Source of the DNA: Phorcus lineatus
Taxonomy: Eukaryota; Mollusca; Gastropoda; Trochida; Trochidae
Direction: 5' to 3'
NCBI GenBank assembly: GCA_921293015.1
Contig: OV121084.1
Span: 46,969,864-47,033,863, forward strand
DNA length: 64,000 nt
The position numbers were made by a program, and so were the translations under genes. This document shows, in pieces, positions 1 to 64,000 of this stretch. The notes under the pieces were generated by a model. That model was given only the letters and a program-made list of their open reading frames with translations, was not told the DNA's origin and did not search any database. The number at the start of each line of letters is the position of its first letter. Positions within the stretch are counted from its first letter, which is position 1.

Positions 1-320
1 AAGTATTTATGTCAGGGAATTTCATGATTTGATGAGTGTATTTAACCAAACACTAGGAAAAAAAGAAAGGATTTTGTTGATTAGCTCTTCATTTTCATGT
101 TAGAAACTAAACATTCATAAAGGCTTGTGTTGTGTACACTGCCAACTTTCATAATACCTCTGAATCAGTTCAACCCATCTGAATTTACAATGCTATCTTT
201 CTAACAAGTCTACTTTCTTTGATTCTGATGCATGTCTATAATGATAAGAGAAACAACGGAAGCTGAATAAAGCTGTCAACTGACAAGTTTGTGGAGTCAA
301 GAAGATGAAATGACCGTCAC
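1..320 (-). other. KNTC1: KNTC1 intron, left window edge
   Basis: This is intron sequence after the exon that ends at 321. It is AT-rich and I see no further KNTC1 exon, repeat or RNA gene in it. Confidence 0.7.
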
Positions 321-3300
321 CTTTATCTTACTGAGTCTGTGCCCCCAGGTGGCGCTAGTTTCGAGGGTCTCACACATGCTTGTCACCTTTGCTTCTTTCA
401 GTAAGTGACCGACAGCACGGCCTACCTTCGACAGTGCCTGTAGATGACATATTATATTTTTTATGGTGAAATTGGCCAATTATCAGTGAAAATAAAAAAA
501 GCATTTTCACTGAGTCACTTTAAATTAAAAGATGTTGATACCATGAAACAATAGGATGACATCATGAGATAACAGTGATGCAATCTTGCCACTTAATTCA
601 TAAAAAGAACGTCTTTTACAAATTTGTGGGGAAATAATAAATAAAACATCTGTTAGAACTGACCATGAGTTTCTTGTAGTTGTGTCCGGACGAGGACAGA
701 AGCTTCTTGAGAGACTCTAGGACAGCTTGGTGGGGCTGACTCAAGATGTAGGACAGAGCTAGCTTGTGATCAACGTTGACCGAGTTGAATACCTACAGTG
801 AATGAATAGATCATGTTGAATAAAATTGGTAATATATTGGTAATATAATTCAACTATGCATGACACTAAATTCCTAAATTCATCTTTGTTTGACCACCAT
901 CCCCTCCCCATTTTGTTTTTAAAGTATTTAAAGATACAAAGGATTTGACAAATTTAACACATGTACCTGTTCACCTGGACATAAACATAAAAAGCAATGT
1001 ACAACCTGTAACATATCATTATGATTGTCCCCGCAGGAAAAAGAATCCCCTAAATTGCACAATCTGAAGGCAATGTATGTAGTTATTTACCTTGGTAAGA
1101 ATTCCGTATGTGAGATCATGCTGCACAGGCGCTGCCTTCTTACGTGCACTTTCCAGTTGTCCAAGAACTGTGTCAAGGGTCTGGTTCATCTATGGACAAG
1201 ATACATTTTAATAAGTCATCAATTTCACTGACATTTGTTTCAAACTTCAAATTTACGAAACTTACCTGTTCATGTGCTACAATTGTTTTTGAAAATCATT
1301 TTTATTCAATTAAAATTTTCAAGTTCACACCTAACTTTTCTCACCTGAGTAGAGATGCCCATGTCAAATTGAGTGACGTACTGCGACACTGAGGACAACA
1401 TGTGTGCAGTGAACTGGTAGGCGAGTTCCAGGTGAGAGTTCTCCTTCAAGTGACTCATTAGTGGCATCAGTCCCACTGCCATCTCCTCCACCACCGTCGG
1501 CCGCAGCGTCACAGCCATGCTGTCCTTTACATCTGCATCTGGAAATTAGGAAGTGTTTGGATTAAAAGGTATTTTTAAAAAATATATTCATATCAAGATT
1601 GGTTTGAAATATCGAGAGTCTTTGACTAAGAGAATGATTTCTTTTAAGCCTGGAGGATAAGGGATAAATATAATCCACATGTTTGGTTTGTTTGCCTAAG
1701 ACATTATGTTAATGCATGATGAGACTGTATTGATGAGATGAGATGAGATGTTTGGGTAAAGTGAGCTGAAACTAAAAGAAAACAACTCGGATATCTATTA
1801 TAACAAAAGGCCTTTCGAGGTCTGCATTTTGCAATGTTTGTTTTCACATAAATCCTTTGATTACATTTAGAATTTTGAAAGGTTAACATATCCCTACCAG
1901 GAACAAATGAAGGATGAGCAAGCAGATAGTTGACTGTGAGAGGTAGCACGACACTGGAGTTCATCACGAGCGCTTCTTCCTTGAACATGGGTGAGAGATT
2001 CCATGTGTCGATCGTCTCCTTGGATAATGCCTGTTGACTCACTCCAGTCTTGCTCTCTGGACTCTGTATTACACAGGATCAAAACATAATAAAATGAATT
2101 TAAACAAAGGTTGAAATTGATTTGAAAAGATACTGAAAGGAAAATGTAACTCTTGCCAGTTTTAGCAAATCAATCAAAATCAGTGTTGTGCAAAACAATG
2201 TCAAAAATATTGTAACTAAGCTATCCAAAACCAGTTGTATTAACCCTTTAGCTGCACTAAGTAGGCGACACTTTGGCTAACTTACAGAATCACAACTCTT
2301 TAACAAAAGCAATAATCAAGGTTTACAGCAGGCTAAAATAGGTTAACAAGCCCATTAAGGGTTTACAAAACTTATGGACGTATAAAGTCTCTGTAAAAAC
2401 TTGATTCTGATCCAACCAGGTACCCACCTGTACAGAAAGAGAGTACTCTCCGACCTCACACTGTCTGCTGACTGTCTGACAGAGGGACAGAGCTCGGAAG
2501 AGATCCAAACATACTCCCAGGCTCTCTGAAACATGCAGTAGACAACACTTGCTATGCTTTGTTTGCTAGCTAAATTCCTGCACATGTTCATATACCATTA
2601 TTCACAAGCATAAATAATTCATATAAAGTTTTCTTGAACATACCAGTTTTACACATGGTCAGTGCAAGACCTGCCAGCTCATGAGCATTGTACGCCAGAT
2701 CCCGGAGTTTTCCGGCACCGTCTACGCTGGTGTCTTCAGACTTGCAGAGTCGCATGAAGGAAAGCGCCACCTTGTACAGAGTCCCTGCGGTAGTACTGCT
2801 AGGTTCACTCTCTAGTAATTTGCTGGGAATATATAACAGGGAAAAATTACCTGATGAACTCGAAACTTTAGAAAACTAGAATGATTGTAACATGAAAAAT
2901 AATTTTCAATATAAAGCGCATGCAAGAAGATACAGTTAGGCAGTACCAATTCGAAAAAAGTAATTAGAAGCAAGTACCAATTTCTCCAGCTCAATCAGCA
3001 AGACATGTTTTTCCCATGTCACTTCTTGAAATAACATCTGCAATAACTCAATAAATCCCCAAATCACCAAAGAATTTTTAAACCAAATTACCATGGATAA
3101 AAAAAATAAAAAAAATAAAAAAAATATATTGACATTGAAAATCATAAATAAGTGAATTATATTTGTTTTAAATCTTGATTTTAGTAGAGAGGGCTCTCTA
3201 GTACATAAAGAAAACTCTACCTGCAGTGTTTTACCGCTGTCTCGATGTCTCCCGTCTCAGAGGCTTTGATGGCCAGCTGACCATGCAACTGAACAAGAGG

Positions 3301-6300
3301 GACCTTTAGCAAACTGGCCAGTCTGTCAAAATTAAATATATTAACACAAAATGTAAGTTGCAAACAAGTGATTCATAAAAAACATCATCCACTGGAATAT
3401 ACTTTGTGCATTGGTGTTTAAAATGTTCATTTAACACTTTTGGTCAACTTGGCAAAAAGAAAGACAAGTGAAATATGGATGTCAAAATATGAAATATTTT
3501 TAAGAAAAAGGATAGAGCTTGGGCAATTTGATGCCATCTCTTACATGTTGTTGTGCTGAACTCGGACAAATAAATGTGATAAAACATGACAGAAAAATGT
3601 GTAGTTTGAAATTCTAGGATACTGATTATTTGTAAAAAAAGTAAAACTTCATACATACCTGTAAACCTTAGGATAGTTTACCCCACCCTAAAACAGAATA
3701 AGTTTTTGTTTCGTTAAATCTAGCATCTTGTTTATTTGAAATGAATAGATATGCTTTAACTTGTTTACCTCAATTGTTTCATAGTTTACATTGATGTCAA
3801 GAAAAAGCTGTACCCCACTCAAAAAGAAATAAAGTGATTAAAAAAAAAATTTTAAAAAAACCTAGCATCTTGGAGAATTTACAAATTCACGTGAAACCTA
3901 ATATGTTTCTTTGTTTCCAACTGTTTCAGATATCTGTCTACAAAGAATCTGTCTAAATCTGAATCTGAAAAATAATTCAGAGGACAAACTAAAAATATCA
4001 AAATTTAGATATGTTTGTAAATGTACCTGTGACGTGAAGGATTTCATCAGGTAGGAGATGAGAATTGCCTCCCTTGACTTGCGACACTGATATTCTGTCA
4101 TACTCAAATATTTCCCATACTCAATCTGTGTAAAAACAAAATTGATTAAAAGAATTTAAGCTTTCAATAGAATTGAACTTTTGAAAACATACATGCTCAT
4201 GGTTGAAAGGGTCAAAATCATATGTTGACTTCAGTTTCAGACATATCTATTGATGGATGCAATTGGCTAGCTGTTGTACTCTGAGAACTTTCTCTACACA
4301 AATTTCATCAAATTGTTTCTGCATAAAACATTTATGAAACAAGATATAAATTCAGATAATTCATCGTCATGCAGTGAGGAGAAAAAATTCATATGATTAT
4401 GAATGAAGCAGCAACATGGCTTTTAATTCCAAACATACTTCCGACGACATTAACAGAGATGCTCTGTCATGTTGTGTGAAGTTTTCTCTATTGGATGTTA
4501 AGATACTAATCATCATACTATTTCATATTGATTCTACAATTTAAATTAAATGTTGCTAAAATTTGGACCTAATGTCTGCAATAGTACATATTTGCGCATT
4601 TTAGGGATGACTCCATTTTGAGAATTTAACATCCTCAGCTTGCTATCAGTGACTATTCATACAGCATACCCATTCAGCGTCCAAGACCGTGACAAACACA
4701 ATGTCCAATAACTGGCTGTTCATTTAGCAATCGGTAAAAATGACTCACCTGAAGGGCCAGTAGTGCTGACATCTGGTCATAGATCATCTTCATCTCCTCG
4801 TAGATTTCACTGTTTACATGGTCCATTGGGTCTGGTTCACAAATCATACAAGGATATTGTAAAAATTCAGAAGTAAACTTCTCAACTATGATGTCTTTAT
4901 CTATAAAAACAATTTAAATATATAATACCACTGCACATCATTTGAAAGTATTCAAATGTAAACTTAGGTAATGTTTCTGGATATATCTTCTTCTCATGAT
5001 CAGCAATTAACAGAACTCCAATTAAAAAATTGAAAGGTCACAACGACTCAAAACATAACTGTGGTATAACATAAGATAATACTTTAATACTTGGAGTGGT
5101 GAGGTGAGGTGAGGTGAGGTGAGGTGAGATGGGGTTCAATGTAGCCTTCAAGAGTATTTCACTAGCAGGGTTGCATCTAGAAAATCACAAATGTGGGGGA
5201 TGACCCCCACTCTCATGAACAAAAGGGGGGCAATAATGTTTTGAATGGGGTGGGAAGGGGGGCAATAAAATTGACAAAGATATTAGAGAATAATGTCTGT
5301 AATTTATTCTTATATCACTTAAGACAATTAAATATGAAAAGGTATACTTACCAGCTTGTCTAAAAGCTTAGTTTGTATTTCATCATGATTAACACTGTAA
5401 CATCATCAAGAGTGGACGTGCGAAAATTTACATTTCCGCTTGTAAAAGTATTGCTTTTTCCAGTTTTAATACACCAAACACATATCATTTCCCCTTTCTC
5501 ATTTAGATCGAGCCAAGGGCGCGATTTTCGCCATTCTTCTTGAAAGACGTACTTTCGTTTTCGTGACTTGTCTTCACATCCGATATTAGCATCGGTAGTA
5601 GCATCGTCACTTGTTTCGGTTGTAGCTTCTTGATTATTGTTGTCAGTCTGAGATGAGCCGATGGTTCCAGATTTAAAATAATCCAGCAAACTTCGGTTCC
5701 GTTTCGCAGGAGCCGCCATTTTGGTCACATGACATTGGCATTCTCGCGAGAAATTACCAAAGTAAACAGCCAATCAGAAGTAAGGTTACGAAGACCTCTC
5801 ATTTCCTTGATGAAGTTTTGATTTTGAGCGAGTACGTGGTCGGCAAGGTTTGCTACGAACATACTTTGTACATTAAATATATCTTACTGAGAATTTCATT
5901 GTTTGTTTTAACTGTTATACTTGACAGAATATCTATATTAGAATGCCCCACTTTTAAACAAATTTCGCGGCATTAATAGGGATTTTGCGGCATACCTGCC
6001 GCAATATAATTTATTTTTTGCGGCATATCTTAAAATTATGCGGGAATGCCCCCTTGCCGCATCTCTAGATGCAACCCTGCACTAGTATTATTGCAGGGAG
6101 AAAGCCTGCAACACAATTTATTTATCAATCCCTTTAAAAAGTGGAACATAATTTTCTTGACAGATCATTTAAAGAATAAAATACACATATAATCACTTTA
6201 CTTATTTTTAAAACCAATCCTCACCTTGAAGCAGGAGACGAGCTGTGCTGACGGCAGCCTCGGTGAACAACTTCTTCTGTTCTGTGTCTGACTGCAATTC

Positions 6301-8684
6301 AACATTGGTATAACAGTTTAGGTTCGAGCGAGCTTAAATTTTGTAACCCATGTCCTCTGTGCCCCGCTTGAAGGGTAACAGGTGTACTCAGAAAATGTCA
6401 AATTCTTACATTGAAGAAATTATCAACTATATTTTATTTTTTCAACATTCAACTTCTTACGTAGAGCTAATATTTCAGTAACTAACCTCGAAGTCCTGGA
6501 AATCTGTGTTGAGTTTGACCTGAGCAAGCATGATGATGCGTCTGCCACAACTGAGGGAAAGGTCAGGGGTCAAGGTCTTCAGTAGGTCAAAATAATCATG
6601 AAGCTGAAATCAAAAGACCAGCCTCAATAATTTTGTGTGTTGCAAAACAGTGCAGTTTTGTCATGGATTGTTATTGCTACATTACAAAACTTCACTCGAC
6701 TTTATTGTAGAATAAAGGAAGGGTGTCACCTTCAATTTTAGCTGAAACATTGCAGGGATAAAAAATTTGAGAGAAATAAGAATATTCCAATATAAACTTG
6801 GGGGCAAATGCTATTAAATTATGTTTATCATGTCTGCCACTCATAAAATTTAACCTTTTCAAAATAATCAATAGAGCAAAAAAGCTATTGAAAAGAAAAG
6901 ATATATATCCAAAACATTTTCTATTTATACCATCAAATTCATCTATTGAGGAAATAGAATATTGTGAAAAGAAGACACATCCAACACATTTCCTACTCAA
7001 TATTTTCATATTCACCTAGTACTGATTGTGCTACCTACCCTGTTATTGGCTATGAGCCAGCGAAGTCTGAAGAAGTACAGATCGGGCTCAAGCCTCATCT
7101 CGTACGCCCTGATGAGCTGTATTGCGTCACTCAGACAACTGGGCATGTCCCTCGCTAGGATGTGGTACATCATTTGCTACAAACAGATAATTTCAAATAA
7201 TTTATTCTTTACTCAAAACTCAAACTGTTTTCTGAACATAATTTACCAGCGTGCAAAATGATCTTACAGTTTAAGGTAGTCAGTATCATATAAATAAACT
7301 ACACCAAAATTTTTCACTAACTTGAATTGCCATTGCAACCAAACAATACTAATAACTGTCTGTGTTTTCAGTATGAATAGATATTCTGTTGCTTTAATCA
7401 AATAACATGATAGACTATCCTATAAAGATAATTAGCTGAGAGAACTATTGACTTCATGAGACTTATACATATTTTGAACCATTGTTAATAACCCTGAGCA
7501 TCTGGACTATTCCACACGGACATTTAAAGAAACTAAAAGCAATTCAAGCAACTTTCATTCCAAGAAAGAACAAATTGACGATGTGACTGGTATAATTAAT
7601 GGTATAATTACACAGCAAAACCAAGCACGTGTTGATCTTGTTTTTTTCATTGTTGGAATGTAACAAATGTGACAAATATTTAATAATGATTTGTGTCTTA
7701 CATGGCAAAAGATGACATGCTGAAAGTTATATGTTAACAATTGACAGAATTAATAAATAAAATGTTCCATTAAAAAACAACCAAAAAAATAGAAAATATT
7801 GATGACTTGGCTTGATCATGAACAAATGAACTATTGGTATGTGGACACAGATATCTAAAAAGAGAGTGTAAGTAATTTAAGCATCTTACCTGACAAGTTG
7901 CAACAAATTGACAATTATGATGACATATCACCTGAACTTTGTTCCGTGTGGGCAGGTTCATACTCTTGAGTCCGTACTTCTGCATCAGTTTCTTCACCTC
8001 GATCATGTGCAGCTCCTCCTTCAGCTCTCGCACTCTGCATATAGTCAAACCGTTTAATAACTCTTTTTCATTTACAAGAAAAGCATCTTGAACACCCCTT
8101 AATCCTTAACTGCTTTATCATTCTATAATAACCCTTAAAGGAGTGAATCACTGTAAAGTTGCACACCTGGCACGTTTGTATATCTGACATGACTGTCAAA
8201 GATATAATATCTCTTCATTTTATACAATACAAACATTTTGAAGACCTGAGAGTATAAAGTGAACGTTAACCTCTACGTGCTTTATCATCAAGCTTTTTGA
8301 GTGCCCATGCCATGTTTATATTATGTGGTCTAACAAATCTTGTATCACACTACAATAAAGATATATCCCTTTGATAATGGGAGAAATTTCCTGTATAGAA
8401 GACAACCAATTTGCATTTATCCAAAACAATTTCTTTTTCATGCCAAATGCCAAATCTGTTCAACAAAACTGTTGTTCAAATCAAAATTTGAACTATATTT
8501 CAGGTTCATTTTGCAATGATGGCAAACACTGACCCCTTTCAACATCATCATAGATATAAGGAAGTAAAGTTGAAACTTACATGGGGTGATCAATCTGCAG
8601 CCCTCTCTGTATCAGCTGATCCACGCTGTCACTCAGAGGAAGAGATGCACATTTCATCACCTCCAGTATTGCCTCTCCCTTATC
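321..8684 (-). CDS. KNTC1: KNTC1 exons 26-41: second half of the alpha-solenoid, running off the left edge
   Basis: Exons: 8581-8684, 7932-8034, 7039-7176, 6487-6603, 6225-6291, 4749-4831, 4027-4125, 3659-3687, 3221-3322, 2644-2822, 2428-2525, 1898-2063, 1345-1538, 1091-1189, 664-792, 321-437. They encode about residues 790-1397. Conserved blocks include KKLMQKYGLKSMNL, ETGDIETAVKHC, EEALVMNSSVVLPL, HLELAYQFTAHML, VFNSVNVDHKLALSYIL and TSATWGHRLSK, matching the order in vertebrate Rod. The last exon ends at a GT donor at 320/319, so the gene continues left. Exon 33 is a 29-nt microexon. For exon 35, the upstream acceptor at 2823 (not a closer in-frame AG) gives the conserved HCSKLLES join. 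The intron between 4831 and 6225 hosts a hAT-like element. Confidence 0.92.
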
Positions 8685-11600
8685 CTGCAAGTGGACCATA
8701 GTTTGAAATTTACATCATTCATCAGATGAGTGCATAGAAGTTTTGTGGTATCTAATGTCATTATAAAGAATGTTTCACTCATACCTCACCATGAAGGCAG
8801 TGTTTCAGAGTTTGCAAACTTAACTTTCATCTGATAAATGCTTAGAAGCGAGGTAAGTGGATGCAGTGTTCTAAATAACAATAAGTTTCGACTGGTAACA
8901 GTGCTTGTTGTTTAATCAAGCTACCATTTCTTCCATATACATGCTAGGCTCTCATATGAATCCTATAATAGTTATTGAAATCCATGGGCAAGTGATTGTT
9001 TTCCGCAGCTTGGGCAATATTTCAGCCATTAGCAGCGTGAAATGAAATCAAGCTGGACTGACAAAGTAATACTGCAACCAAACACGGCATGCAGGACTTT
9101 TAAAAAATGTAAATGACAATGACAAATCCCTTTCCACTAGGAATGAGAATGTTGCCTATAGTGCATATACAGGTACAAAAACATGGTCTCACTCGTGGGT
9201 CCTTGATAAATCCGATGACAGCAATGGCTTTAGTTTCCCAGGGAGACTCTCCGGTGTAGGAGGTGATGTTACTCGTTCTCTCCAGCAGGTCCTGAAATAT
9301 GGCACACAATGAGAATGTGTGAAACAAATATTCCATTAATCTAAAACATTACTTTTTCTTATCAAATTCATAAATCTAAAACGTAAGATTCTTAAAGCCA
9401 CTGTTGTTTCATAGTGTTCTGATTTTGCTTTGTGTCTATTTTGGCAGTGTTGTGAAAACTGCTAAAAAGACCAAAAACTTTAGTGGCAATTCCAGTATGA
9501 ACACAGGGTAAAAAGATGCTTCCCCTCTGGTGGAGCGAAAAAAAAAGAAGACAAGAATTCTGATGAACAAGCTCAGGGAATAGGGAAGGAAGAAAGAAAG
9601 GGGGAGGAAGAGAAAGAAGAAAGAAGGTGGAGAGAGAAAATAAGTTCATAAGGATTCAGAACAAGCTGGGCAGAAGGAAGAAATGAAGAAAATGACTAGA
9701 CCTTGATATACTTGGAGAAGACCCTGTCCTCATTGAGCTTGTGTTCACGCATGTAGGGTCTGATCTGTCTCTCCAGGGTGGGCACTATCAGCTCAAGAGC
9801 TACAACCTTGTCCAGCATTCGGAACGTCACACTCTCTGTCGTCTCCTGAAACATAATGAAATAGAAATTTGAATTACGGATCCAATTGAGGATGCATATA
9901 TGGCTAAAATGATAAATTTTATAGGAAGTTAAATGAAGAGAGCATGGCAATGCATTATGGGAAAACATATTACATGAACTGAACTTAAGTAATGGGGTTT
10001 ATTATTTGCCTGTTGACAATAGTGCTGTTTAATAAATCTACAATGTTTTTACACACTGTGTCATAACATTGCGTGCTGACTGATATGACATTCATTAAGC
10101 ATGACGTCGCAATGTTAGCAGTGCAGCAGTAATGGTATGTCAGCTCTTCTAATGTTCTTTCTTTGGTATAATTCAGCGAGTAATAAACAAAATACTAAAC
10201 TCAGTCCAGTTTCATAACGTTTTTATGAAACTTGTGAATGATATCGGTCTCCAACTCACTTGTTAAAATACCAAACCACTCACTCATTTCACAAATATGT
10301 TATGAAACAGGACATGGTTTAGTATTCTCTATGTATAAGGTTTGTATCATGTCTTTCTAATATAGCATCTCCTCAAATCTAGGAATGTTACAAAGTTTGT
10401 TTTTTTAAAGCAAACCCTAATCGTACTAAACGATTAGAAAAGTAAGTTTATACATTTCCTTGTTAATACTAAAGATGTGCATAACAGAGGTCTTATGAAT
10501 TGACCAATACTGATAAATCACCCATTTGGGAAGACATAAAATGTGACATACTTTCATATGTGCACATGTGAATGTATCATTTTTTAATAGCAATGATTGT
10601 ATCAGCTCGAGTAAAATTCATGAGTTATACAATTCACTGCCAAGGAAAATCATCTCTTAATATCTCGGCATGTACCATAGTTAATTCAAATACAAGAAAA
10701 ATTTCTAACTTTCATGTACCCCTGTTGAAAATGAGCAATAAAGATATTATAATTTATTCTGTGTAGCAACCTGCAGGAAGTCTGTGAGCCTGAGAGGACA
10801 CTTGTACTTATTGTGCAGGTTACACAGATGCTGTAGGGACGTCATCATCTCCTGCAGGGGCTGCAGAATACCCTCCGACCTCGTCACGCACTGCAATATC
10901 AACATCATTACTCTTCTGATACATGTAATAGTATGTCTATACACAAATGTATGTCTATCGAGCACCTTTCACACCAAGTGTCTAACCTTACATCCTAATA
11001 ACATCTCAGTGACTTAACAACTTTGGTCTAATATGCTGACCAATTCTCTTGCATTTGGCCTATACACTGGCTTGTGTAAGTAGTGAACCATCAGCTGTTT
11101 TACTGGATTTTTTAAAAGCTCCATCACTTATTCTTAATAAAACGACTTCAGTTGGGCTTGATTGAAATATCATTATCAAACCAACATGATTCTATTGGAA
11201 ATTTGATAATTCTAAAAGGGTTGGGCCTCTTTGGATTGACAAAATGGACAACCATTAGAGACATTATAAGTAAAGTAATTTCCCAAAACATGTGTATCCA
11301 CAAAAAACAGTTTGTGTTAATACTAAAGGCTGTATTAATACCTTTTCAACTTTTCTCAATATATATGTCTCGATATTACATGCACACAGTAGACATTACC
11401 TTCTTCACTGTGTCAGCTGGATTGTGACCTGCGTTTGTGGGCATTTTCAGGGCATCGCTGACACTGGCATAAATTTCTCGTAGAAAGCTCAGGGCGTTGT
11501 CAGGCCATGCTGTCTGTTGATGTCATACATGATTGAAATATGTTTTAACTTTAATCTTGACATTGATCGGATGAATGTGAAGCATGCAAAACAAATATTA

Positions 11601-14600
11601 TTTTTTTGATACTGTTGAAAAAATGAGAACCTTGATAAGTTTTATAATTTGTTCATTTTAATAAATATTTACTGCAGCAAACAGTATATATTGGAGAATT
11701 AAACCAAAATATTGATCAAGGTAAATCACCAATGAAATAATTCCATGCAGGACTTAACTTTTAAATTAAACCTACAAGAAATACATACTTTCTCTAAGAG
11801 TTCCATATTCAAGACCTTCTGAATCACCCAGCTGACAACCTTCAACTGAAAGGAAGAGGAAATGACACAATATATTCTATACTTGATATTTTCACAGAAA
11901 CTAAAATGGTCTGACATCTTTTGCAGGTGACATGATGTCATGACTAGGGGTGAAACTGTTCACAACTACAGGGGTTGGACTGTGGTAGTTTGCTTTCGGT
12001 TCAGAGCAAAAAGGGAAATTTCAGTTTATACGGATTACCATATTTTATTTAACATTATGAAATGGTTTTTTTCAGTAATCTGCAGTTTCACATTCCTCAG
12101 ACTTTAGTTTCAAGCAAAAATGTGTTTGGTTGCGATTTTGATGCATTCATCATGGTTCTGTACCGAACTGAAAATGTACCCTAATACGTATCACCCCAAG
12201 TCATGGGACTAATTATGAAATTATGAAACATGCAACGTGAATTGTCACTTGCCATAAAGAAAGTCTACTTGTGGCTTACCAAGGCCTGTGGCAGTGTGGT
12301 GCCAATATAAGGAATGAGGGATGTCTGAAGCCACCCTTGAACTTCCGACGCCTTCATCTGGTCGGGAATCTCTGACAGGAAATGGTCAATCACTGAACTC
12401 TCCAGTTTGTCTTTCCACTCAACCTGTGGAGCAAAACCTTTAATTTAGAGCATTAATTTGTTTTACACAGAGAAGTACTAAAATGGGATTCCTCCTAAAC
12501 ATGTACAGATACTGAAATAATTTGAGGACTGTACCCTTTTTGCCATAAGGATACAAAACTTTAACAAAGCATTAACATAAAAATTGATAAGAGTTTTGAT
12601 AATATGCTAAGCAGTGAGGAAGTGTTTTTTCCTCCAAAGCGTTCTAATGACTTTAGTTTGATATCACTTTTTTATGGAAGTGAAAATATCACAGAGGGGA
12701 TGACCACATGTATACAATGATGTGAAGTTATTTCTCCAATAAACACGACAACATTGTCACTTCTTAGGGAAGAGAAGGGAAGCTGTTTTGGACTTAAATC
12801 ACCACAATTCTAGCCAAAGAAACATAATAAACAGAGAACCTTTTGTTTTCAGTGTGATATCACTTCTCTCTCATCGAGTGACAGGTTGGAGACAATGTTT
12901 TTAAGAGTGGTGATAAGAATTTTTTCCTTTCTATTATTTTTTGTGTGGTGATCAGCAATCTAGGATTTGAATCGTGTAAAAATGAAGACGAGTGATAACC
13001 TGATGTCTAGCCCAGAGAGTGAAGGCCATGTGAGTGTTGCCGTCTCGGAGAGATCTAAGACACTCCTTCAAAAGGTCCGCCTTTGAGAAATGGTCCCAGG
13101 TGTCAGCTCTGAAAGTAATCACATCCTGTATCTCATTCCATCTCATCTCATCTCAACTGTCTGTGCTATGCAGATCATGCATTTTCATAACATTGAAAAG
13201 GTTTTGACCATTTTTTCTTTCATACGTTTGGAAAATTCAGAATATTTGTAAGTGTTTGGCAAATCAGTTCTTTGAGAAAAACATGCCATTTTGATGGGTA
13301 GTTGTAACATTGTATGGGATCATACTTTCTGCAATAGAACAAATAATTTCACTTTTACTAAAACTTCGAACGAACATCCAGTCTTGTACAAATTGACAGC
13401 ATTGACTTTCAAAACATATTTCCAATCCTAATCTAACAATAAAAAAATATTAAAATAATTATTACCTGTAGTGTTTTGCTCCATATATGTATCTGTAGGT
13501 GACCAGCCGTCGTTCCACACCGAGCAACTACAATATGTTTATGTGATAAGGTAAAGATTGGTTTCAAATTCTACACAATAAGAAAATCAATTAGACAAAT
13601 AAGCTGTTTAAGTTCTCTCTGATTGTCCAATTTAAAGGAATAAAAACGTTAATGTGAGGGGATGTGTCTTGATGGTTTTTCAAATATGCTAACCTGAAAT
13701 ACTGCTGCACAAGTAACTCAAGTTGCTAAAGTTGTGAGAAAATCTGTTGAATTTACAAAACTGAATATTTTAATGGCAAAAATATTTGGAAAAGATTCAT
13801 CTTACCTTCGTCATTAAAGTTTCCTCAACTTCATTTGACTTTTGCAGCTGCAAAAATATCAGTACAAGCATTAACCTTTTATAAATAAAGTAACATAATA
13901 CTCTCTTGTCCCAGTAAGTTGAAAATACATGATCAATTCCCCAATAATATAAGTACACAAGTGATTTACTTTTTCATTTATTATCATTTGGCCTTAAAAA
14001 GGGTCAATAGACAATTTACAAAACGTGCCATTTTTGAGAATGAGGCAATAATCTGACTTTTTTTCAAGAGATGTTATGTAAAATTGCGTTTATGAATGGA
14101 ATTATAAAACTGACAATACATTTATCATTATACCCCACTTCCGGTCTCGTTGCTATGGTTTCCTTTGTTCTAACTGTAGGTGTATTGACCGATACACCTC
14201 TACTTTTAAAATACACCTACTCTTTTTAATACATCTTAACTTAATCAGGTGAAGAAATCTTCAACTTTGGCAAACAAAGGGGCTTGTAGAATATGGAATT
14301 ATAATTTTTTTTATAATCAACGATGTCGGGCATCGAACCTGGGGCTTATATATTGCAGAGCAGCGACTCTGCTGACTGAGCTACTGAGGATTGATACAAA
14401 GAGAGGTACTTTCTGTTGTGTTATGTATAAGTTATTTTTCCCTATATAAGCCTATGTATAGGTACTAGTATGTACCAATCTTTAATAAAATGAAGTTAGT
14501 TTATGGTTTTTAAACCATAATTAGAAGAGTATTGTTTATATTCTATTGATATAGTTAGGTCAAGACGTATATACATAGAGAAGGATGGAAAGCATTGTTT

Positions 14601-17600
14601 CGTCAAATATAACTCGACTGGAGTGGTGTATAAGTCAGATACACCCACACTTCCCTCGGTGCATCACTCAATACACCTCCTGTTTGAATCGTGGTTCTTC
14701 AGCTTCGTTACACTATGCCTTGGAGACCCACAATTCAAACAGGAGGTGTATTGAGCGATACACCTCGGGAAGTGTGGGTATATCTCTCACTTGCACCCTT
14801 ATGTAGGTAGAGAAGTTCTTCCTTGCAGATACAGTTGCTTAGCAACAAATTTATTGATCTGAGTACACTGCATTATCAATTTGAACCAAACTGTATACTA
14901 ACCCGAGTCTTACAGAACATCAGAAGCTTCCACGTTTCCTCAAACGATGGCAATGCCGCTCGGATACACTTCTCTGCCAAGTCTGCATCATCCTGTAACC
15001 AATGTCATTGAAATAAAAAGGGATGACTGTTATGATTGGAGACTAAAGTAAGATTGTGACATAGAATTTCAGCAGAGATAAACATGAAATTTTTACGTTT
15101 GCTTATGCAAGTAAAAATCTAGCATATGATCCACAGAGTCCAGGGTTAGCCACTACAAGGTCATATGTGTCCCAGCAGATCCTTCAATAAGTTAGGCTTT
15201 AGTTAGCTAATAGTACCACAAAAAACTTGTCAACCCGCAGACCCATACATGGATTATATTTCTATGGGTCCTTTGCAAATTTTATGAGTATTTGATACAA
15301 GAGGTAAGTTATCAGCGCTTATGTACCTTGATGTTGTGTAGGCAGTCCCATAGCTGTGACATGATATCTTTCAGCTTCTCCTCGTCGTATTTGTGAAGGT
15401 TCCAGGGTGAGAGTTGATCGAGGATGTGACTCAACTTTACCTTGTACACCAGCTGTGTAATATACACATGCAATTTGAGCAAGAAATGACAAAAAGAAAT
15501 CAATAAAAAAATAATTATCAACACAAACCATTTTCTCACCAAAGTGATGACCGAAATCAAATTTACCCGAATAACATTCTTCTAATAAGACACTTATATC
15601 ACTGGTTTCACAAAGACAAACATGACTACTTATGAATTTTTTTTAACACAGATTATCATTTTTGTTACTATCAAATAAAAATATGACATTTTTGGTTATA
15701 GAATAACTAATTTTTGTACTTAAGCAGACATATGTGCATTGTACATTTAAAATAACTCTAGCATACTAGTGCATATAGATTAAAGGTTGATAATTTCTTG
15801 ACAAAGTTTTATTGCAACATAAACCATAGATATAGAAGTGATGTGAAAGGATTTTTCTTCATGCAGAAAAAGATACATAAACCATATAAACTGATATACG
15901 AGAAAATTGAAGATTTGAAAAGGCTCTTGATATAAACTTTATTGGCATGCATAAACAAATCCTTAGAAGATGTACAAAAGTTCCTTCCCGAACATTATTA
16001 TTATTGTTAGGCTGACAGACCAGTAGTAGCCAATGTCATACAAAGTACTTTTACAGTTTGCAAACTACATTTTTTAAAAATCAGCAATATATGTTGAACC
16101 CTGGGGCTATACTTAAAGTGACAGAGAGTATGTTTCATGATTTTTCATGTGTCTTTAGAGAAAGCCAAAATAATGTATGATCTAAGTTAAGTTCAAATCG
16201 TCTGCGAAACCTTGCATCTTTTGCTCTAAAATGCAAAAATTATGATATTTTCTTGTTTTCAATGATAATCGGAAATGTTATAAAAAGGCCAAATTCGGTG
16301 TCCATTTACCATGAATATAAGTTAAATGACCTACTTGACACTGTCAATTTATTTTTGTCTTTGTGTCTGCTGATAATAAGGTTCCAAAATTACGTTTGAG
16401 TCATTAGCGTGCGCCACTGTCCTGTTTTTGATCGCAACTAACGACTTTAACCCGTTTATTTTCACTATACTGAACTGATAAGCACTAAGATTCTGATTTT
16501 CTGAAACAACCAATATTTCTCGATAAAGTAACACCATTTATGAAGTTTGACATATTTGACGCCAACAACATACTCTGTGCCCTTTTAACTGACCATTTAT
16601 ATATAGATTAATTAGATCAATAAGGTGTCCTCAGAATTTGGTTGAAAAATAAAAAATTTATAATCATTACCTCAACATCCAACTTGAACATTCTTGCAAA
16701 CTTCTCTGCCTCTTCAAACTTTTGCTTATGTAGAATACGGTATAATCTTGAAAAGAAAAAATACATGTATGCTATATTTTATCAAATTCTTTTTCATTTT
16801 CAAAATTTGGTAATTTCATCATTAGAAAATGCAAAATGAGATCACTATAGAATAAGACAAAAAGTCATCATCTAAAAAAATTTGATAATATCATCCCTTG
16901 AGTCAAATCCAATTTTGTTACTCTCTTCATTGAAAACATTTATTTTTTATGGAGAGTTAAGTTTCACTACAGTTTATCCAGCATTTAAGGCATTAGCGTC
17001 ATTTATGTGTCACTTGGATATAACTGGTAGAGGTTGTTCTACGAAGAAGAGCTTTCTAGTACTTGATAATGTTTTTTTTACCTTGTTTCTGGGTTAGTTT
17101 CAGTCAAACATCGGAAACGTACAGTTGCAGAGCTTCCTGGCTTCCTATACAAGAAAAGTGAATGTGAAAAAAGAAAGCAAAATATCATAAATTGATATTC
17201 ATATCATTAACCTGAATTGTATGAATAGAAACAAGTGAGAATTGTTCACTAGTATTATCAGCCACGCATCACTAGGAATTATCAATTACTATTACTTTAT
17301 GTTTGTTATTCAGTTCCATCAGTCAATATAGATTTCAGAAAAGAATGACATCAATAACAAGGGAAATTGCCCTGAAAATGAAAAAAAAATCAACCATTTT
17401 ATAATGAAGATCTTCTAGTTTGAAAGGACAAATATCAACCATAGTTTGGGATTAGAAAATTTATACTTACTCTGAGGGAGAAACTTCTGCAACATACAAA
17501 ACCTCCTGAAAGAATAAGGGTCATAATATATAACATAATAAAGAATAATATAATATAAAAGTTGGGCATTGATAATCACCTGCTACAGCAATATAAGCAT

Positions 17601-20600
17601 AAATTTTGTGACACAAATATAGTGAATACATTCCATAAAATCCCCATGAAAATCTAAACAAATATCACACGATACTCAAACAAATTTAAATCACTTATGA
17701 AAATTAACTTTTGAAGCTGCTCTGTGGTGCACATTGATTACAGTGTTGTAATTTTGCCCAAACAAGTTAGTTAATAGATTATGACGCTTTTGAAGACAAA
17801 GCACAGAACACTTAACTCAAAGTTGACCTATCAGAGCATTATGCTAAAGGCCATGGGGATACCAAACAATATTTGCTAAAGTTTGTTATATAAGATGTAT
17901 AACTCTTTTCCTCTTGATCTATTTTGTCTGACCTGATCACACACATTCTCACCTGTGTAGGAATACAGTTGGCAAGCACAGTGTCGGCTCCGAGCTGTAG
18001 AGTGTACACAGGCTCAAAGGAAGGAACTTCTCTGATGGAGAGAGTCAGGTTACCATTGTTTGGCACCGACATAAGGACCAGCTTCATTCCTCTCACACTG
18101 GGGCGTGATAAAAAGTTTGAGATGAGTAATGACAATAAATAAATAAAGAAATCATAGTGAACAGAAGAAATCTTTCATTGAGTGTAAGGGTTGATACTGT
18201 TAAATTGTGTGAAGTGTCACTTTGGATTGGACATTATAAAATACTGTATCCTATTCACTTAATAAATTGTACCTATTTTTAGTGTTTCATTTAGTAGAGT
18301 TTATTTTTGAGGAAATAATCCTTTGTTTTGATTTTAGTTTGTTGCATTCTAGAATAAAACTGAAAATGTACTGAAAAAAAGAGTTCAATGCAATAACAGA
18401 TACTGTACCAAAATTTAGGTTTATTATTTCACCCTTTTCAGGAGAGACATGACCTAAGGGAGGCAACTCACCTATGAGAGCGGTAGTCAGATGTATCGAG
18501 GAGTTGGAAGCTTGACACAGGGAAATCAGTGAATTCTCTCAAGAGCAGTAGATTCTTGGCACACCATAAAGATATGTTGTTCTAAAAATTATAAATCAAA
18601 TATGTTCAAGAGTTAAGAAGAGAACAAAACTATACTATAATAGTTTTCGGTTTGGAAATAAGCAAGAACTGACTGAGTTAGCTCATTTTTCTACTCATCA
18701 AAGTTAAGGTCAAATTTAAAGTTAACTCTCACTCTTCAAATGGAATGTCAATAGCTGTAATCCAGGGGCAGTAACTCTCAACATTGAACCAACTTTAAAT
18801 ATGCTGATCGCTCACCGATACCCAAGACACATTCAAAATTCAAGAAAAAACTTCAGGAAGAGCAATTTTTTAGACAAATAGATAACATCTAGCATTGACT
18901 CTGTAGCTCAATTATAGCATAAATATTTTGAGGGGTATGGGTGGGGCTGGGGCTTTGGCGACCCAATATACAAGGCGGAATGGATAAAGTAAAACAAATG
19001 ATGAATGGAGTACAGCCCTTGCCATGATAAGCACATTTAGCTTGTTAGCTTTGGGTAAAATCTTACCTCGAAAAATTTATTAAGCAGTAACATCAAACAA
19101 ATATTTACATTTGAATCTTTCATAATGAGATGTCTTCCGTTGGCGGACAATTTTCCCATCACAACTGATGTATCTACAACAAAACATAATGTTGAAAAAA
19201 TTAAATCATTTATCATTGTAGCCTCCATCAAAATTTAAACCCTAGATTGATAGATGACATATCAAATATTTTCATATACATATATTTATTTTCATATGTA
19301 TATCTATTCATTAAATATATTCCCACAATAAAATTGCCAGTGAAAAATGTACAAACTTACTTTTTTTTTCAGAACAATTGGAATCTTTAGATGCCAGACA
19401 TGAGAGTATGATTTGTGATAACGAAAACCAAAGGTTTCTTACCTTCTTCAATGAGTTCTCCAACATTCTCTATTACCAGCCCATTATCCAACCACACCCA
19501 CCATGCAACCGTATTTTCTCCCTCTCCCTGAAGAGAAATATATCATCGTAAACAGAAGCTGAGTTTGCAGTGATTATAGATAACCAAAGTTCAAATGAAG
19601 TGTAACTTGCACAAGGTGACATTTATATGTGTTGATGCAATTCATGTAGTGACAGAGTATGTTTCCTAAAATTCATAAGTGCAAAAATGTCATATGAACT
19701 GATTCAGATACCCAAATTTTGTAATTACACCCCTAAATGCTTAATATCTTCTTTTTTTTCAAAGAAAAGCCTTCCACTTGGTTAGGAGCAAATATTCTCT
19801 GTCTAGTGTAGGCAGATTAACTGATAATTGGAAGTGATTGAATACCGTCAACCCATATTCAACTTTATATCTGATGTACATACATTTCAAAATTTAATCA
19901 GACTCATTGGTGCAGGCATCAACAATACATTGTGCGGTTCTCAATTAGAAATCACCATTTTTAACAATTATATTGGCACTATACTCAACAGATAAATATT
20001 ACAATAGTAGTATTTGCCACAAATTGGTAATTCTGAAATAATTAAAAACTATTGATAAAGTTTGATATATTTTACTATGTCTGTCACTACAATGGCCTAA
20101 TCAAAGACCTCTTCTACAAAATAAAATCCTTAATGTTGCTAAACAATAAATTCCAACTTTTCAAGCCTCTACAAACCATGAGATCGAAATAAATTATTAT
20201 TAAGAAATTAGATAAGAGTATTAAACAGTGAACGCACCAGTGAGTAGACACCCTGTGGGGTGGTGATGATGTCATTAGTGCTGATGGTGTGATAGTCGGA
20301 AGTCTGTACGTTCACAAACTGCATCTTCTCCATCAGTTTAGAACCGATGTTTTCCAAATCTGCAAACAATTCTTACAGTATTTAGGTGATCATCCATTAA
20401 CACTTATGGCAAAATTGAGTTAAACATCAAAGCAGTTACATTGATTTTTTGGAGTGCTTCTATATGAAATGAAAATGAATGAAATAACACAATTCAAGAA
20501 TAATGAGCTAGTTTTTTTTAGTGTCTTTACAATTTTAGAGTCGGTCTCAAGTTCCCCAAGCATATATAGTGAAAGAAGGATAACTCTAGCATTTTGAGGT

Positions 20601-23204
20601 CAAATTATCGAGCTATCTGGGATCTGTCAGAGCAGTTTTTTATATTTTATATCTATAAGCTGCAGTTGTAACTAGTTAGCTAAAGTCACTTATTGATTCA
20701 TATAAACATCTTAATTCACTTAACCATCGAAAGTATCACAAAATAGGTTTGTTATCAATACTATCATAGCTCGATCTATCGTTACACCCCTACTATATAT
20801 CATGTTATTCACCTTCAGCAAAGAGGGACAAGTCAAGGTTCCTGATGACGAACAGTCTCCCTCCGGCAGACAGACAGTACAAGTCATACAGATCTGCAAG
20901 AAAACCAAATTCAGGTTGCATCAAAATCTAAAGGTATTTTCATAGATTATTTCACCTGTCAAAAGTATAAAGAGTGTGTCATACTATCTTAAGATTCATT
21001 TCTTTGTTGAATCAGTTAAAAAAAAGTTTTAATCTGTACAAAGTGATGTTGAACTTTGTCTTTATATCTATTAGTTCATCTCATTTTAAAGAACATTCTG
21101 CTACATCAGCGTATTTGTCTCCACCTAGCTCCATCATATACCCTGATATCCTTTGGCCTTAAACGCTCGTATAGCTTACGGCTGGTTACTCATGGCTATT
21201 TATAGCCTACATTGACATTTGTTTGAATTCTCATTCGGGTGGTGCCGCTATTGCTGAATGCGAGTCATTTCATTGGCGTACTATAGTTAACGATACGAGC
21301 GTTTCAGGCCGAAGGATATCAGGGTATAGGCAGAGACAAATACGCTGATGTAGCAGGATGTTCAGAGAAATTCGTATGAAGAATTTCCTACCATCATTTC
21401 TGGCCTGAAAACTGACTTTCTTGAATGCTTTTCCCTCCAATCGATCAGCCTCTGGTACAACCATCTGCATATCATAATCATGAGTGTTCAAATGGATGAT
21501 CTTTAACAATGTAATCGTTGCAAAAGAACATGTCTAATCTTTCTTTTATTCTTTTATTTAGATAACGAAAAAGATAGAGTTACAAAGATTTTTTTAGTTT
21601 GGGGATTCAAATGAAATTATAATCAGCAATGAGATTGTTATGAAACCAACATTCTTTTTTTATATTTTTCAAAATGTTCAACAAGTAAGAAATTGGCTTA
21701 ATTTTATCCCCCTTGGATCTTAAATACCCATTCAACCCTCTCCCCTACTTGAGGTAAAACAGTACAGTTGACCTTTGGTTCAATACATAATGCGATACAG
21801 TGGACTCAGAACCAAGATCGCAACAAACCTAAATGGCAAGATTAAAGTCTGAGCAATGTAAAACTGGTTGGCATAAACCGAAATTTCGCTTTGACGTATG
21901 TTGCACCAAACTCGAAGCAAAATATCTTGGTTCTGCTATGGTAGTTGCGATCTGTTTAACCCCTAAACCTTACAACTTTCGTGAGCTTAGAATAAGGAAG
22001 ACATCAGACCCATAGAATGAAGCTGTGAGAGAACACATACAAAAGAGAAGACCGTTTCCATGGACTGCGTCTCGTGTATGAGCAGCATGCCCTTGCTGTC
22101 CCCGATAATGAGCAGGCTGCCATCCGGGCTCCACTCCACCACGTCCAGCTCAGATTCTGTGACACACATTTTGACTTTCATGAATTTCTAAACTGATTGA
22201 TCTAAATGAAATACGAGAGACAATTGATAAAACTACCTGTCATCAGCTTACAAATAGTCACAGGCTTTGTCTTTCAGTCATTGTTTTTAAAAAATATAGT
22301 AGTTGGTTGTAGAGCTGTGACAACGTATTGTGTATTGATTATCTTACTGGATGCAAAATGGCCAGACATCTTACTTGAGTTTAATCTGACAAAAGACATC
22401 TTGATAACATTTCTGTATCATGTTACTTGATATTTTCCTTTAAAAAGGAAAAAAGGCATTAGTTAAAAAAAATAATTTAAAGTTGAATGTGTCTTGTATT
22501 TTCACATGTAAAAGATAATGTAAACTACTAAGAAACTCAATTTCCATCACTAAAATACATAATCAATAATTCATACAAAATAATATTTTTATTGAAGTAA
22601 CTTTGTAAGTGAGATGCTGGTCTACATAGAAAACTTACCAAAGCCGAGTGTTATTGAGTACTGGAGGTCCCTGAAGACTGCTAGATGTTGTTCCACAGCT
22701 ACACATGCAAGCTCTCCGAGAACTGAAGTCACAATCTTTGGGGTGACACTCTCATCCTGAAATGATTTCACATTGTACATACAACATGAACAGCAATACA
22801 TTAGGTTGAAAGCTGAGGCACAAAACAGCAATGTTAACAAACTGTTAATCTTAAAAACAGCCACCTTTTATTTACATGATTTATGTGGTATCAGACTAAT
22901 TTCGTCATAAAAAAATAATCAAGAAAATCATAGCATTTGACACTCAATATTTCACTCAAGTCGAAGATATAGCTTTTGGTCTACATATTTCCAATACAAA
23001 GACATCGTCCCATATAGACTGAAAGTAAGTATATGATGACTTAACAACAAAGAAAACAAATATTAACCTCATCTTTCGATGTTATTGTAGCAAGCGTTTC
23101 AACTTGATAGAGAGCTGATCCAGATTCCTGTCTCTTTCCAAACAGTGCGGTCTCATCAGCACCAAACTCGGTCACCACTGTATCCCAGGCTCCCATCTTG
23201 AATT
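321..23204 (-). CDS. KNTC1: Kinetochore-associated protein 1 (Rod, RZZ complex), 5' 40 coding exons
   Basis: KNTC1/Rod joins ZW10 and Zwilch in the RZZ complex, which builds the outer kinetochore corona and recruits Spindly-dynein and Mad1-Mad2 for the spindle checkpoint. I placed 40 coding exons from the start codon at 23196 down to 321; every GT-AG junction keeps frame and they total 1,397 codons with no stop. Vertebrate KNTC1 is about 2,200 residues, so roughly the last third lies left of the window. Matches recalled from the human protein run in order: an ALYQVE block near the start, DVVEWSPDG, CLTE-NPETR, FEEAEKFA, FRMLDKVVA, RPYMREH and TWGHRLSK. The start MGAWDTV follows an acceptor eight bases upstream, so at least one 5' UTR exon lies further right. 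It is divergent from PNPT1. The identification is very secure; exon edges are by eye and could be off by a codon in a few places. Confidence 0.95.
5098..5128. repeat. (GGTGA)n short tandem repeat
   Basis: About six copies of GGTGA. It resembles the reverse complement of the CACCT tail of the SINE at 31734-32050, so it may be a SINE tail remnant 40 bp from the hAT-like element. Confidence 0.7.
5360..5719 (-). pseudogene. Fragment of a TTF/BED-type zinc-finger hAT transposase (N-terminus)
   Basis: The open frame reaches up to 5773, but I choose the methionine at 5719 (MAAPAKRNRSLLDYF), which sits in a good ATGGCGGC context. It contains a basic KSRKRKYVFQEEWRKSRPWL stretch, then a CVWC pair and TFTSGNVNFRTSTL. 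This pattern belongs to the N-terminal TTF-type finger of a metazoan hAT-like family (ZMYM/KIAA1586-like proteins). The frame degenerates after the FRTSTL block, where the second zinc half and the whole catalytic DDE and dimerisation regions would be expected. It is thus an internal-deletion remnant inside the 5166-6079 element. It could instead be a small regulatory protein of the element, but that is speculation. Confidence 0.65.
5710..5751 (-). promoter_or_regulatory. YY1-like and TCTCGCGAGA promoter motifs inside the hAT-like element
   Basis: On the minus strand AAAATGGCGGC (within 5710-5723) matches the YY1 consensus over the start codon. A perfect palindrome TCTCGCGAGA lies at 5742-5751, 23 bp upstream of that codon. 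Both are classic TATA-less housekeeping promoter elements in animals. Their spacing at the transposase fragment start suggests the element carries its own promoter. Confidence 0.6.
8999..9045 (-). repeat. Degenerate SINE 3'-end remnant
   Basis: The segment 'cttgggcaatatttcagcca' followed by a TTAGC stretch recurs almost exactly at 25461-25490 and more loosely at 27436-27475. It corresponds to the reverse complement of a molluscan SINE 3' end. It is intronic in KNTC1 and has no function that can be read. Confidence 0.55.
9193..17144 (-). CDS. KNTC1: KNTC1 exons 13-25: first half of the alpha-solenoid
   Basis: Exons: 17082-17144, 16671-16746, 15327-15452, 14903-14992, 13806-13847, 13466-13527, 13000-13108, 12280-12423, 11789-11845, 11400-11513, 10771-10890, 9702-9845, 9193-9291. 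They encode about residues 374-789 and align collinearly with the vertebrate Rod helical region. Clear blocks include VRFRCLTETNPETR, LHKQKFEEAEKFARMF, VYKVKLSHILDQL, TAWPDNALSFLREIYA, LHNKYKCPLRLTDFL and the strongly conserved IRPYMREHKLNED. These helices form the long rod and the ZW10-binding surface. Exon 17 (42 nt) is short but flanked by good splice sites and keeps phase 0. Intron 16, between 13847 and 14903, carries a long hairpin and a tRNA-like segment. Confidence 0.93.
9537..9645. repeat. Purine-rich (GA/AAG) low-complexity tract
   Basis: About 110 bp almost purely of A and G on the plus strand, made of GAAAG and GGAAG words. It lies in the KNTC1 intron directly left of the exon at 9193-9291 and right-bounded by the exon at 9702. 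A polypurine tract of this length could form a triplex, but no function is evident. Confidence 0.75.
14326..14397 (-). repeat. tRNA-like sequence, likely SINE head, in a KNTC1 intron
   Basis: On the minus strand TAGCTCAGTCAGCAGAG looks like a pol III A box and GGTTCGATGCC like a B box, 25-30 nt apart. The 7-bp acceptor stem does not pair and no clean anticodon arm forms, so a functional tRNA is unlikely. A tRNA-derived SINE promoter or dead tRNA copy fits better. Confidence 0.5.
14639..14782. repeat. Foldback element: long hairpin of about 55-bp arms
   Basis: The left arm (14639-14694) and right arm (14728-14782) are near-perfect inverted copies, sharing CAATACACCTCCTGTTTGAA, with a ~33-bp loop. 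A smaller related inverted repeat, AGGTGTAT/ATACACCT, lies at 14178-14201. It is probably a foldback-type MITE in a KNTC1 intron. I could not define a target duplication. Confidence 0.75.
17471..23204 (-). CDS. KNTC1: KNTC1 exons 2-12: N-terminal Rod beta-propeller region
   Basis: Exons, 5' to 3': 23068-23204 (start codon 23194-23196), 22639-22756, 22041-22156, 21392-21464, 20813-20893, 20238-20359, 19443-19527, 19067-19173, 18472-18581, 17953-18097, 17471-17505. They encode about residues 1-373. Short strand-like segments recur, such as DVVEWSPDGSLLIIGDS, LYCLSAGGRLFVIRNLD, VAWWVWLDNGLVIENVG and VYTLQLGADTVLANC, as expected of the Rod N-terminal WD-like propeller that contacts Zwilch in known RZZ structures. 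Junction codons rebuild sensible residues, for example GF-ESELD across 22639/22156. Exon 12 is only 35 nt. The intron between 21464 and 22041 is plain, while a foldback element sits just left of nothing but 27 bp from exon 5 at 21392. Confidence 0.93.
21091..21364. repeat. Foldback/MITE with ~85-90-bp inverted arms
   Basis: The left arm starts GAACATTCTGCTACATCAGC and the right arm ends with its complement. Both arms share the CGTATTTGTCTC, TATACCCTGATATCCTT and AAACGCTCGTAT blocks, separated by a ~90-bp centre. The 274-bp unit sits in a KNTC1 intron only 27 bp from the exon at 21392-21464. Its transcript would fold into a long hairpin next to that splice donor. Confidence 0.8.
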
Positions 23205-24551
23205 CTGCACATATGCACAAGAAGAACTTGTTTCTAAAATATTTTGTCACAATAGATATCTAAATGATAGAATAGAACCAAGTCCGGTCGATGACTAAAT
23301 ATATCTTACCCATTTCAGTGGTCAGCACATCTGACGAGTAATACGCCTAGTTTATATTTAACCTGTTTCGTCTGCAACTATATCAGCTCAGTATATTGTC
23401 AATTAAATTTGCCAGGTACTTTTTTCGACCATCAAGCAGCTTGCAAATATTGGTATAACATGACCTTTATACAAGGATATAGTTATTCGTACCAAACCAG
23501 TATAGACGACCACAATATCTTGTAATGTGATACATGAAGCTGATACATCATATTTGAGAGCTAAACCATGTGTAATTCAATTATTATAATAATGGAACCA
23601 GAATATGGACACTGCATGAACAGAAAAGTTTGACACCAAGACAATCACTTGTCAATGTAGCTGCATTTTTAATGAAGTAAATGAGTATGTGTATGACACA
23701 ATATATGTATGGTGAATATCAAAATATTTGTATTGAATAGTGAAGATCAATCCTTTTTTGTTGAATTCAAATTGAATTTTTCGGTTTTTAACATTCAATT
23801 TAATTTGTACTCTTGGCTTCCAACACAATTATTCACTACTTTATCCAACCACTGTCGCATCTTAGAAAATTTCCTTATAATTCAGCAAGATTGAATTCAT
23901 GGCTACCCTCCGCTTGTTTGACATCAACAGACGCCATCTCCGGTAGGGGTAGCAATGTATTTGATGCCGCTGAATAAATATATTTTATATATATATAGTA
24001 GTCAAAGGGTTAATCTTTCAACTATGTGTCAATAGTATTTAGATGTTTCATTTTTGTTGACTTAAAAGGCAAAACCTTTCAGGATCAAAATCGCTTTTAA
24101 GCTACTACATATAAAATGAGTTTCGGACTTTAAATTTCGGGTGTACGGTCATCGCTCATAATAGAAGTTTAGATTATCTTAACTAGCATAGCAGCCAGAC
24201 TGGGTGTATTAGAAGTGATGAAAGTCAGCAATTTAGGGAATCTTAAATTTTGATACTTATGTTCATATAATGTTGTCACATTTTGTTGTGCATCTAATAG
24301 CAATTTAAAATACAATCTAGTTCATTTAAGAGTTGATTAAAAGAAGAGAAGATTTTGATATGTTCTATGTGGCACAGATCAAATCAGAAGAACAAAACTA
24401 TGGCAAACCAAACACCACAACAATGACAACATAGAAAGATGCGATTGTTTCCTAAATTTCTTGTCACTGGCATTTGGTCAACATAGATGAACATATTTGT
24501 CTTTAAAATGTTATCTATATCGAAAATGACAAAACATAATTAGCGACAAAC

Positions 24552-24670
24552 CTAGATTTGATTTCACGTGATCTACACAGCTGATCTCAGACAGATCCAC
24601 CAATTTTCAGCACCTGTCAAGTTGTCAACACTTCTTTGAAATTTCCGCCAAACTTTATCACGTGATTTCT
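24552..24670 (-). other. KNTC1: Candidate KNTC1 non-coding first exon (5' UTR)
   Basis: KNTC1 coding exon 2 is preceded by a splice acceptor eight bases before its start codon, so an upstream exon is required. The best donor on the minus strand is CTAG followed by GTTTGT at 24551-24550. That gives an exon from about 24670 (start not defined) to 24552, just left of the PNPT1 start. This is inferred from splice signals only. Confidence 0.5.
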
Positions 24671-24702
24671 CGTGAACTCTCGCGCTAACAAACATGGCGG
24701 CC
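24560..24702. promoter_or_regulatory. Shared bidirectional promoter of KNTC1 and PNPT1
   Basis: The two genes are head-to-head with less than 150 bp between the candidate KNTC1 donor and the PNPT1 start codon at 24694. Two perfect TCACGTGA palindromes (E-box/USF/MITF type) lie at 24564-24571 and 24658-24665. A CTCTCGCGC stretch precedes the start, and AACATGGCGGC over the start codon (24691-24701) resembles a YY1 site. No TATA box is seen. This is the composition expected of a divergent housekeeping promoter. Factor binding is inference. Confidence 0.7.
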
Positions 24703-27700
24703 TCCATGCGAGCATGCGAATGTCTCTGCAAATGCTCGGGTGGCCCACTAAACCGTATTAGATTGTTCGTGAATTTGAAGAGAAGAGTGCATAGTAATCC
24801 ATGGAAGAATAGTGACCATGGAGCAACTGTTGAAACTGAAGTTGGCAATAGGCACGTTCAAAAATACAAATGCCGCAACCGCATGATTTTTAAGACAAAA
24901 TTTAAAAAACATGCTAACATTTCTACTGTCATGTTTGCACTTAATCTACAATGGGCTTAACGTTTTGTCATCAATTTGAAGTACTGTACATTACCGGGAG
25001 CGGTGATTATCGACTGCAATAATTAAATTACCAACAGATACACTAGCCCAATTACATACCCTGATTTTACTGACCCTGACCACATTTTAATTTAGCAAAA
25101 ATAATAACTGGGTATGAATTGTCTTTTAGGCAATGAATATATTACATTTCATGGTGAAAAAATGACCCTATTAGGAATTGCGACCTCATCTTTAAAACAT
25201 TGTTTTGGGACATTGTCTGCCAAGTTTGTATGCAGTGCAATGCATTTTTTAATGTCATGGTTATTTTTAATACTGTTTATTAAATAAAATTTGGACATTG
25301 AATAATTAAACTGTGACCAACTGTTGAAACAGAGATTTGTATTTCTGGAAATAATACATCCTAAGAAACTAATATCAATGGCAACTATGTACATATATAT
25401 ATGTTTGTTTGAATATATATGTATGTTAATAGTTGAGTGAGTGAGTGAGTTATTGTTTAACGCCGCTTGGGCAATATTTCAGCCATTAGCGGCGTGTGTT
25501 AATAGTTGACATTGCTAAAAAATTTTACTTAAAGATCGACTGAAATGACAATGGTAACTTTCGTGATTCATAAAATATGTAGTCAAATTCGCCAGTAACT
25601 TGAATTTAAATTTTCTAAATCAGCCGATAAACAACTTTGATACGGCTTATCAAATCACCAGCTAATTAGCACCAGTGAACAGAACTGAAGCGTGTCCTGT
25701 CGCGTGACGTGTTAGTCGGCGGAAGTATAACCTCCTTAATGAAAGGACAACAGGAAATCTCACAGTCTTAACAACTGTTTAAACATATTCTAAGTCATCC
25801 GAACAACTCCAAACTCTGATAAATTGATGTTTGATATATCTTTGATTATTTGTATTGTTCCAAGCGAAAGACAGTGTTTTTATAAGATGCTATGCGCACT
25901 ATCCCATGTGTACATGAATTACGACGTCTGCCAAATGTTGTCACAACAATCAGACTGGTTTAACTAATTTTATTCTTTTATGACACACAGGTGGCCTTTG
26001 TGTAATCCTATCGTATTCAATTTCGATTCTTGATTTAATGGTCTCTAATTATACCTTTTTAATTTTCACGCCTTGGACCCGCCATCGTAATATATTTCCT
26101 GTCATAATGGCGTAACTCTTGGCATTCGACTGCTACTTAGTTTATTGTCACGCCGTGCAGTCATTATGAACCAATGATATTGTAGCAGATATACTCAACC
26201 AATAAATTAAGAGAAGGAGATTTGGCTCATGCACTTCTACCAACGATGACACTCATTTTAAAAAGTACATCGTGAATAACAGGTACCAACATTTTTTGGG
26301 ATTACATAGGATGTTTCTAACACTTGCGCCAGGTATGTTTTCATGTCATTGATTGTTAACTTCAAAGACAGAGATATAATAGATAACATAATGATAAATG
26401 TTTGTTGAAAACAAACTAATCATCCACTATGTACTAAGTTGTCATGAAAGTGAAGTGAAAGAAAATATTTTTTCTACAGTATACATTAAACAATTTATTT
26501 TGCGTTGTCTCCCGTTTATTACAAAAACTTCCTTTTTTTCTTAACAATTTAGGAGTTTATATCGATAAATACATGATTTAACACTACGAGTTAACCTATA
26601 GTGGTGGATCTCTCACCGACCAAGTTCTAAACCTTTTTGATATAAACCCACCCACGAAAACCGCGTCCAATGATTGTCACAGTCCTATCAAAATGTATTT
26701 GATGACTGAGAAGGAAAGTTGATATCATGAAGCAGTTACTTATCGTTTTTAGGAATTCTTTCGGTCATGCTGTTGCCTTTATTTTGCTGTTGAATTTGCT
26801 TAAAAATACAAAGAAAATCAAAGGCCTGGACTAGCACGTCACACATTGGGCCTGGCTTCGAATCATGCTTCGATGATTTTGACTATGCGTTCGCCAGTCT
26901 CATTAGGCGGTTATCCAAAGCAGGGGTATAAAAGGTCTCCTAAAAGTCTAATTAAAGCGTATATTTTCTCATTTTTTGGTTCTTTTGATTCTTATAAATG
27001 AATCGAATACAGATAATAATTTGTAATAATCAAAATTATCCGTTACGTCTCCTCTTTAAGGCATGATCAATGTGCGCCCAGTAATGTAGTTTTGCCATTA
27101 AATTGCCATCTAAGTCTGAATTCATTACATTTTCTTAAAAGGTCTGTGTTCTATTTCTGCAAGCTGTTTTGAACATAAGCTGCTCCACTCTCAAAAAGCT
27201 GTTTTGTCACAACAGAATTGTTCTTTCAAAATCAAAGAGTGTCCTCTTAATTTTATTCTATGTTGAGAGTCGGTTTGACTGTTCTTGTCCTTTGTGTTGA
27301 AAAACTCATCATTCAAGTTGGCAAATCAAACAAAACCTGTTTTCATAAAGATACATGGCCTTCAATTTTTGTAGTGCAGAGATATCTGGTAAATCCTAGG
27401 GTATGGTAGTAAATTTAGTGACTGAGTTAATGTTGAGCACTGCTTGGGTAATATTTCAGCTATTAGAAGCATATTGTTGTATACCCTGGCTGCGTTTGAT
27501 TCAGTTGTCATGCTTCCAAAAAAAGCTGAGAACATGCAGCCATGGGAATGACAAGAGAGCTGATCAACAAATTTCATCATGCCAATTATTAAAAATTGTG
27601 TCTTATGTTTGCTGCAGAACCTTCAAGATAACATCAGGTCGACTTGCCAGATTTGCTGATGGTGCAGCAGTTGCTGAAGTAAGTATAAAGAATTTTTAAC

Positions 27701-30700
27701 TCATTTGCATATTTTCTGTCCTTGAAGTTGATCAACAAATTTTCTTTGTAACAGATATTTGTGAATACTGTAATTAATTATTCTGTCTCTTGGTATTCTT
27801 CTTTCTCTTTTGCTTATCTTTGAAGTTTTGTTTCAGCATGGAGATACATCAGTTCTCGTTACAGCTGTCAGTCGCAACAAACCATCATCCTCTTCATTCC
27901 TTCCTCTAACAGTAAGTCATCCCAATGAAGAAAACAAGTTTTATATCAAACTTTCCTGAATCATTCTAGGATTATATATATGTCTCCTGCCAAAATGTCC
28001 CACCATAACTATGTCCTTCCGTAAGATTTTATGTCTTATCGAACTCGCCTTGGTCCTTATTTAAAACTTGGTTAGAACATTAGATCTAATAATGGAGATA
28101 TTTTGAATATGATTAATTGATTTTGTCCATTTCCTTCGCAATTAGAGCACTGAGTGTGCTCTGTAGATAAAGACCTTTTAAGGCACGCATCTTATCATTG
28201 AAAAAGTAATCATATATTTTTTATGCCGAAGCGCTGCTTATGACTGAAATATCGCTTAAGTGGTGCTAAGCAATGAATTGATAATAAAGTAAAGTAAGAA
28301 AACTAAATTGGTCCGATTATGTCCAGGTTGACTATCGTCAGAAGGCCGCAGCTGCAGGGAGGATTCCCACCAACTATCTCCGACGTGAGTTAGGAGCCTC
28401 CGACAATGAGATTCTTGCTAGCAGACTTATTGGTATGTACTTATTTTTTAATCCAACTCTTTGGAAAATTTCTTGAGAGGATTGACAAAATAAAAAATAA
28501 GAAATCTTAATCCTTATCTTGCTTGCCCAGGTTTTAACTGGTTGACAGTAATAAGACACACGCTCGCTTTTTGAAATGGACAGAGTTGTATCTTGATCTG
28601 AAAATATAGTGCCATACTGCCATGGGAACTGGCATATTCATAGAAAAGAATACCAGATTCATTGTCTTGATATATCACTAGTGGCCCCTTAGGCACTACT
28701 AAGTAGACTCAACTATTTATCTTTGAGTGTAAAATATCATTTAGCAACTAAAGGGTTGATAATCTACACGATTTAACATATTTTTGTGAGACTGTATTGC
28801 TTTTAAACAAGAATTAAACATAATCAACACTACTTCACCATGAAACCTATTTGAATGAAATGTTTCTAATTTCAGCTCTAGAACTTATAGATAGCAATAT
28901 TGGCAATCAAGTTTTTGTATCATTGCACCCGATAATATTGTTTTGTTGCAATAGTTTCTGAGACCCCCATACTGGTATTTGTAAATCATTTTCTTGAGAA
29001 AATATGTTGATGCATTCAAGCCTTGACTCAATTGTTGCAGACCGATCCCTGCGTCCACTGTTTCCACAAGGTTATTTCCATGAGACACAGGTTGGTTTTC
29101 AGAGTGTTTTCTCTATTCCGGTAATATCAAGTCATTAAAGATTGAAGAATTTGTTAACTAGGCTAGTCAGGGTTCCAGATAAGATGAATATTTGTGTAAA
29201 ATACGCACAGGTAATTCAGATATATGCATTAAAAATAAACTCAATGAGTGACAGATATGCACAACTTTTTATTTCTGCATGTCTGATCTTTTCATCTTGA
29301 ATAGTAGTCAACTTGATGCCAACCTGTATGAAAACAAAGATTACCAATTTTATATTTCATCAAAGAGAAATCACTCGTTTATCTACAGATTAAAGGTGTG
29401 GAAAATATAATCAATGGCTAACATCAACAAAGATACTTACTTTGAATGAGGATCTGAAAACGATAAATTTTTAAAAACTCCTAGTCTTTTCCATTTGGTA
29501 ATTTTACTCCTCAATTTTCATTTTTATGAGTGAAATACCTGATTCCAAATAATTATCTGGAGCCCTGCTAGTTTTTACTTGAAAAAAGTCTACAAAGCCC
29601 TCTTGATAACATTGATTAATGAACACAGATGATGTTAATGATAATAATAGTAAGTGTTTTTGTATTATGCCAATAATCCAATCAACTTGTGGTTGTGTTA
29701 GGCACTACATCATATACAAGTCAAAATTGATGTTATTTTTGGCTCAGGAGTGTCTTTATTTTGGTTTGAAAGGTATTGAGAGAAAAACAGTTATAGGTAA
29801 AGATTGGCAGAGTGTTCCAGGTTGTGGCTGCAGTGATTCAAATTGTTTGTTCCCATATCATTTAATAGTAAAATATATAAAATGAAAGGTTAAGTAACAG
29901 ACTCTTCGTTTAGGGTGATTTCTATAACCTGAAATGTGTACAGTACACTTTTTAGAATCTGTTTTTTAAATTAATTTATTCCTGGTTGAATCCATTTAAA
30001 ATTTCACTTAACCTTCTTATAACTCTAATGTCCTAGTGATACAGTTGATATCATGGACATAAGGAACTAAAGAAAATAAATTAATATGAAATAGACCTTT
30101 GACACACTTGAATTTATGTATCCTAATGAAAACTGTTATCGATGATTTCAGCTTGTATGTAACTTGTTGGCAGTAGATGGTGTCAATGATCCTGATGTCA
30201 TAAGTATCAATGCAGGTTGGTTTGACTTTCAATTCTTCACTAATTCTCGAGATCACCTCCTCTTAAGAAACCACACTGGACCTGTTGGATGAATTACCCC
30301 CACCATCATACTGATTTCCAGGAGTCGTAATTTGTTGAGAAAAGAAATGATCTGTCATTGGACACTTACTTTAAGAATAATTCAGGAACGTCAAGTAAAA
30401 TGGTTACTTTACAGGATAGACTGTGATTGTAAATAAAGAAGTTGATCAGGATTAACTTTACCCATATTATCAACCAATTCTGTGACGCAGGCTTTTTGGA
30501 GTTGGGGAAATAACGAAATTATCAATGAAACCGTGCAATTCAAGGGCAGGTCTTGTTGTTTTCTTTTAAGGAGTTTCACATCAACCATTATAGACATTTG
30601 GTCAAAATATATTATCCTTCTTGATCTCCCTATGTAATATATATGAAGGGGCTTGAGCATTGCATGCTGATAATGTATTCTGAACTCAAACCTTCTGATC

Positions 30701-31129
30701 TCCTTAGTGATCTTAGTTTAAGACTGGTATTAATTCTTGTTGTAGCTTCTGCAGCTCTTGCAGTGTCCAATATTCCCTGGAATGGACCAGTTGGTGAGAA
30801 CTAACCTTTTTCTCAATGTCTTTAAAAAAAACCCATTATCATTAGATCTGAAATAAGCCATTGATAAATGCCAAAGATCACATCTGTTAGCCACATTTTA
30901 GATGACTAGTTCAAATTCCACCATGGAGAAATAATTGTTAATAGAAATGTTGATTTTATTGATAACCTTGAGATCATTTGCAAATAATGACAATGATGAT
31001 GTTTTGATACTTCAGCTGCAGTGAGAGTAGGATTTATCGAGAATGAAGTTGTTATCAACCCCACTAGGCGACAGATGTTACACAGCACTCTCAATCTCGT
31101 GGTCACCGGAGCAGAACACAATAAAGTTG
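24694..31129 (+). CDS. PNPT1: PNPT1 exons 1-8: targeting peptide and first RNase PH core
   Basis: Exons: 24694-24851, 27618-27678, 27837-27911, 28327-28432, 29041-29090, 30152-30215, 30746-30793, 31016-31129. Exon 1 gives a Cys/Arg-rich leader with no acidic residue in its first 34 positions or so, then a VETEVGNR block. The core carries [68 protein letters not shown] and [15 protein letters not shown], all hallmark PNPase blocks. The exon 1 donor appears to be AG followed by GCACGT, a GC-AG intron. This choice keeps frame and gives exactly the family length GNR + 7 residues + RLARFADG. The alternative GT four bases on needs an internal acceptor and loses residues. Confidence 0.95.
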
Positions 31130-34100
31130 GTGAGTCCACTTGTCAAGGCTTTCCACTTCTCTAAGCAGCTTTAGATGTTTCATACCAAACAGTTCAAAAT
31201 GTGCTTTAACCTTTTGCTTCAATATCCTCCCAGGATATGTTGTTGAAGTACATAAACTTCATTGTTTGTTACCTTCACATTGATACTTTAGAAGCTATTT
31301 GTCTCACAAGTTTCCAAAATTATTGATGAGATACAAATGTTTTTTGATGTTAAACAATAATGGCAATTATTTGAGATGAATCTCCTGTCCTCACACAAAA
31401 ACATTATGACTACTTCAGTCATGACTATCTCGTTCAGAATTACAAGCTAGTCAGGAATTTGCATGATTTTGCACTTTTGACTCACCACAAGAGATCTAAA
31501 ATTTTATAAGTTAATTAATAAGTTAAGTTAATAATTATTCCCCATCTACGATATAAATCATTAACCTCAAACGTTACATTGCTAAAGTTCCTTTACCAAA
31601 AGGTAAAAGCACAAGTACGCTCCCTCTTAACTAGTCCACCACTTGATAAATAGACGAGGCACTGTATTGTATGTCAAATTAATGTTCTAGAAGTTTTTGT
31701 CTGTAGTTTAAGATAATAATACTGACGATGATTGGGGCGGGATAGCGCAGTGGTTAGCGCGTTCGGCTTCGGATCAAGAGGTCCGTGGTTTGAATCCCGC
31801 CGGGGGCTCGGCAACTTTGTCTGCAGTAGAGAACTGTTCTACACGCAGTAAGGTTTGGGTGCAATGCTACACTGAATTTCAGCGCAGTACCACCCATGGT
31901 TCACTAGTTCCAGCCGATGCTCGCAGGTTTCATCGCAATGCATAGCCACAATGGTGTTGTGGGCTTTCTCCTTGCAATAATACTAGCAGCCGCGATATAA
32001 GTGAAATAATCTTGAAAGCGGCGTTAAACCCCTTATCACCTCACCTCACCTGATGATGATATAACAAGCGATGCTATTGCAGTGATGTTAGAGTCAGCGG
32101 CAGATAACATTCTACAGCAGGACTTCCTGAAGGCAATCAAGCAGGGAGTGAAAGAGACTCAGTCCATCATCAGACAGATCAATGCTCTCCGCACGCAGAT
32201 TGGGGTTGAGAAGAGAGAGTTTCAGCGAGGTGTTTCCGTATCGGAGTCCATACGGGACCAGGTCCGTAGGTATGATCATCTTTTTGACTTCCCTGTTTCT
32301 AGTTCCACTTGGTTCTTGTGTTCATACTCCATCATTGATCAATATCAAACTAATTTGACTTTTTATTTTCAGCCTTGCTGTGACCAGATTGAAAGATATA
32401 TTTTACAATGATTCTCATGACAAGGTTAGATTTGTTTTTATAAAATTTCCAACAAAATTCAAGGCCTTAAAATGATCTTATCATTCACTTTTTTATCATT
32501 ATTGATAAGATAATATCCTTGCAGTGCATTTTTATAAATGATAAAACTATCAGTTCTCCAAAATGCCATCTACATATGGTTAACAAAAAGTTTTTAAAAG
32601 TTGTTATTAGGATGTGAATATGTCCATGCTCCCTGCAGTATTGCATTTAAAAACGAGGTAATATCTGAGGATGATTTTTCTATAACAAATATCTATTTCC
32701 AGATATCCAGAGATGTTGCAGTGCAAGCTGTTCATGAAGATATACTGACTAGTTTGAAAAGTGAGATTTTCTATCTTAACACACAATCTTATTGATTAAT
32801 TAGTGCAGAACTAATTCAGCAACCATCCGTAGAACTTACAAGTAATTAACAAAAGGAGAGTAACTATTCTTTTTTTTCTTGTTAGAAATTCTTGTTTTGA
32901 AAAAAGAGCAATCAGTCATATTGTATCACCATTATTCATTTCATGTTTCATTATTTTATTAATTTGATATATTTCATTATTATCAACATTAATCATGATA
33001 TTTATTTTGGAATAAAATTAATATAATGTATGCAATTATTGATGACAATAATCTGTTTTGGTTCTAAACATAGAGTTCCAGTTATGACTAGTTCATGTTT
33101 TCAGGTGATGATCCAGATCTTGATGCGTCCCAGATATCAGATGCTTTCAACTTCGTAACCAAAGAAACTTTCAGAAACTTGATATTAGAGGAAAACCGAA
33201 GGTAAGTTATTTTTTTCATTACATACGAAAATGTTGCTGTATTATAAAGTTTAAGATTAAAAAACTAACATCCTATGAATATATGAATAAAGATTTTACC
33301 ACGTGTGTCTCTGTAGTTACACCACCAAGTGTGCAATGATTAGAGTTTATCATTATGCTCTGGCATTTTAGAAATATGTTTTTCTGATTCCGCTTACTAC
33401 AGTGAATCTTTTTTCAGGTGTGATGGTCGAGGTTTGACTGACCTGAGAGACATTTCATGTCAGGTCGACCTGTTCAAACCTCTCCATGGGTCGGCAATTT
33501 TTCAGAGAGGTCAAACACAGGTAATACTTTCAACATCAGAATTCAGTTTAAGTGTATCAAAATGTCAAACCGGCTAACAAGTTTCACCTCCATATAATCA
33601 TCTACATTGTGTTTGAGCCTTTCTAAATGCATTGAATACCAGCCTTTAACATTATTTCAGAGATATTCTAGGAGGAGGGTATAGAGTTCATATCACCTCA
33701 GTTTGTCAAAAAAACAAATGAAAGGATCTTACCATTTAATACTGATGTCACTTTAATTAACATATTTAATCTGTTTTAGGTCTTGTGCACAGTTACATTT
33801 GACAGTCTAGAGGCAGCCTTCAAATCAAATCCTGTCTCCGCCATTATGGGGTAAGTATTATACGTGAAGACATTTTGTATCAAAATTGTCACATTTTGAA
33901 AAGTTCTATTCATCCTTTATTTTAAATCGTATGTGATTCAGTGAAGCGGTCAATCTCCATTCAAGAGTTTATGTTCCAATGAATTGCTACCATCTTGGCT
34001 TGCTAAGTTTAATCCCTCCTTTAGACCTTTCTTGCCATTAGTACTTTACACATATTTAATCTGTTTAAAACTGATATACTTCCTCTCTTCAGGCCAGCAT

Positions 34101-37100
34101 TTAGGCTGTTGACTCAATTTTCATACAGTAGAGTTTAGTTTGAAGATTTATCTGACTAACTGCTGTTGGAATATCATGTAACATTGAAATTATGTAAGAT
34201 GTAAGCTGGGATGTTTTCACCTAAACTGAATTAGCAAATTAAGTGCATTAGCAATTATTGAATTTTCATAGGTTAATATTAACTCTCATTATCATTAAAG
34301 TCATTATTATTATTTTCAGAGGTTTCAAAGAGAAGAATTTCATGCTGCATTATGAGGTAAGAGCTAAAGGTCCAAATTAAATATCCAAAGATTTGCTCAA
34401 GTTGTTTATTTGACATTTATTAAACCTTAGATTAGAACACTAAAATATAATTACATTCTTCACTCCTAGAAAACAAATACAAATGTTTTAATCATGGCAG
34501 TATCATTTTTCGGCCACCTGTTTAAATTTAACTCTTCGAAATAGTTTATCAAAAGTTTATTTGTTCTAGTTTCCACCTTACGCTACCAATGAAACTGGCC
34601 GACCTGGATCTATAGGACGCAGAGAACTAGGGCATGGTGAGATGATTGAATATTTTTAGCTCATCAGGTCTGAAAGACTGATGGGCTTATGGCATGGCAA
34701 GGCGTCCGGCGTCCGTCCATCCGTCCATCCATCCGTCCATCCGTAAACTTTTCACTTTTTCGACTTCTTCTCCAGAACCAATGACTCTAGAGAGCTGAAA
34801 TTTTATGTGCATACTCCTTGGCAAATGGGGATTCTAAATTGTAGATTTTGTGACCCCATGACCCCAAATGAGGTCACAGGGGTCAAAACATGAAAAAACC
34901 TATTTTCATCTTCTTCTCCAGTTCCAAAAGGTCCAGAGAGCTGAAAAGTTGTGTGTAGACTCCTTGGGCACTGGAGATTCTAAATTGTAGGTTTGGTGAC
35001 CCCATGACCCCAAATGGGGTCACAGGGGTCAAAACCTGAAAAACCTAATTTCATCTTCTTCTCCAGTTCCAAAAGGTCTAGAGAGCTGAAAAGGTGTGTG
35101 TAGACTCCTTGGCCAACGGGGATTCTAAATTGTAGGTTTGGTGACCCCATGACCCCACATGGGGTCACAGGGGTCAAAACCTTAAAAACCTAATTTCATC
35201 TTCTTCTCCAGTTCCAAAAGGTCTAGAGAGCTGAAAAGGTGTGTGTAGACTCCTTGGCCAACGGTAGGGGTGAAACGGTACGGCTATGCCACGGTTCGGT
35301 GCGTATTGCGGTACGGAGCTCTCGGTTCGGTAATTTTCGGTTCGGTCCATCTCTATTTCAAAACCATTCATCAACAATAAATATAATAGAGATCTGAGGT
35401 ATGAAATGCACAAAAACTTGAATTGTGGAGGAAGTCTTCAAAAATATTAAAATATCTGACTAGAATGCACTCAAAAAGAGAGCTAGTTGTAGTCCTTAAC
35501 AGTGAACAGAACACTCAAAGAACTTGTAAATAAGTTGTAACTTGTAAACTTGTCAAAATATTTATTTGAATTTATTTTAGTGAGTCAATTACACTTTGAT
35601 TATTTGATATTTTCAAGTCTTTAGCTGAAGTTTTACTCTTTTAAAATTATTTAGAATTCAATAAAACCATTGGAGCTTGTGATTTTTGCAAATTAAAATT
35701 TTGTAACTTATTTTCAAAATCTAATACTTTATTTAGTTTTATTACTTTATAATAATCAATCAGTGTTCATTGACACATCAAATATTCACTGGTCACTAAT
35801 AAAGCAATGCAGCTCTAAAATCGATCGACCACAATTGGATTTCATTGTCAATGAGTTCGAAGAAAAGTACTTTCGTTTTGACTAAATTCCAAGATAAAAT
35901 AGCTCGTTTAAGAAATGTCATTTTGTTCTGATGTTTGTGACATATACATTTCCATTTCCATAATTCCATTATTAAAGCCGGTCATATAAAGATATATGAG
36001 TCATTCTCAAAAAAGGGGTAAATGCTTGTCCTGAGGGCATATCTTTTTTTTAAAAAATTTGGGGTCAATTTTCTTAATATCATAGTATACACTGGGATAG
36101 ATTCTACGTTTGCTGTGTGAATAAAAAAAAAATACTTAGTTAATTTCGGTACTTACAAGCTATTTTACCACCCAAAAACACCCATTTATGACTGTCCCAG
36201 GTCGACCCCCTCAGCAAAGTCACCCCCTCCAGAGCCAGAAAACGCGTCATTTAAAAAAAATATATAAATGCAATTGAAGTATGAATAGCTTAAATAAGCA
36301 TTGACATTCTTATAATTGCCATTATGATAACATATATTTATTAAATATGCAATTTTATACCTGTCCCTCAGAAAAGTGTCCTTCATGTAACAACCACATA
36401 AAATACCAAAATACTATCTGACCACAAAAAAAAAATCTTATCTTCTTCCTGTCCTGCTCATTGAGAGCATCCTTTTTATGCTGGTGCCATGTGATGCTAG
36501 CTGCTTGTGAATCTCAGTGTTCTTAAAAATCCTGATTCAAGGTAAGAAATTGTTGAGTATCTTTTAGTACCATCCTTTATGTAACGGCCATTTATCAACC
36601 TTATTGTTTGTTTTCATAAATGAGCATTTTTTGTGAAGTGACTTCTGTGATCATGATGACCAACATATGACCTTTTTTGATACTGATGCCATCATTAATG
36701 CATTAGATTTTTTTGGGGGTGAATGCCGTCCTTCATGTAACAGTCCTTTGTGTAACAGGACTATTTGTTACACGAAGGACAGATTTTGTTACATGAATGA
36801 CTTTCGATACTCAAAACAACTATTTTATTCATCAGGACAGACCTGAGAAAATTGGTCTTCTAAATAATGTTAATGCCATATTGTTCTAAAGTTTGTTAAT
36901 GTTCACATTTTGATTAAATTGTCATTTTGAAGTTTGGAATATCCTTCGTGTAACACCTAAACGTCCTTTATGTAACATCTGCATAGGATTTCGCATGAGT
37001 ATGTTACCATATTTTCATATCTTCATCAGGACAGACCTGAACAAATAAGTTTACTAAATATTTCTGATGTCCTATTGTTTTTAAAGATTTTTATTGTTCA

Positions 37101-40100
37101 CATATTGCTACAATTGACATTTTGGCGTTCAAATGTCTTCCGTGTAACACCTTGATGTCCTTTATGTAACATCTCTTCAGAATTTTGCAAAGAATAAAGC
37201 ATAATATCCACATATCCTTACCAGAACAAAATTATTTGAATGCCTTTTCTTTGACTATTGACTATCATAAGATGCAATTTTTTACTTTTTCGGACTGTTA
37301 TACCAAATCTTTATTTTCGGCTCTCAAGTCCTTTATGTAACATTTCCTGTCCCTAATGTAACAGATATGTTCTTCGTGTAACACATATATATTATTCATG
37401 AAAAAATATCTTAGAAATATATATTTTTATCTGCCAAACTTCTATTCCCTTGCTTATGTAAGATGTTTAGAGTTATAGTCTTTATATTGTCACAATAATG
37501 TTTTAGTATCGAAAAATAACTATCTTCAATGCTGTTCTGAGCGTAAAATTTGATAATGCTACAATTAATGTGTCTATTTAAACATCTCTTTCAGCTAACT
37601 TATCAATGTAGCCTATTTAACTACTAGAAAACAACTTAATCAAAATGTTAACTCAAAAGAAGTTAAATTCTACAAGATGTGTTCTTTTTTTAATGATAAT
37701 GTATTGTTACACGAAGGACATAAAGTAGCGGGCAAATTAATTAATTGATTATATATCTTTAAATAATGATTAGTTATAGGTTGCAGTATTTTGTTTTTAT
37801 GTTTTCCAGTTATTGTTGTTTTGATAATAAAAGTCAAATTACAACTTAATACACTCTGTTTTTGTGATTTTTTCAACATCTGATTCCTGCGTATTTTGAG
37901 AATGACTCATATATATCATGTTTTGACCCTGTAATGAAAGCCGACAGTAACAATCACCTCAGATATGATATAGGTCGCTGTTCCTTTGTGCACCCCTTTT
38001 AACGCAAGCTCCAAACACTGTGGGGTTGATATATATCATGCTCGGTCGATGCATGGAGCTTTGTAACCGGAAATTGAAGTTATTGGAGGGAGGTTATAGT
38101 AACAGCATGTAAACAATGAGAACTTGCGATTTCTCGACAGTTTATTAATTATTGTATCCTTTATGAAGATGAGTTGACAGCTTTTTCAAAAATTTAATTG
38201 TACAATTAAACAATTACACGCGACAGTTAGGCGCATAAGGCTGAAAACCCATGCAACATTTTTTTAGAAATCATGCGAGAATGTCGCGGTCGCGCCGTAA
38301 ATCTGAAACACTGCAGTAAGTTTGAATGGCGTTTGAACTTTGGTTGGATTAATTTATAATGACATTTAGCAGATAACGATGGGTTTGAGTTGACATTTTT
38401 TAGCTTTTTTGACAGCAATAAACAAGAGAACAGTGAGAAAAAATGAAATTTACAACAACCGTACGGTACGGTTTTTTCAAAGCAAATTTTCGGTGCACCG
38501 AACCGTAAAAAAATACCGCAATACGAATACACCGCGGTAAACCGTTTCACCCCTAGCCAACGGGGATTCTAAATTTTAGGTTTGGTGACCCCATGACCCC
38601 AAATGGGGTCACAGGGGTCAAAACCTTAAAATCCTACTTTCATCTTCTTCTCCAGTTCCAAAAGGTCTTGATAGCTTAATAGTTGTGTGTAGACTCCTTG
38701 GACAATGGGGATTCTGAATTGAAGGTTTGGTGACCCCTTGACCCCAAATGGGCAATGGGCCTTTTTTATTTGATTGTGAATAACTCGGACGTTGGGACAG
38801 GCTATCTTTCCTACACTGCCCATGACCCCATGATCTAAACCACAACACCTATTTCTATCAAAAGTCTGATGAGCTACAGAGCCCATGGCTCTATTTTTAT
38901 CCTTATTTAACTTACCTTAAATGTTGTCATTGCATTTTCTCCTGGTATCGTAGGCTTTATTCCTTCAGTAGTTGCCATAAGATCAGTGAAATAAACGTTT
39001 CAGGATTTTTTTTATTGATGTATCATTTGAAGTACAAATAGATAACCGTTTTATTTGGTAGCAATTCTGAATATGAATTCCAAGGCCTTTCACCAGTTCA
39101 TTTCACAGTCAAGTCTCACCATTTGACATTGTTTTGGTGCTTTCACCTTGAAAAAGTTTGTGTGAGAGAAATAAAATTTAAATTTTTCTATTTGCAAGAA
39201 CAGCCTTATTGATATGAGTAAAAAGTGAGGCTAACCTCCATATCTCCTTTTCTCCTTCTCTAACTTATTAGGGACATAAATTTGTAAATAATTAATTTCC
39301 GAGGATTTTAAACGACAATGTATGATCATGTTCAGGTGCTTTGGCTGAGAAAGGGTTGAGACCACTGATACCAAACAACTTCCCATTCACAATAAGATTG
39401 ACTTCCGAAGTGTTGGAATCAAATGGTAAGTTTGTAAAGTCTCTTTTTTCAAGATTTATTTTGATAGCACAAATGAAGGATGTAAGTTATGTGTATAAAT
39501 ACTTTTATTGCAATGAAAGTAATGTTTTTACAAATTTGTAAAACTGTTAAGTGGCAAGTATGCCCTTGAACAAATAATCTGTTTATATAGCACAAGATAC
39601 TAAATAAATCCAATTGCTGCCTTGCTTGCATGCTTCAGAATAGCCAATGACAATTTCCTTTCATGTAGGAGTGAATAGATTGTAGTTTACTCTAAGGAGA
39701 GAGGCAAACTCTTTCAACCGATGAAGACTTTTATAACATTGAAGTACGATTAATATTTATGTAGGTCTTCCAAGTCTTTTGGGTTTAACAAATTTCATCC
39801 AAGTGGAGTAAGACTTACACTAGGTTGAGTATAAAGAGAAGGTATGACAGCCAGACAGTAAGTTACTCCCTCCCACCCAGGTTCCTCCTCCATGGCGTCC
39901 GTGTGTGGAGGCAGTCTTGCCTTGATGGATGCCGGTGTGCCGGTCAGTGACGCGGCTGCGGGAGTAGCTGTCGGGCTGGTCAGTCGGTCAGACCCTGATA
40001 ACTCAGACGAGATCCTGGAGTACAAGCTTCTTACAGATCTACTGGTAGAGAGCTATTGAAACTCATAATTATGTCTTTGAAGGGCATTTAGAAGTGTAAT

Positions 40101-43100
40101 AATGATAAATGTTTTAATTTCTGAATAATATGTCTATAAGGTTTGTCTGTCAATTGATGGTTTTCTTGTTTTAACTTTAACTTGAAAGGTTTGATTTTGT
40201 TAAATATATAGAATGCAGGCTTTTTTGGCAATAACTTAATTTGATATGATAATTTGAAACATAAAAACATTTTTTCTTTCTACAAATTTATGATAATCTT
40301 TTAAATAGTTCTGAACTTCAAACATTACTATTAACATGTAAATGATTAAAATGTAAATTCATATATTGAGTGTTTTATTCTAGGGAATAGAAGATTACAT
40401 GGGAGACATGGATTTCAAACTTGCTGGAACCAAAAAGGGAATCACAGCTCTACAGGTAAAATACAAAATCTTTGTTGTTTCTAATGGACAATGTTTACTT
40501 TTTATGATCAGAACATCTCTGTAGAGGTAGACAGCTATTATCACTATGAAAAGGAACCAGACAATAGTTGGGGCATAATAAGGTCTACATAATCTACAAA
40601 TATGACCTGCTGAGACCAGTGACTCGCTACCATAAGGTCTCATAAGTCAGAGTAGATTTATGTGAGTCCCTCAGCAAATAAACAGATCGTACCACTAACA
40701 AAACATTGTGTCCTGGAGACCCCAACTTTAATTTTTTATGGGTCCTTTTCAAATTGTATTTGATACAGGACTGGTAAATTTATCAGTGGCCATTGGGTTT
40801 GGTTCTGGACATTTGATCCTAAAATAGTTCTTGCACCTTTATCTACGACCCAACTAAATCTCTCAGCAATATTGAACATATATTTTCATTATTTCTCATA
40901 TTTCTCTGGTTTATGAGTCATATGTTGTAATCAGAATTAAGTTCCTTTAGAGTTCCTAATCAAAATTTAATATTTATAAAAAAAAATTGTTACTAATGCC
41001 AAGCTTATGTTACAGGCAGACATCAAGTTACCTGGAATACCTCTGAAAGTAGTTATGGAGGCAGTGCAACAAGCAACAGGTGAAATACACAGTACACTTT
41101 TAAGGGGCAGAAGCACATTTTTTAAAAATCAGTTTGTCTCCAATGAAATTTAGTTTTCGTCAAATGTATTATCTTCAGAGGGAAACATCTCATTTCTCAA
41201 ACCTTGTTAGTCATGGCAGAATTGACTTAGTATCAAACAGAAACCACTGGCAGCTGTTTTTTGTGTGAACACCTTTTAATCATTTGAGATAGGAAAATGG
41301 ATTTGCACAGCACTGATCATGATACATTCCTTTTAGAAATACTTCTTTCGACGAAAATCTATTGTCTTGCAATGAATTGGTAACATATAGTTCAGTTCCG
41401 TTACGTCACTTTATTTATCTAAAAAATTGTGCTTCTGCCCCTTTATGTGAAGGGAAATATGATACAAAACAACTTTTATTGTCTCAAATCAACAAGTTTA
41501 AGACAGGCTTGTTATTATTTGGTATATATCCTGTGCAAAGTTGAACGGGGATCTATGTATTCAGTTTTGTCAGCTTGGTATTTGGTATATATTAGTGAAC
41601 ATGGCATTTTGTGTTAGGGTTATTTTTGTTTAATTTTGGTTACCTTCATTTTAAGTATGTTAGAGCTTTGAAACTTAAAGCTCTTTGTGTTCACTGAAGG
41701 TGAGATCTTTTACATGAATCATTCTTAGTCACTTAACATTAAGAACAAGGTTTCTACTGATTTTAGTGATAAATAGAATATAGAAAAATAGTAAAATCTT
41801 ATGCAACTCAATTTATAAATTCAAGATAATATTTGTTTTAGATGGCAAGAGTGAGATTTTGAAAATAATGCAAAACACAATTTCCAAGCCTAGAGATTCC
41901 CGGAAGGAGAATGGACCAGTTACAGGTAACGTTTTCCTGACAACTATAATATTATGAACACAGCAGTCATATATGTTCCATGTGTTCTATTTTCAAAATG
42001 GTTTTAACATGGGGACCCTTAAATTTATATATACCTTCAGGCTTGTTTAGATTATATCATTTGAATAAGATTTGTTCCAGCGTAGAGTTCATACTTGCCT
42101 CTCTGATTTTAGAGAAAGGTAGTCATCGGTTCTGCACGATGATTAGTATTTTGTTTTTACAAGAATGAGTTTCAAGAATACTCAAACAAATTACTGATTA
42201 ATATTTATTTATGTTAATCCTTCACAGAAAAGCTAGAGGTCCCCTCCTCGAGACGAGCCAGGTTCGTGGGTGTGGGCGGTCACAATCTACGCAGACTGAC
42301 CAGTCAGACAGGTGGGTTGTTAAGTCCATTAGCAGTCAGTGTCAGCTAAAACAGGTTTATTCATTCAAAAAGATTGCATTGCAATTGGTAAAAAAAAAAT
42401 TGTTTTAGTGAAATCTTAGTTACCTATAAAAAAATGTACTAGTGCACCTTGCTAAGTCACTTCCTTGATTAAAGTATGAATTCAGTTTTGTTGGTATGGG
42501 AGTTGTGAATTTTGTGTTCATGCTTGATAATGAATACCAAGATATATACTTATGAACAGGATGTTATGTTCAAGCAATTGTAAGAAATATACATGGCTCC
42601 TATTTCACATTTCAGGTGTGACAGTGACGACAGTAGACGAGAACACGTTTCAGGTGTTTGCTCCAAACAAAGAGGCAATGGATGAAGCTAAGGAATTGAT
42701 AGAAGAGCTTCTCAAGGAAGAGGTATGTGTGCTTGGTCAGGGCTGTAGACCAATATCACTTGGACCTTCACTGACTGAATAAGTTTCTTAATGTGTTAAA
42801 AGCAGTGCTTTAGACCAATATCACTTGGACCTTCGCTGAGTAAATTTGTAATAATGTGTTAAAATTATTAAATTCTTTATTTTCAAGCAAACTTACTCCT
42901 TTTCAGAGAGAACCAGAGCTAGAATTTGGTGCTATCTACACAGGGAAGATAATTGAAATCAAGTGAGTAACTCAACCTCAACCAATAAAATATTTTTCTT
43001 CTTCTTCTTCTTCTTCTTCTTCTTGTACTCTACAACTCTACAAGGTATATATAATGACTATATAGACCGAACTAATGCCTCAGATGCCTCAAAGATGACA

Positions 43101-43956
43101 GACATACAGACAATAGACAAGATAATTACTATGCACAACGTATTAGAATGTATTGTTATGTGAGTGAAGAAAGGCATTCTGAGATTGTGAGGATACAAAT
43201 CACACCTCGTATCTAGTTTGTGACAGTCAGATAATTGATATGTTTGTGTTGCAGAGATGTGGGCGTCCTGGTGGAGCTACACCCGAGAATGCAGCCTGCA
43301 CTTCTACACAACAGTCAGCTCGACCAGAGGAAGGTTTGTCTTCTGTCTAAACAAAGATTGTACATAAAAAACTTTTTGCTACTTTTTGTCCGGTTTATAA
43401 GAACTAATTGTGGGTATTTTTGCATTTAGGTTAGCCCATGAACATCTTGTACAAATATGTCTGTTTAGAGTTACAGCTTCAAACTGAACATGAATCTTTT
43501 TTTTTTAATTTAACATTCAAATTTTATAGTCCTATCAAAGGATAAAAGAGTGACAAACAAATTGTTATGTAAAAAAGTATTCAATAGCATAGCAGTTATA
43601 CAAAGCTTGTTACGAGGTTTGTCATGAGTTGTGGCCCTTGGTACTCTCTTCCCTGTTAAAACAAAATAGTTTAAAACATGCTTTAAACTGCTTTTACATT
43701 TGGATTTTTTTGGCTTACTAAAAATGTCAAGGTCAATAGATTCCTGTCACACATTTCCACTGTAACATTGATATTTATATACTGTTTCCACTTGCTGCAG
43801 GTGAGTCACCCAAGTGCTCTGGGTTTGGCTGTAGGTCAGGAGATCACAGTCAAGTACTTTGGCCGAGACCCTGCAAGCGGACGTGTCCGCCTCTCAAGGA
43901 AAGTTCTTCAGTCACCAGCAACATCTGTCATACGCAACTTGGGATCCAAGTCATGA
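24694..43956 (+). CDS. PNPT1: Polyribonucleotide nucleotidyltransferase 1, mitochondrial (PNPase), complete
   Basis: PNPase phosphorolytically degrades RNA from the 3' end in mitochondria, works with the SUV3 helicase in the degradosome, and is also linked to RNA import. Twenty-six exons join in frame to 767 residues plus stop (human about 783). Domains in order: Arg-rich mitochondrial targeting peptide (about 1-45), RNase PH core 1 (about 50-225), helical linker (about 226-350), RNase PH core 2 (about 355-595), KH (about 600-670) and S1 (about 675-745). The [28 protein letters not shown] and [12 protein letters not shown] blocks of the catalytic second core are intact. The start at 24694 is the first ATG and is supported by the basic, acid-poor N-terminus. 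Divergently transcribed from KNTC1. Identity is essentially certain. Confidence 0.97.
25434..25500 (-). repeat. SINE 3'-end remnant with (GTGA)n
   Basis: GAGTGAGTGAGTGAG is followed by GTTTAACGCCGCTTGGGCAA and a second GCGGCG. It is the reverse complement of a SINE end (gcggcgttaaac then a CACT-type tail), very like 3' ends I associate with vetigastropod and other mollusc SINEs. The body of the SINE is absent, as expected of a 5'-truncated copy. Confidence 0.65.
27436..27475 (-). repeat. Diverged copy of the SINE 3'-end motif
   Basis: 'gcttgggtaatatttcagct' differs by only two bases from the matching stretch at 25461. It is intronic, about 150 bp before PNPT1 exon 2. Confidence 0.45.
31734..32050 (+). 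mobile_element. tRNA-derived SINE with CACCT-type tail
   Basis: It starts GGGGCGGGATAGCGCAGTGG, with an A box (TAGCGCAGTGG type) and a B box (GGTTTGAATCCCG). A conserved body follows, ending 'aaagcggcgttaaacccctt', then a short tail of CACCT repeats. Total about 317 bp. The head would fold like a tRNA but runs on into the SINE body, so it is a retroposon and not a tRNA gene. It sits in PNPT1 intron 8 in the sense orientation and ends about 30 bp before the exon 9 acceptor. Confidence 0.85.
32083..33201 (+). CDS. PNPT1: PNPT1 exons 9-12: helical linker domain
   Basis: Exons: 32083-32269, 32373-32424, 32703-32760, 33105-33201. They give [20 protein letters not shown], then a charged helical segment ([20 protein letters not shown]) and [18 protein letters not shown]. 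This matches the all-alpha domain between the two RNase PH cores, which is the least conserved part of the family. A SINE ends only about 30 bp before the exon 9 acceptor, which may affect its branch site. Confidence 0.92.
33418..41925 (+). CDS. PNPT1: PNPT1 exons 13-21: second RNase PH core with the active site
   Basis: Exons: 33418-33520, 33780-33850, 34320-34356, 34570-34636, 39336-39425, 39881-40044, 40384-40455, 41016-41079, 41842-41925. Key blocks are [78 protein letters not shown], and [17 protein letters not shown] with the acidic metal and catalytic signature. The order and lengths match vertebrate PNPT1. The 4.7-kb intron between 34636 and 39336 is swollen by nested repeats. Confidence 0.95.
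35997..37909. mobile_element. 1.9-kb inverted-repeat element nested in the hAT-like element
   Basis: The ends are inverted copies of TGAGTCATTCTCAAAA (35997-36012 and 37894-37909), flanked by TATA on each side (GATATA before, TATATATC after), consistent with a TA or TATA target duplication. It is AT-rich and has no plausible transposase frame. Its interior holds an unusual set of repeated 14-bp motifs described separately. I do not recognise the family. Confidence 0.7.
36379..37718. repeat. Fourteen dispersed copies of a TCCTTYRTGTAACA motif
   Basis: Plus-strand copies start at 36379, 36573, 36729, 36744, 36942, 36964, 37136, 37158, 37329, 37350 and 37370. Inverted copies lie at 36766-36779, 36787-36800 and 37705-37718. 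Most match TCCTT(C/T)(A/G)TGTAACA with 0-2 changes. Spacing is irregular, often in pairs 15-22 bp apart. This is far more than chance and suggests protein-binding sites or a decayed array inside the nested element. Confidence 0.8.
42228..43956 (+). CDS. PNPT1: PNPT1 exons 22-26: KH and S1 RNA-binding domains
   Basis: Exons: 42228-42311, 42616-42722, 42907-42962, 43255-43333, 43801-43956. The KH domain has [20 protein letters not shown], with GVGG in place of the more usual GPGG loop, then [20 protein letters not shown]. The S1 domain runs from [20 protein letters not shown] through [20 protein letters not shown] to [20 protein letters not shown]. The protein ends [10 protein letters not shown], about 15-20 residues shorter than the human C-tail. 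The stop is TGA at 43954-43956. Confidence 0.95.
42996..43024 (+). repeat. (TTC)n microsatellite
   Basis: About ten TTC units in the PNPT1 intron between exons 24 and 25. It lies 33 bp after the exon 24 donor. Confidence 0.9.
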
Positions 43957-45033
43957 GGTCTATGTGATCGAGAGTCAAGGTCAACCTCAAACTCATTCTG
44001 TGATATTGTTAAGTAAAACATTGACCCAAAGTGCATGAAACGTGTCAGACAATTGATTCAGATACTTGATTGATGTTTAACCCTCTACCTGCTGATGATA
44101 CTAGTCAGTGCCAAACAATTAAAGGGACTTGACAGAATGTGTTGGTATGCTAGGGAATGATCCAGATTAGGAGGAGGGCAAGTGTTAAAGCACCTTAAGT
44201 ATTACTAGATCAGCAGATGGAACAACAATTATTTCTCTGTAGCTGATATTTCTGTCTTCATAATGAGTCCAACTTGTGAATTAGTATATGTTTGAAGTAT
44301 TGTTGTGATTTTTCACAAATTTGATGAATCAGAAGAAAAAGGAAATTCTTTTAGCAAAAACTTTCTCAAAATATAAGATAAAAACTTTAGCTTATCAAAA
44401 GCTTTTGCGGTGATGATATGAAAGAGGGTATTGAAGACAGTATTATCATTCATGCCCCAATTGAATTGAAGAATAATTCATTTGTATGCAATTGAAAACA
44501 TTTTCTTTCTCTTGAAAGTTTCTCCCGAAAGGGTTTTTGAAATTTATCAAATAACCATATTATGTTTCTTCTCCCATTAAAATGCGGGAAATTCTTTTTT
44601 GTAAATTTGCATGTATCGCTGCAACTAATTTTTGTATCTTGCTGAGCACCAGGCAAGAAGCAACAATTCCTGTCAAGATTCATTATAGAACTTTTACCCC
44701 TAAAACAATGTGTCTTGACCAATGTTATGTCTGCAGTTGTCCAACAAACAATTACACCAAAACATCTTAATATTTAAAAAACCCTTGCTAAACAAATTCA
44801 TCTCATCAATCATCTCTACTTGATGTTTTCATAAAAGATCCCTGAGCTTACCAAAGAAATGTACAGAAAATAAAGAATTTAAACCACTTTCTTTGAGATT
44901 CAAAAGAAATTATTTATGTTGACATCGATGTGTAAAAAAAAATTCTTGGCATCAATCAGGCCTCTCAACACAAGGGAGGTAACTCCCACAATATTTAAAG
45001 CACCCACTAAAGAAAATCTGCTATATTTAAAGT
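43957..45033 (+). other. PNPT1: PNPT1 3' UTR and downstream spacer, with poly(A) signal
   Basis: After the stop codon there is no further PNPT1 exon. The first clear AATAAA is at 44869-44874, giving a 3' UTR of about 0.9 kb if used. A mollusc-type GGGAGGTAACTCCC word occurs at about 44974-44987. Nothing else is recognised. Confidence 0.6.
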
Positions 45034-45507
45034 GGCTATGCTTGATTGGTAACCCGGCGAACTATCCGGAGTACGCCGCCGGAAATGACGAAAGCGTCGA
45101 GTGACTTTACTGACAACCGGCGTACGCCTCGGGAGCACGCTGGATTCACTGGTTTTAAATGACAGGCCAACCTGCGTATAATGGCAGAAAAATATTTTCG
45201 ATGTGACTATTCTACAACTATTTTATAGTCATCATTATTTTTTTTAATAACACCTCAAAATGATTTAATTGGCAATATGTATAATTATCAAAAAACATCC
45301 ATAACTTGATAGTGACATTTTAAGTCACATTGTTTGAAAAATATTCATATCATATAGATGAAACGTATTTTGAAACTAGTCTGAGGTATGATGACTGCTT
45401 CCTGTTTTTACACCAACATACTTGATTCAACTTGTGCCTGTAACTGATTCGGCGTACGCCTGTTCCAGGACCCGACTATACGCCGCTTTAACGAATCAAG
45501 CATAGCC
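45034..45507. mobile_element. MITE-like element with GGCTATGCTTGATT inverted ends
   Basis: GGCTATGCTTGATT at 45034 is mirrored by AATCAAGCATAGCC ending at 45507. CCGGCG and GGCGTACGCC-rich palindromic stretches lie inside both ends. The element is 474 bp with no coding capacity. A target duplication was not evident. Confidence 0.65.
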
Positions 45508-45675
45508 TATTTTACAGATATGGTAGAAATGGAAGTGACTTTACCAAATGCAAATTGCTATTATTTGAGATTATATTGTGAGGACCATACAGCCTCTGTC
45601 CGTTTCACTAATTCTTCACAGCATATGATAGTTTTGTGCAAACATAACAAAGAACAGAAATTTAAACAATAATGT

Positions 45676-47720
45676 TTAATACACATATTTTTGGCACAAC
45701 TTGGGAGCTGACTGATGTTGAGAAGGGCATATTCCAGAGCTAGGTTCCTGTCCTGGGGATATTGCGGCAGCTCGGACAATTTTAGAGTCTGCGAACTGTT
45801 GGATTTCAAGAAGTGGATCTGCGGACCTGATTAAACCTGAACTCTGGTTTACACTTGGGGAATAAGGAACCTGGTGTAGACCAGGATTCATGGAACAATG
45901 ACGCCCCATTCCAATTTTGAAGAAATGTGTGCCACATATTCAAATCTGCACGACACTCGGCTGAGATTGTCACTCTATGATGCAGTTCCTTCACAGACTT
46001 GGAGAGATCGATGAGATATGATACAAATGATCTCCCAGGCACCACAACTTTGCAGGCATAGCACAAATGTCCAATCAAGGATAGGAGTTGTTGTTTGGTA
46101 CCCTTTTTTGTGACTGAATTCTTGTCGAGAGGTAGCCTGGCAGTCATAGTCACTGAATCAAACACAATACCTAAGTATTCCATCTCACATGCGGGGCCGA
46201 GTGTCTTACTTTCCTACAAAGGAAACTGCAACTTACTGAGAACTTCTTGGAGAGCTGGATACATGGGACTGTCAATAGTTAGAAAATCATCAAGAAGATG
46301 CTTTACAGTTTCATTCTAAGGTAATAACGATTATAAGTAATAATAAACATATGCAGGCAAGTAAAGGTGACCAGGAATCTGGGCTAAAAAAAACCTGCTT
46401 TTCTGCTTTGCATGGCGAGCTCGCCGCTGAGATGCATGCACAACGCTAGGGGTATAAGGGAGACAACTCCAAAAACTATTTTAAACGTTCCGCTAAAATA
46501 TATCAGCAGGAAGTTCACCTTGTAGTTATTTACCAATATCCACTCTACTGCTTGGGAAATATAATCAAAGATACGAGGGCTTGACCGGCATCCAAAGGCA
46601 AGACGTTTAATGAAATAATATTTCTATTCCCATTTAAAGCCAAACAGCGACCAGTAGTCAGGATGAATCGGTACTTGCTTAAAAGCATCCTTGATGTCAA
46701 TCTTACACATTTGAGCACCTTTCCCTTTATTGTTCAGTTCATGTATTGCATCGTCAACTGTCACATATGTTAAAGAACACATGTCTTTATCAAATATGTC
46801 ATTGATACTAGGAATTTCACAATGATCGTGAGGTGCTGACAAATCTAGGATTAGTCTCTTCTTATGACTATATTTCCCTTCTGCTAGTCCAAGAGGACTC
46901 ACACGAAACACTTCATATGGCGAGTGAGAGAACGGCCCTTCAATATAACCCCTATCCAGTTCTTGTTGTACCAGAGTAGTCACAGAATCAGGGTCCTTAC
47001 GCGCACTTAGATTGTTTTGACATTCCCAGTTTTTCTCTGGCACAGATGTCACCAGGGGATGGAAACCACTTTCCAGGCCATCGATAACATAGTCTACAAA
47101 GTTGCCGTCTGGTTGCAAAGATAGCTCCTCTCGAAACTGGTTTACATTGAGGGGTGTCAACTCCAGTCATTTTCTTTGGTTAGACTGTGTTTTGTCCATG
47201 TTAAGTTTATATTTTCTGCAGTCCAACTTACTGTGGCCTTTGCTGAAGCAAGATCCACATACATGGAGGAAGTGACAACGTGGTCTTAGACACCTATCAT
47301 GGTTGAAATTGTTGCAGACCTCCTGTCCTTGGTGTTGTATCCTCTGACGTCCATGGGAATCAGTGTTTGTTGGAGTAAAGGAGTAATGTTTCCTCACTGC
47401 TGAATGCCGGGTCATGTCACCTCCTAACGCAGATGGGCAGGTTGCTGTATCATGGCTGATACTAGCACAGTGATCACATGATCTGCAGCGTAGACTGGAG
47501 GTACAGGTTGAATATATACGGGTGTCTGGGATGCCCCAGTCAAGGTGTATCCCTCTTTTGGCTAGCGCCGCCACCCGCGTTGCATACTGTTTGTAGTACT
47601 CATAGTGGACAAAACCACCAAACAAATTGTGGAGTTCTCCAACTGTGTGTTCATGTTGGTCTAGTTGCTGTCTGCGGTTTGGCCAAGCCTCGGTATATAT
47701 GTCTCGATAGGTGTTAAATG
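45676..47720 (-). pseudogene. Decayed DIRS-like retroelement (gag-like and reverse transcriptase)
   Basis: From right to left on the minus strand: a gag-like part (about 47720-47167) with a YRDIYTEAWPNRR block, an HLDWGIPDTRIYS block and a C/H-rich finger (CNNFNHDRC, CHFLHVC, CGSC, H, C). A reverse transcriptase starts in TPLNVNQFREEL and continues with RLILDLSAPHDH, MCKIDIKDAFKQVPIHP and RLAFGCRSSPRIFDYISQAV. The catalytic HLLDDFL is at 46280-46300. The YLGIVFDS, HLCYACKVVVPGRSF and HHRVTISAEC blocks follow. These motifs are those of the DIRS/Ngaro (tyrosine-recombinase) group. Stops, frame changes and a ~175-bp insertion break it. RNase H is damaged and no recombinase domain is seen. Confidence 0.75.
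46320..46495. other. Small insertion within the DIRS-like reverse transcriptase
   Basis: Homology to the reverse transcriptase stops at about 46500 and resumes at about 46318. The ~175 bp between holds a GGGAGACAACTCC mollusc-type motif and ATGCATGCA. It is non-coding, and target duplications could not be fixed. Confidence 0.5.
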
Positions 47721-47865
47721 CCCTTATGAATTCTGCAAATTGTTATAATCTTGTATGTACATGAGGCTTTAAACAATATATACAATTTACTAACAGTCGT
47801 CTATATCGGTACAGAGTTTGCGAACACATAAAGGATGAAACGTACAGTTTTATGAAATCCTGTTT

Positions 47866-48372
47866 TCACACAATACACATCCAAGAATACACATCCTTAG
47901 TTCCTACTTGCACTGGATGTGTTTGATTGCTCCCTCTGGCTGCTCCAGGACAAAATACAGCCATCCTTTGTCCATGAATTTCTGTCCATTGGGACATCTT
48001 CAGAAGGCGCCATCTTGAACAGTTTGCTTCTGAGATTTTCTTGATGACAACATCCTTCATCCAATGTTTGTTTGTGTGACTTACGTACTTCACAGTTATC
48101 TGTCTCTTTCTCCCTTCTGTCTGTCTGCCTACCCGATGACACCTGTCTATATCAGAAATGGAAATGTTCTTGTTGATCTTCTTCAACACATTGATGGTCA
48201 CTTTCTGTTTACCCTCTTCTTGAGATTCCTGGACACCGCTGATCCTGATGGAATTCCTGTATTGTTCCAGCTCATCTATCTTTCTATTCAGTTCATCCTT
48301 GGTAATCTTCCACTCTTCTTTCCATGTTGCAATTTTCTTCTTTATGGGTTGTAGATAGTAGTTGAGGCCCAC
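47866..48372 (-). pseudogene. LINE (L1/CR1-type) ORF1 fragment
   Basis: The N-terminal part is a charged helical segment (KEEWKITKDELNRKIDELEQ). It is followed by NSIRISGVQES, NVLKKINKNISISDIDRCHR and RQITVKYVSHTNK, the coiled-coil plus RRM-like layout of non-LTR retrotransposon ORF1 proteins that bind their own RNA. The reading frame shifts near 48010, after which the homologous text continues in another frame. No ORF2 endonuclease or reverse transcriptase follows, so this is an isolated fragment. Confidence 0.7.
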
Positions 48373-48479
48373 CTGTGCTGGGCGTCATATAAGCTTATTT
48401 ACGTAGATAATTTCAACACAAGTGAGAGCTCTCTCAAACACGTCAATTCACATCCGCCATCTTTGATTTTTTTTTTTTT

Positions 48480-48960
48480 AGTTCAAGTCAGTCTGCCTTG
48501 GAGCCAGACTTTATGTTAAATATGTTCTTGACACCATCTTTACCTCTCAGCTGCTGTGTTTGAAATAGTTCTTTGAAGTCTGTCACCAGGCTGCTGATAG
48601 TGTCGTCATTTAAATTGTGACAGATGTCTCACACGTTCTTGTTAAGAGTTCAGTTGCTAATATTTCTTGTGGATCCACAGCCACTTGAAACTCCAGGTCA
48701 AAACACTGGTCTACAGCGTCCAATTCTAGAAGCCGAAGCCACTTTTGTGCAAGAACCTTGCAAGGATGGACCCCTTCAATTGTCAACTTTTCAATGTTGT
48801 TCTGGGAGACCTACCTTTCCTTTTTTTGAACAAATCCAGTTGAACTATAAGGAGTTCTTCCCAAGGGATATATTAAGGTTGACAATCTGTCCGTTAACTA
48901 GTTTAGTTTGTCTCAAAACTTCTGTGTCTTAGTATATCCAATTTGTTCTTCTTTGGTTGG
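48480..48960 (-). pseudogene. Unidentified coding remnant, possibly LTR-retrotransposon Pol
   Basis: The minus strand reads as protein-like text (KLTIEGVHPCKVLAQKW, CFDLEFQVAVDPQEI, then LVTDFKELFQTQQLRGKDG) interrupted by stops. A tRNA-Leu-type primer site lies 0.5 kb upstream at 49446. This suggests an LTR element reading leftwards. No catalytic motif confirms it. Confidence 0.35.
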
Positions 48961-49445
48961 CTTTCACTTTATTCCAAACTGTCACAGACACAGGGGGCAG
49001 ACCTATGAACTTAATTCAGCAGTTAAGTTTCAATGCAATGTCTTTTAGCTCTTAAGAACTCAAGATAAAATAAATCCACATACGAGTTATCCCAACAGGC
49101 AACGTTTATTGTCTTTGAGTCCTGTACTTATGCGTCATATCACAGGTACCAATCCACACATATACAATAACTGTTTTCTCTCTCTGTGTGCAATAAGTTG
49201 AGGAAGTTTCAATTCAAATTTGTCAACTAACTGTCTGGGATTTGCTCCACTTTTGCACATGAAGTCAAGGGGTAGTCATAAGACAGTTCAAACCGTTATT
49301 TTAGGTAAAAATCTTTGCTTTCAATTAAAAGCGCAAATCTATTTGAACGATCTCACCGCCTCTGCCGCTTAAGGGACAGGACCGCTATAGAATTGTCTTG
49401 CAGTGGATAGGTCAGACTGTTGAGTAGAAACAAAGCACAACATCG

Positions 49446-49459
49446 CACTTCTGACACCA
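49446..49459 (-). other. Probable LTR-retrotransposon primer-binding site (tRNA-Leu type)
   Basis: On the minus strand TGGTGTCAGAAGTG matches the sites at 54327-54344 and 56117-56134. The complement CACTTCTGACACCA equals the 3' end of tRNA-Leu(CAA) including CCA, as I recall it. An LTR boundary would be at 49460. No paired LTR is visible. Confidence 0.45.
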
Positions 49460-49901
49460 TTGTAGCATTTCCTGGGAACCTGGTGTCGGGCATGCTACTC
49501 AAGACGATAGATGACAAACGCATTGTGTCAGATAGCCATCTTTTTTTTGTCTGCTCTCTTACATTAGTAGCTAGAGGATGTGGCAAGTCAAGCAGGCTGT
49601 ACTACTCGATAACACTACAATAGTTTACAGAGTTGGTCTCTGAATGGAAAGATAGCTCCTCTCTACGTTGAGGGGGGTTAACTCCAGTCATTTTCTTCTT
49701 TTTCATTTTCTTTTGCTTTTCCTCCTAAAAATGGTGGAATTTCCTGCACTCAAACTTACTATGGCTTTTGCTAAAGCATGATCTGCAGATGTGGAGGAAG
49801 TTGCAGTGTGACCTAAGACACCCATCATGATTAAAGTTGTTACAGATCTCCTGTCCTTGGTCCTATCCATTGGATATGGTGCTAGTTTGAGAAAAGGGGT
49901 A

Positions 49902-51904
49902 CCGTATATTACCGTGTATAAGTCGAGTTTTTTATACCAGAAATTGTGGGGTCAAGGAGGGGGGTCGACTTATATATGAGGTAGAAGTTTCAGACAAAAA
50001 AAATCAGAGGTCGAGTGACGATCTGCCGGCCGAAGGAAACGAACAGACGAGATGCAAACCGGAAGCAACGATGTCAAAACGTTGTCAAAATAATGGAATA
50101 AAATTACTTTAATAATTATTACATACTTAACTGTTTGTTATATATTACCATTAATAGTTAAAAAATATTATAATCCATTGAAATAAATTTTTAATCGACA
50201 ATTTTATGGATGTACAGTAACGATTCAAACCGGAAGCCACGATGTCAACACGTTGTCAAAATAATGAAATTAAGTTACTTTAATAATTATTACATACTTT
50301 ACTGTTTGTTATATACTGCTATTAATAGTTAAAGCATATTAGAATCTATTGAAGTGCATTTCTAATCGACAATTTTATAAACATTCAGTAACGATGCAAA
50401 CCGGAAGCCACGATGTCAACACGTTGTCAAAATAATGAAATTAAGTTACTTTAATAATTATTACATACTTTACTGTTTGTTAGTACTATTTATAGCTAAA
50501 AAATATTATAACCTTATATATAATACATTTCTAATTGACAATTTTATAGACAGACCGTTACGATTCCAACTACGACATGCTTATCGATCAATATGGCGAG
50601 TGTTTCATAACAAGTCATATGACGTGGGCCAATGAGATTCTACGATCATTCATACACATAGGAACCGGTGAAACATGAGATTGAGCCTCCTGATATATAC
50701 GATGTTTTAACGTTTTGCCAAAACAAAAGTGTAATATTCAAATCTTTTTAAATCTTGGTAAACTAGTGTTATCTTTACAATTTTAATTTACATTCAGTAC
50801 ATATATTGACGAACACATCCGGTAATTATATCAGCTTTGATCTGCATTGTATCAAATTAACAGTACCGGTAATTGATTTGGAAATAGCGTTTGTCCTTAT
50901 TTACTAGGTAACAATTAAACAATTCACCGCAATTTCCGAGAAAAGCAGTGCGAGAGGTTACGACAATCATATACGGGCATTTTTATGTTAGCGCGATTTG
51001 TCACATGTTATACTGAAGTGTAGTCACATCGGAAATATTATCGGCACAAATTTTATCATGTACCCCTACCTCTTTAGTAGACGTATATTACCTCGCTCTC
51101 GTGAAAAAATCAATTACTGTTCTAGCTTTCTTTGAATTTGATGAAGACATTAGGTTTGTTTTTCACCGCGTAAAATACTCGGAATTTCACAACTCCGACT
51201 ATCAATTTCCAAGAAAAGCAGTGCGAGCATTACATACGGGCATTCTGAATTAGCCAATTAAATTTTTCCTTTTGTCTGAGGTCACTTACGGGTACGAGTT
51301 CTTGGTAATGTGCTATAAATAGTTACGGGAATTTCCAAATTTCGTTATGAAAACCGTAAGATTAAAATTGAGTTAGAAACCGAATGCTACGCACGATATG
51401 CATATAAATACGTGCATAATGTTTATTGCGCATGGTGTGGCCCAGTAGTTATCATTTTTTACGCCACATTTCATTATAGATGCATTATTTACTAATTACA
51501 CAAATACGCACTCTAGGTGCAACACTGCGCATGTACCGAGACGTAAATGACACTAAATTATTTTTTTTTTAAAAGAACAAACACCAGCACACACGTATGT
51601 ATTTTTTATTATTAATATTTATTATTAATATATTTATTACAACAATCTCTTATTAAACAAATGCTTACTGTATTGCAAAACACTGACGTATTACAACTCA
51701 CTTTGAAAATTACCGATACATCAACTTACCGTAACTAAATCTCTCAACTTGCCGCGTGTTTCATGTCGACCTGCCTCCGACCTGTCGACCTGCTATTAGG
51801 GGGGTCGACTTATAAATGAGGTATATGATTTTGACAGCAATTTGGGGGCCTGAGAAAGGGGGTCGACTTATACACAGGGTCGACTTATACACGGTAATAT
51901 ACGG
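49902..51904. mobile_element. 2.0-kb DNA element with long TIRs and TA target duplication
   Basis: The ends are inverted copies starting CCGTATATTACCGTGTATAA and running about 25 bp, flanked by TA on both sides (49900-49901 and 51905-51906). Subterminal GGGTCGACTTATA words lie at about 49962 on the left and at three sites between 51799 and 51893 on the right. The centre has three ~171-bp tandem units. No transposase frame is present. The TA duplication suggests a Tc1/mariner/pogo-like mobiliser, but the family is not settled. Confidence 0.8.
50055..50570. repeat. 171-bp tandem repeat, three copies
   Basis: The word CAAACCGGAAGC(C/A)ACGATGTC starts at 50055, 50226 and 50397, exactly 171 bp apart. 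A degenerate fourth start is near 50566. Units also share TTACTTTAATAATTATTACA. They lie inside the TA-flanked element. Confidence 0.9.
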
Positions 51905-52104
51905 TAAGTTTTTCTCGCTGTTGAAAAATAGGGTCAGGTCACATTCATTTCCTTACATAGATGGGCATGTTGCTGTATCATGGCTGGCTGATACTACTAG
52001 AGGCACAGGTTGACTAGATCCTGGTGTGAAACGTCTTATAGACAAGTATATGAGAAACAGTTGTCTCTGGTGATGTTTGGTCTTTCATGGCACAAATTCT
52101 GCCA

Positions 52105-52650
52105 AGTTTGGATGTTGTAATCCCCCTCTCTTGCCTCATACCAACTCAGTAGTTATACATTCAACATGCTTAACCTCAAGGGTGTTCAAATAATACTCAA
52201 ACTCATTTTTGCACTTTTTTGATTTAAGATCAACACTGTCATGATAATTGAAATCAATATTGTGCAATTTGGGAAGACTAGGGAGTGATTTAGCCCTCAG
52301 CTTTGCAAGCAAGAAGCCAGCACTTGGTTAAATTTCATTCAACTTATCACTGAAAGTGTGTATATTGACAGATTTTACATTATCTAAATTAGAATTCCTC
52401 CTAATGAAGAAGATAGATTTTTCCTTGTGGTTGACTCACTTGTTCTTAACTTCATAAAGGCATAGTGTTGATATTTCTGAGGGGAAAGCTTTCTCTTCCA
52501 AGGCTCCTTTCACTTGCACTTCTTAGATGTTGGAGCATGCAGTCCCTTAATTCTCTCTCTTCTCACTCATGTCTACAAGAGCATACAGCAATGCAGCTAC
52601 ATGGTTGCAAGATTCTCCTTCCCTGTAAAAATGGAACATTTGTAACTTTA
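52105..52650 (-). pseudogene. Decayed SWIM-type zinc-finger protein fragment (repeat-borne)
   Basis: A splice acceptor (TTTTTACAG at about 52630) opens an exon reading GESCNHVAALLYALVDMSEK, the C-x-H half of a SWIM zinc finger. In other frames it continues as KCKWKEPWKRKAFPSEISTL and KSIFFIRRNSNLDNVKSV, then SLPSLPKLHNIDFNYHDSVD. The same arrangement occurs in SWIM/YqaJ-type proteins found in many copies in mollusc and cnidarian genomes. Stops and frame shifts show decay. Function is unknown. Confidence 0.5.
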
Positions 52651-53423
52651 TTCTTGCAATATCAAAATGAAATTGCTCATAATTTAGTTCATGATATATA
52701 AGTAATTACAATAGAATTTAAACATGTTATGTAAATGTCATGTCGACAAGAAAAATATTTAAAAAATAAGAATTAATTAAAAGTCATTAAGGTCTCAACA
52801 TTTACCATTTTATACCAAAAGTATGTAGAATTGAATTAAAAACTTTCCATCCTGGAAGATTGTTTCACCTCACTGGAAATTAACTTGTAGAATTTCAATG
52901 GAACTTGAGAATTAACACATTTACAGTCTTTAAAGAATGAACACTTTAAATTGAACACTCACTTCACATAGTCCCTCAGGTATTGGGGAGGTCTGGACAC
53001 CATTCCACTCTTCCTGGTTGTCTGCTGAGAACTAGTGTCCCTCGTAACTGTCAGGGGTGACAGTTTACGGGATAAGTCGTGTGACCAAGGTTGGCATGAC
53101 CTTTATTTTGTCAATGAGTTGACATCAAGGCTTCCTCTTTGAATCTCGTCTGTTAGTCTCCCTCCGCCGGCAGATCGTCACCTAACCTCAGAATTGTTAG
53201 GTCTGAAAGATAGATCTCATATATACAGTGTAGGAAAGATGTGGGAAATTCAGCCTGTCCTTAAGACTGGCTACTTAAATTTGTTACCAGTCTAGCCAGT
53301 CCTTCAATCAGAACAAATAAAACACATTTATAGTTTGTTTGTTTTTTAACAACTTAAAGGCAACTTGTGGAATGCATTCAGTCAAAATGCTGAGAGTTAC
53401 TGGAGTTATCAACAGTTCCAAGT
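52650..53423. other. Spacer without a supported gene
   Basis: AT-rich sequence with short protein-like scraps on the minus strand (for example RKSGMVSRPPQYLRDYV near 53000). These are too short and broken to call. They may belong to the flanking decayed gene. Confidence 0.4.
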
Positions 53424-53594
53424 TTATTCAGACAGCTCATCGTCAACACACAGATCTGAAAAGTCAGAAATATAGTCTGAATCCTCATCTTTGGAAGCTT
53501 CAGCCCTAGCATAAGACTCATCACCAGCAGCATCCTGTTTCCTCACTTCCTCAAACATGTCATCAAACATTTGAACAAGCTGAACATTCTTCAT
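53424..53594 (-). CDS. Small acidic open frame (56 residues), probable C-terminal exon of a repeat-borne gene
   Basis: An uninterrupted frame starts MKNVQLVQMFDDMFEEVRKQ and ends with a strongly acidic tail (DEDSDYISDFSDLCVDDELS) before TAA. About a third of the residues are Asp or Glu. It matches no family I recognise. It lies between the SWIM-type remnant and a gypsy fragment, on the same strand. It may be the C-terminus of the gene that the SWIM exon belongs to, or of an Orf in the gypsy element. Independent expression is not supported. Confidence 0.3.
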   Translation of the reverse strand: MKNVQLVQMFDDMFEEVRKQDAAGDESYARAEASKDEDSDYISDFSDLCVDDELSE

Positions 53595-53686
53595 TTACTT
53601 TTCATAATGCTGACAGTTACAATGAATTAAATCAAATACAAGAAATGATAGTAAATAATTAATACTATCATATTTATATAAAAATT

Positions 53687-54344
53687 ATCATCCATGAAAA
53701 CTATCAGGGTCTGGAAGTTCTGGTCACCAAAGATTTTGTCCATCAGTCGCATGAATGTTGCAAGTGCTCCAGTTAGTCCAAAAGGCATCCTAGTATATTC
53801 AAACAGTCCTCCAGTGCCAACCCGAAATGCTGTCTTCTCAATATCTTTCTCTGCAACTGGAATTTGGTGAAATCCATGTGCCAACTCCAGACTGCAGAAG
53901 AACCTTGCTCCTTTAAGTACATCAAGAGCTTCTTCAATCCGAGGTAGTGGATATGCATCCTTCAGAGTCTTGGCATTAATGGTTCTGTAGTCACAGCATG
54001 TCATCAGTTTCCCATTGCTCTTACGTACTAGCACAACAGGTGATGCATACGGACTTGATGATTCAGGTATGATACCGGACTCCAAACTTTTAGCAATGTA
54101 TTGCCAGACCTCATTTGAAAGCTGTGGTGGTATTCGGCTGTGAGGGGCTCTCACTGGATTCTCATCAGTTGTGACAAGTCTGTGTTCCACTGCGTCACAA
54201 AATTATACTTTCATAAAACAAGAAAATATTACAATTTCTTATTCATTGTTACAATACATTCTCTTCATCCTTCATCCGCCTTGCTTCATCTGTCTTGTCA
54301 GGACATCAGTTGAGGGTTGAACTTGTATCCCACTTCTGACACCA
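53687..54344 (-). pseudogene. Ty3/gypsy reverse transcriptase fragment A, with primer site
   Basis: The frame from 54190 carries standard Ty3/gypsy reverse transcriptase blocks: SGIIPESSSPYASPVVLVRK, CCDYRTINAKTLKDAYPLPR, MPFGLTGALATFMRLMDKI and the catalytic VFMDD. It ends abruptly at 53687, where unrelated AT-rich DNA begins, so the palm, connection, RNase H and integrase are missing. Upstream, 54327-54344 is a tRNA-Leu-type primer-binding site, and TGTACAAGAGGG from 54345 is the LTR end. It is about 95% alike to fragment B over the shared part by eye. Confidence 0.85.
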
Positions 54345-54375
54345 TGTACAAGAGGGACAACACTGTTCGGAAAGA

Positions 54376-55998
54376 CTACAGAATACCGGATACCTTCCGC
54401 CATTTTTGTAAGCACGCGAGTTTATTTTAGAACTGCGCAAATCGTATGCGCAACTTACTTCCCTAGCAATCGCATTTCGACTTTCTGTACGACACAAACG
54501 CTTTCGATTACTCACCTATTTTGAAGTTTTTCCCTTGGATTTCAGCAAGTCTATCACTTTGTGTTATTCTAGGGTTAGTGTTAGCTTAAGACTAAGGGTT
54601 AGTTCCAACTCTTACCTACCTTTACAGAATAAAATCATCGGCACTATCATTCGCATCAGCCTCAGGGGTAGGTTGCAGTGCAGCGAGTGGGCGTCTCACA
54701 CAAACAATTTCATGATCTCGGTCATGTGGGTTATAAATGTCAGTTCTAAAAAAGCAATGAATTTGTCTCCTCTTTCACTCAGATATTTCCTTCTGACACA
54801 GAATTCCTCGAAATAAGATGAGTACAATAATTTTGTGGTTCCCGACCGAGGAAGAGATCTTTTCAATGCACCCCATGACGACTCGATAGTGTTAGTGTGT
54901 GCTCCTGTAGCGGGGTCCTTGAAGTTAATCGAGTGGTTAACTTTCACATGGTGAAAGTCTTCCTTACTGAGACAGTCATAGGCTTTCCAACAATCGCTTA
55001 TGATTGTGGTTCCAGGTTTGATGTGATTTTTTATTATTGGTATGAGAGTGTCCGAGTCACGCTTTTCAACACAAGTGAAAAAACATTCTTTTGATTCCCG
55101 ATCGATCCCCCCGAAAACCCACTGACCCTCAACTCTTTTCCCCCGATTAAACTTTCTTTTTCCAAATTTTGATTCGTCGATTTCGACAACCCTTCCCACC
55201 CCTCCTATCTTAGCACTGTCACCATCAACAACACACACACAAACCTCACGGCAAAAGTGGTACCAGTCCACGGAAGTGTTACAAGATGATATGTCAAGCT
55301 CCCGGCGCACAAAATCTTGGGAAAGCTTCCATACCCAGCGGTACGTGAGCAATAAAATCTTCCCACAGTCAAGTTTGCTATTTTCAAACCATGAATTGTG
55401 CCGAATGGAAAGTTTTTTACCACAGGATTTCTTGCTACATTTCCAGCAATAGTGATCTTTGCTGTAGCTTTTGTCTCTACACAAATAAAATTCACCAGTA
55501 CAGCATTTCCCACAGGTTTTCCCGTCCCAGTTTCCTAACAGTTCCTTGTTCCTTAAAAATCGGAATAATTCTTCTTCATCTTCTGATAACTTAAAGACGT
55601 CCCAAAAACGCATACCCGAACGCTGAAAATACTACGATTCCATAGTAAAGTGTCCAAATATGGCTGTTACTAGGCTATGACGTAAGCGAAAATTGACCAA
55701 TCACAGAGGACTTACCTGTCAGAATTTTCCCACGCTCATTCCTTCCAATTCCCATAATTCCGTAGCTCCGATTTTTGAAAGAAACATATCTTTTTTATTT
55801 GCGATAGCTTACCTTTGGCTCTAAAAATCATTGGTTAGTTTTACTAACCGGAAGTCAGCTCAAGGAAGCTGAATTTTATGTTTATTTTTTATTTCGGCGT
55901 TGCTTTATTTTTTCGAATTTTAATGCTCGTGCTTCTTATATATAGGAAATGCACATGCTACTAAACAATATGGCTGGTAGGTATCCGGTATTCTGTAG
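54376..55998 (-). mobile_element. Merlin-superfamily DNA transposon
   Basis: A 1,623-bp element with perfect 20-bp terminal inverted repeats CTACAGAATACCGGATACCT and one open transposase gene on the minus strand. The transposase is of the IS1595/ISXO2 (Merlin) DDE type. No 8-9-bp target duplication is found at the ends (flanks CGGAAAGA and GTGTATTA), unlike a normal Merlin insertion. Both flanks are gypsy-derived sequence. Confidence 0.85.
54696..55613 (-). CDS. Merlin transposase (ISXO2-like DDE), apparently intact
   Basis: 305 residues, one uninterrupted exon. The N-terminus (about 34-64) has CGKCCTG...C...CWKC...C, the zinc ribbon typical of IS1595-type transposases. The catalytic core follows: GGVGRVVEIDESKFGKRKFN with D146, GTTIISDCWKAYDCL with D207 and GAHTNTIESSWGALKRSLP with E244, giving a complete DDE triad. 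VEGQWVFGGIDRESKECFFT between them is also characteristic. The length fits a full Merlin transposase (about 290-320). The start at 55613 is the first ATG in frame and precedes FWDVFKLSEDEEE. It lies wholly inside perfect terminal inverted repeats, so the element could be recently active. It would bind its repeat ends, then cut and reinsert the element. Confidence 0.88.
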   Translation of the reverse strand: MRFWDVFKLSEDEEELFRFLRNKELLGNWDGKTCGKCCTGEFYLCRDKSYSKDHYCWKCSKKSCGKKLSIRHNSWFENSKLDCGKILLLTYRWVWKLSQDFVRRELDISSCNTSVDWYHFCREVCVCVVDGDSAKIGGVGRVVEIDESKFGKRKFNRGKRVEGQWVFGGIDRESKECFFTCVEKRDSDTLIPIIKNHIKPGTTIISDCWKAYDCLSKEDFHHVKVNHSINFKDPATGAHTNTIESSWGALKRSLPRSGTTKLLYSSYFEEFCVRRKYLSERGDKFIAFLELTFITHMTEIMKLFV

Positions 55999-56004
55999 GT
56001 GTAT

Positions 56005-56480
56005 TATTCTTATTTATTTCTTATTCATTGTTACAATACATTCTCTTCATCCTTCATCCGCCTTGCTTCATCTGTCTTGTCAGGACATCAGTTGAGGGTT
56101 GAACTGTTGAACTTGTATCCCACTTCTGACACCATGTACAAGAGGGACAACACTGTTCCAAGAGTTTTATTCTCAAAAGTTGAATGATGAAAAACAACAA
56201 TCCTCAACTAACATGATGCTCTCATGCCAACGGCATTCACAGATGAGTCAGTGGTATAGATATATATCAAAAGGTATAAACTTGACTACAGATAAATGTC
56301 TTCACACTGTAGAATTTGTCTGTCTTGCTGCACCGCATGGAAAATGACAGGATGTACAATGCATCATGGGAAATTAAACTTTAAGTATTTTAAAAGAACA
56401 GTAAATTAACCTTTTCATTCAGTCATTGCAAACATACAAATGGTCAATAAAACATCTTAACAACACATCATAAAAACATT
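56005..56480 (-). mobile_element. Gypsy fragment C: leader, primer site and LTR end
   Basis: The leader from about 56015 to 56116 repeats 54230-54326, including TTCATCCTTCATCCGCC, except for a 9-bp duplication (GAACTGTT). The primer site is at 56117-56134, and the LTR reads from 56135 rightwards (TGTACAAGAGGGACAACACT). The far LTR end is not defined; I set it loosely at 56480. There is no coding sequence. Confidence 0.6.
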
Positions 56481-56799
56481 AACAGTGTTATTGCAACAAA
56501 AATTAGTCGGAAACACAGCACTGCTAGCACCCTACTAGAAGACATATGGATAGAGCGGGAAGGCAGCGCTGTTGCCACTTTCCATATATAATTACAGCTG
56601 TTTTCACATGAATAAAATACCATTTTTGCAAACAACAGGAGAAATATTTGGTTCTTGGTATGCATGACAAATCTTAATAGCTTTTCATATATGGTCTAAA
56701 AAAATTCAATTCAAATTGTAATATGGTTACTTGAAACACAAATTTGGCCACTTATGAAAACGTAACAACAACTGGTATTCTGAGACAAGTGTTTATTTA

Positions 56800-58036
56800 C
56801 AGTAACCACATTTACTTGCCACTTTCACTGGCTGTTCTAGGCCTCAATTGATAGTGTCTGGGCCTTCCCTCGCATTCTTCTTTTTTCACCAAACACATTG
56901 GTCCTTTCCATAATGAAACCAGTCACTTGCGTCTTTTTTAATGTCCGATGTTGAAACATTCCCTCTAGTGTAAGGGTCTTCAGAAGCAAAGCCATATTCT
57001 GCTGATGAAACTAGTTGTCAAAATGTGTCTCTGCCTCATTCTACAAAATGTGGCTCGGAACAAGACAATTCCAGGATTTTCAGACAGAAACTTAAGATGC
57101 AAGTTGGCAAGATGGTCCGTGAGAATTCGTGTTTGGTTCTTAACACCATTAATGTCGGGTTTGGCATCGGCTTTACCTTGTTGAAGACTGCTGTTATCAT
57201 CCCTCTCAAAGAAGTTAAGAACTTGCTCTCTGCACTTCACCTGATTTTGTGATCGTTTCTGTTTAGGTATGGTGGTCCATTTCTTTCTTGTAACGGAGAG
57301 CTTATTCCGATTATCCTGTGCGGGCAGCTAACCAAGAAAAGCCTCGGTACTTCTTTATGATCTTTCCACATATCAAGCTGTGAAGAGCCCTTTCTTTATT
57401 CTTAGTTCTACAAACTTCAGTTTTTAGCTTGTTCAGTTTTGCTGAGAAGGGCGTTTCCAAGCAGCAACTGCCTTTTAACCTTATCTCCTTGTGTCTTGGA
57501 AATTCCAGCAAGCCTCAGATCTTGTTCTGTTCTAGTACGAGGTGAGTTTGAAGAAGATGATATTTTTTAACGCATTCGCTCACGCCATTTTTTAATGGTC
57601 TTGTACTTTCTAGCAAGGGAGAGATTTTTCATCTTCAATGAGAAAGTGTCTTTTGAGCTTTAGCCAGAGCAGGCCGGTGCGCTGTCTTGTTCCAGCCCGT
57701 CGCGATGTTTGAAAGTTCATTCTGACAACTATGGGATTCTGTTCATTGATCTGAGACACAATGTTATTGAGTATCCACTGGTGTCACTTGGAGAAAGGAC
57801 AGCTGCTTCTTGAACTGCTTGTAGAGCCTCTGCTTTCTTTCTGTTTCTAAACCGCTGTACTCTAAACCGCTGTACTCTAAACCTCTGTACTCTAAATATT
57901 TTATTCTTCTTTGTCTTTCTTTAGCAAGATATGCTTTACCATTCTTTTCTTTCTGTCTTTCCCTATATGCCTTCTGTATTTTGGTTAGAATTTTCCCAAT
58001 ACTATGAAAAAACAAAACAACCTTGAGATAAAGCAC
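56800..58036 (-). pseudogene. Decayed charged protein of a multi-copy 'RDDNS' family
   Basis: Right to left on the minus strand: KIQKAYRERQKEKNGKAYLA and KERQRRIKY, a linker, VRMNFQTSRRAGTRQRTGLL, LARKYKTIKKWRERM, RTRTEQDLRLAGISKTQGDK, KERALHSLICGKIIKKYRGF, then VLNFFERDDNSSLQQGKADA and RILTDHLANLHLKFLSENPG. The pieces lie in three frames with stops, so it is dead. The same block order recurs in uncharacterised, high-copy proteins of molluscs and cnidarians that I recall only as motifs. I cannot assign a function. A transposon-encoded DNA-binding protein is one possibility. Confidence 0.45.
57847..57897. repeat. In-frame minisatellite, three ~15-bp units
   Basis: CTAAACCGCTGTACT repeats three times with one variant. 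On the minus strand it adds (S/R)GLEY repeats into the charged RDDNS-family remnant. This is a local expansion not expected in the family. Confidence 0.8.
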
Positions 58037-58039
58037 TAG

Positions 58040-59289
58040 AAATGTACATTACCAACGTTATGAAGAAAACTGTTCAAAAGTAAGAATAGTACTACGGAAT
58101 GTTGTCAGTCTTTTATAACAAGTATATTTAAATGTTGCGAGTTTCAGTTAAAACAAGACTGGAAACATTGTGAATTAACTGAAATTTATGTCCCTAACTA
58201 TCTACATACAAAATCGTTAAAAGGAGTTTTTTGAGAACAACTACTACTCATCACAATTCATCAATGAATTACAATATTTTTGTAGCAGCAAGAACACAAG
58301 AATTGAAACTTGCGCCACAGATTTTATTCCATTTCACTTTAGCGTTTTACAGGAATGGTAACATTCATATTTCATGTTTTACAGCATGGCGTTGAACCAT
58401 TCATGCTTTACGGTGTGGCGAGGTTCAAAAACTAAAATGAAAACAAATAAAAGAACCTCAGTGATGGATACAAAAAACCTATATCAATATAATTAGAGAG
58501 AAACCTTTAGACTTTCCTCATTTTTACTCTTATGCAAAAGAAACTTTTTTGGTTTTCTGCCAGCCTAATGGATAAGTTATTAACTATTTACAAACATTTG
58601 GAAGTGATACATTTCATTTAAGCTCATATAGTCATGAAGACAATAATGAAATAACAATGAAAACTCAATTTTCCCTTCAAATTACACATTTCCTACAAAA
58701 TACATAAATGCACTCACAAAGGCTAATGATTAGAACACAAAACCGTAATGGACAGGGTTCATACAGATTACCAGACCTGAAAATCAAGGGTTTTTTAAGG
58801 CCTTAAACTAGCAAATTCAAGGCTAAAATGTACTTCAGAGATACCATGCAAACGGTACCAAACATTCTAATGATATGAATAACCACAAAACTCACTAGTA
58901 CAAAAAAGCAGTTGACTTTCTGTTACCATCTCAGAACAATTGATGCATTCAACAAATCAATCATTTTTATTGCCTAGTCAAAAACACTTGACTCATTATG
59001 CAGTAAGCATACATAAGTCTAATGAAACAGCTACACTACAATGAATCTAGTAAAGTGCCACTAATAAATGACAAATGGAAAGAATCAACTAATTATCTTG
59101 AACATTAATTTTCAATGCTAAATCCAATACCTAAAAAAAATCCACTGTAGTGAGTGTACTATCAAACTTAGTATTACTGACTAAAGTACAAAGTAATCCA
59201 ACATATTACTATCTGCTAGGTAAAGTTATTTGTGCACATTCAGTAGTCTTATTTCCTCTTGTTTCAGTTTCAGTTCGTCTTCAGTTCAA
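58040..59289. other. AT-rich stretch without a gene
   Basis: No supported coding or RNA feature. At 58754-58840 CAGGGTTCATACAGATTACC, followed by a GACCTGAAAATCAAGG stretch, resembles one end of a hAT-type MITE, but no matching second end is seen. Confidence 0.45.
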
Positions 59290-59810
59290 CTCCGGTTTCT
59301 GTTCCTTTGCACTTCTTCTTACTGCATTACATTTTGCAATGAAAGTTAATTGTGAAGTACATTCTGCCTTATCAGCAAAGTCTTTAGCAGAAGAGAGTCC
59401 ATGTTTTTTTTAAGCCTAGTTTTTTTGGTGATCCAACCTTCAAGTTTTCAGCCATGGTAGATTTTCTATTCCTTTGTTCTTTGTCACTCTTTTTTTCCCT
59501 CCTCTGTTTATCCAGGTACTGGTCATATCTTTGTCCATTTTCACAGAAGACATCAACTGTGGTGCAATTACCACTTTAGACAACGCACCAAATGCTTTCA
59601 CCTGTTCACAAATAATTCTATGTACTATAACGGACTGCTCCTTATGTTCTCCACCTCAATTTCTTTGTTGACACTAAAACCGCTTTCAACTGTGGCCTGT
59701 CCATGTGAGAGAACTAGTATCAACTTGACAGCCTGGAAGAGATTCACATAATTGTTTCCTGACTGTGACGTGTGAACTGTGAAACAGTCATCTAGTCTGC
59801 TACTTGTAGT
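59290..59810 (-). pseudogene. Transposase-like C-terminal remnant ('LSHGQATVE' family) with frameshifts
   Basis: The minus strand reads FQAVKLILVLSHGQATVESG and FSVNKEIEVEN. After a frame change come EQSVIVHRIICEQVKAFGA, QRYDQYLDKQRREKKSDKEQ, and after a second change at an A8 run (59404-59411) SSAKDFADKAECTSQLTFI and AVRRSAKEQ. The hydrophobic block followed by a charged coiled coil matches the C-terminus of repeat-borne, hAT-dimerisation-like proteins seen in many copies in invertebrates. It is clearly dead. Confidence 0.45.
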
Positions 59811-59999
59811 TAAAGTTTAGAAACTGGGCAGTCCCAATGACTGGTATTTTAAAAAAGAAAGGCATCATTTTCTCTCAGGATGGCATCACAGTTGTCTGAG
59901 CTGTTTCTGTTGAAGGATTCGAGGGCAGAGAGAACCTTCGGTTCCTTACCAAACCATAACTGAGTGGGCTCTGGTCAAGTTAATTTTTTGATGATGTTT

Positions 60000-61391
60000 T
60001 AAAAAAACTAACAACATTCCAATCTAAACTCTAGAACCTGATGGTCCGATACCTCTTTTCTCTTTATCATTTCCTTTAACTCTTTTTAGACTAAAAAGCC
60101 AATGTCCACTTTCTTGAAGCTGATCCATTCCTTCCTTTCTGTAACTTGCCATATTGAGTTGCAGCTACTGTATTTCTATTCATGAAACACTGCATGAGAC
60201 CCCGAACAGTGACACTCAGCTCATGGGAGTGGTTCATTGTCAGTAAATACAAAGCACTCTGTCCCAAGCAATATGTCTCAGTACTTATCCATTTGAGTGC
60301 AAGTAGTTCCAGTTTCATGCAGCTGTAGTTTTCCATATTCTCTTCATTAGGACGTAAGGAACGACTTAAGTAGACGAGTACCACTATACCTCGTTCCTGC
60401 TCCTGTGACAGCACAGCTCCTAGTCCTGCATTGCTTGCATCCACCTCCAAGATGTACGGTTTTGTGAAGTCAGGGAAACCTAGGATCGGGGCTGAAGTGA
60501 GCTTTCTCTTCAACTCCTCAAAGGCTCTATCGCATGACTCGTCCAATGATGACATACCAAGCAAGTCCAAGAAATCCTCGCAACTGTGTCTCTGTCTTTG
60601 GTGTCTCCCAATCTATCACTGCCTTTACCTTGTCTTTATCTTGTAGCAGTCCTTCCTCAGAAATCTAATGACCAATGCTTGAAGAATTGACATTTCTCAG
60701 GCCTGACTTTCAAGTTGTACAATGCTAGCCTTGTGAGAACCATGTCCAGTTGCTGGATGACTTCCTCCTCAGTGGCTCCAAAAACTAAGATATCATCGAT
60801 GAAAACTATCAGGGTTTGGAAGTTCTGGTCACCACAGATTTTGTCCATCAGTCGCATGAATGTTGCAAGTGCTCCAGTCAGTCCAAAAGGCATCCTAGTA
60901 TATTTATACAGTCCTCCAGTGCCAACCCAAAATGCTGTCTTCTCAATATCTTTCTCTGCCACTGGAATTTGGTGAAATCCATGTGCCAAGTCCAGACTGC
61001 AGAAGAACCTTGCTCCTTTAAGTACATCAAGAGCTTCTTCAATCGGAGGTGGTGGATATGCATCCTTCCGAGTCTGGCATTAATGGTTCTGTAGTCACAG
61101 CAAGTCATCAGTTTCCTATTGCTCTTGCTTACTAGCACAACAGGGTTTGCATACAGACTTGATGATTCATATATGATACCAGACTCCAAAATTTTAGCAA
61201 TGTATTGCCAGACCTCATTTGAAAGCTTTGGTGGTATTCGGCTGTGAGGGGCTCTCACTGGATTCTCATCAGTTGTGACAAGTCTGTGTTCCACTGCGTC
61301 ACAAAATTATACTTTCATAAAACAAGAAAATATTACAATTTCTTATTCATTGTTACAATACATTCTCTTCATCCTTCATCCTTCATCCGCC
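60000..61391 (-). pseudogene. Ty3/gypsy fragment B (reverse transcriptase and RNase H)
   Basis: Reverse transcriptase from 61294 matches fragment A block for block. A one-base loss near 61075 shifts its frame. It resumes as AHGFHQIPVAEKDIEKTAFW, with the catalytic FIDDILVFG in the second frame down to 60657. RNase H at 60570-60091 has DASNAGLGAVLSQEQERG and LRPNEENMENYSCMKLELLA, then fails after RSALYLLTMNH-like text. Integrase is absent. Gypsy homology stops on the right at 61391, inside the leader, so the primer site and LTR are missing. Not functional. Confidence 0.85.
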
Positions 61392-61871
61392 AGCGGCAAT
61401 TCCTCGCAGTCCTCTATAAAATATATTTTTCAGTTTGTGATATTGGTAGAAGCTTTGATTTTGATAGATGGAGTGCATTTTGACGATGTTTCTAAGATAT
61501 CGATCGAGTTCTTGACTCTCAATGTGGCCATCGCTTTGGCATGATGTACTTGAATCTTTAGTCTGTAGGCCAGACCCTGAAATAAGTAAGAAGCCTAAGC
61601 AAGTCTATAAAAGACTCAAGAGCTTAATTTCAGGGTCTGTGGAAATCCACCAGCTCACAGCCCATATTCTGGGCTGTGCCTTATCAGCTGTCATCAGTAC
61701 ATGAGGAGTGGGGGCAAGGAATGGCAGCGGCCTGTCACCTTAACCCCCACTGCATAGTTGTACCCCCCTTGACCTCATGATCCCCAACATGTGGTGTTAC
61801 ATTAAACCTAAACATTTGTGATACATTTTACACTTTATTTGATAGAATGTCCACTTCATCAGAAAACTTCA
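61392..61871. other. Spacer before the RecQ-like gene, with a short palindrome
   Basis: No gene is supported. CAGACCCTGAAATAAG (61568-61583) is mirrored by CTTAATTTCAGGGTCTG (to 61640), a hairpin with a ~40-nt loop. The helicase promoter, or a 5' exon, should lie here, but no TATA box or clear splice donor stands out. Confidence 0.5.
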
Positions 61872-64000
61872 ATGGACATAGACGATATCCTTAGTTTATC
61901 CTTAAAGAAGGTAAATTTGCAAACGATACGCCCCCATCAGGAGAAGGTGGTAAAGTCGTATTTGTGTGGAAAAGATGTACTCTTTTGTTCACCTACAGGC
62001 AGTGGAAAATCTTTAACCTTTGAACTATCTCCTATACTTTTTAAGGAATATGGTAAAACTAAAACTGCTACTGTAATTGTTGTTTCTCCCTTAGTGGCAC
62101 TAATGAAAAATCAAACAGAGAAATGTTTGTCTTTGGGACTTAAAGCAGTCTACTTAAGTGACATTGAGTGTAAGGAAAACCTCGATGACAGTCTTGTGTC
62201 AACGATTGAGAAACTGACTGTGGAAGATATTAGAGATGGTGAAGCAGATATCATATTCACCAGCCCTGAATCCATACTCGGAAAACATAGGAACCTGGTC
62301 GTGGATCTGGAAAAAGGACATCATCTCAAGGCAATCTTCATTGATGAAGCTCACTGCATTCCAAAATTGTAAGTAAATAAAGATAAAGATATTAATCAAA
62401 CTTTTCCACAACTTTATTACTAATGACAAAGAAAACTCATGGCAAAACATAGAACAATGAACATATCACAATCAACTTAAATTGTACACTTTTGTTGGAA
62501 AATATTTGATCAATATCAACATTTGTAATCTACTTGCTACTAAATAATCTACTATTATTTGGTGTCCCTGAATTGTATCCAAAAAAGAGAAGAAAATAAT
62601 TTTTAACAGACTATTCTGATTTACTCCTTTTGGATAACCATCATTTAGAAATACTTCAAGAATTTAGAAAACAAGGTGTTCTATGTTTAGAAATTTTCTT
62701 TAAAAATTGCTATATAAATAGTCCCATGACAGAGATTCTTAAATAAAGAAAATATGATTAAAATGTTAATTGAGATCTTCATAAAAATTGCCATCATTAC
62801 ATTCTACAACTATACCAGATCTATATTCAAAATACGTTCTCAATTTAAAAATATGTTAAATGACTATTTCTATGTGCTGGTCCTAACTAAACCTCGAGCC
62901 CTAAATTCTGCACAAGCCAACACTGACGAATCGCCAGTGGGAAAATAAAGTAATCATGCTAGTTTCGTGTGCACATTCAAAGTCAGTAGGCATAATCTTG
63001 CATAAAACAAACGGTGTTAAACTCCTAACACAACTTGAATTATCAGATCAGTTATAGGAATTGGAGCAGTAAGCGAAGCCGCTTTGCACAAATCATTGCT
63101 CGGAGTAGATGTTTACGATTTAAATTCAAAGACTGCTGTAATTACCAGTGACTTAAAGTTGAGATTTTCACGTACATATTTAGATTTTTTTTAATAACAC
63201 GATACGCATTATAATTTTTATGTATTGGGTAAATACACATTGCTAATTTTTGAGAAGCGTAAACGTAGATTTAAAGTGATTTTCATAACGCAGACAATTT
63301 AATTATCTCGTGTATTTTGACTTTTCTTCTGAGTAAAATAGGCTAATAGGCAGCTTATCTGGAGCTATGCATATTTCAGATATACCTCAATAAAGTATAA
63401 TTTACCCTGTGTATTCATTTAAGACGTTAAAGTATATTCTCATACGCTGCACACTTTATATTTCAGTTATTTTCAACAATTAATATTTCTTTTTTGTGAA
63501 CAGTTTTTTTTAAAAATCACTTAGTGACTCTGACTGACTCATCGTTTTGATTGTTTGATGTAGGTTTGTTTACAATAAATGATAAGCATTTTATTGCATA
63601 AATAGATGGCGAAGACAAGTGCATATGTCTTCATACGCCCTCAATCAGCCAATCCGAGCTAGAAATGCATGCTATATAACCTTTGATATCAATTATGATT
63701 CAATAACAAAATGTATTATTATTATTATTATAAGACATTAATTACACAGAATATGATGTACCATGTATCACCTTATCTCTACCACTTAGCTTTACTATCT
63801 CCAATTCAACATTCTAATAGAAACGATTTTTATCAAATATACAACAATCAAAAAGACATGCTAACTGTGTTATGAAACATTGTCAAGATGTACAATTTAC
63901 AGCTTATTCAATTAATCATTTTCAGTGGGATGTCAGATGGCAAGAATAAAGAAGCATTCCGTCCAGCATATGGCGAGCTTGGAGAACTACGCTCATTGAC
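61872..64000 (+). CDS. RecQ-like DExH ATP-dependent helicase, 5' part (exon 1 and start of exon 2)
   Basis: Exon 1 (61872-62368) gives about 165 residues with ordered superfamily 2 motifs: IRPHQ (motif 0, residues 19-23), SPTGSGKS (Walker A, 40-47), VVSPLVALMKNQ (Ia), IIFTSPES and FIDEAHCIP (Walker B, DEAH at 158-161). The donor GTAAGT at 62369 joins the acceptor at 63925. Exon 2 (63926 onward) continues FGMSDGKNKEAFRPAYGELG and ELRSL in frame, where RecQ proteins have the conserved FRP-Y--LG-LR block after motif II. The gene runs off the right edge. I chose M at 61872; an upstream in-frame ATG at 61818 adds a non-conserved hydrophobic leader. It resembles the multi-copy RecQ-like helicases of invertebrates more than a specific BLM/WRN/RECQL orthologue, and may be repeat-borne. 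Confidence 0.8.
62369..63925 (+). other. Intron 1 of the RecQ-like gene
   Basis: A 1.56-kb AT-rich intron with a GTAAGT donor and a TTTTCAG acceptor. It has an (ATT)n run near 63714-63732 and nothing else that can be recognised. Confidence 0.7.

Follow-up and report, generated by a model that had tools for sequence, protein, structure and literature searches.

A non-coding 1.9-kb segment with short inverted ends and an interior array of a 14-bp motif, nested in a hAT-like element

Results

The 64,000-nt stretch analysed here (the window, in whose coordinates all positions are given) carries PNPT1-like coding pieces on the + strand on both sides of a set of nested elements, arranged as follows.

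34757..35264, + strand: 145-bp tandem array, left part, split by the hAT-like element
35265..38555, no strand assigned: hAT-like element enclosing the 1.9-kb element, bounded by TAGGGGTGAAACGGT and flanked by an 8-bp duplication, GCCAACGG, at 35257-35264 and 38556-38563
35997..37909, no strand assigned: 1.9-kb non-coding element, recognized by its ends, its motif clustering and nine pieces without a domain above cut-off
35997..36012, + strand: left terminal inverted repeat, TGAGTCATTCTCAAAA
37894..37909, - strand: right terminal inverted repeat
38556..38752, + strand: 145-bp tandem array, right part

Members of the hAT superfamily generate an 8-bp target site duplication and have short YAGGGGTG-type inverted ends. 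At this locus GCCAACGG is present on both sides of the outer element, where the 145-bp array is interrupted, and the 15-bp sequence TAGGGGTGAAACGGT is found at both of its ends with zero mismatches. Judged from these junctions, the hAT-like element is an insertion that split the 145-bp tandem array. Outside the 1.9-kb segment its longest stop-free piece encodes 108 aa, and therefore 35265-38555 would at most be a non-autonomous hAT member; the sole outer piece scanned (38230-38553) gave no Pfam match above cut-off and one weak match (E 0.025). The enclosing hAT-like element was absent from an earlier note on this DNA, as were the ~194-bp duplication, the CpG origin of the variable motif letters Y and R, and the hairpin, all described below.

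The inner element is 1913 bp long. Its ends are perfect 16-bp inverted repeats, exactly as the earlier note had it, and reach 21 bp if the palindromic ATATA flank is included, whereas shuffling the 3.3-kb hAT-like region 200 times produced perfect inverted repeats of 17 bp at most (mean 12). The TATA flanks claimed for it are present, but a TATA duplication is indistinguishable from a TA duplication at this AT-palindromic target. The claim that the segment has no coding frame agrees with a longest stop-free piece of 78 aa and with a Pfam scan of the nine longest of its 39 pieces of at least 28 aa, in which no piece passed the curated cut-off and three gave weak sub-threshold matches (E 0.026-0.05). 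A search of the element against Rfam at gathering score likewise gave zero matches. The motif described below reads Cys-Pro-Ser-Cys-Asn in some pieces, yet a coding origin was rejected, as steps of 22, 20 and 194 bp break the frame.

We consider 35997-37909 to be probably a non-autonomous terminal-inverted-repeat DNA transposon on the strength of its sequence features, its mobility being something we infer, since a single copy is known (one within the 64-kb window). That the segment is instead native interior of the hAT-like element, its ends merely an internal inverted repeat, would agree with the single known copy and with a duplication inseparable from the AT palindrome. We regard this as distinctly improbable, given that the inverted ends exceed the longest in all 200 shuffles and that the CpG observed/expected ratio is 0.49 inside the segment versus 1.18 in the remaining hAT-like element (0.91 without its 150-bp ends); it concerns origin only and is compatible with any of the functional readings below.

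Assignment to a known class was considered on several criteria. Tc1/mariner elements duplicate a TA target, in most members have ends starting CAGT or CACT, and have autonomous partners encoding a DDE/D transposase. Both TA and TATA fit the AT-palindromic site, but the ends of the 1.9-kb element start TGAGTC. MITEs in the strict sense are below about 600-800 bp, shorter than this element, and have many genomic copies. Foldback or Galileo-type elements have long inverted ends that hold the repeats; when 400 bp per end were aligned here, the best local alignment comprised the 16-bp ends only. No transposase for the 1.9-kb element was recognized in the 64-kb window by a Pfam scan of 10 of its 48 frames of at least 90 aa, and the only transposase domain found among those 10 was of the IS1595 type.

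Searches for relatives covered viral contigs, in which the 16-bp end matched 23 stretches and the 16-bp motif 55, and prokaryotic genome contigs. The 78 viral loci comprised 53 with one motif (at most one mismatch), 23 with none and two with two, and the best 15 rows of a BLAST comparison of these loci with the nested elements were matches of 18-32 bp (top match 21 bp, E 0.005); the short matches were treated as chance and the loci rejected as relatives. Direct motif pairs were found in neither the viral nor the prokaryotic contigs, and inverted pairs and the 145-bp repeat did not occur in the viral contigs. Because the collections are viral and prokaryotic, these negative results carry little information on an element from an animal. 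A sequence-word search of a literature collection for the element ends or the motif matched unrelated subjects only, and one for the 145-bp repeat, the hAT-like ends and the outer ends gave zero matches.

The motif copies and the internal repeat of the 1.9-kb element are distributed as follows.

36379..36392, + strand: motif copy 1, single
36573..36586, + strand: motif copy 2, single, 1 mismatch
36728..36801, no strand assigned: palindrome of motif copies 3 and 4 (+) and 5 and 6 (-)
36828..36980, + strand: ~194-bp internal repeat, copy one, 78.6% identical to 37022-37174
36942..36977, + strand: motif pair, copies 7 and 8, 22-bp step
37022..37174, + strand: ~194-bp internal repeat, copy two
37136..37171, + strand: motif copies 9 and 10, paired at a 22-bp step and duplicating the 36942 pair
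37329..37383, + strand: motif triplet, copies 11-13, 21- and 20-bp steps
37705..37718, - strand: motif copy 14, single, inverted

At up to two mismatches the window contains 17 matches to the motif (shuffle mean 2.76), and 14 of these lie inside 35997-37909, 11 on the + strand and three on the - strand (36766, 36787 and 37705). Recounting thus returned the 11 direct and three inverted copies reported earlier. Nine are exact, three have one mismatch and two have two; the cumulative counts of 9, 12 and 14 at zero, at most one and at most two mismatches compare with means of 0, 0.007 and 0.12 and maxima of 0, 1 and 2 in 300 dinucleotide shuffles of the element, so that the enrichment, for which the earlier note had suggested such a test, is far above chance. 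In the hAT-like element outside the 1.9-kb segment, zero copies of the 16-mer motif were found at up to four mismatches. The array starts 382 bp in from the left end and stops 191 bp short of the right end; the motif is absent from the inverted ends, and its sites are interior, not subterminal.

Consecutive motif starts are separated by 194, 156, 15, 22, 21, 155, 22, 172, 22, 171, 21, 20 and 335 bp. Six of the seven within-cluster steps are thus 20-22 bp and one is 15 bp, within the range of 15-22 bp previously given for the pairing, while the distances between cluster midpoints are 194, 185, 195, 194, 202.5 and 355.5 bp. The four clusters outside a directly repeated trio keep the trio's phase with p ~0.01 (0.003-0.07 over six assumed periods, 190-198 bp), a value that depends on the assumed period, period and clusters having been chosen after inspection of the data.

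The ~194-bp repeat (78.6% identity over 154 aligned positions, lag 194-195) indicates that part of the motif copy number is explained by ordinary duplication. When whole units were compared, motif included, three unit pairs beyond the clear duplicate scored z = 4.2, 3.9 and 5.0, which fits an older tandem origin. Since the motif pairs with 20-22-bp steps are partly copies of one another, their spacing is not independent evidence. Satellite DNA is a regular head-to-tail array of like units; here there is one clear unit pair, Tandem Repeats Finder listed two 15-bp doublets and nothing else within the element, and 3 of the 14 motif copies are inverted.

These observations bear on the proposal that the motif is the best-kept remnant of an old, functionless ~194-bp internal tandem array. 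The clear duplication, the three further unit pairs and the closeness of the other clusters to the same ~194-bp period would all be expected of such a remnant. However, the flanks of the single copies at 36379, 36573 and 37705 have no clear kinship to those of other copies (top pair z 3.4; 60 shuffles each), 3 of the 14 copies are inverted, and the motif positions outside the CpG look better kept than the duplicate, as shown next; we think it a lesser possibility, though a real one.

TGTAAC is invariant in all 14 copies and is preceded by G in 12, and within 14 bp on each side no further flanking column is common to more than 11. The motif site is sharply bounded. Its variable Y and R are mostly the decay series of a single CpG, so that the original motif was probably TCCTTCGTGTAACA and the ancestral site of ~15 bp probably GTCCTTCGTGTAACA; the CpG reading thus supplies a concrete candidate for the ancestral site. 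Five motif copies retain the CpG. Over the 12 non-CpG positions, nine copies have no mismatch, four have one and one has two, and window matches with three to five non-CpG mismatches occur at background level. Altogether 6 of 168 non-CpG letters differ, against ~11.9% expected per branch (binomial p = 1.4e-4), a rate taken from the non-motif part of the duplicated block; if divergence is set at 6% instead, significance is lost (p = 0.12). The non-CpG positions thus look better kept than the duplicate, but inside the duplicated block alone the difference is not significant (26 of 28 motif positions kept versus 109 of 143 for the rest, p = 0.07).

Folded as + strand RNA, the region of the four-copy palindrome (36722-36808) reaches -39.5 kcal/mol (z -8.8); on the - strand the palindrome reaches -34.9 kcal/mol, and on either strand 0 of 200 shuffles were equally stable. 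This strong fold on both strands, in an element situated between PNPT1-like coding pieces on the + strand, could suggest a hairpin RNA or miRNA-like precursor with the other motif copies as its pairing partners. Such a role seems highly improbable: the common word is merely 14-16 nt, two further clusters are no more stable than shuffles (z -0.44 and -0.21), and the sole permissive Rfam match is mir-4504 at 20.5 bits versus a gathering score of 104.

Discussion

Our working hypothesis, the likeliest of those considered but held tentatively and somewhat short of an even chance, is that the 1.9-kb element is a transposon moved by an external transposase and that its interior sites bind a sequence-specific protein, above all that transposase. 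The element would be a DNA transposon that has short inverted ends but is not itself autonomous, depends on a transposase encoded elsewhere, and entered the hAT-like element or moved along with it. Its interior array of one ~15-bp site, arranged singly, in pairs, as a triplet and as a palindrome of four, in clusters that lie ~190 bp from each other, may then serve as putative secondary sites that raise recognition or aid the pairing of the ends. Both the binding and the identity of the protein we infer, ranking the element's own transposase as likeliest, ahead of a host factor. In weighing this hypothesis we counted in its favour the perfect ends, the confinement of the array between them, the sharp site bounds, the low non-CpG divergence, the flanks of the three single copies, the spacing and the precedent of Galileo; against it we counted the single copy, the non-subterminal sites and their absence from the inverted ends, the p values of 0.07 in the duplicate and 0.12 at 6% divergence, the partial kinship of the motif pairs, the whole-unit z values, the post-hoc period and the failure to recognize a transposase for the element among the 10 frames scanned.

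A lesser but real possibility, argued by analogy, is that a host factor, such as a zinc-finger or architectural protein, occupies the array, which would then work as an insulator or as a module resembling an enhancer, carried by the element and laid out like the Su(Hw) cluster of the gypsy insulator. Numerous sites that are interior rather than subterminal and lie in both orientations, with near-nucleosomal cluster spacing, would suit such a module, and gypsy, according to the excerpted account, bears 12 sites in 340 bp (PMC2374998); the sites of the present element, however, span 1.3 kb. It is also conceivable, though quite unlikely, that the element represents a transposon family with nucleosome-spaced interior sites, which selection keeps because a transposase or captured host protein builds up over its full length and not just at the ends. 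The pairing of sites at roughly two turns of the helix, the palindrome of four copies and the ~190-bp recurrence of clusters were noted in this connection, and such a layout, if true, would be closer to an origin or insulator than to a transposon end.

Returning to the preferred transposase-site reading and to its host-factor alternative, if the sites are under selection on the element, recognition by transposase or host factor would be distributed through the element body. This would bear on the continued mobility of non-autonomous elements and on the delivery of regulatory-site clusters into genes.

The earlier description of a mobile-element-like segment with a dense motif array suggesting binding sites is supported, and a structured palindrome is added to it here, but the view that no known element has such a layout is not supported, as partial parallels exist; the cited papers are drawn on here in excerpt. 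In Galileo (P superfamily, Drosophila) several transposase-binding sites have been shown, two of them within the internal direct repeats of its terminal inverted repeats (TIRs), but there the sites lie within long inverted ends, starting ~70 bp in (PMC3688188). The present element, known from sequence alone, has ends of 16-21 bp and interior sites. Tetris (foldback-like, Drosophila virilis) is apparently non-autonomous, with AT-rich internal tandem repeats of ~220 bp and without conserved open frames; in contrast to our element, its repeats lie inside TIRs of up to 1,735 bp, its target site duplication is 8-10 bp, and the excerpted description contains no short motif array (PMC4079207). The DTC84/pearl family of bivalves is modular and non-autonomous, with satellite-like internal tandem repeats and, in DTC84, a conserved palindrome near the repeat junctions (PMC5139131); compared by description, the present element differs in that the 15-bp site is more widely shared than the ~194-bp unit. 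A mobile element likewise carries the Drosophila gypsy insulator, in which a single protein has 12 short degenerate sites, but this insulator is 340 bp long, belongs to the 5' untranslated region of its retrotransposon and has another consensus (PMC2374998). In layout alone, the dyad symmetry element of EBV oriP, a viral latent origin, is also similar, with two sets of tandem sites 21 bp apart (PMC3798644).

Genomic setting

The 1.9-kb segment at 35997-37909, a probable non-autonomous DNA transposon with terminal inverted repeats, lies among the following coding pieces (window positions).

32028-32411, plus strand, PNPT1-like
39862-40059, plus strand, PNPT1-like
42534-42782, plus strand, PNPT1-like
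17839-18174, minus strand, KNTC1-like (matched in Pfam; no match among solved structures)
9696-9998, minus strand, KNTC1-like (matched among solved structures; no match in Pfam)

The genes present suggest that the window is animal DNA. PNPT1-like pieces flank the segment on both sides, an arrangement that makes it probably intronic. An Rfam tRNA match (33 bits; 31736-31802, plus strand), where ARAGORN makes no call, lies in the interval that separates the KNTC1-like pieces from the first of the PNPT1-like ones. Elsewhere in the window, two 592-bp stretches (53686-54277 and 60791-61381) share 95.6% identity, and a scan of the first matched a frame over it to Pfam RVT_1. A 311-aa open frame (54696-55631, minus strand) with an ISXO2-like (IS1595) DDE transposase domain (E 3.9e-19) is presumably Merlin-like, and a DEAD/DEAH helicase domain in an open frame (61812-62372, plus strand; E 2.2e-17) is one that we take to be possibly RecQ-like. 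Tandem repeats of 171 bp (3.0 copies; 50051-50564) and 15 bp (3.4 copies; 57846-57896, within a minus-strand open frame, as an LEYSG-kind peptide repeat) are also present.

The segment lies inside a larger insertion. A 145-bp tandem array (34757-35264) resumes in unchanged orientation at 38556-38752, with GCCAACGG on each side of the break, and the intervening 3291 bp, which include the segment, carry TAGGGGTGAAACGGT in inverted orientation at both termini; from the 8-bp duplication and the type of end, we take this insertion to be hAT-like. The segment has a CpG observed/expected ratio of 0.49 (22 CpG in 1913 bp) and the window one of 0.50, as against 1.18 (0.91 without the 150-bp ends) for the hAT-like element outside the segment (47 in 1378 bp), a contrast that, on these small counts, fits two sequences of different history. 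Further sequences like TAGGGGTGAAACGGT occur at 11945 (plus; one mismatch), 20778 (minus; two), and 14188 and 21951 (both minus; three each). The 145-bp repeat is rich in GACCCC/GGGGTC words, and inverted copies of TAGCTCATCAG outside the array (34657-34667 and 38866-38876) may mark the termini of an outer tandem-repeat element.

The motif array

A recount bore out the earlier note's 14 copies (11 direct, three inverted) of a 14-bp motif in the segment: nine are exact, 12 have at most one mismatch and 14 at most two, the corresponding means over 300 shuffles being 0, 0.007 and 0.12. The perfect 16-bp inverted ends that it reported were likewise found, extending to 21 bp once the AT flank is counted; the longest perfect inverted repeat across 200 shuffles was at most 17 bp.

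The two variable letters of the motif read CG in five copies, TA in four, CA in three, and TG and AA in one each. Relative to the reference TCCTTCGTGTAACA, 14 of 28 letters are changed at the CpG, as against 6 of 168 at the remaining positions (Fisher p 1.1e-9), and, CpG mutation being an established process, we infer that this degeneracy is mostly the decay of one CpG. The twelve other positions are unchanged in nine copies, with one change in four and two in one, and matches with three to five non-CpG mismatches are at window background in the segment. Constraint on the motif is likely, though not proven, on these comparisons: 6 of 168 is low against the 11.9% per-branch divergence taken from an internal duplicate (p 1.4e-4), but with the rate taken to be 6% the p value is 0.12, and within the duplicate the motif (26/28 letters kept) differs from the rest (109/143) only at p 0.07, both of which count against constraint.

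That duplication (36828-36980 versus 37022-37174, lag 194-195, 78.6% identity) means that one of the motif pairs at 36942 and 37136 is a copy of the other. The inverted pair 36766/36787 resembles the direct pair 37329/37350 (76% complementary across 42 nt). The copies at 36379, 36573 and 37705 have flanks without clear relation to those of other copies (largest pair z 3.4, inflated where 90-nt flanks include neighbouring copies). An older tandem origin of the array units is possible, because three pairs of whole units beyond the clear duplicate, compared with the motif left in, reached z 4.2, 3.9 and 5.0.

The copies form seven clusters with midpoint gaps of 194, 185, 195, 194, 202.5 and 355.5 bp. 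With cluster definition and period picked after the data had been seen, the resultant length is 0.97 at 191 bp, equalled by none of 3000 random placements (scanned in 2-bp steps, the real clusters in 1-bp steps). Since three clusters are or may be duplicates, the phase test was limited to the other four, set against the phase of these three: p was 0.0099 at 194 bp, and six periods between 190 and 198 bp gave values from 0.003 to 0.07.

Copies 3-6 build a palindrome at 36728-36801, and the fold of 36722-36808 (-39.5 kcal/mol on the plus strand, -34.9 on the minus; z -8.8 and -7.1) was equalled in stability by none of 200 shuffles. Two other clusters folded no better than shuffles, and an Rfam search of the segment gave no known RNA family at gathering score.

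Because the site is sharply bounded at 15 bp and occurs in both orientations, with partly unrelated flanks and steps of about two helical turns, the array looks like a candidate protein-binding array. We would put first the element's missing transposase as the protein bound, since in Galileo transposase sites lie within internal repeats (PMC3688188); the outermost sites, 382 and 191 bp from the segment ends, count against ordinary subterminal sites. Binding by a host factor would be our second choice, for which the gypsy insulator offers a precedent in layout (PMC2374998).

Comparison with known elements

The segment's ends start unlike typical Tc1/mariner ends, a TA target duplication is indistinguishable from TATA, and long inverted ends were not found in the element. 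Internal-repeat elements have been described from bivalves and Drosophila (PMC5139131, PMC4079207). As the segment fits no superfamily in full, we regard it, with the caution due to a single copy, as a variation on an established type of element.
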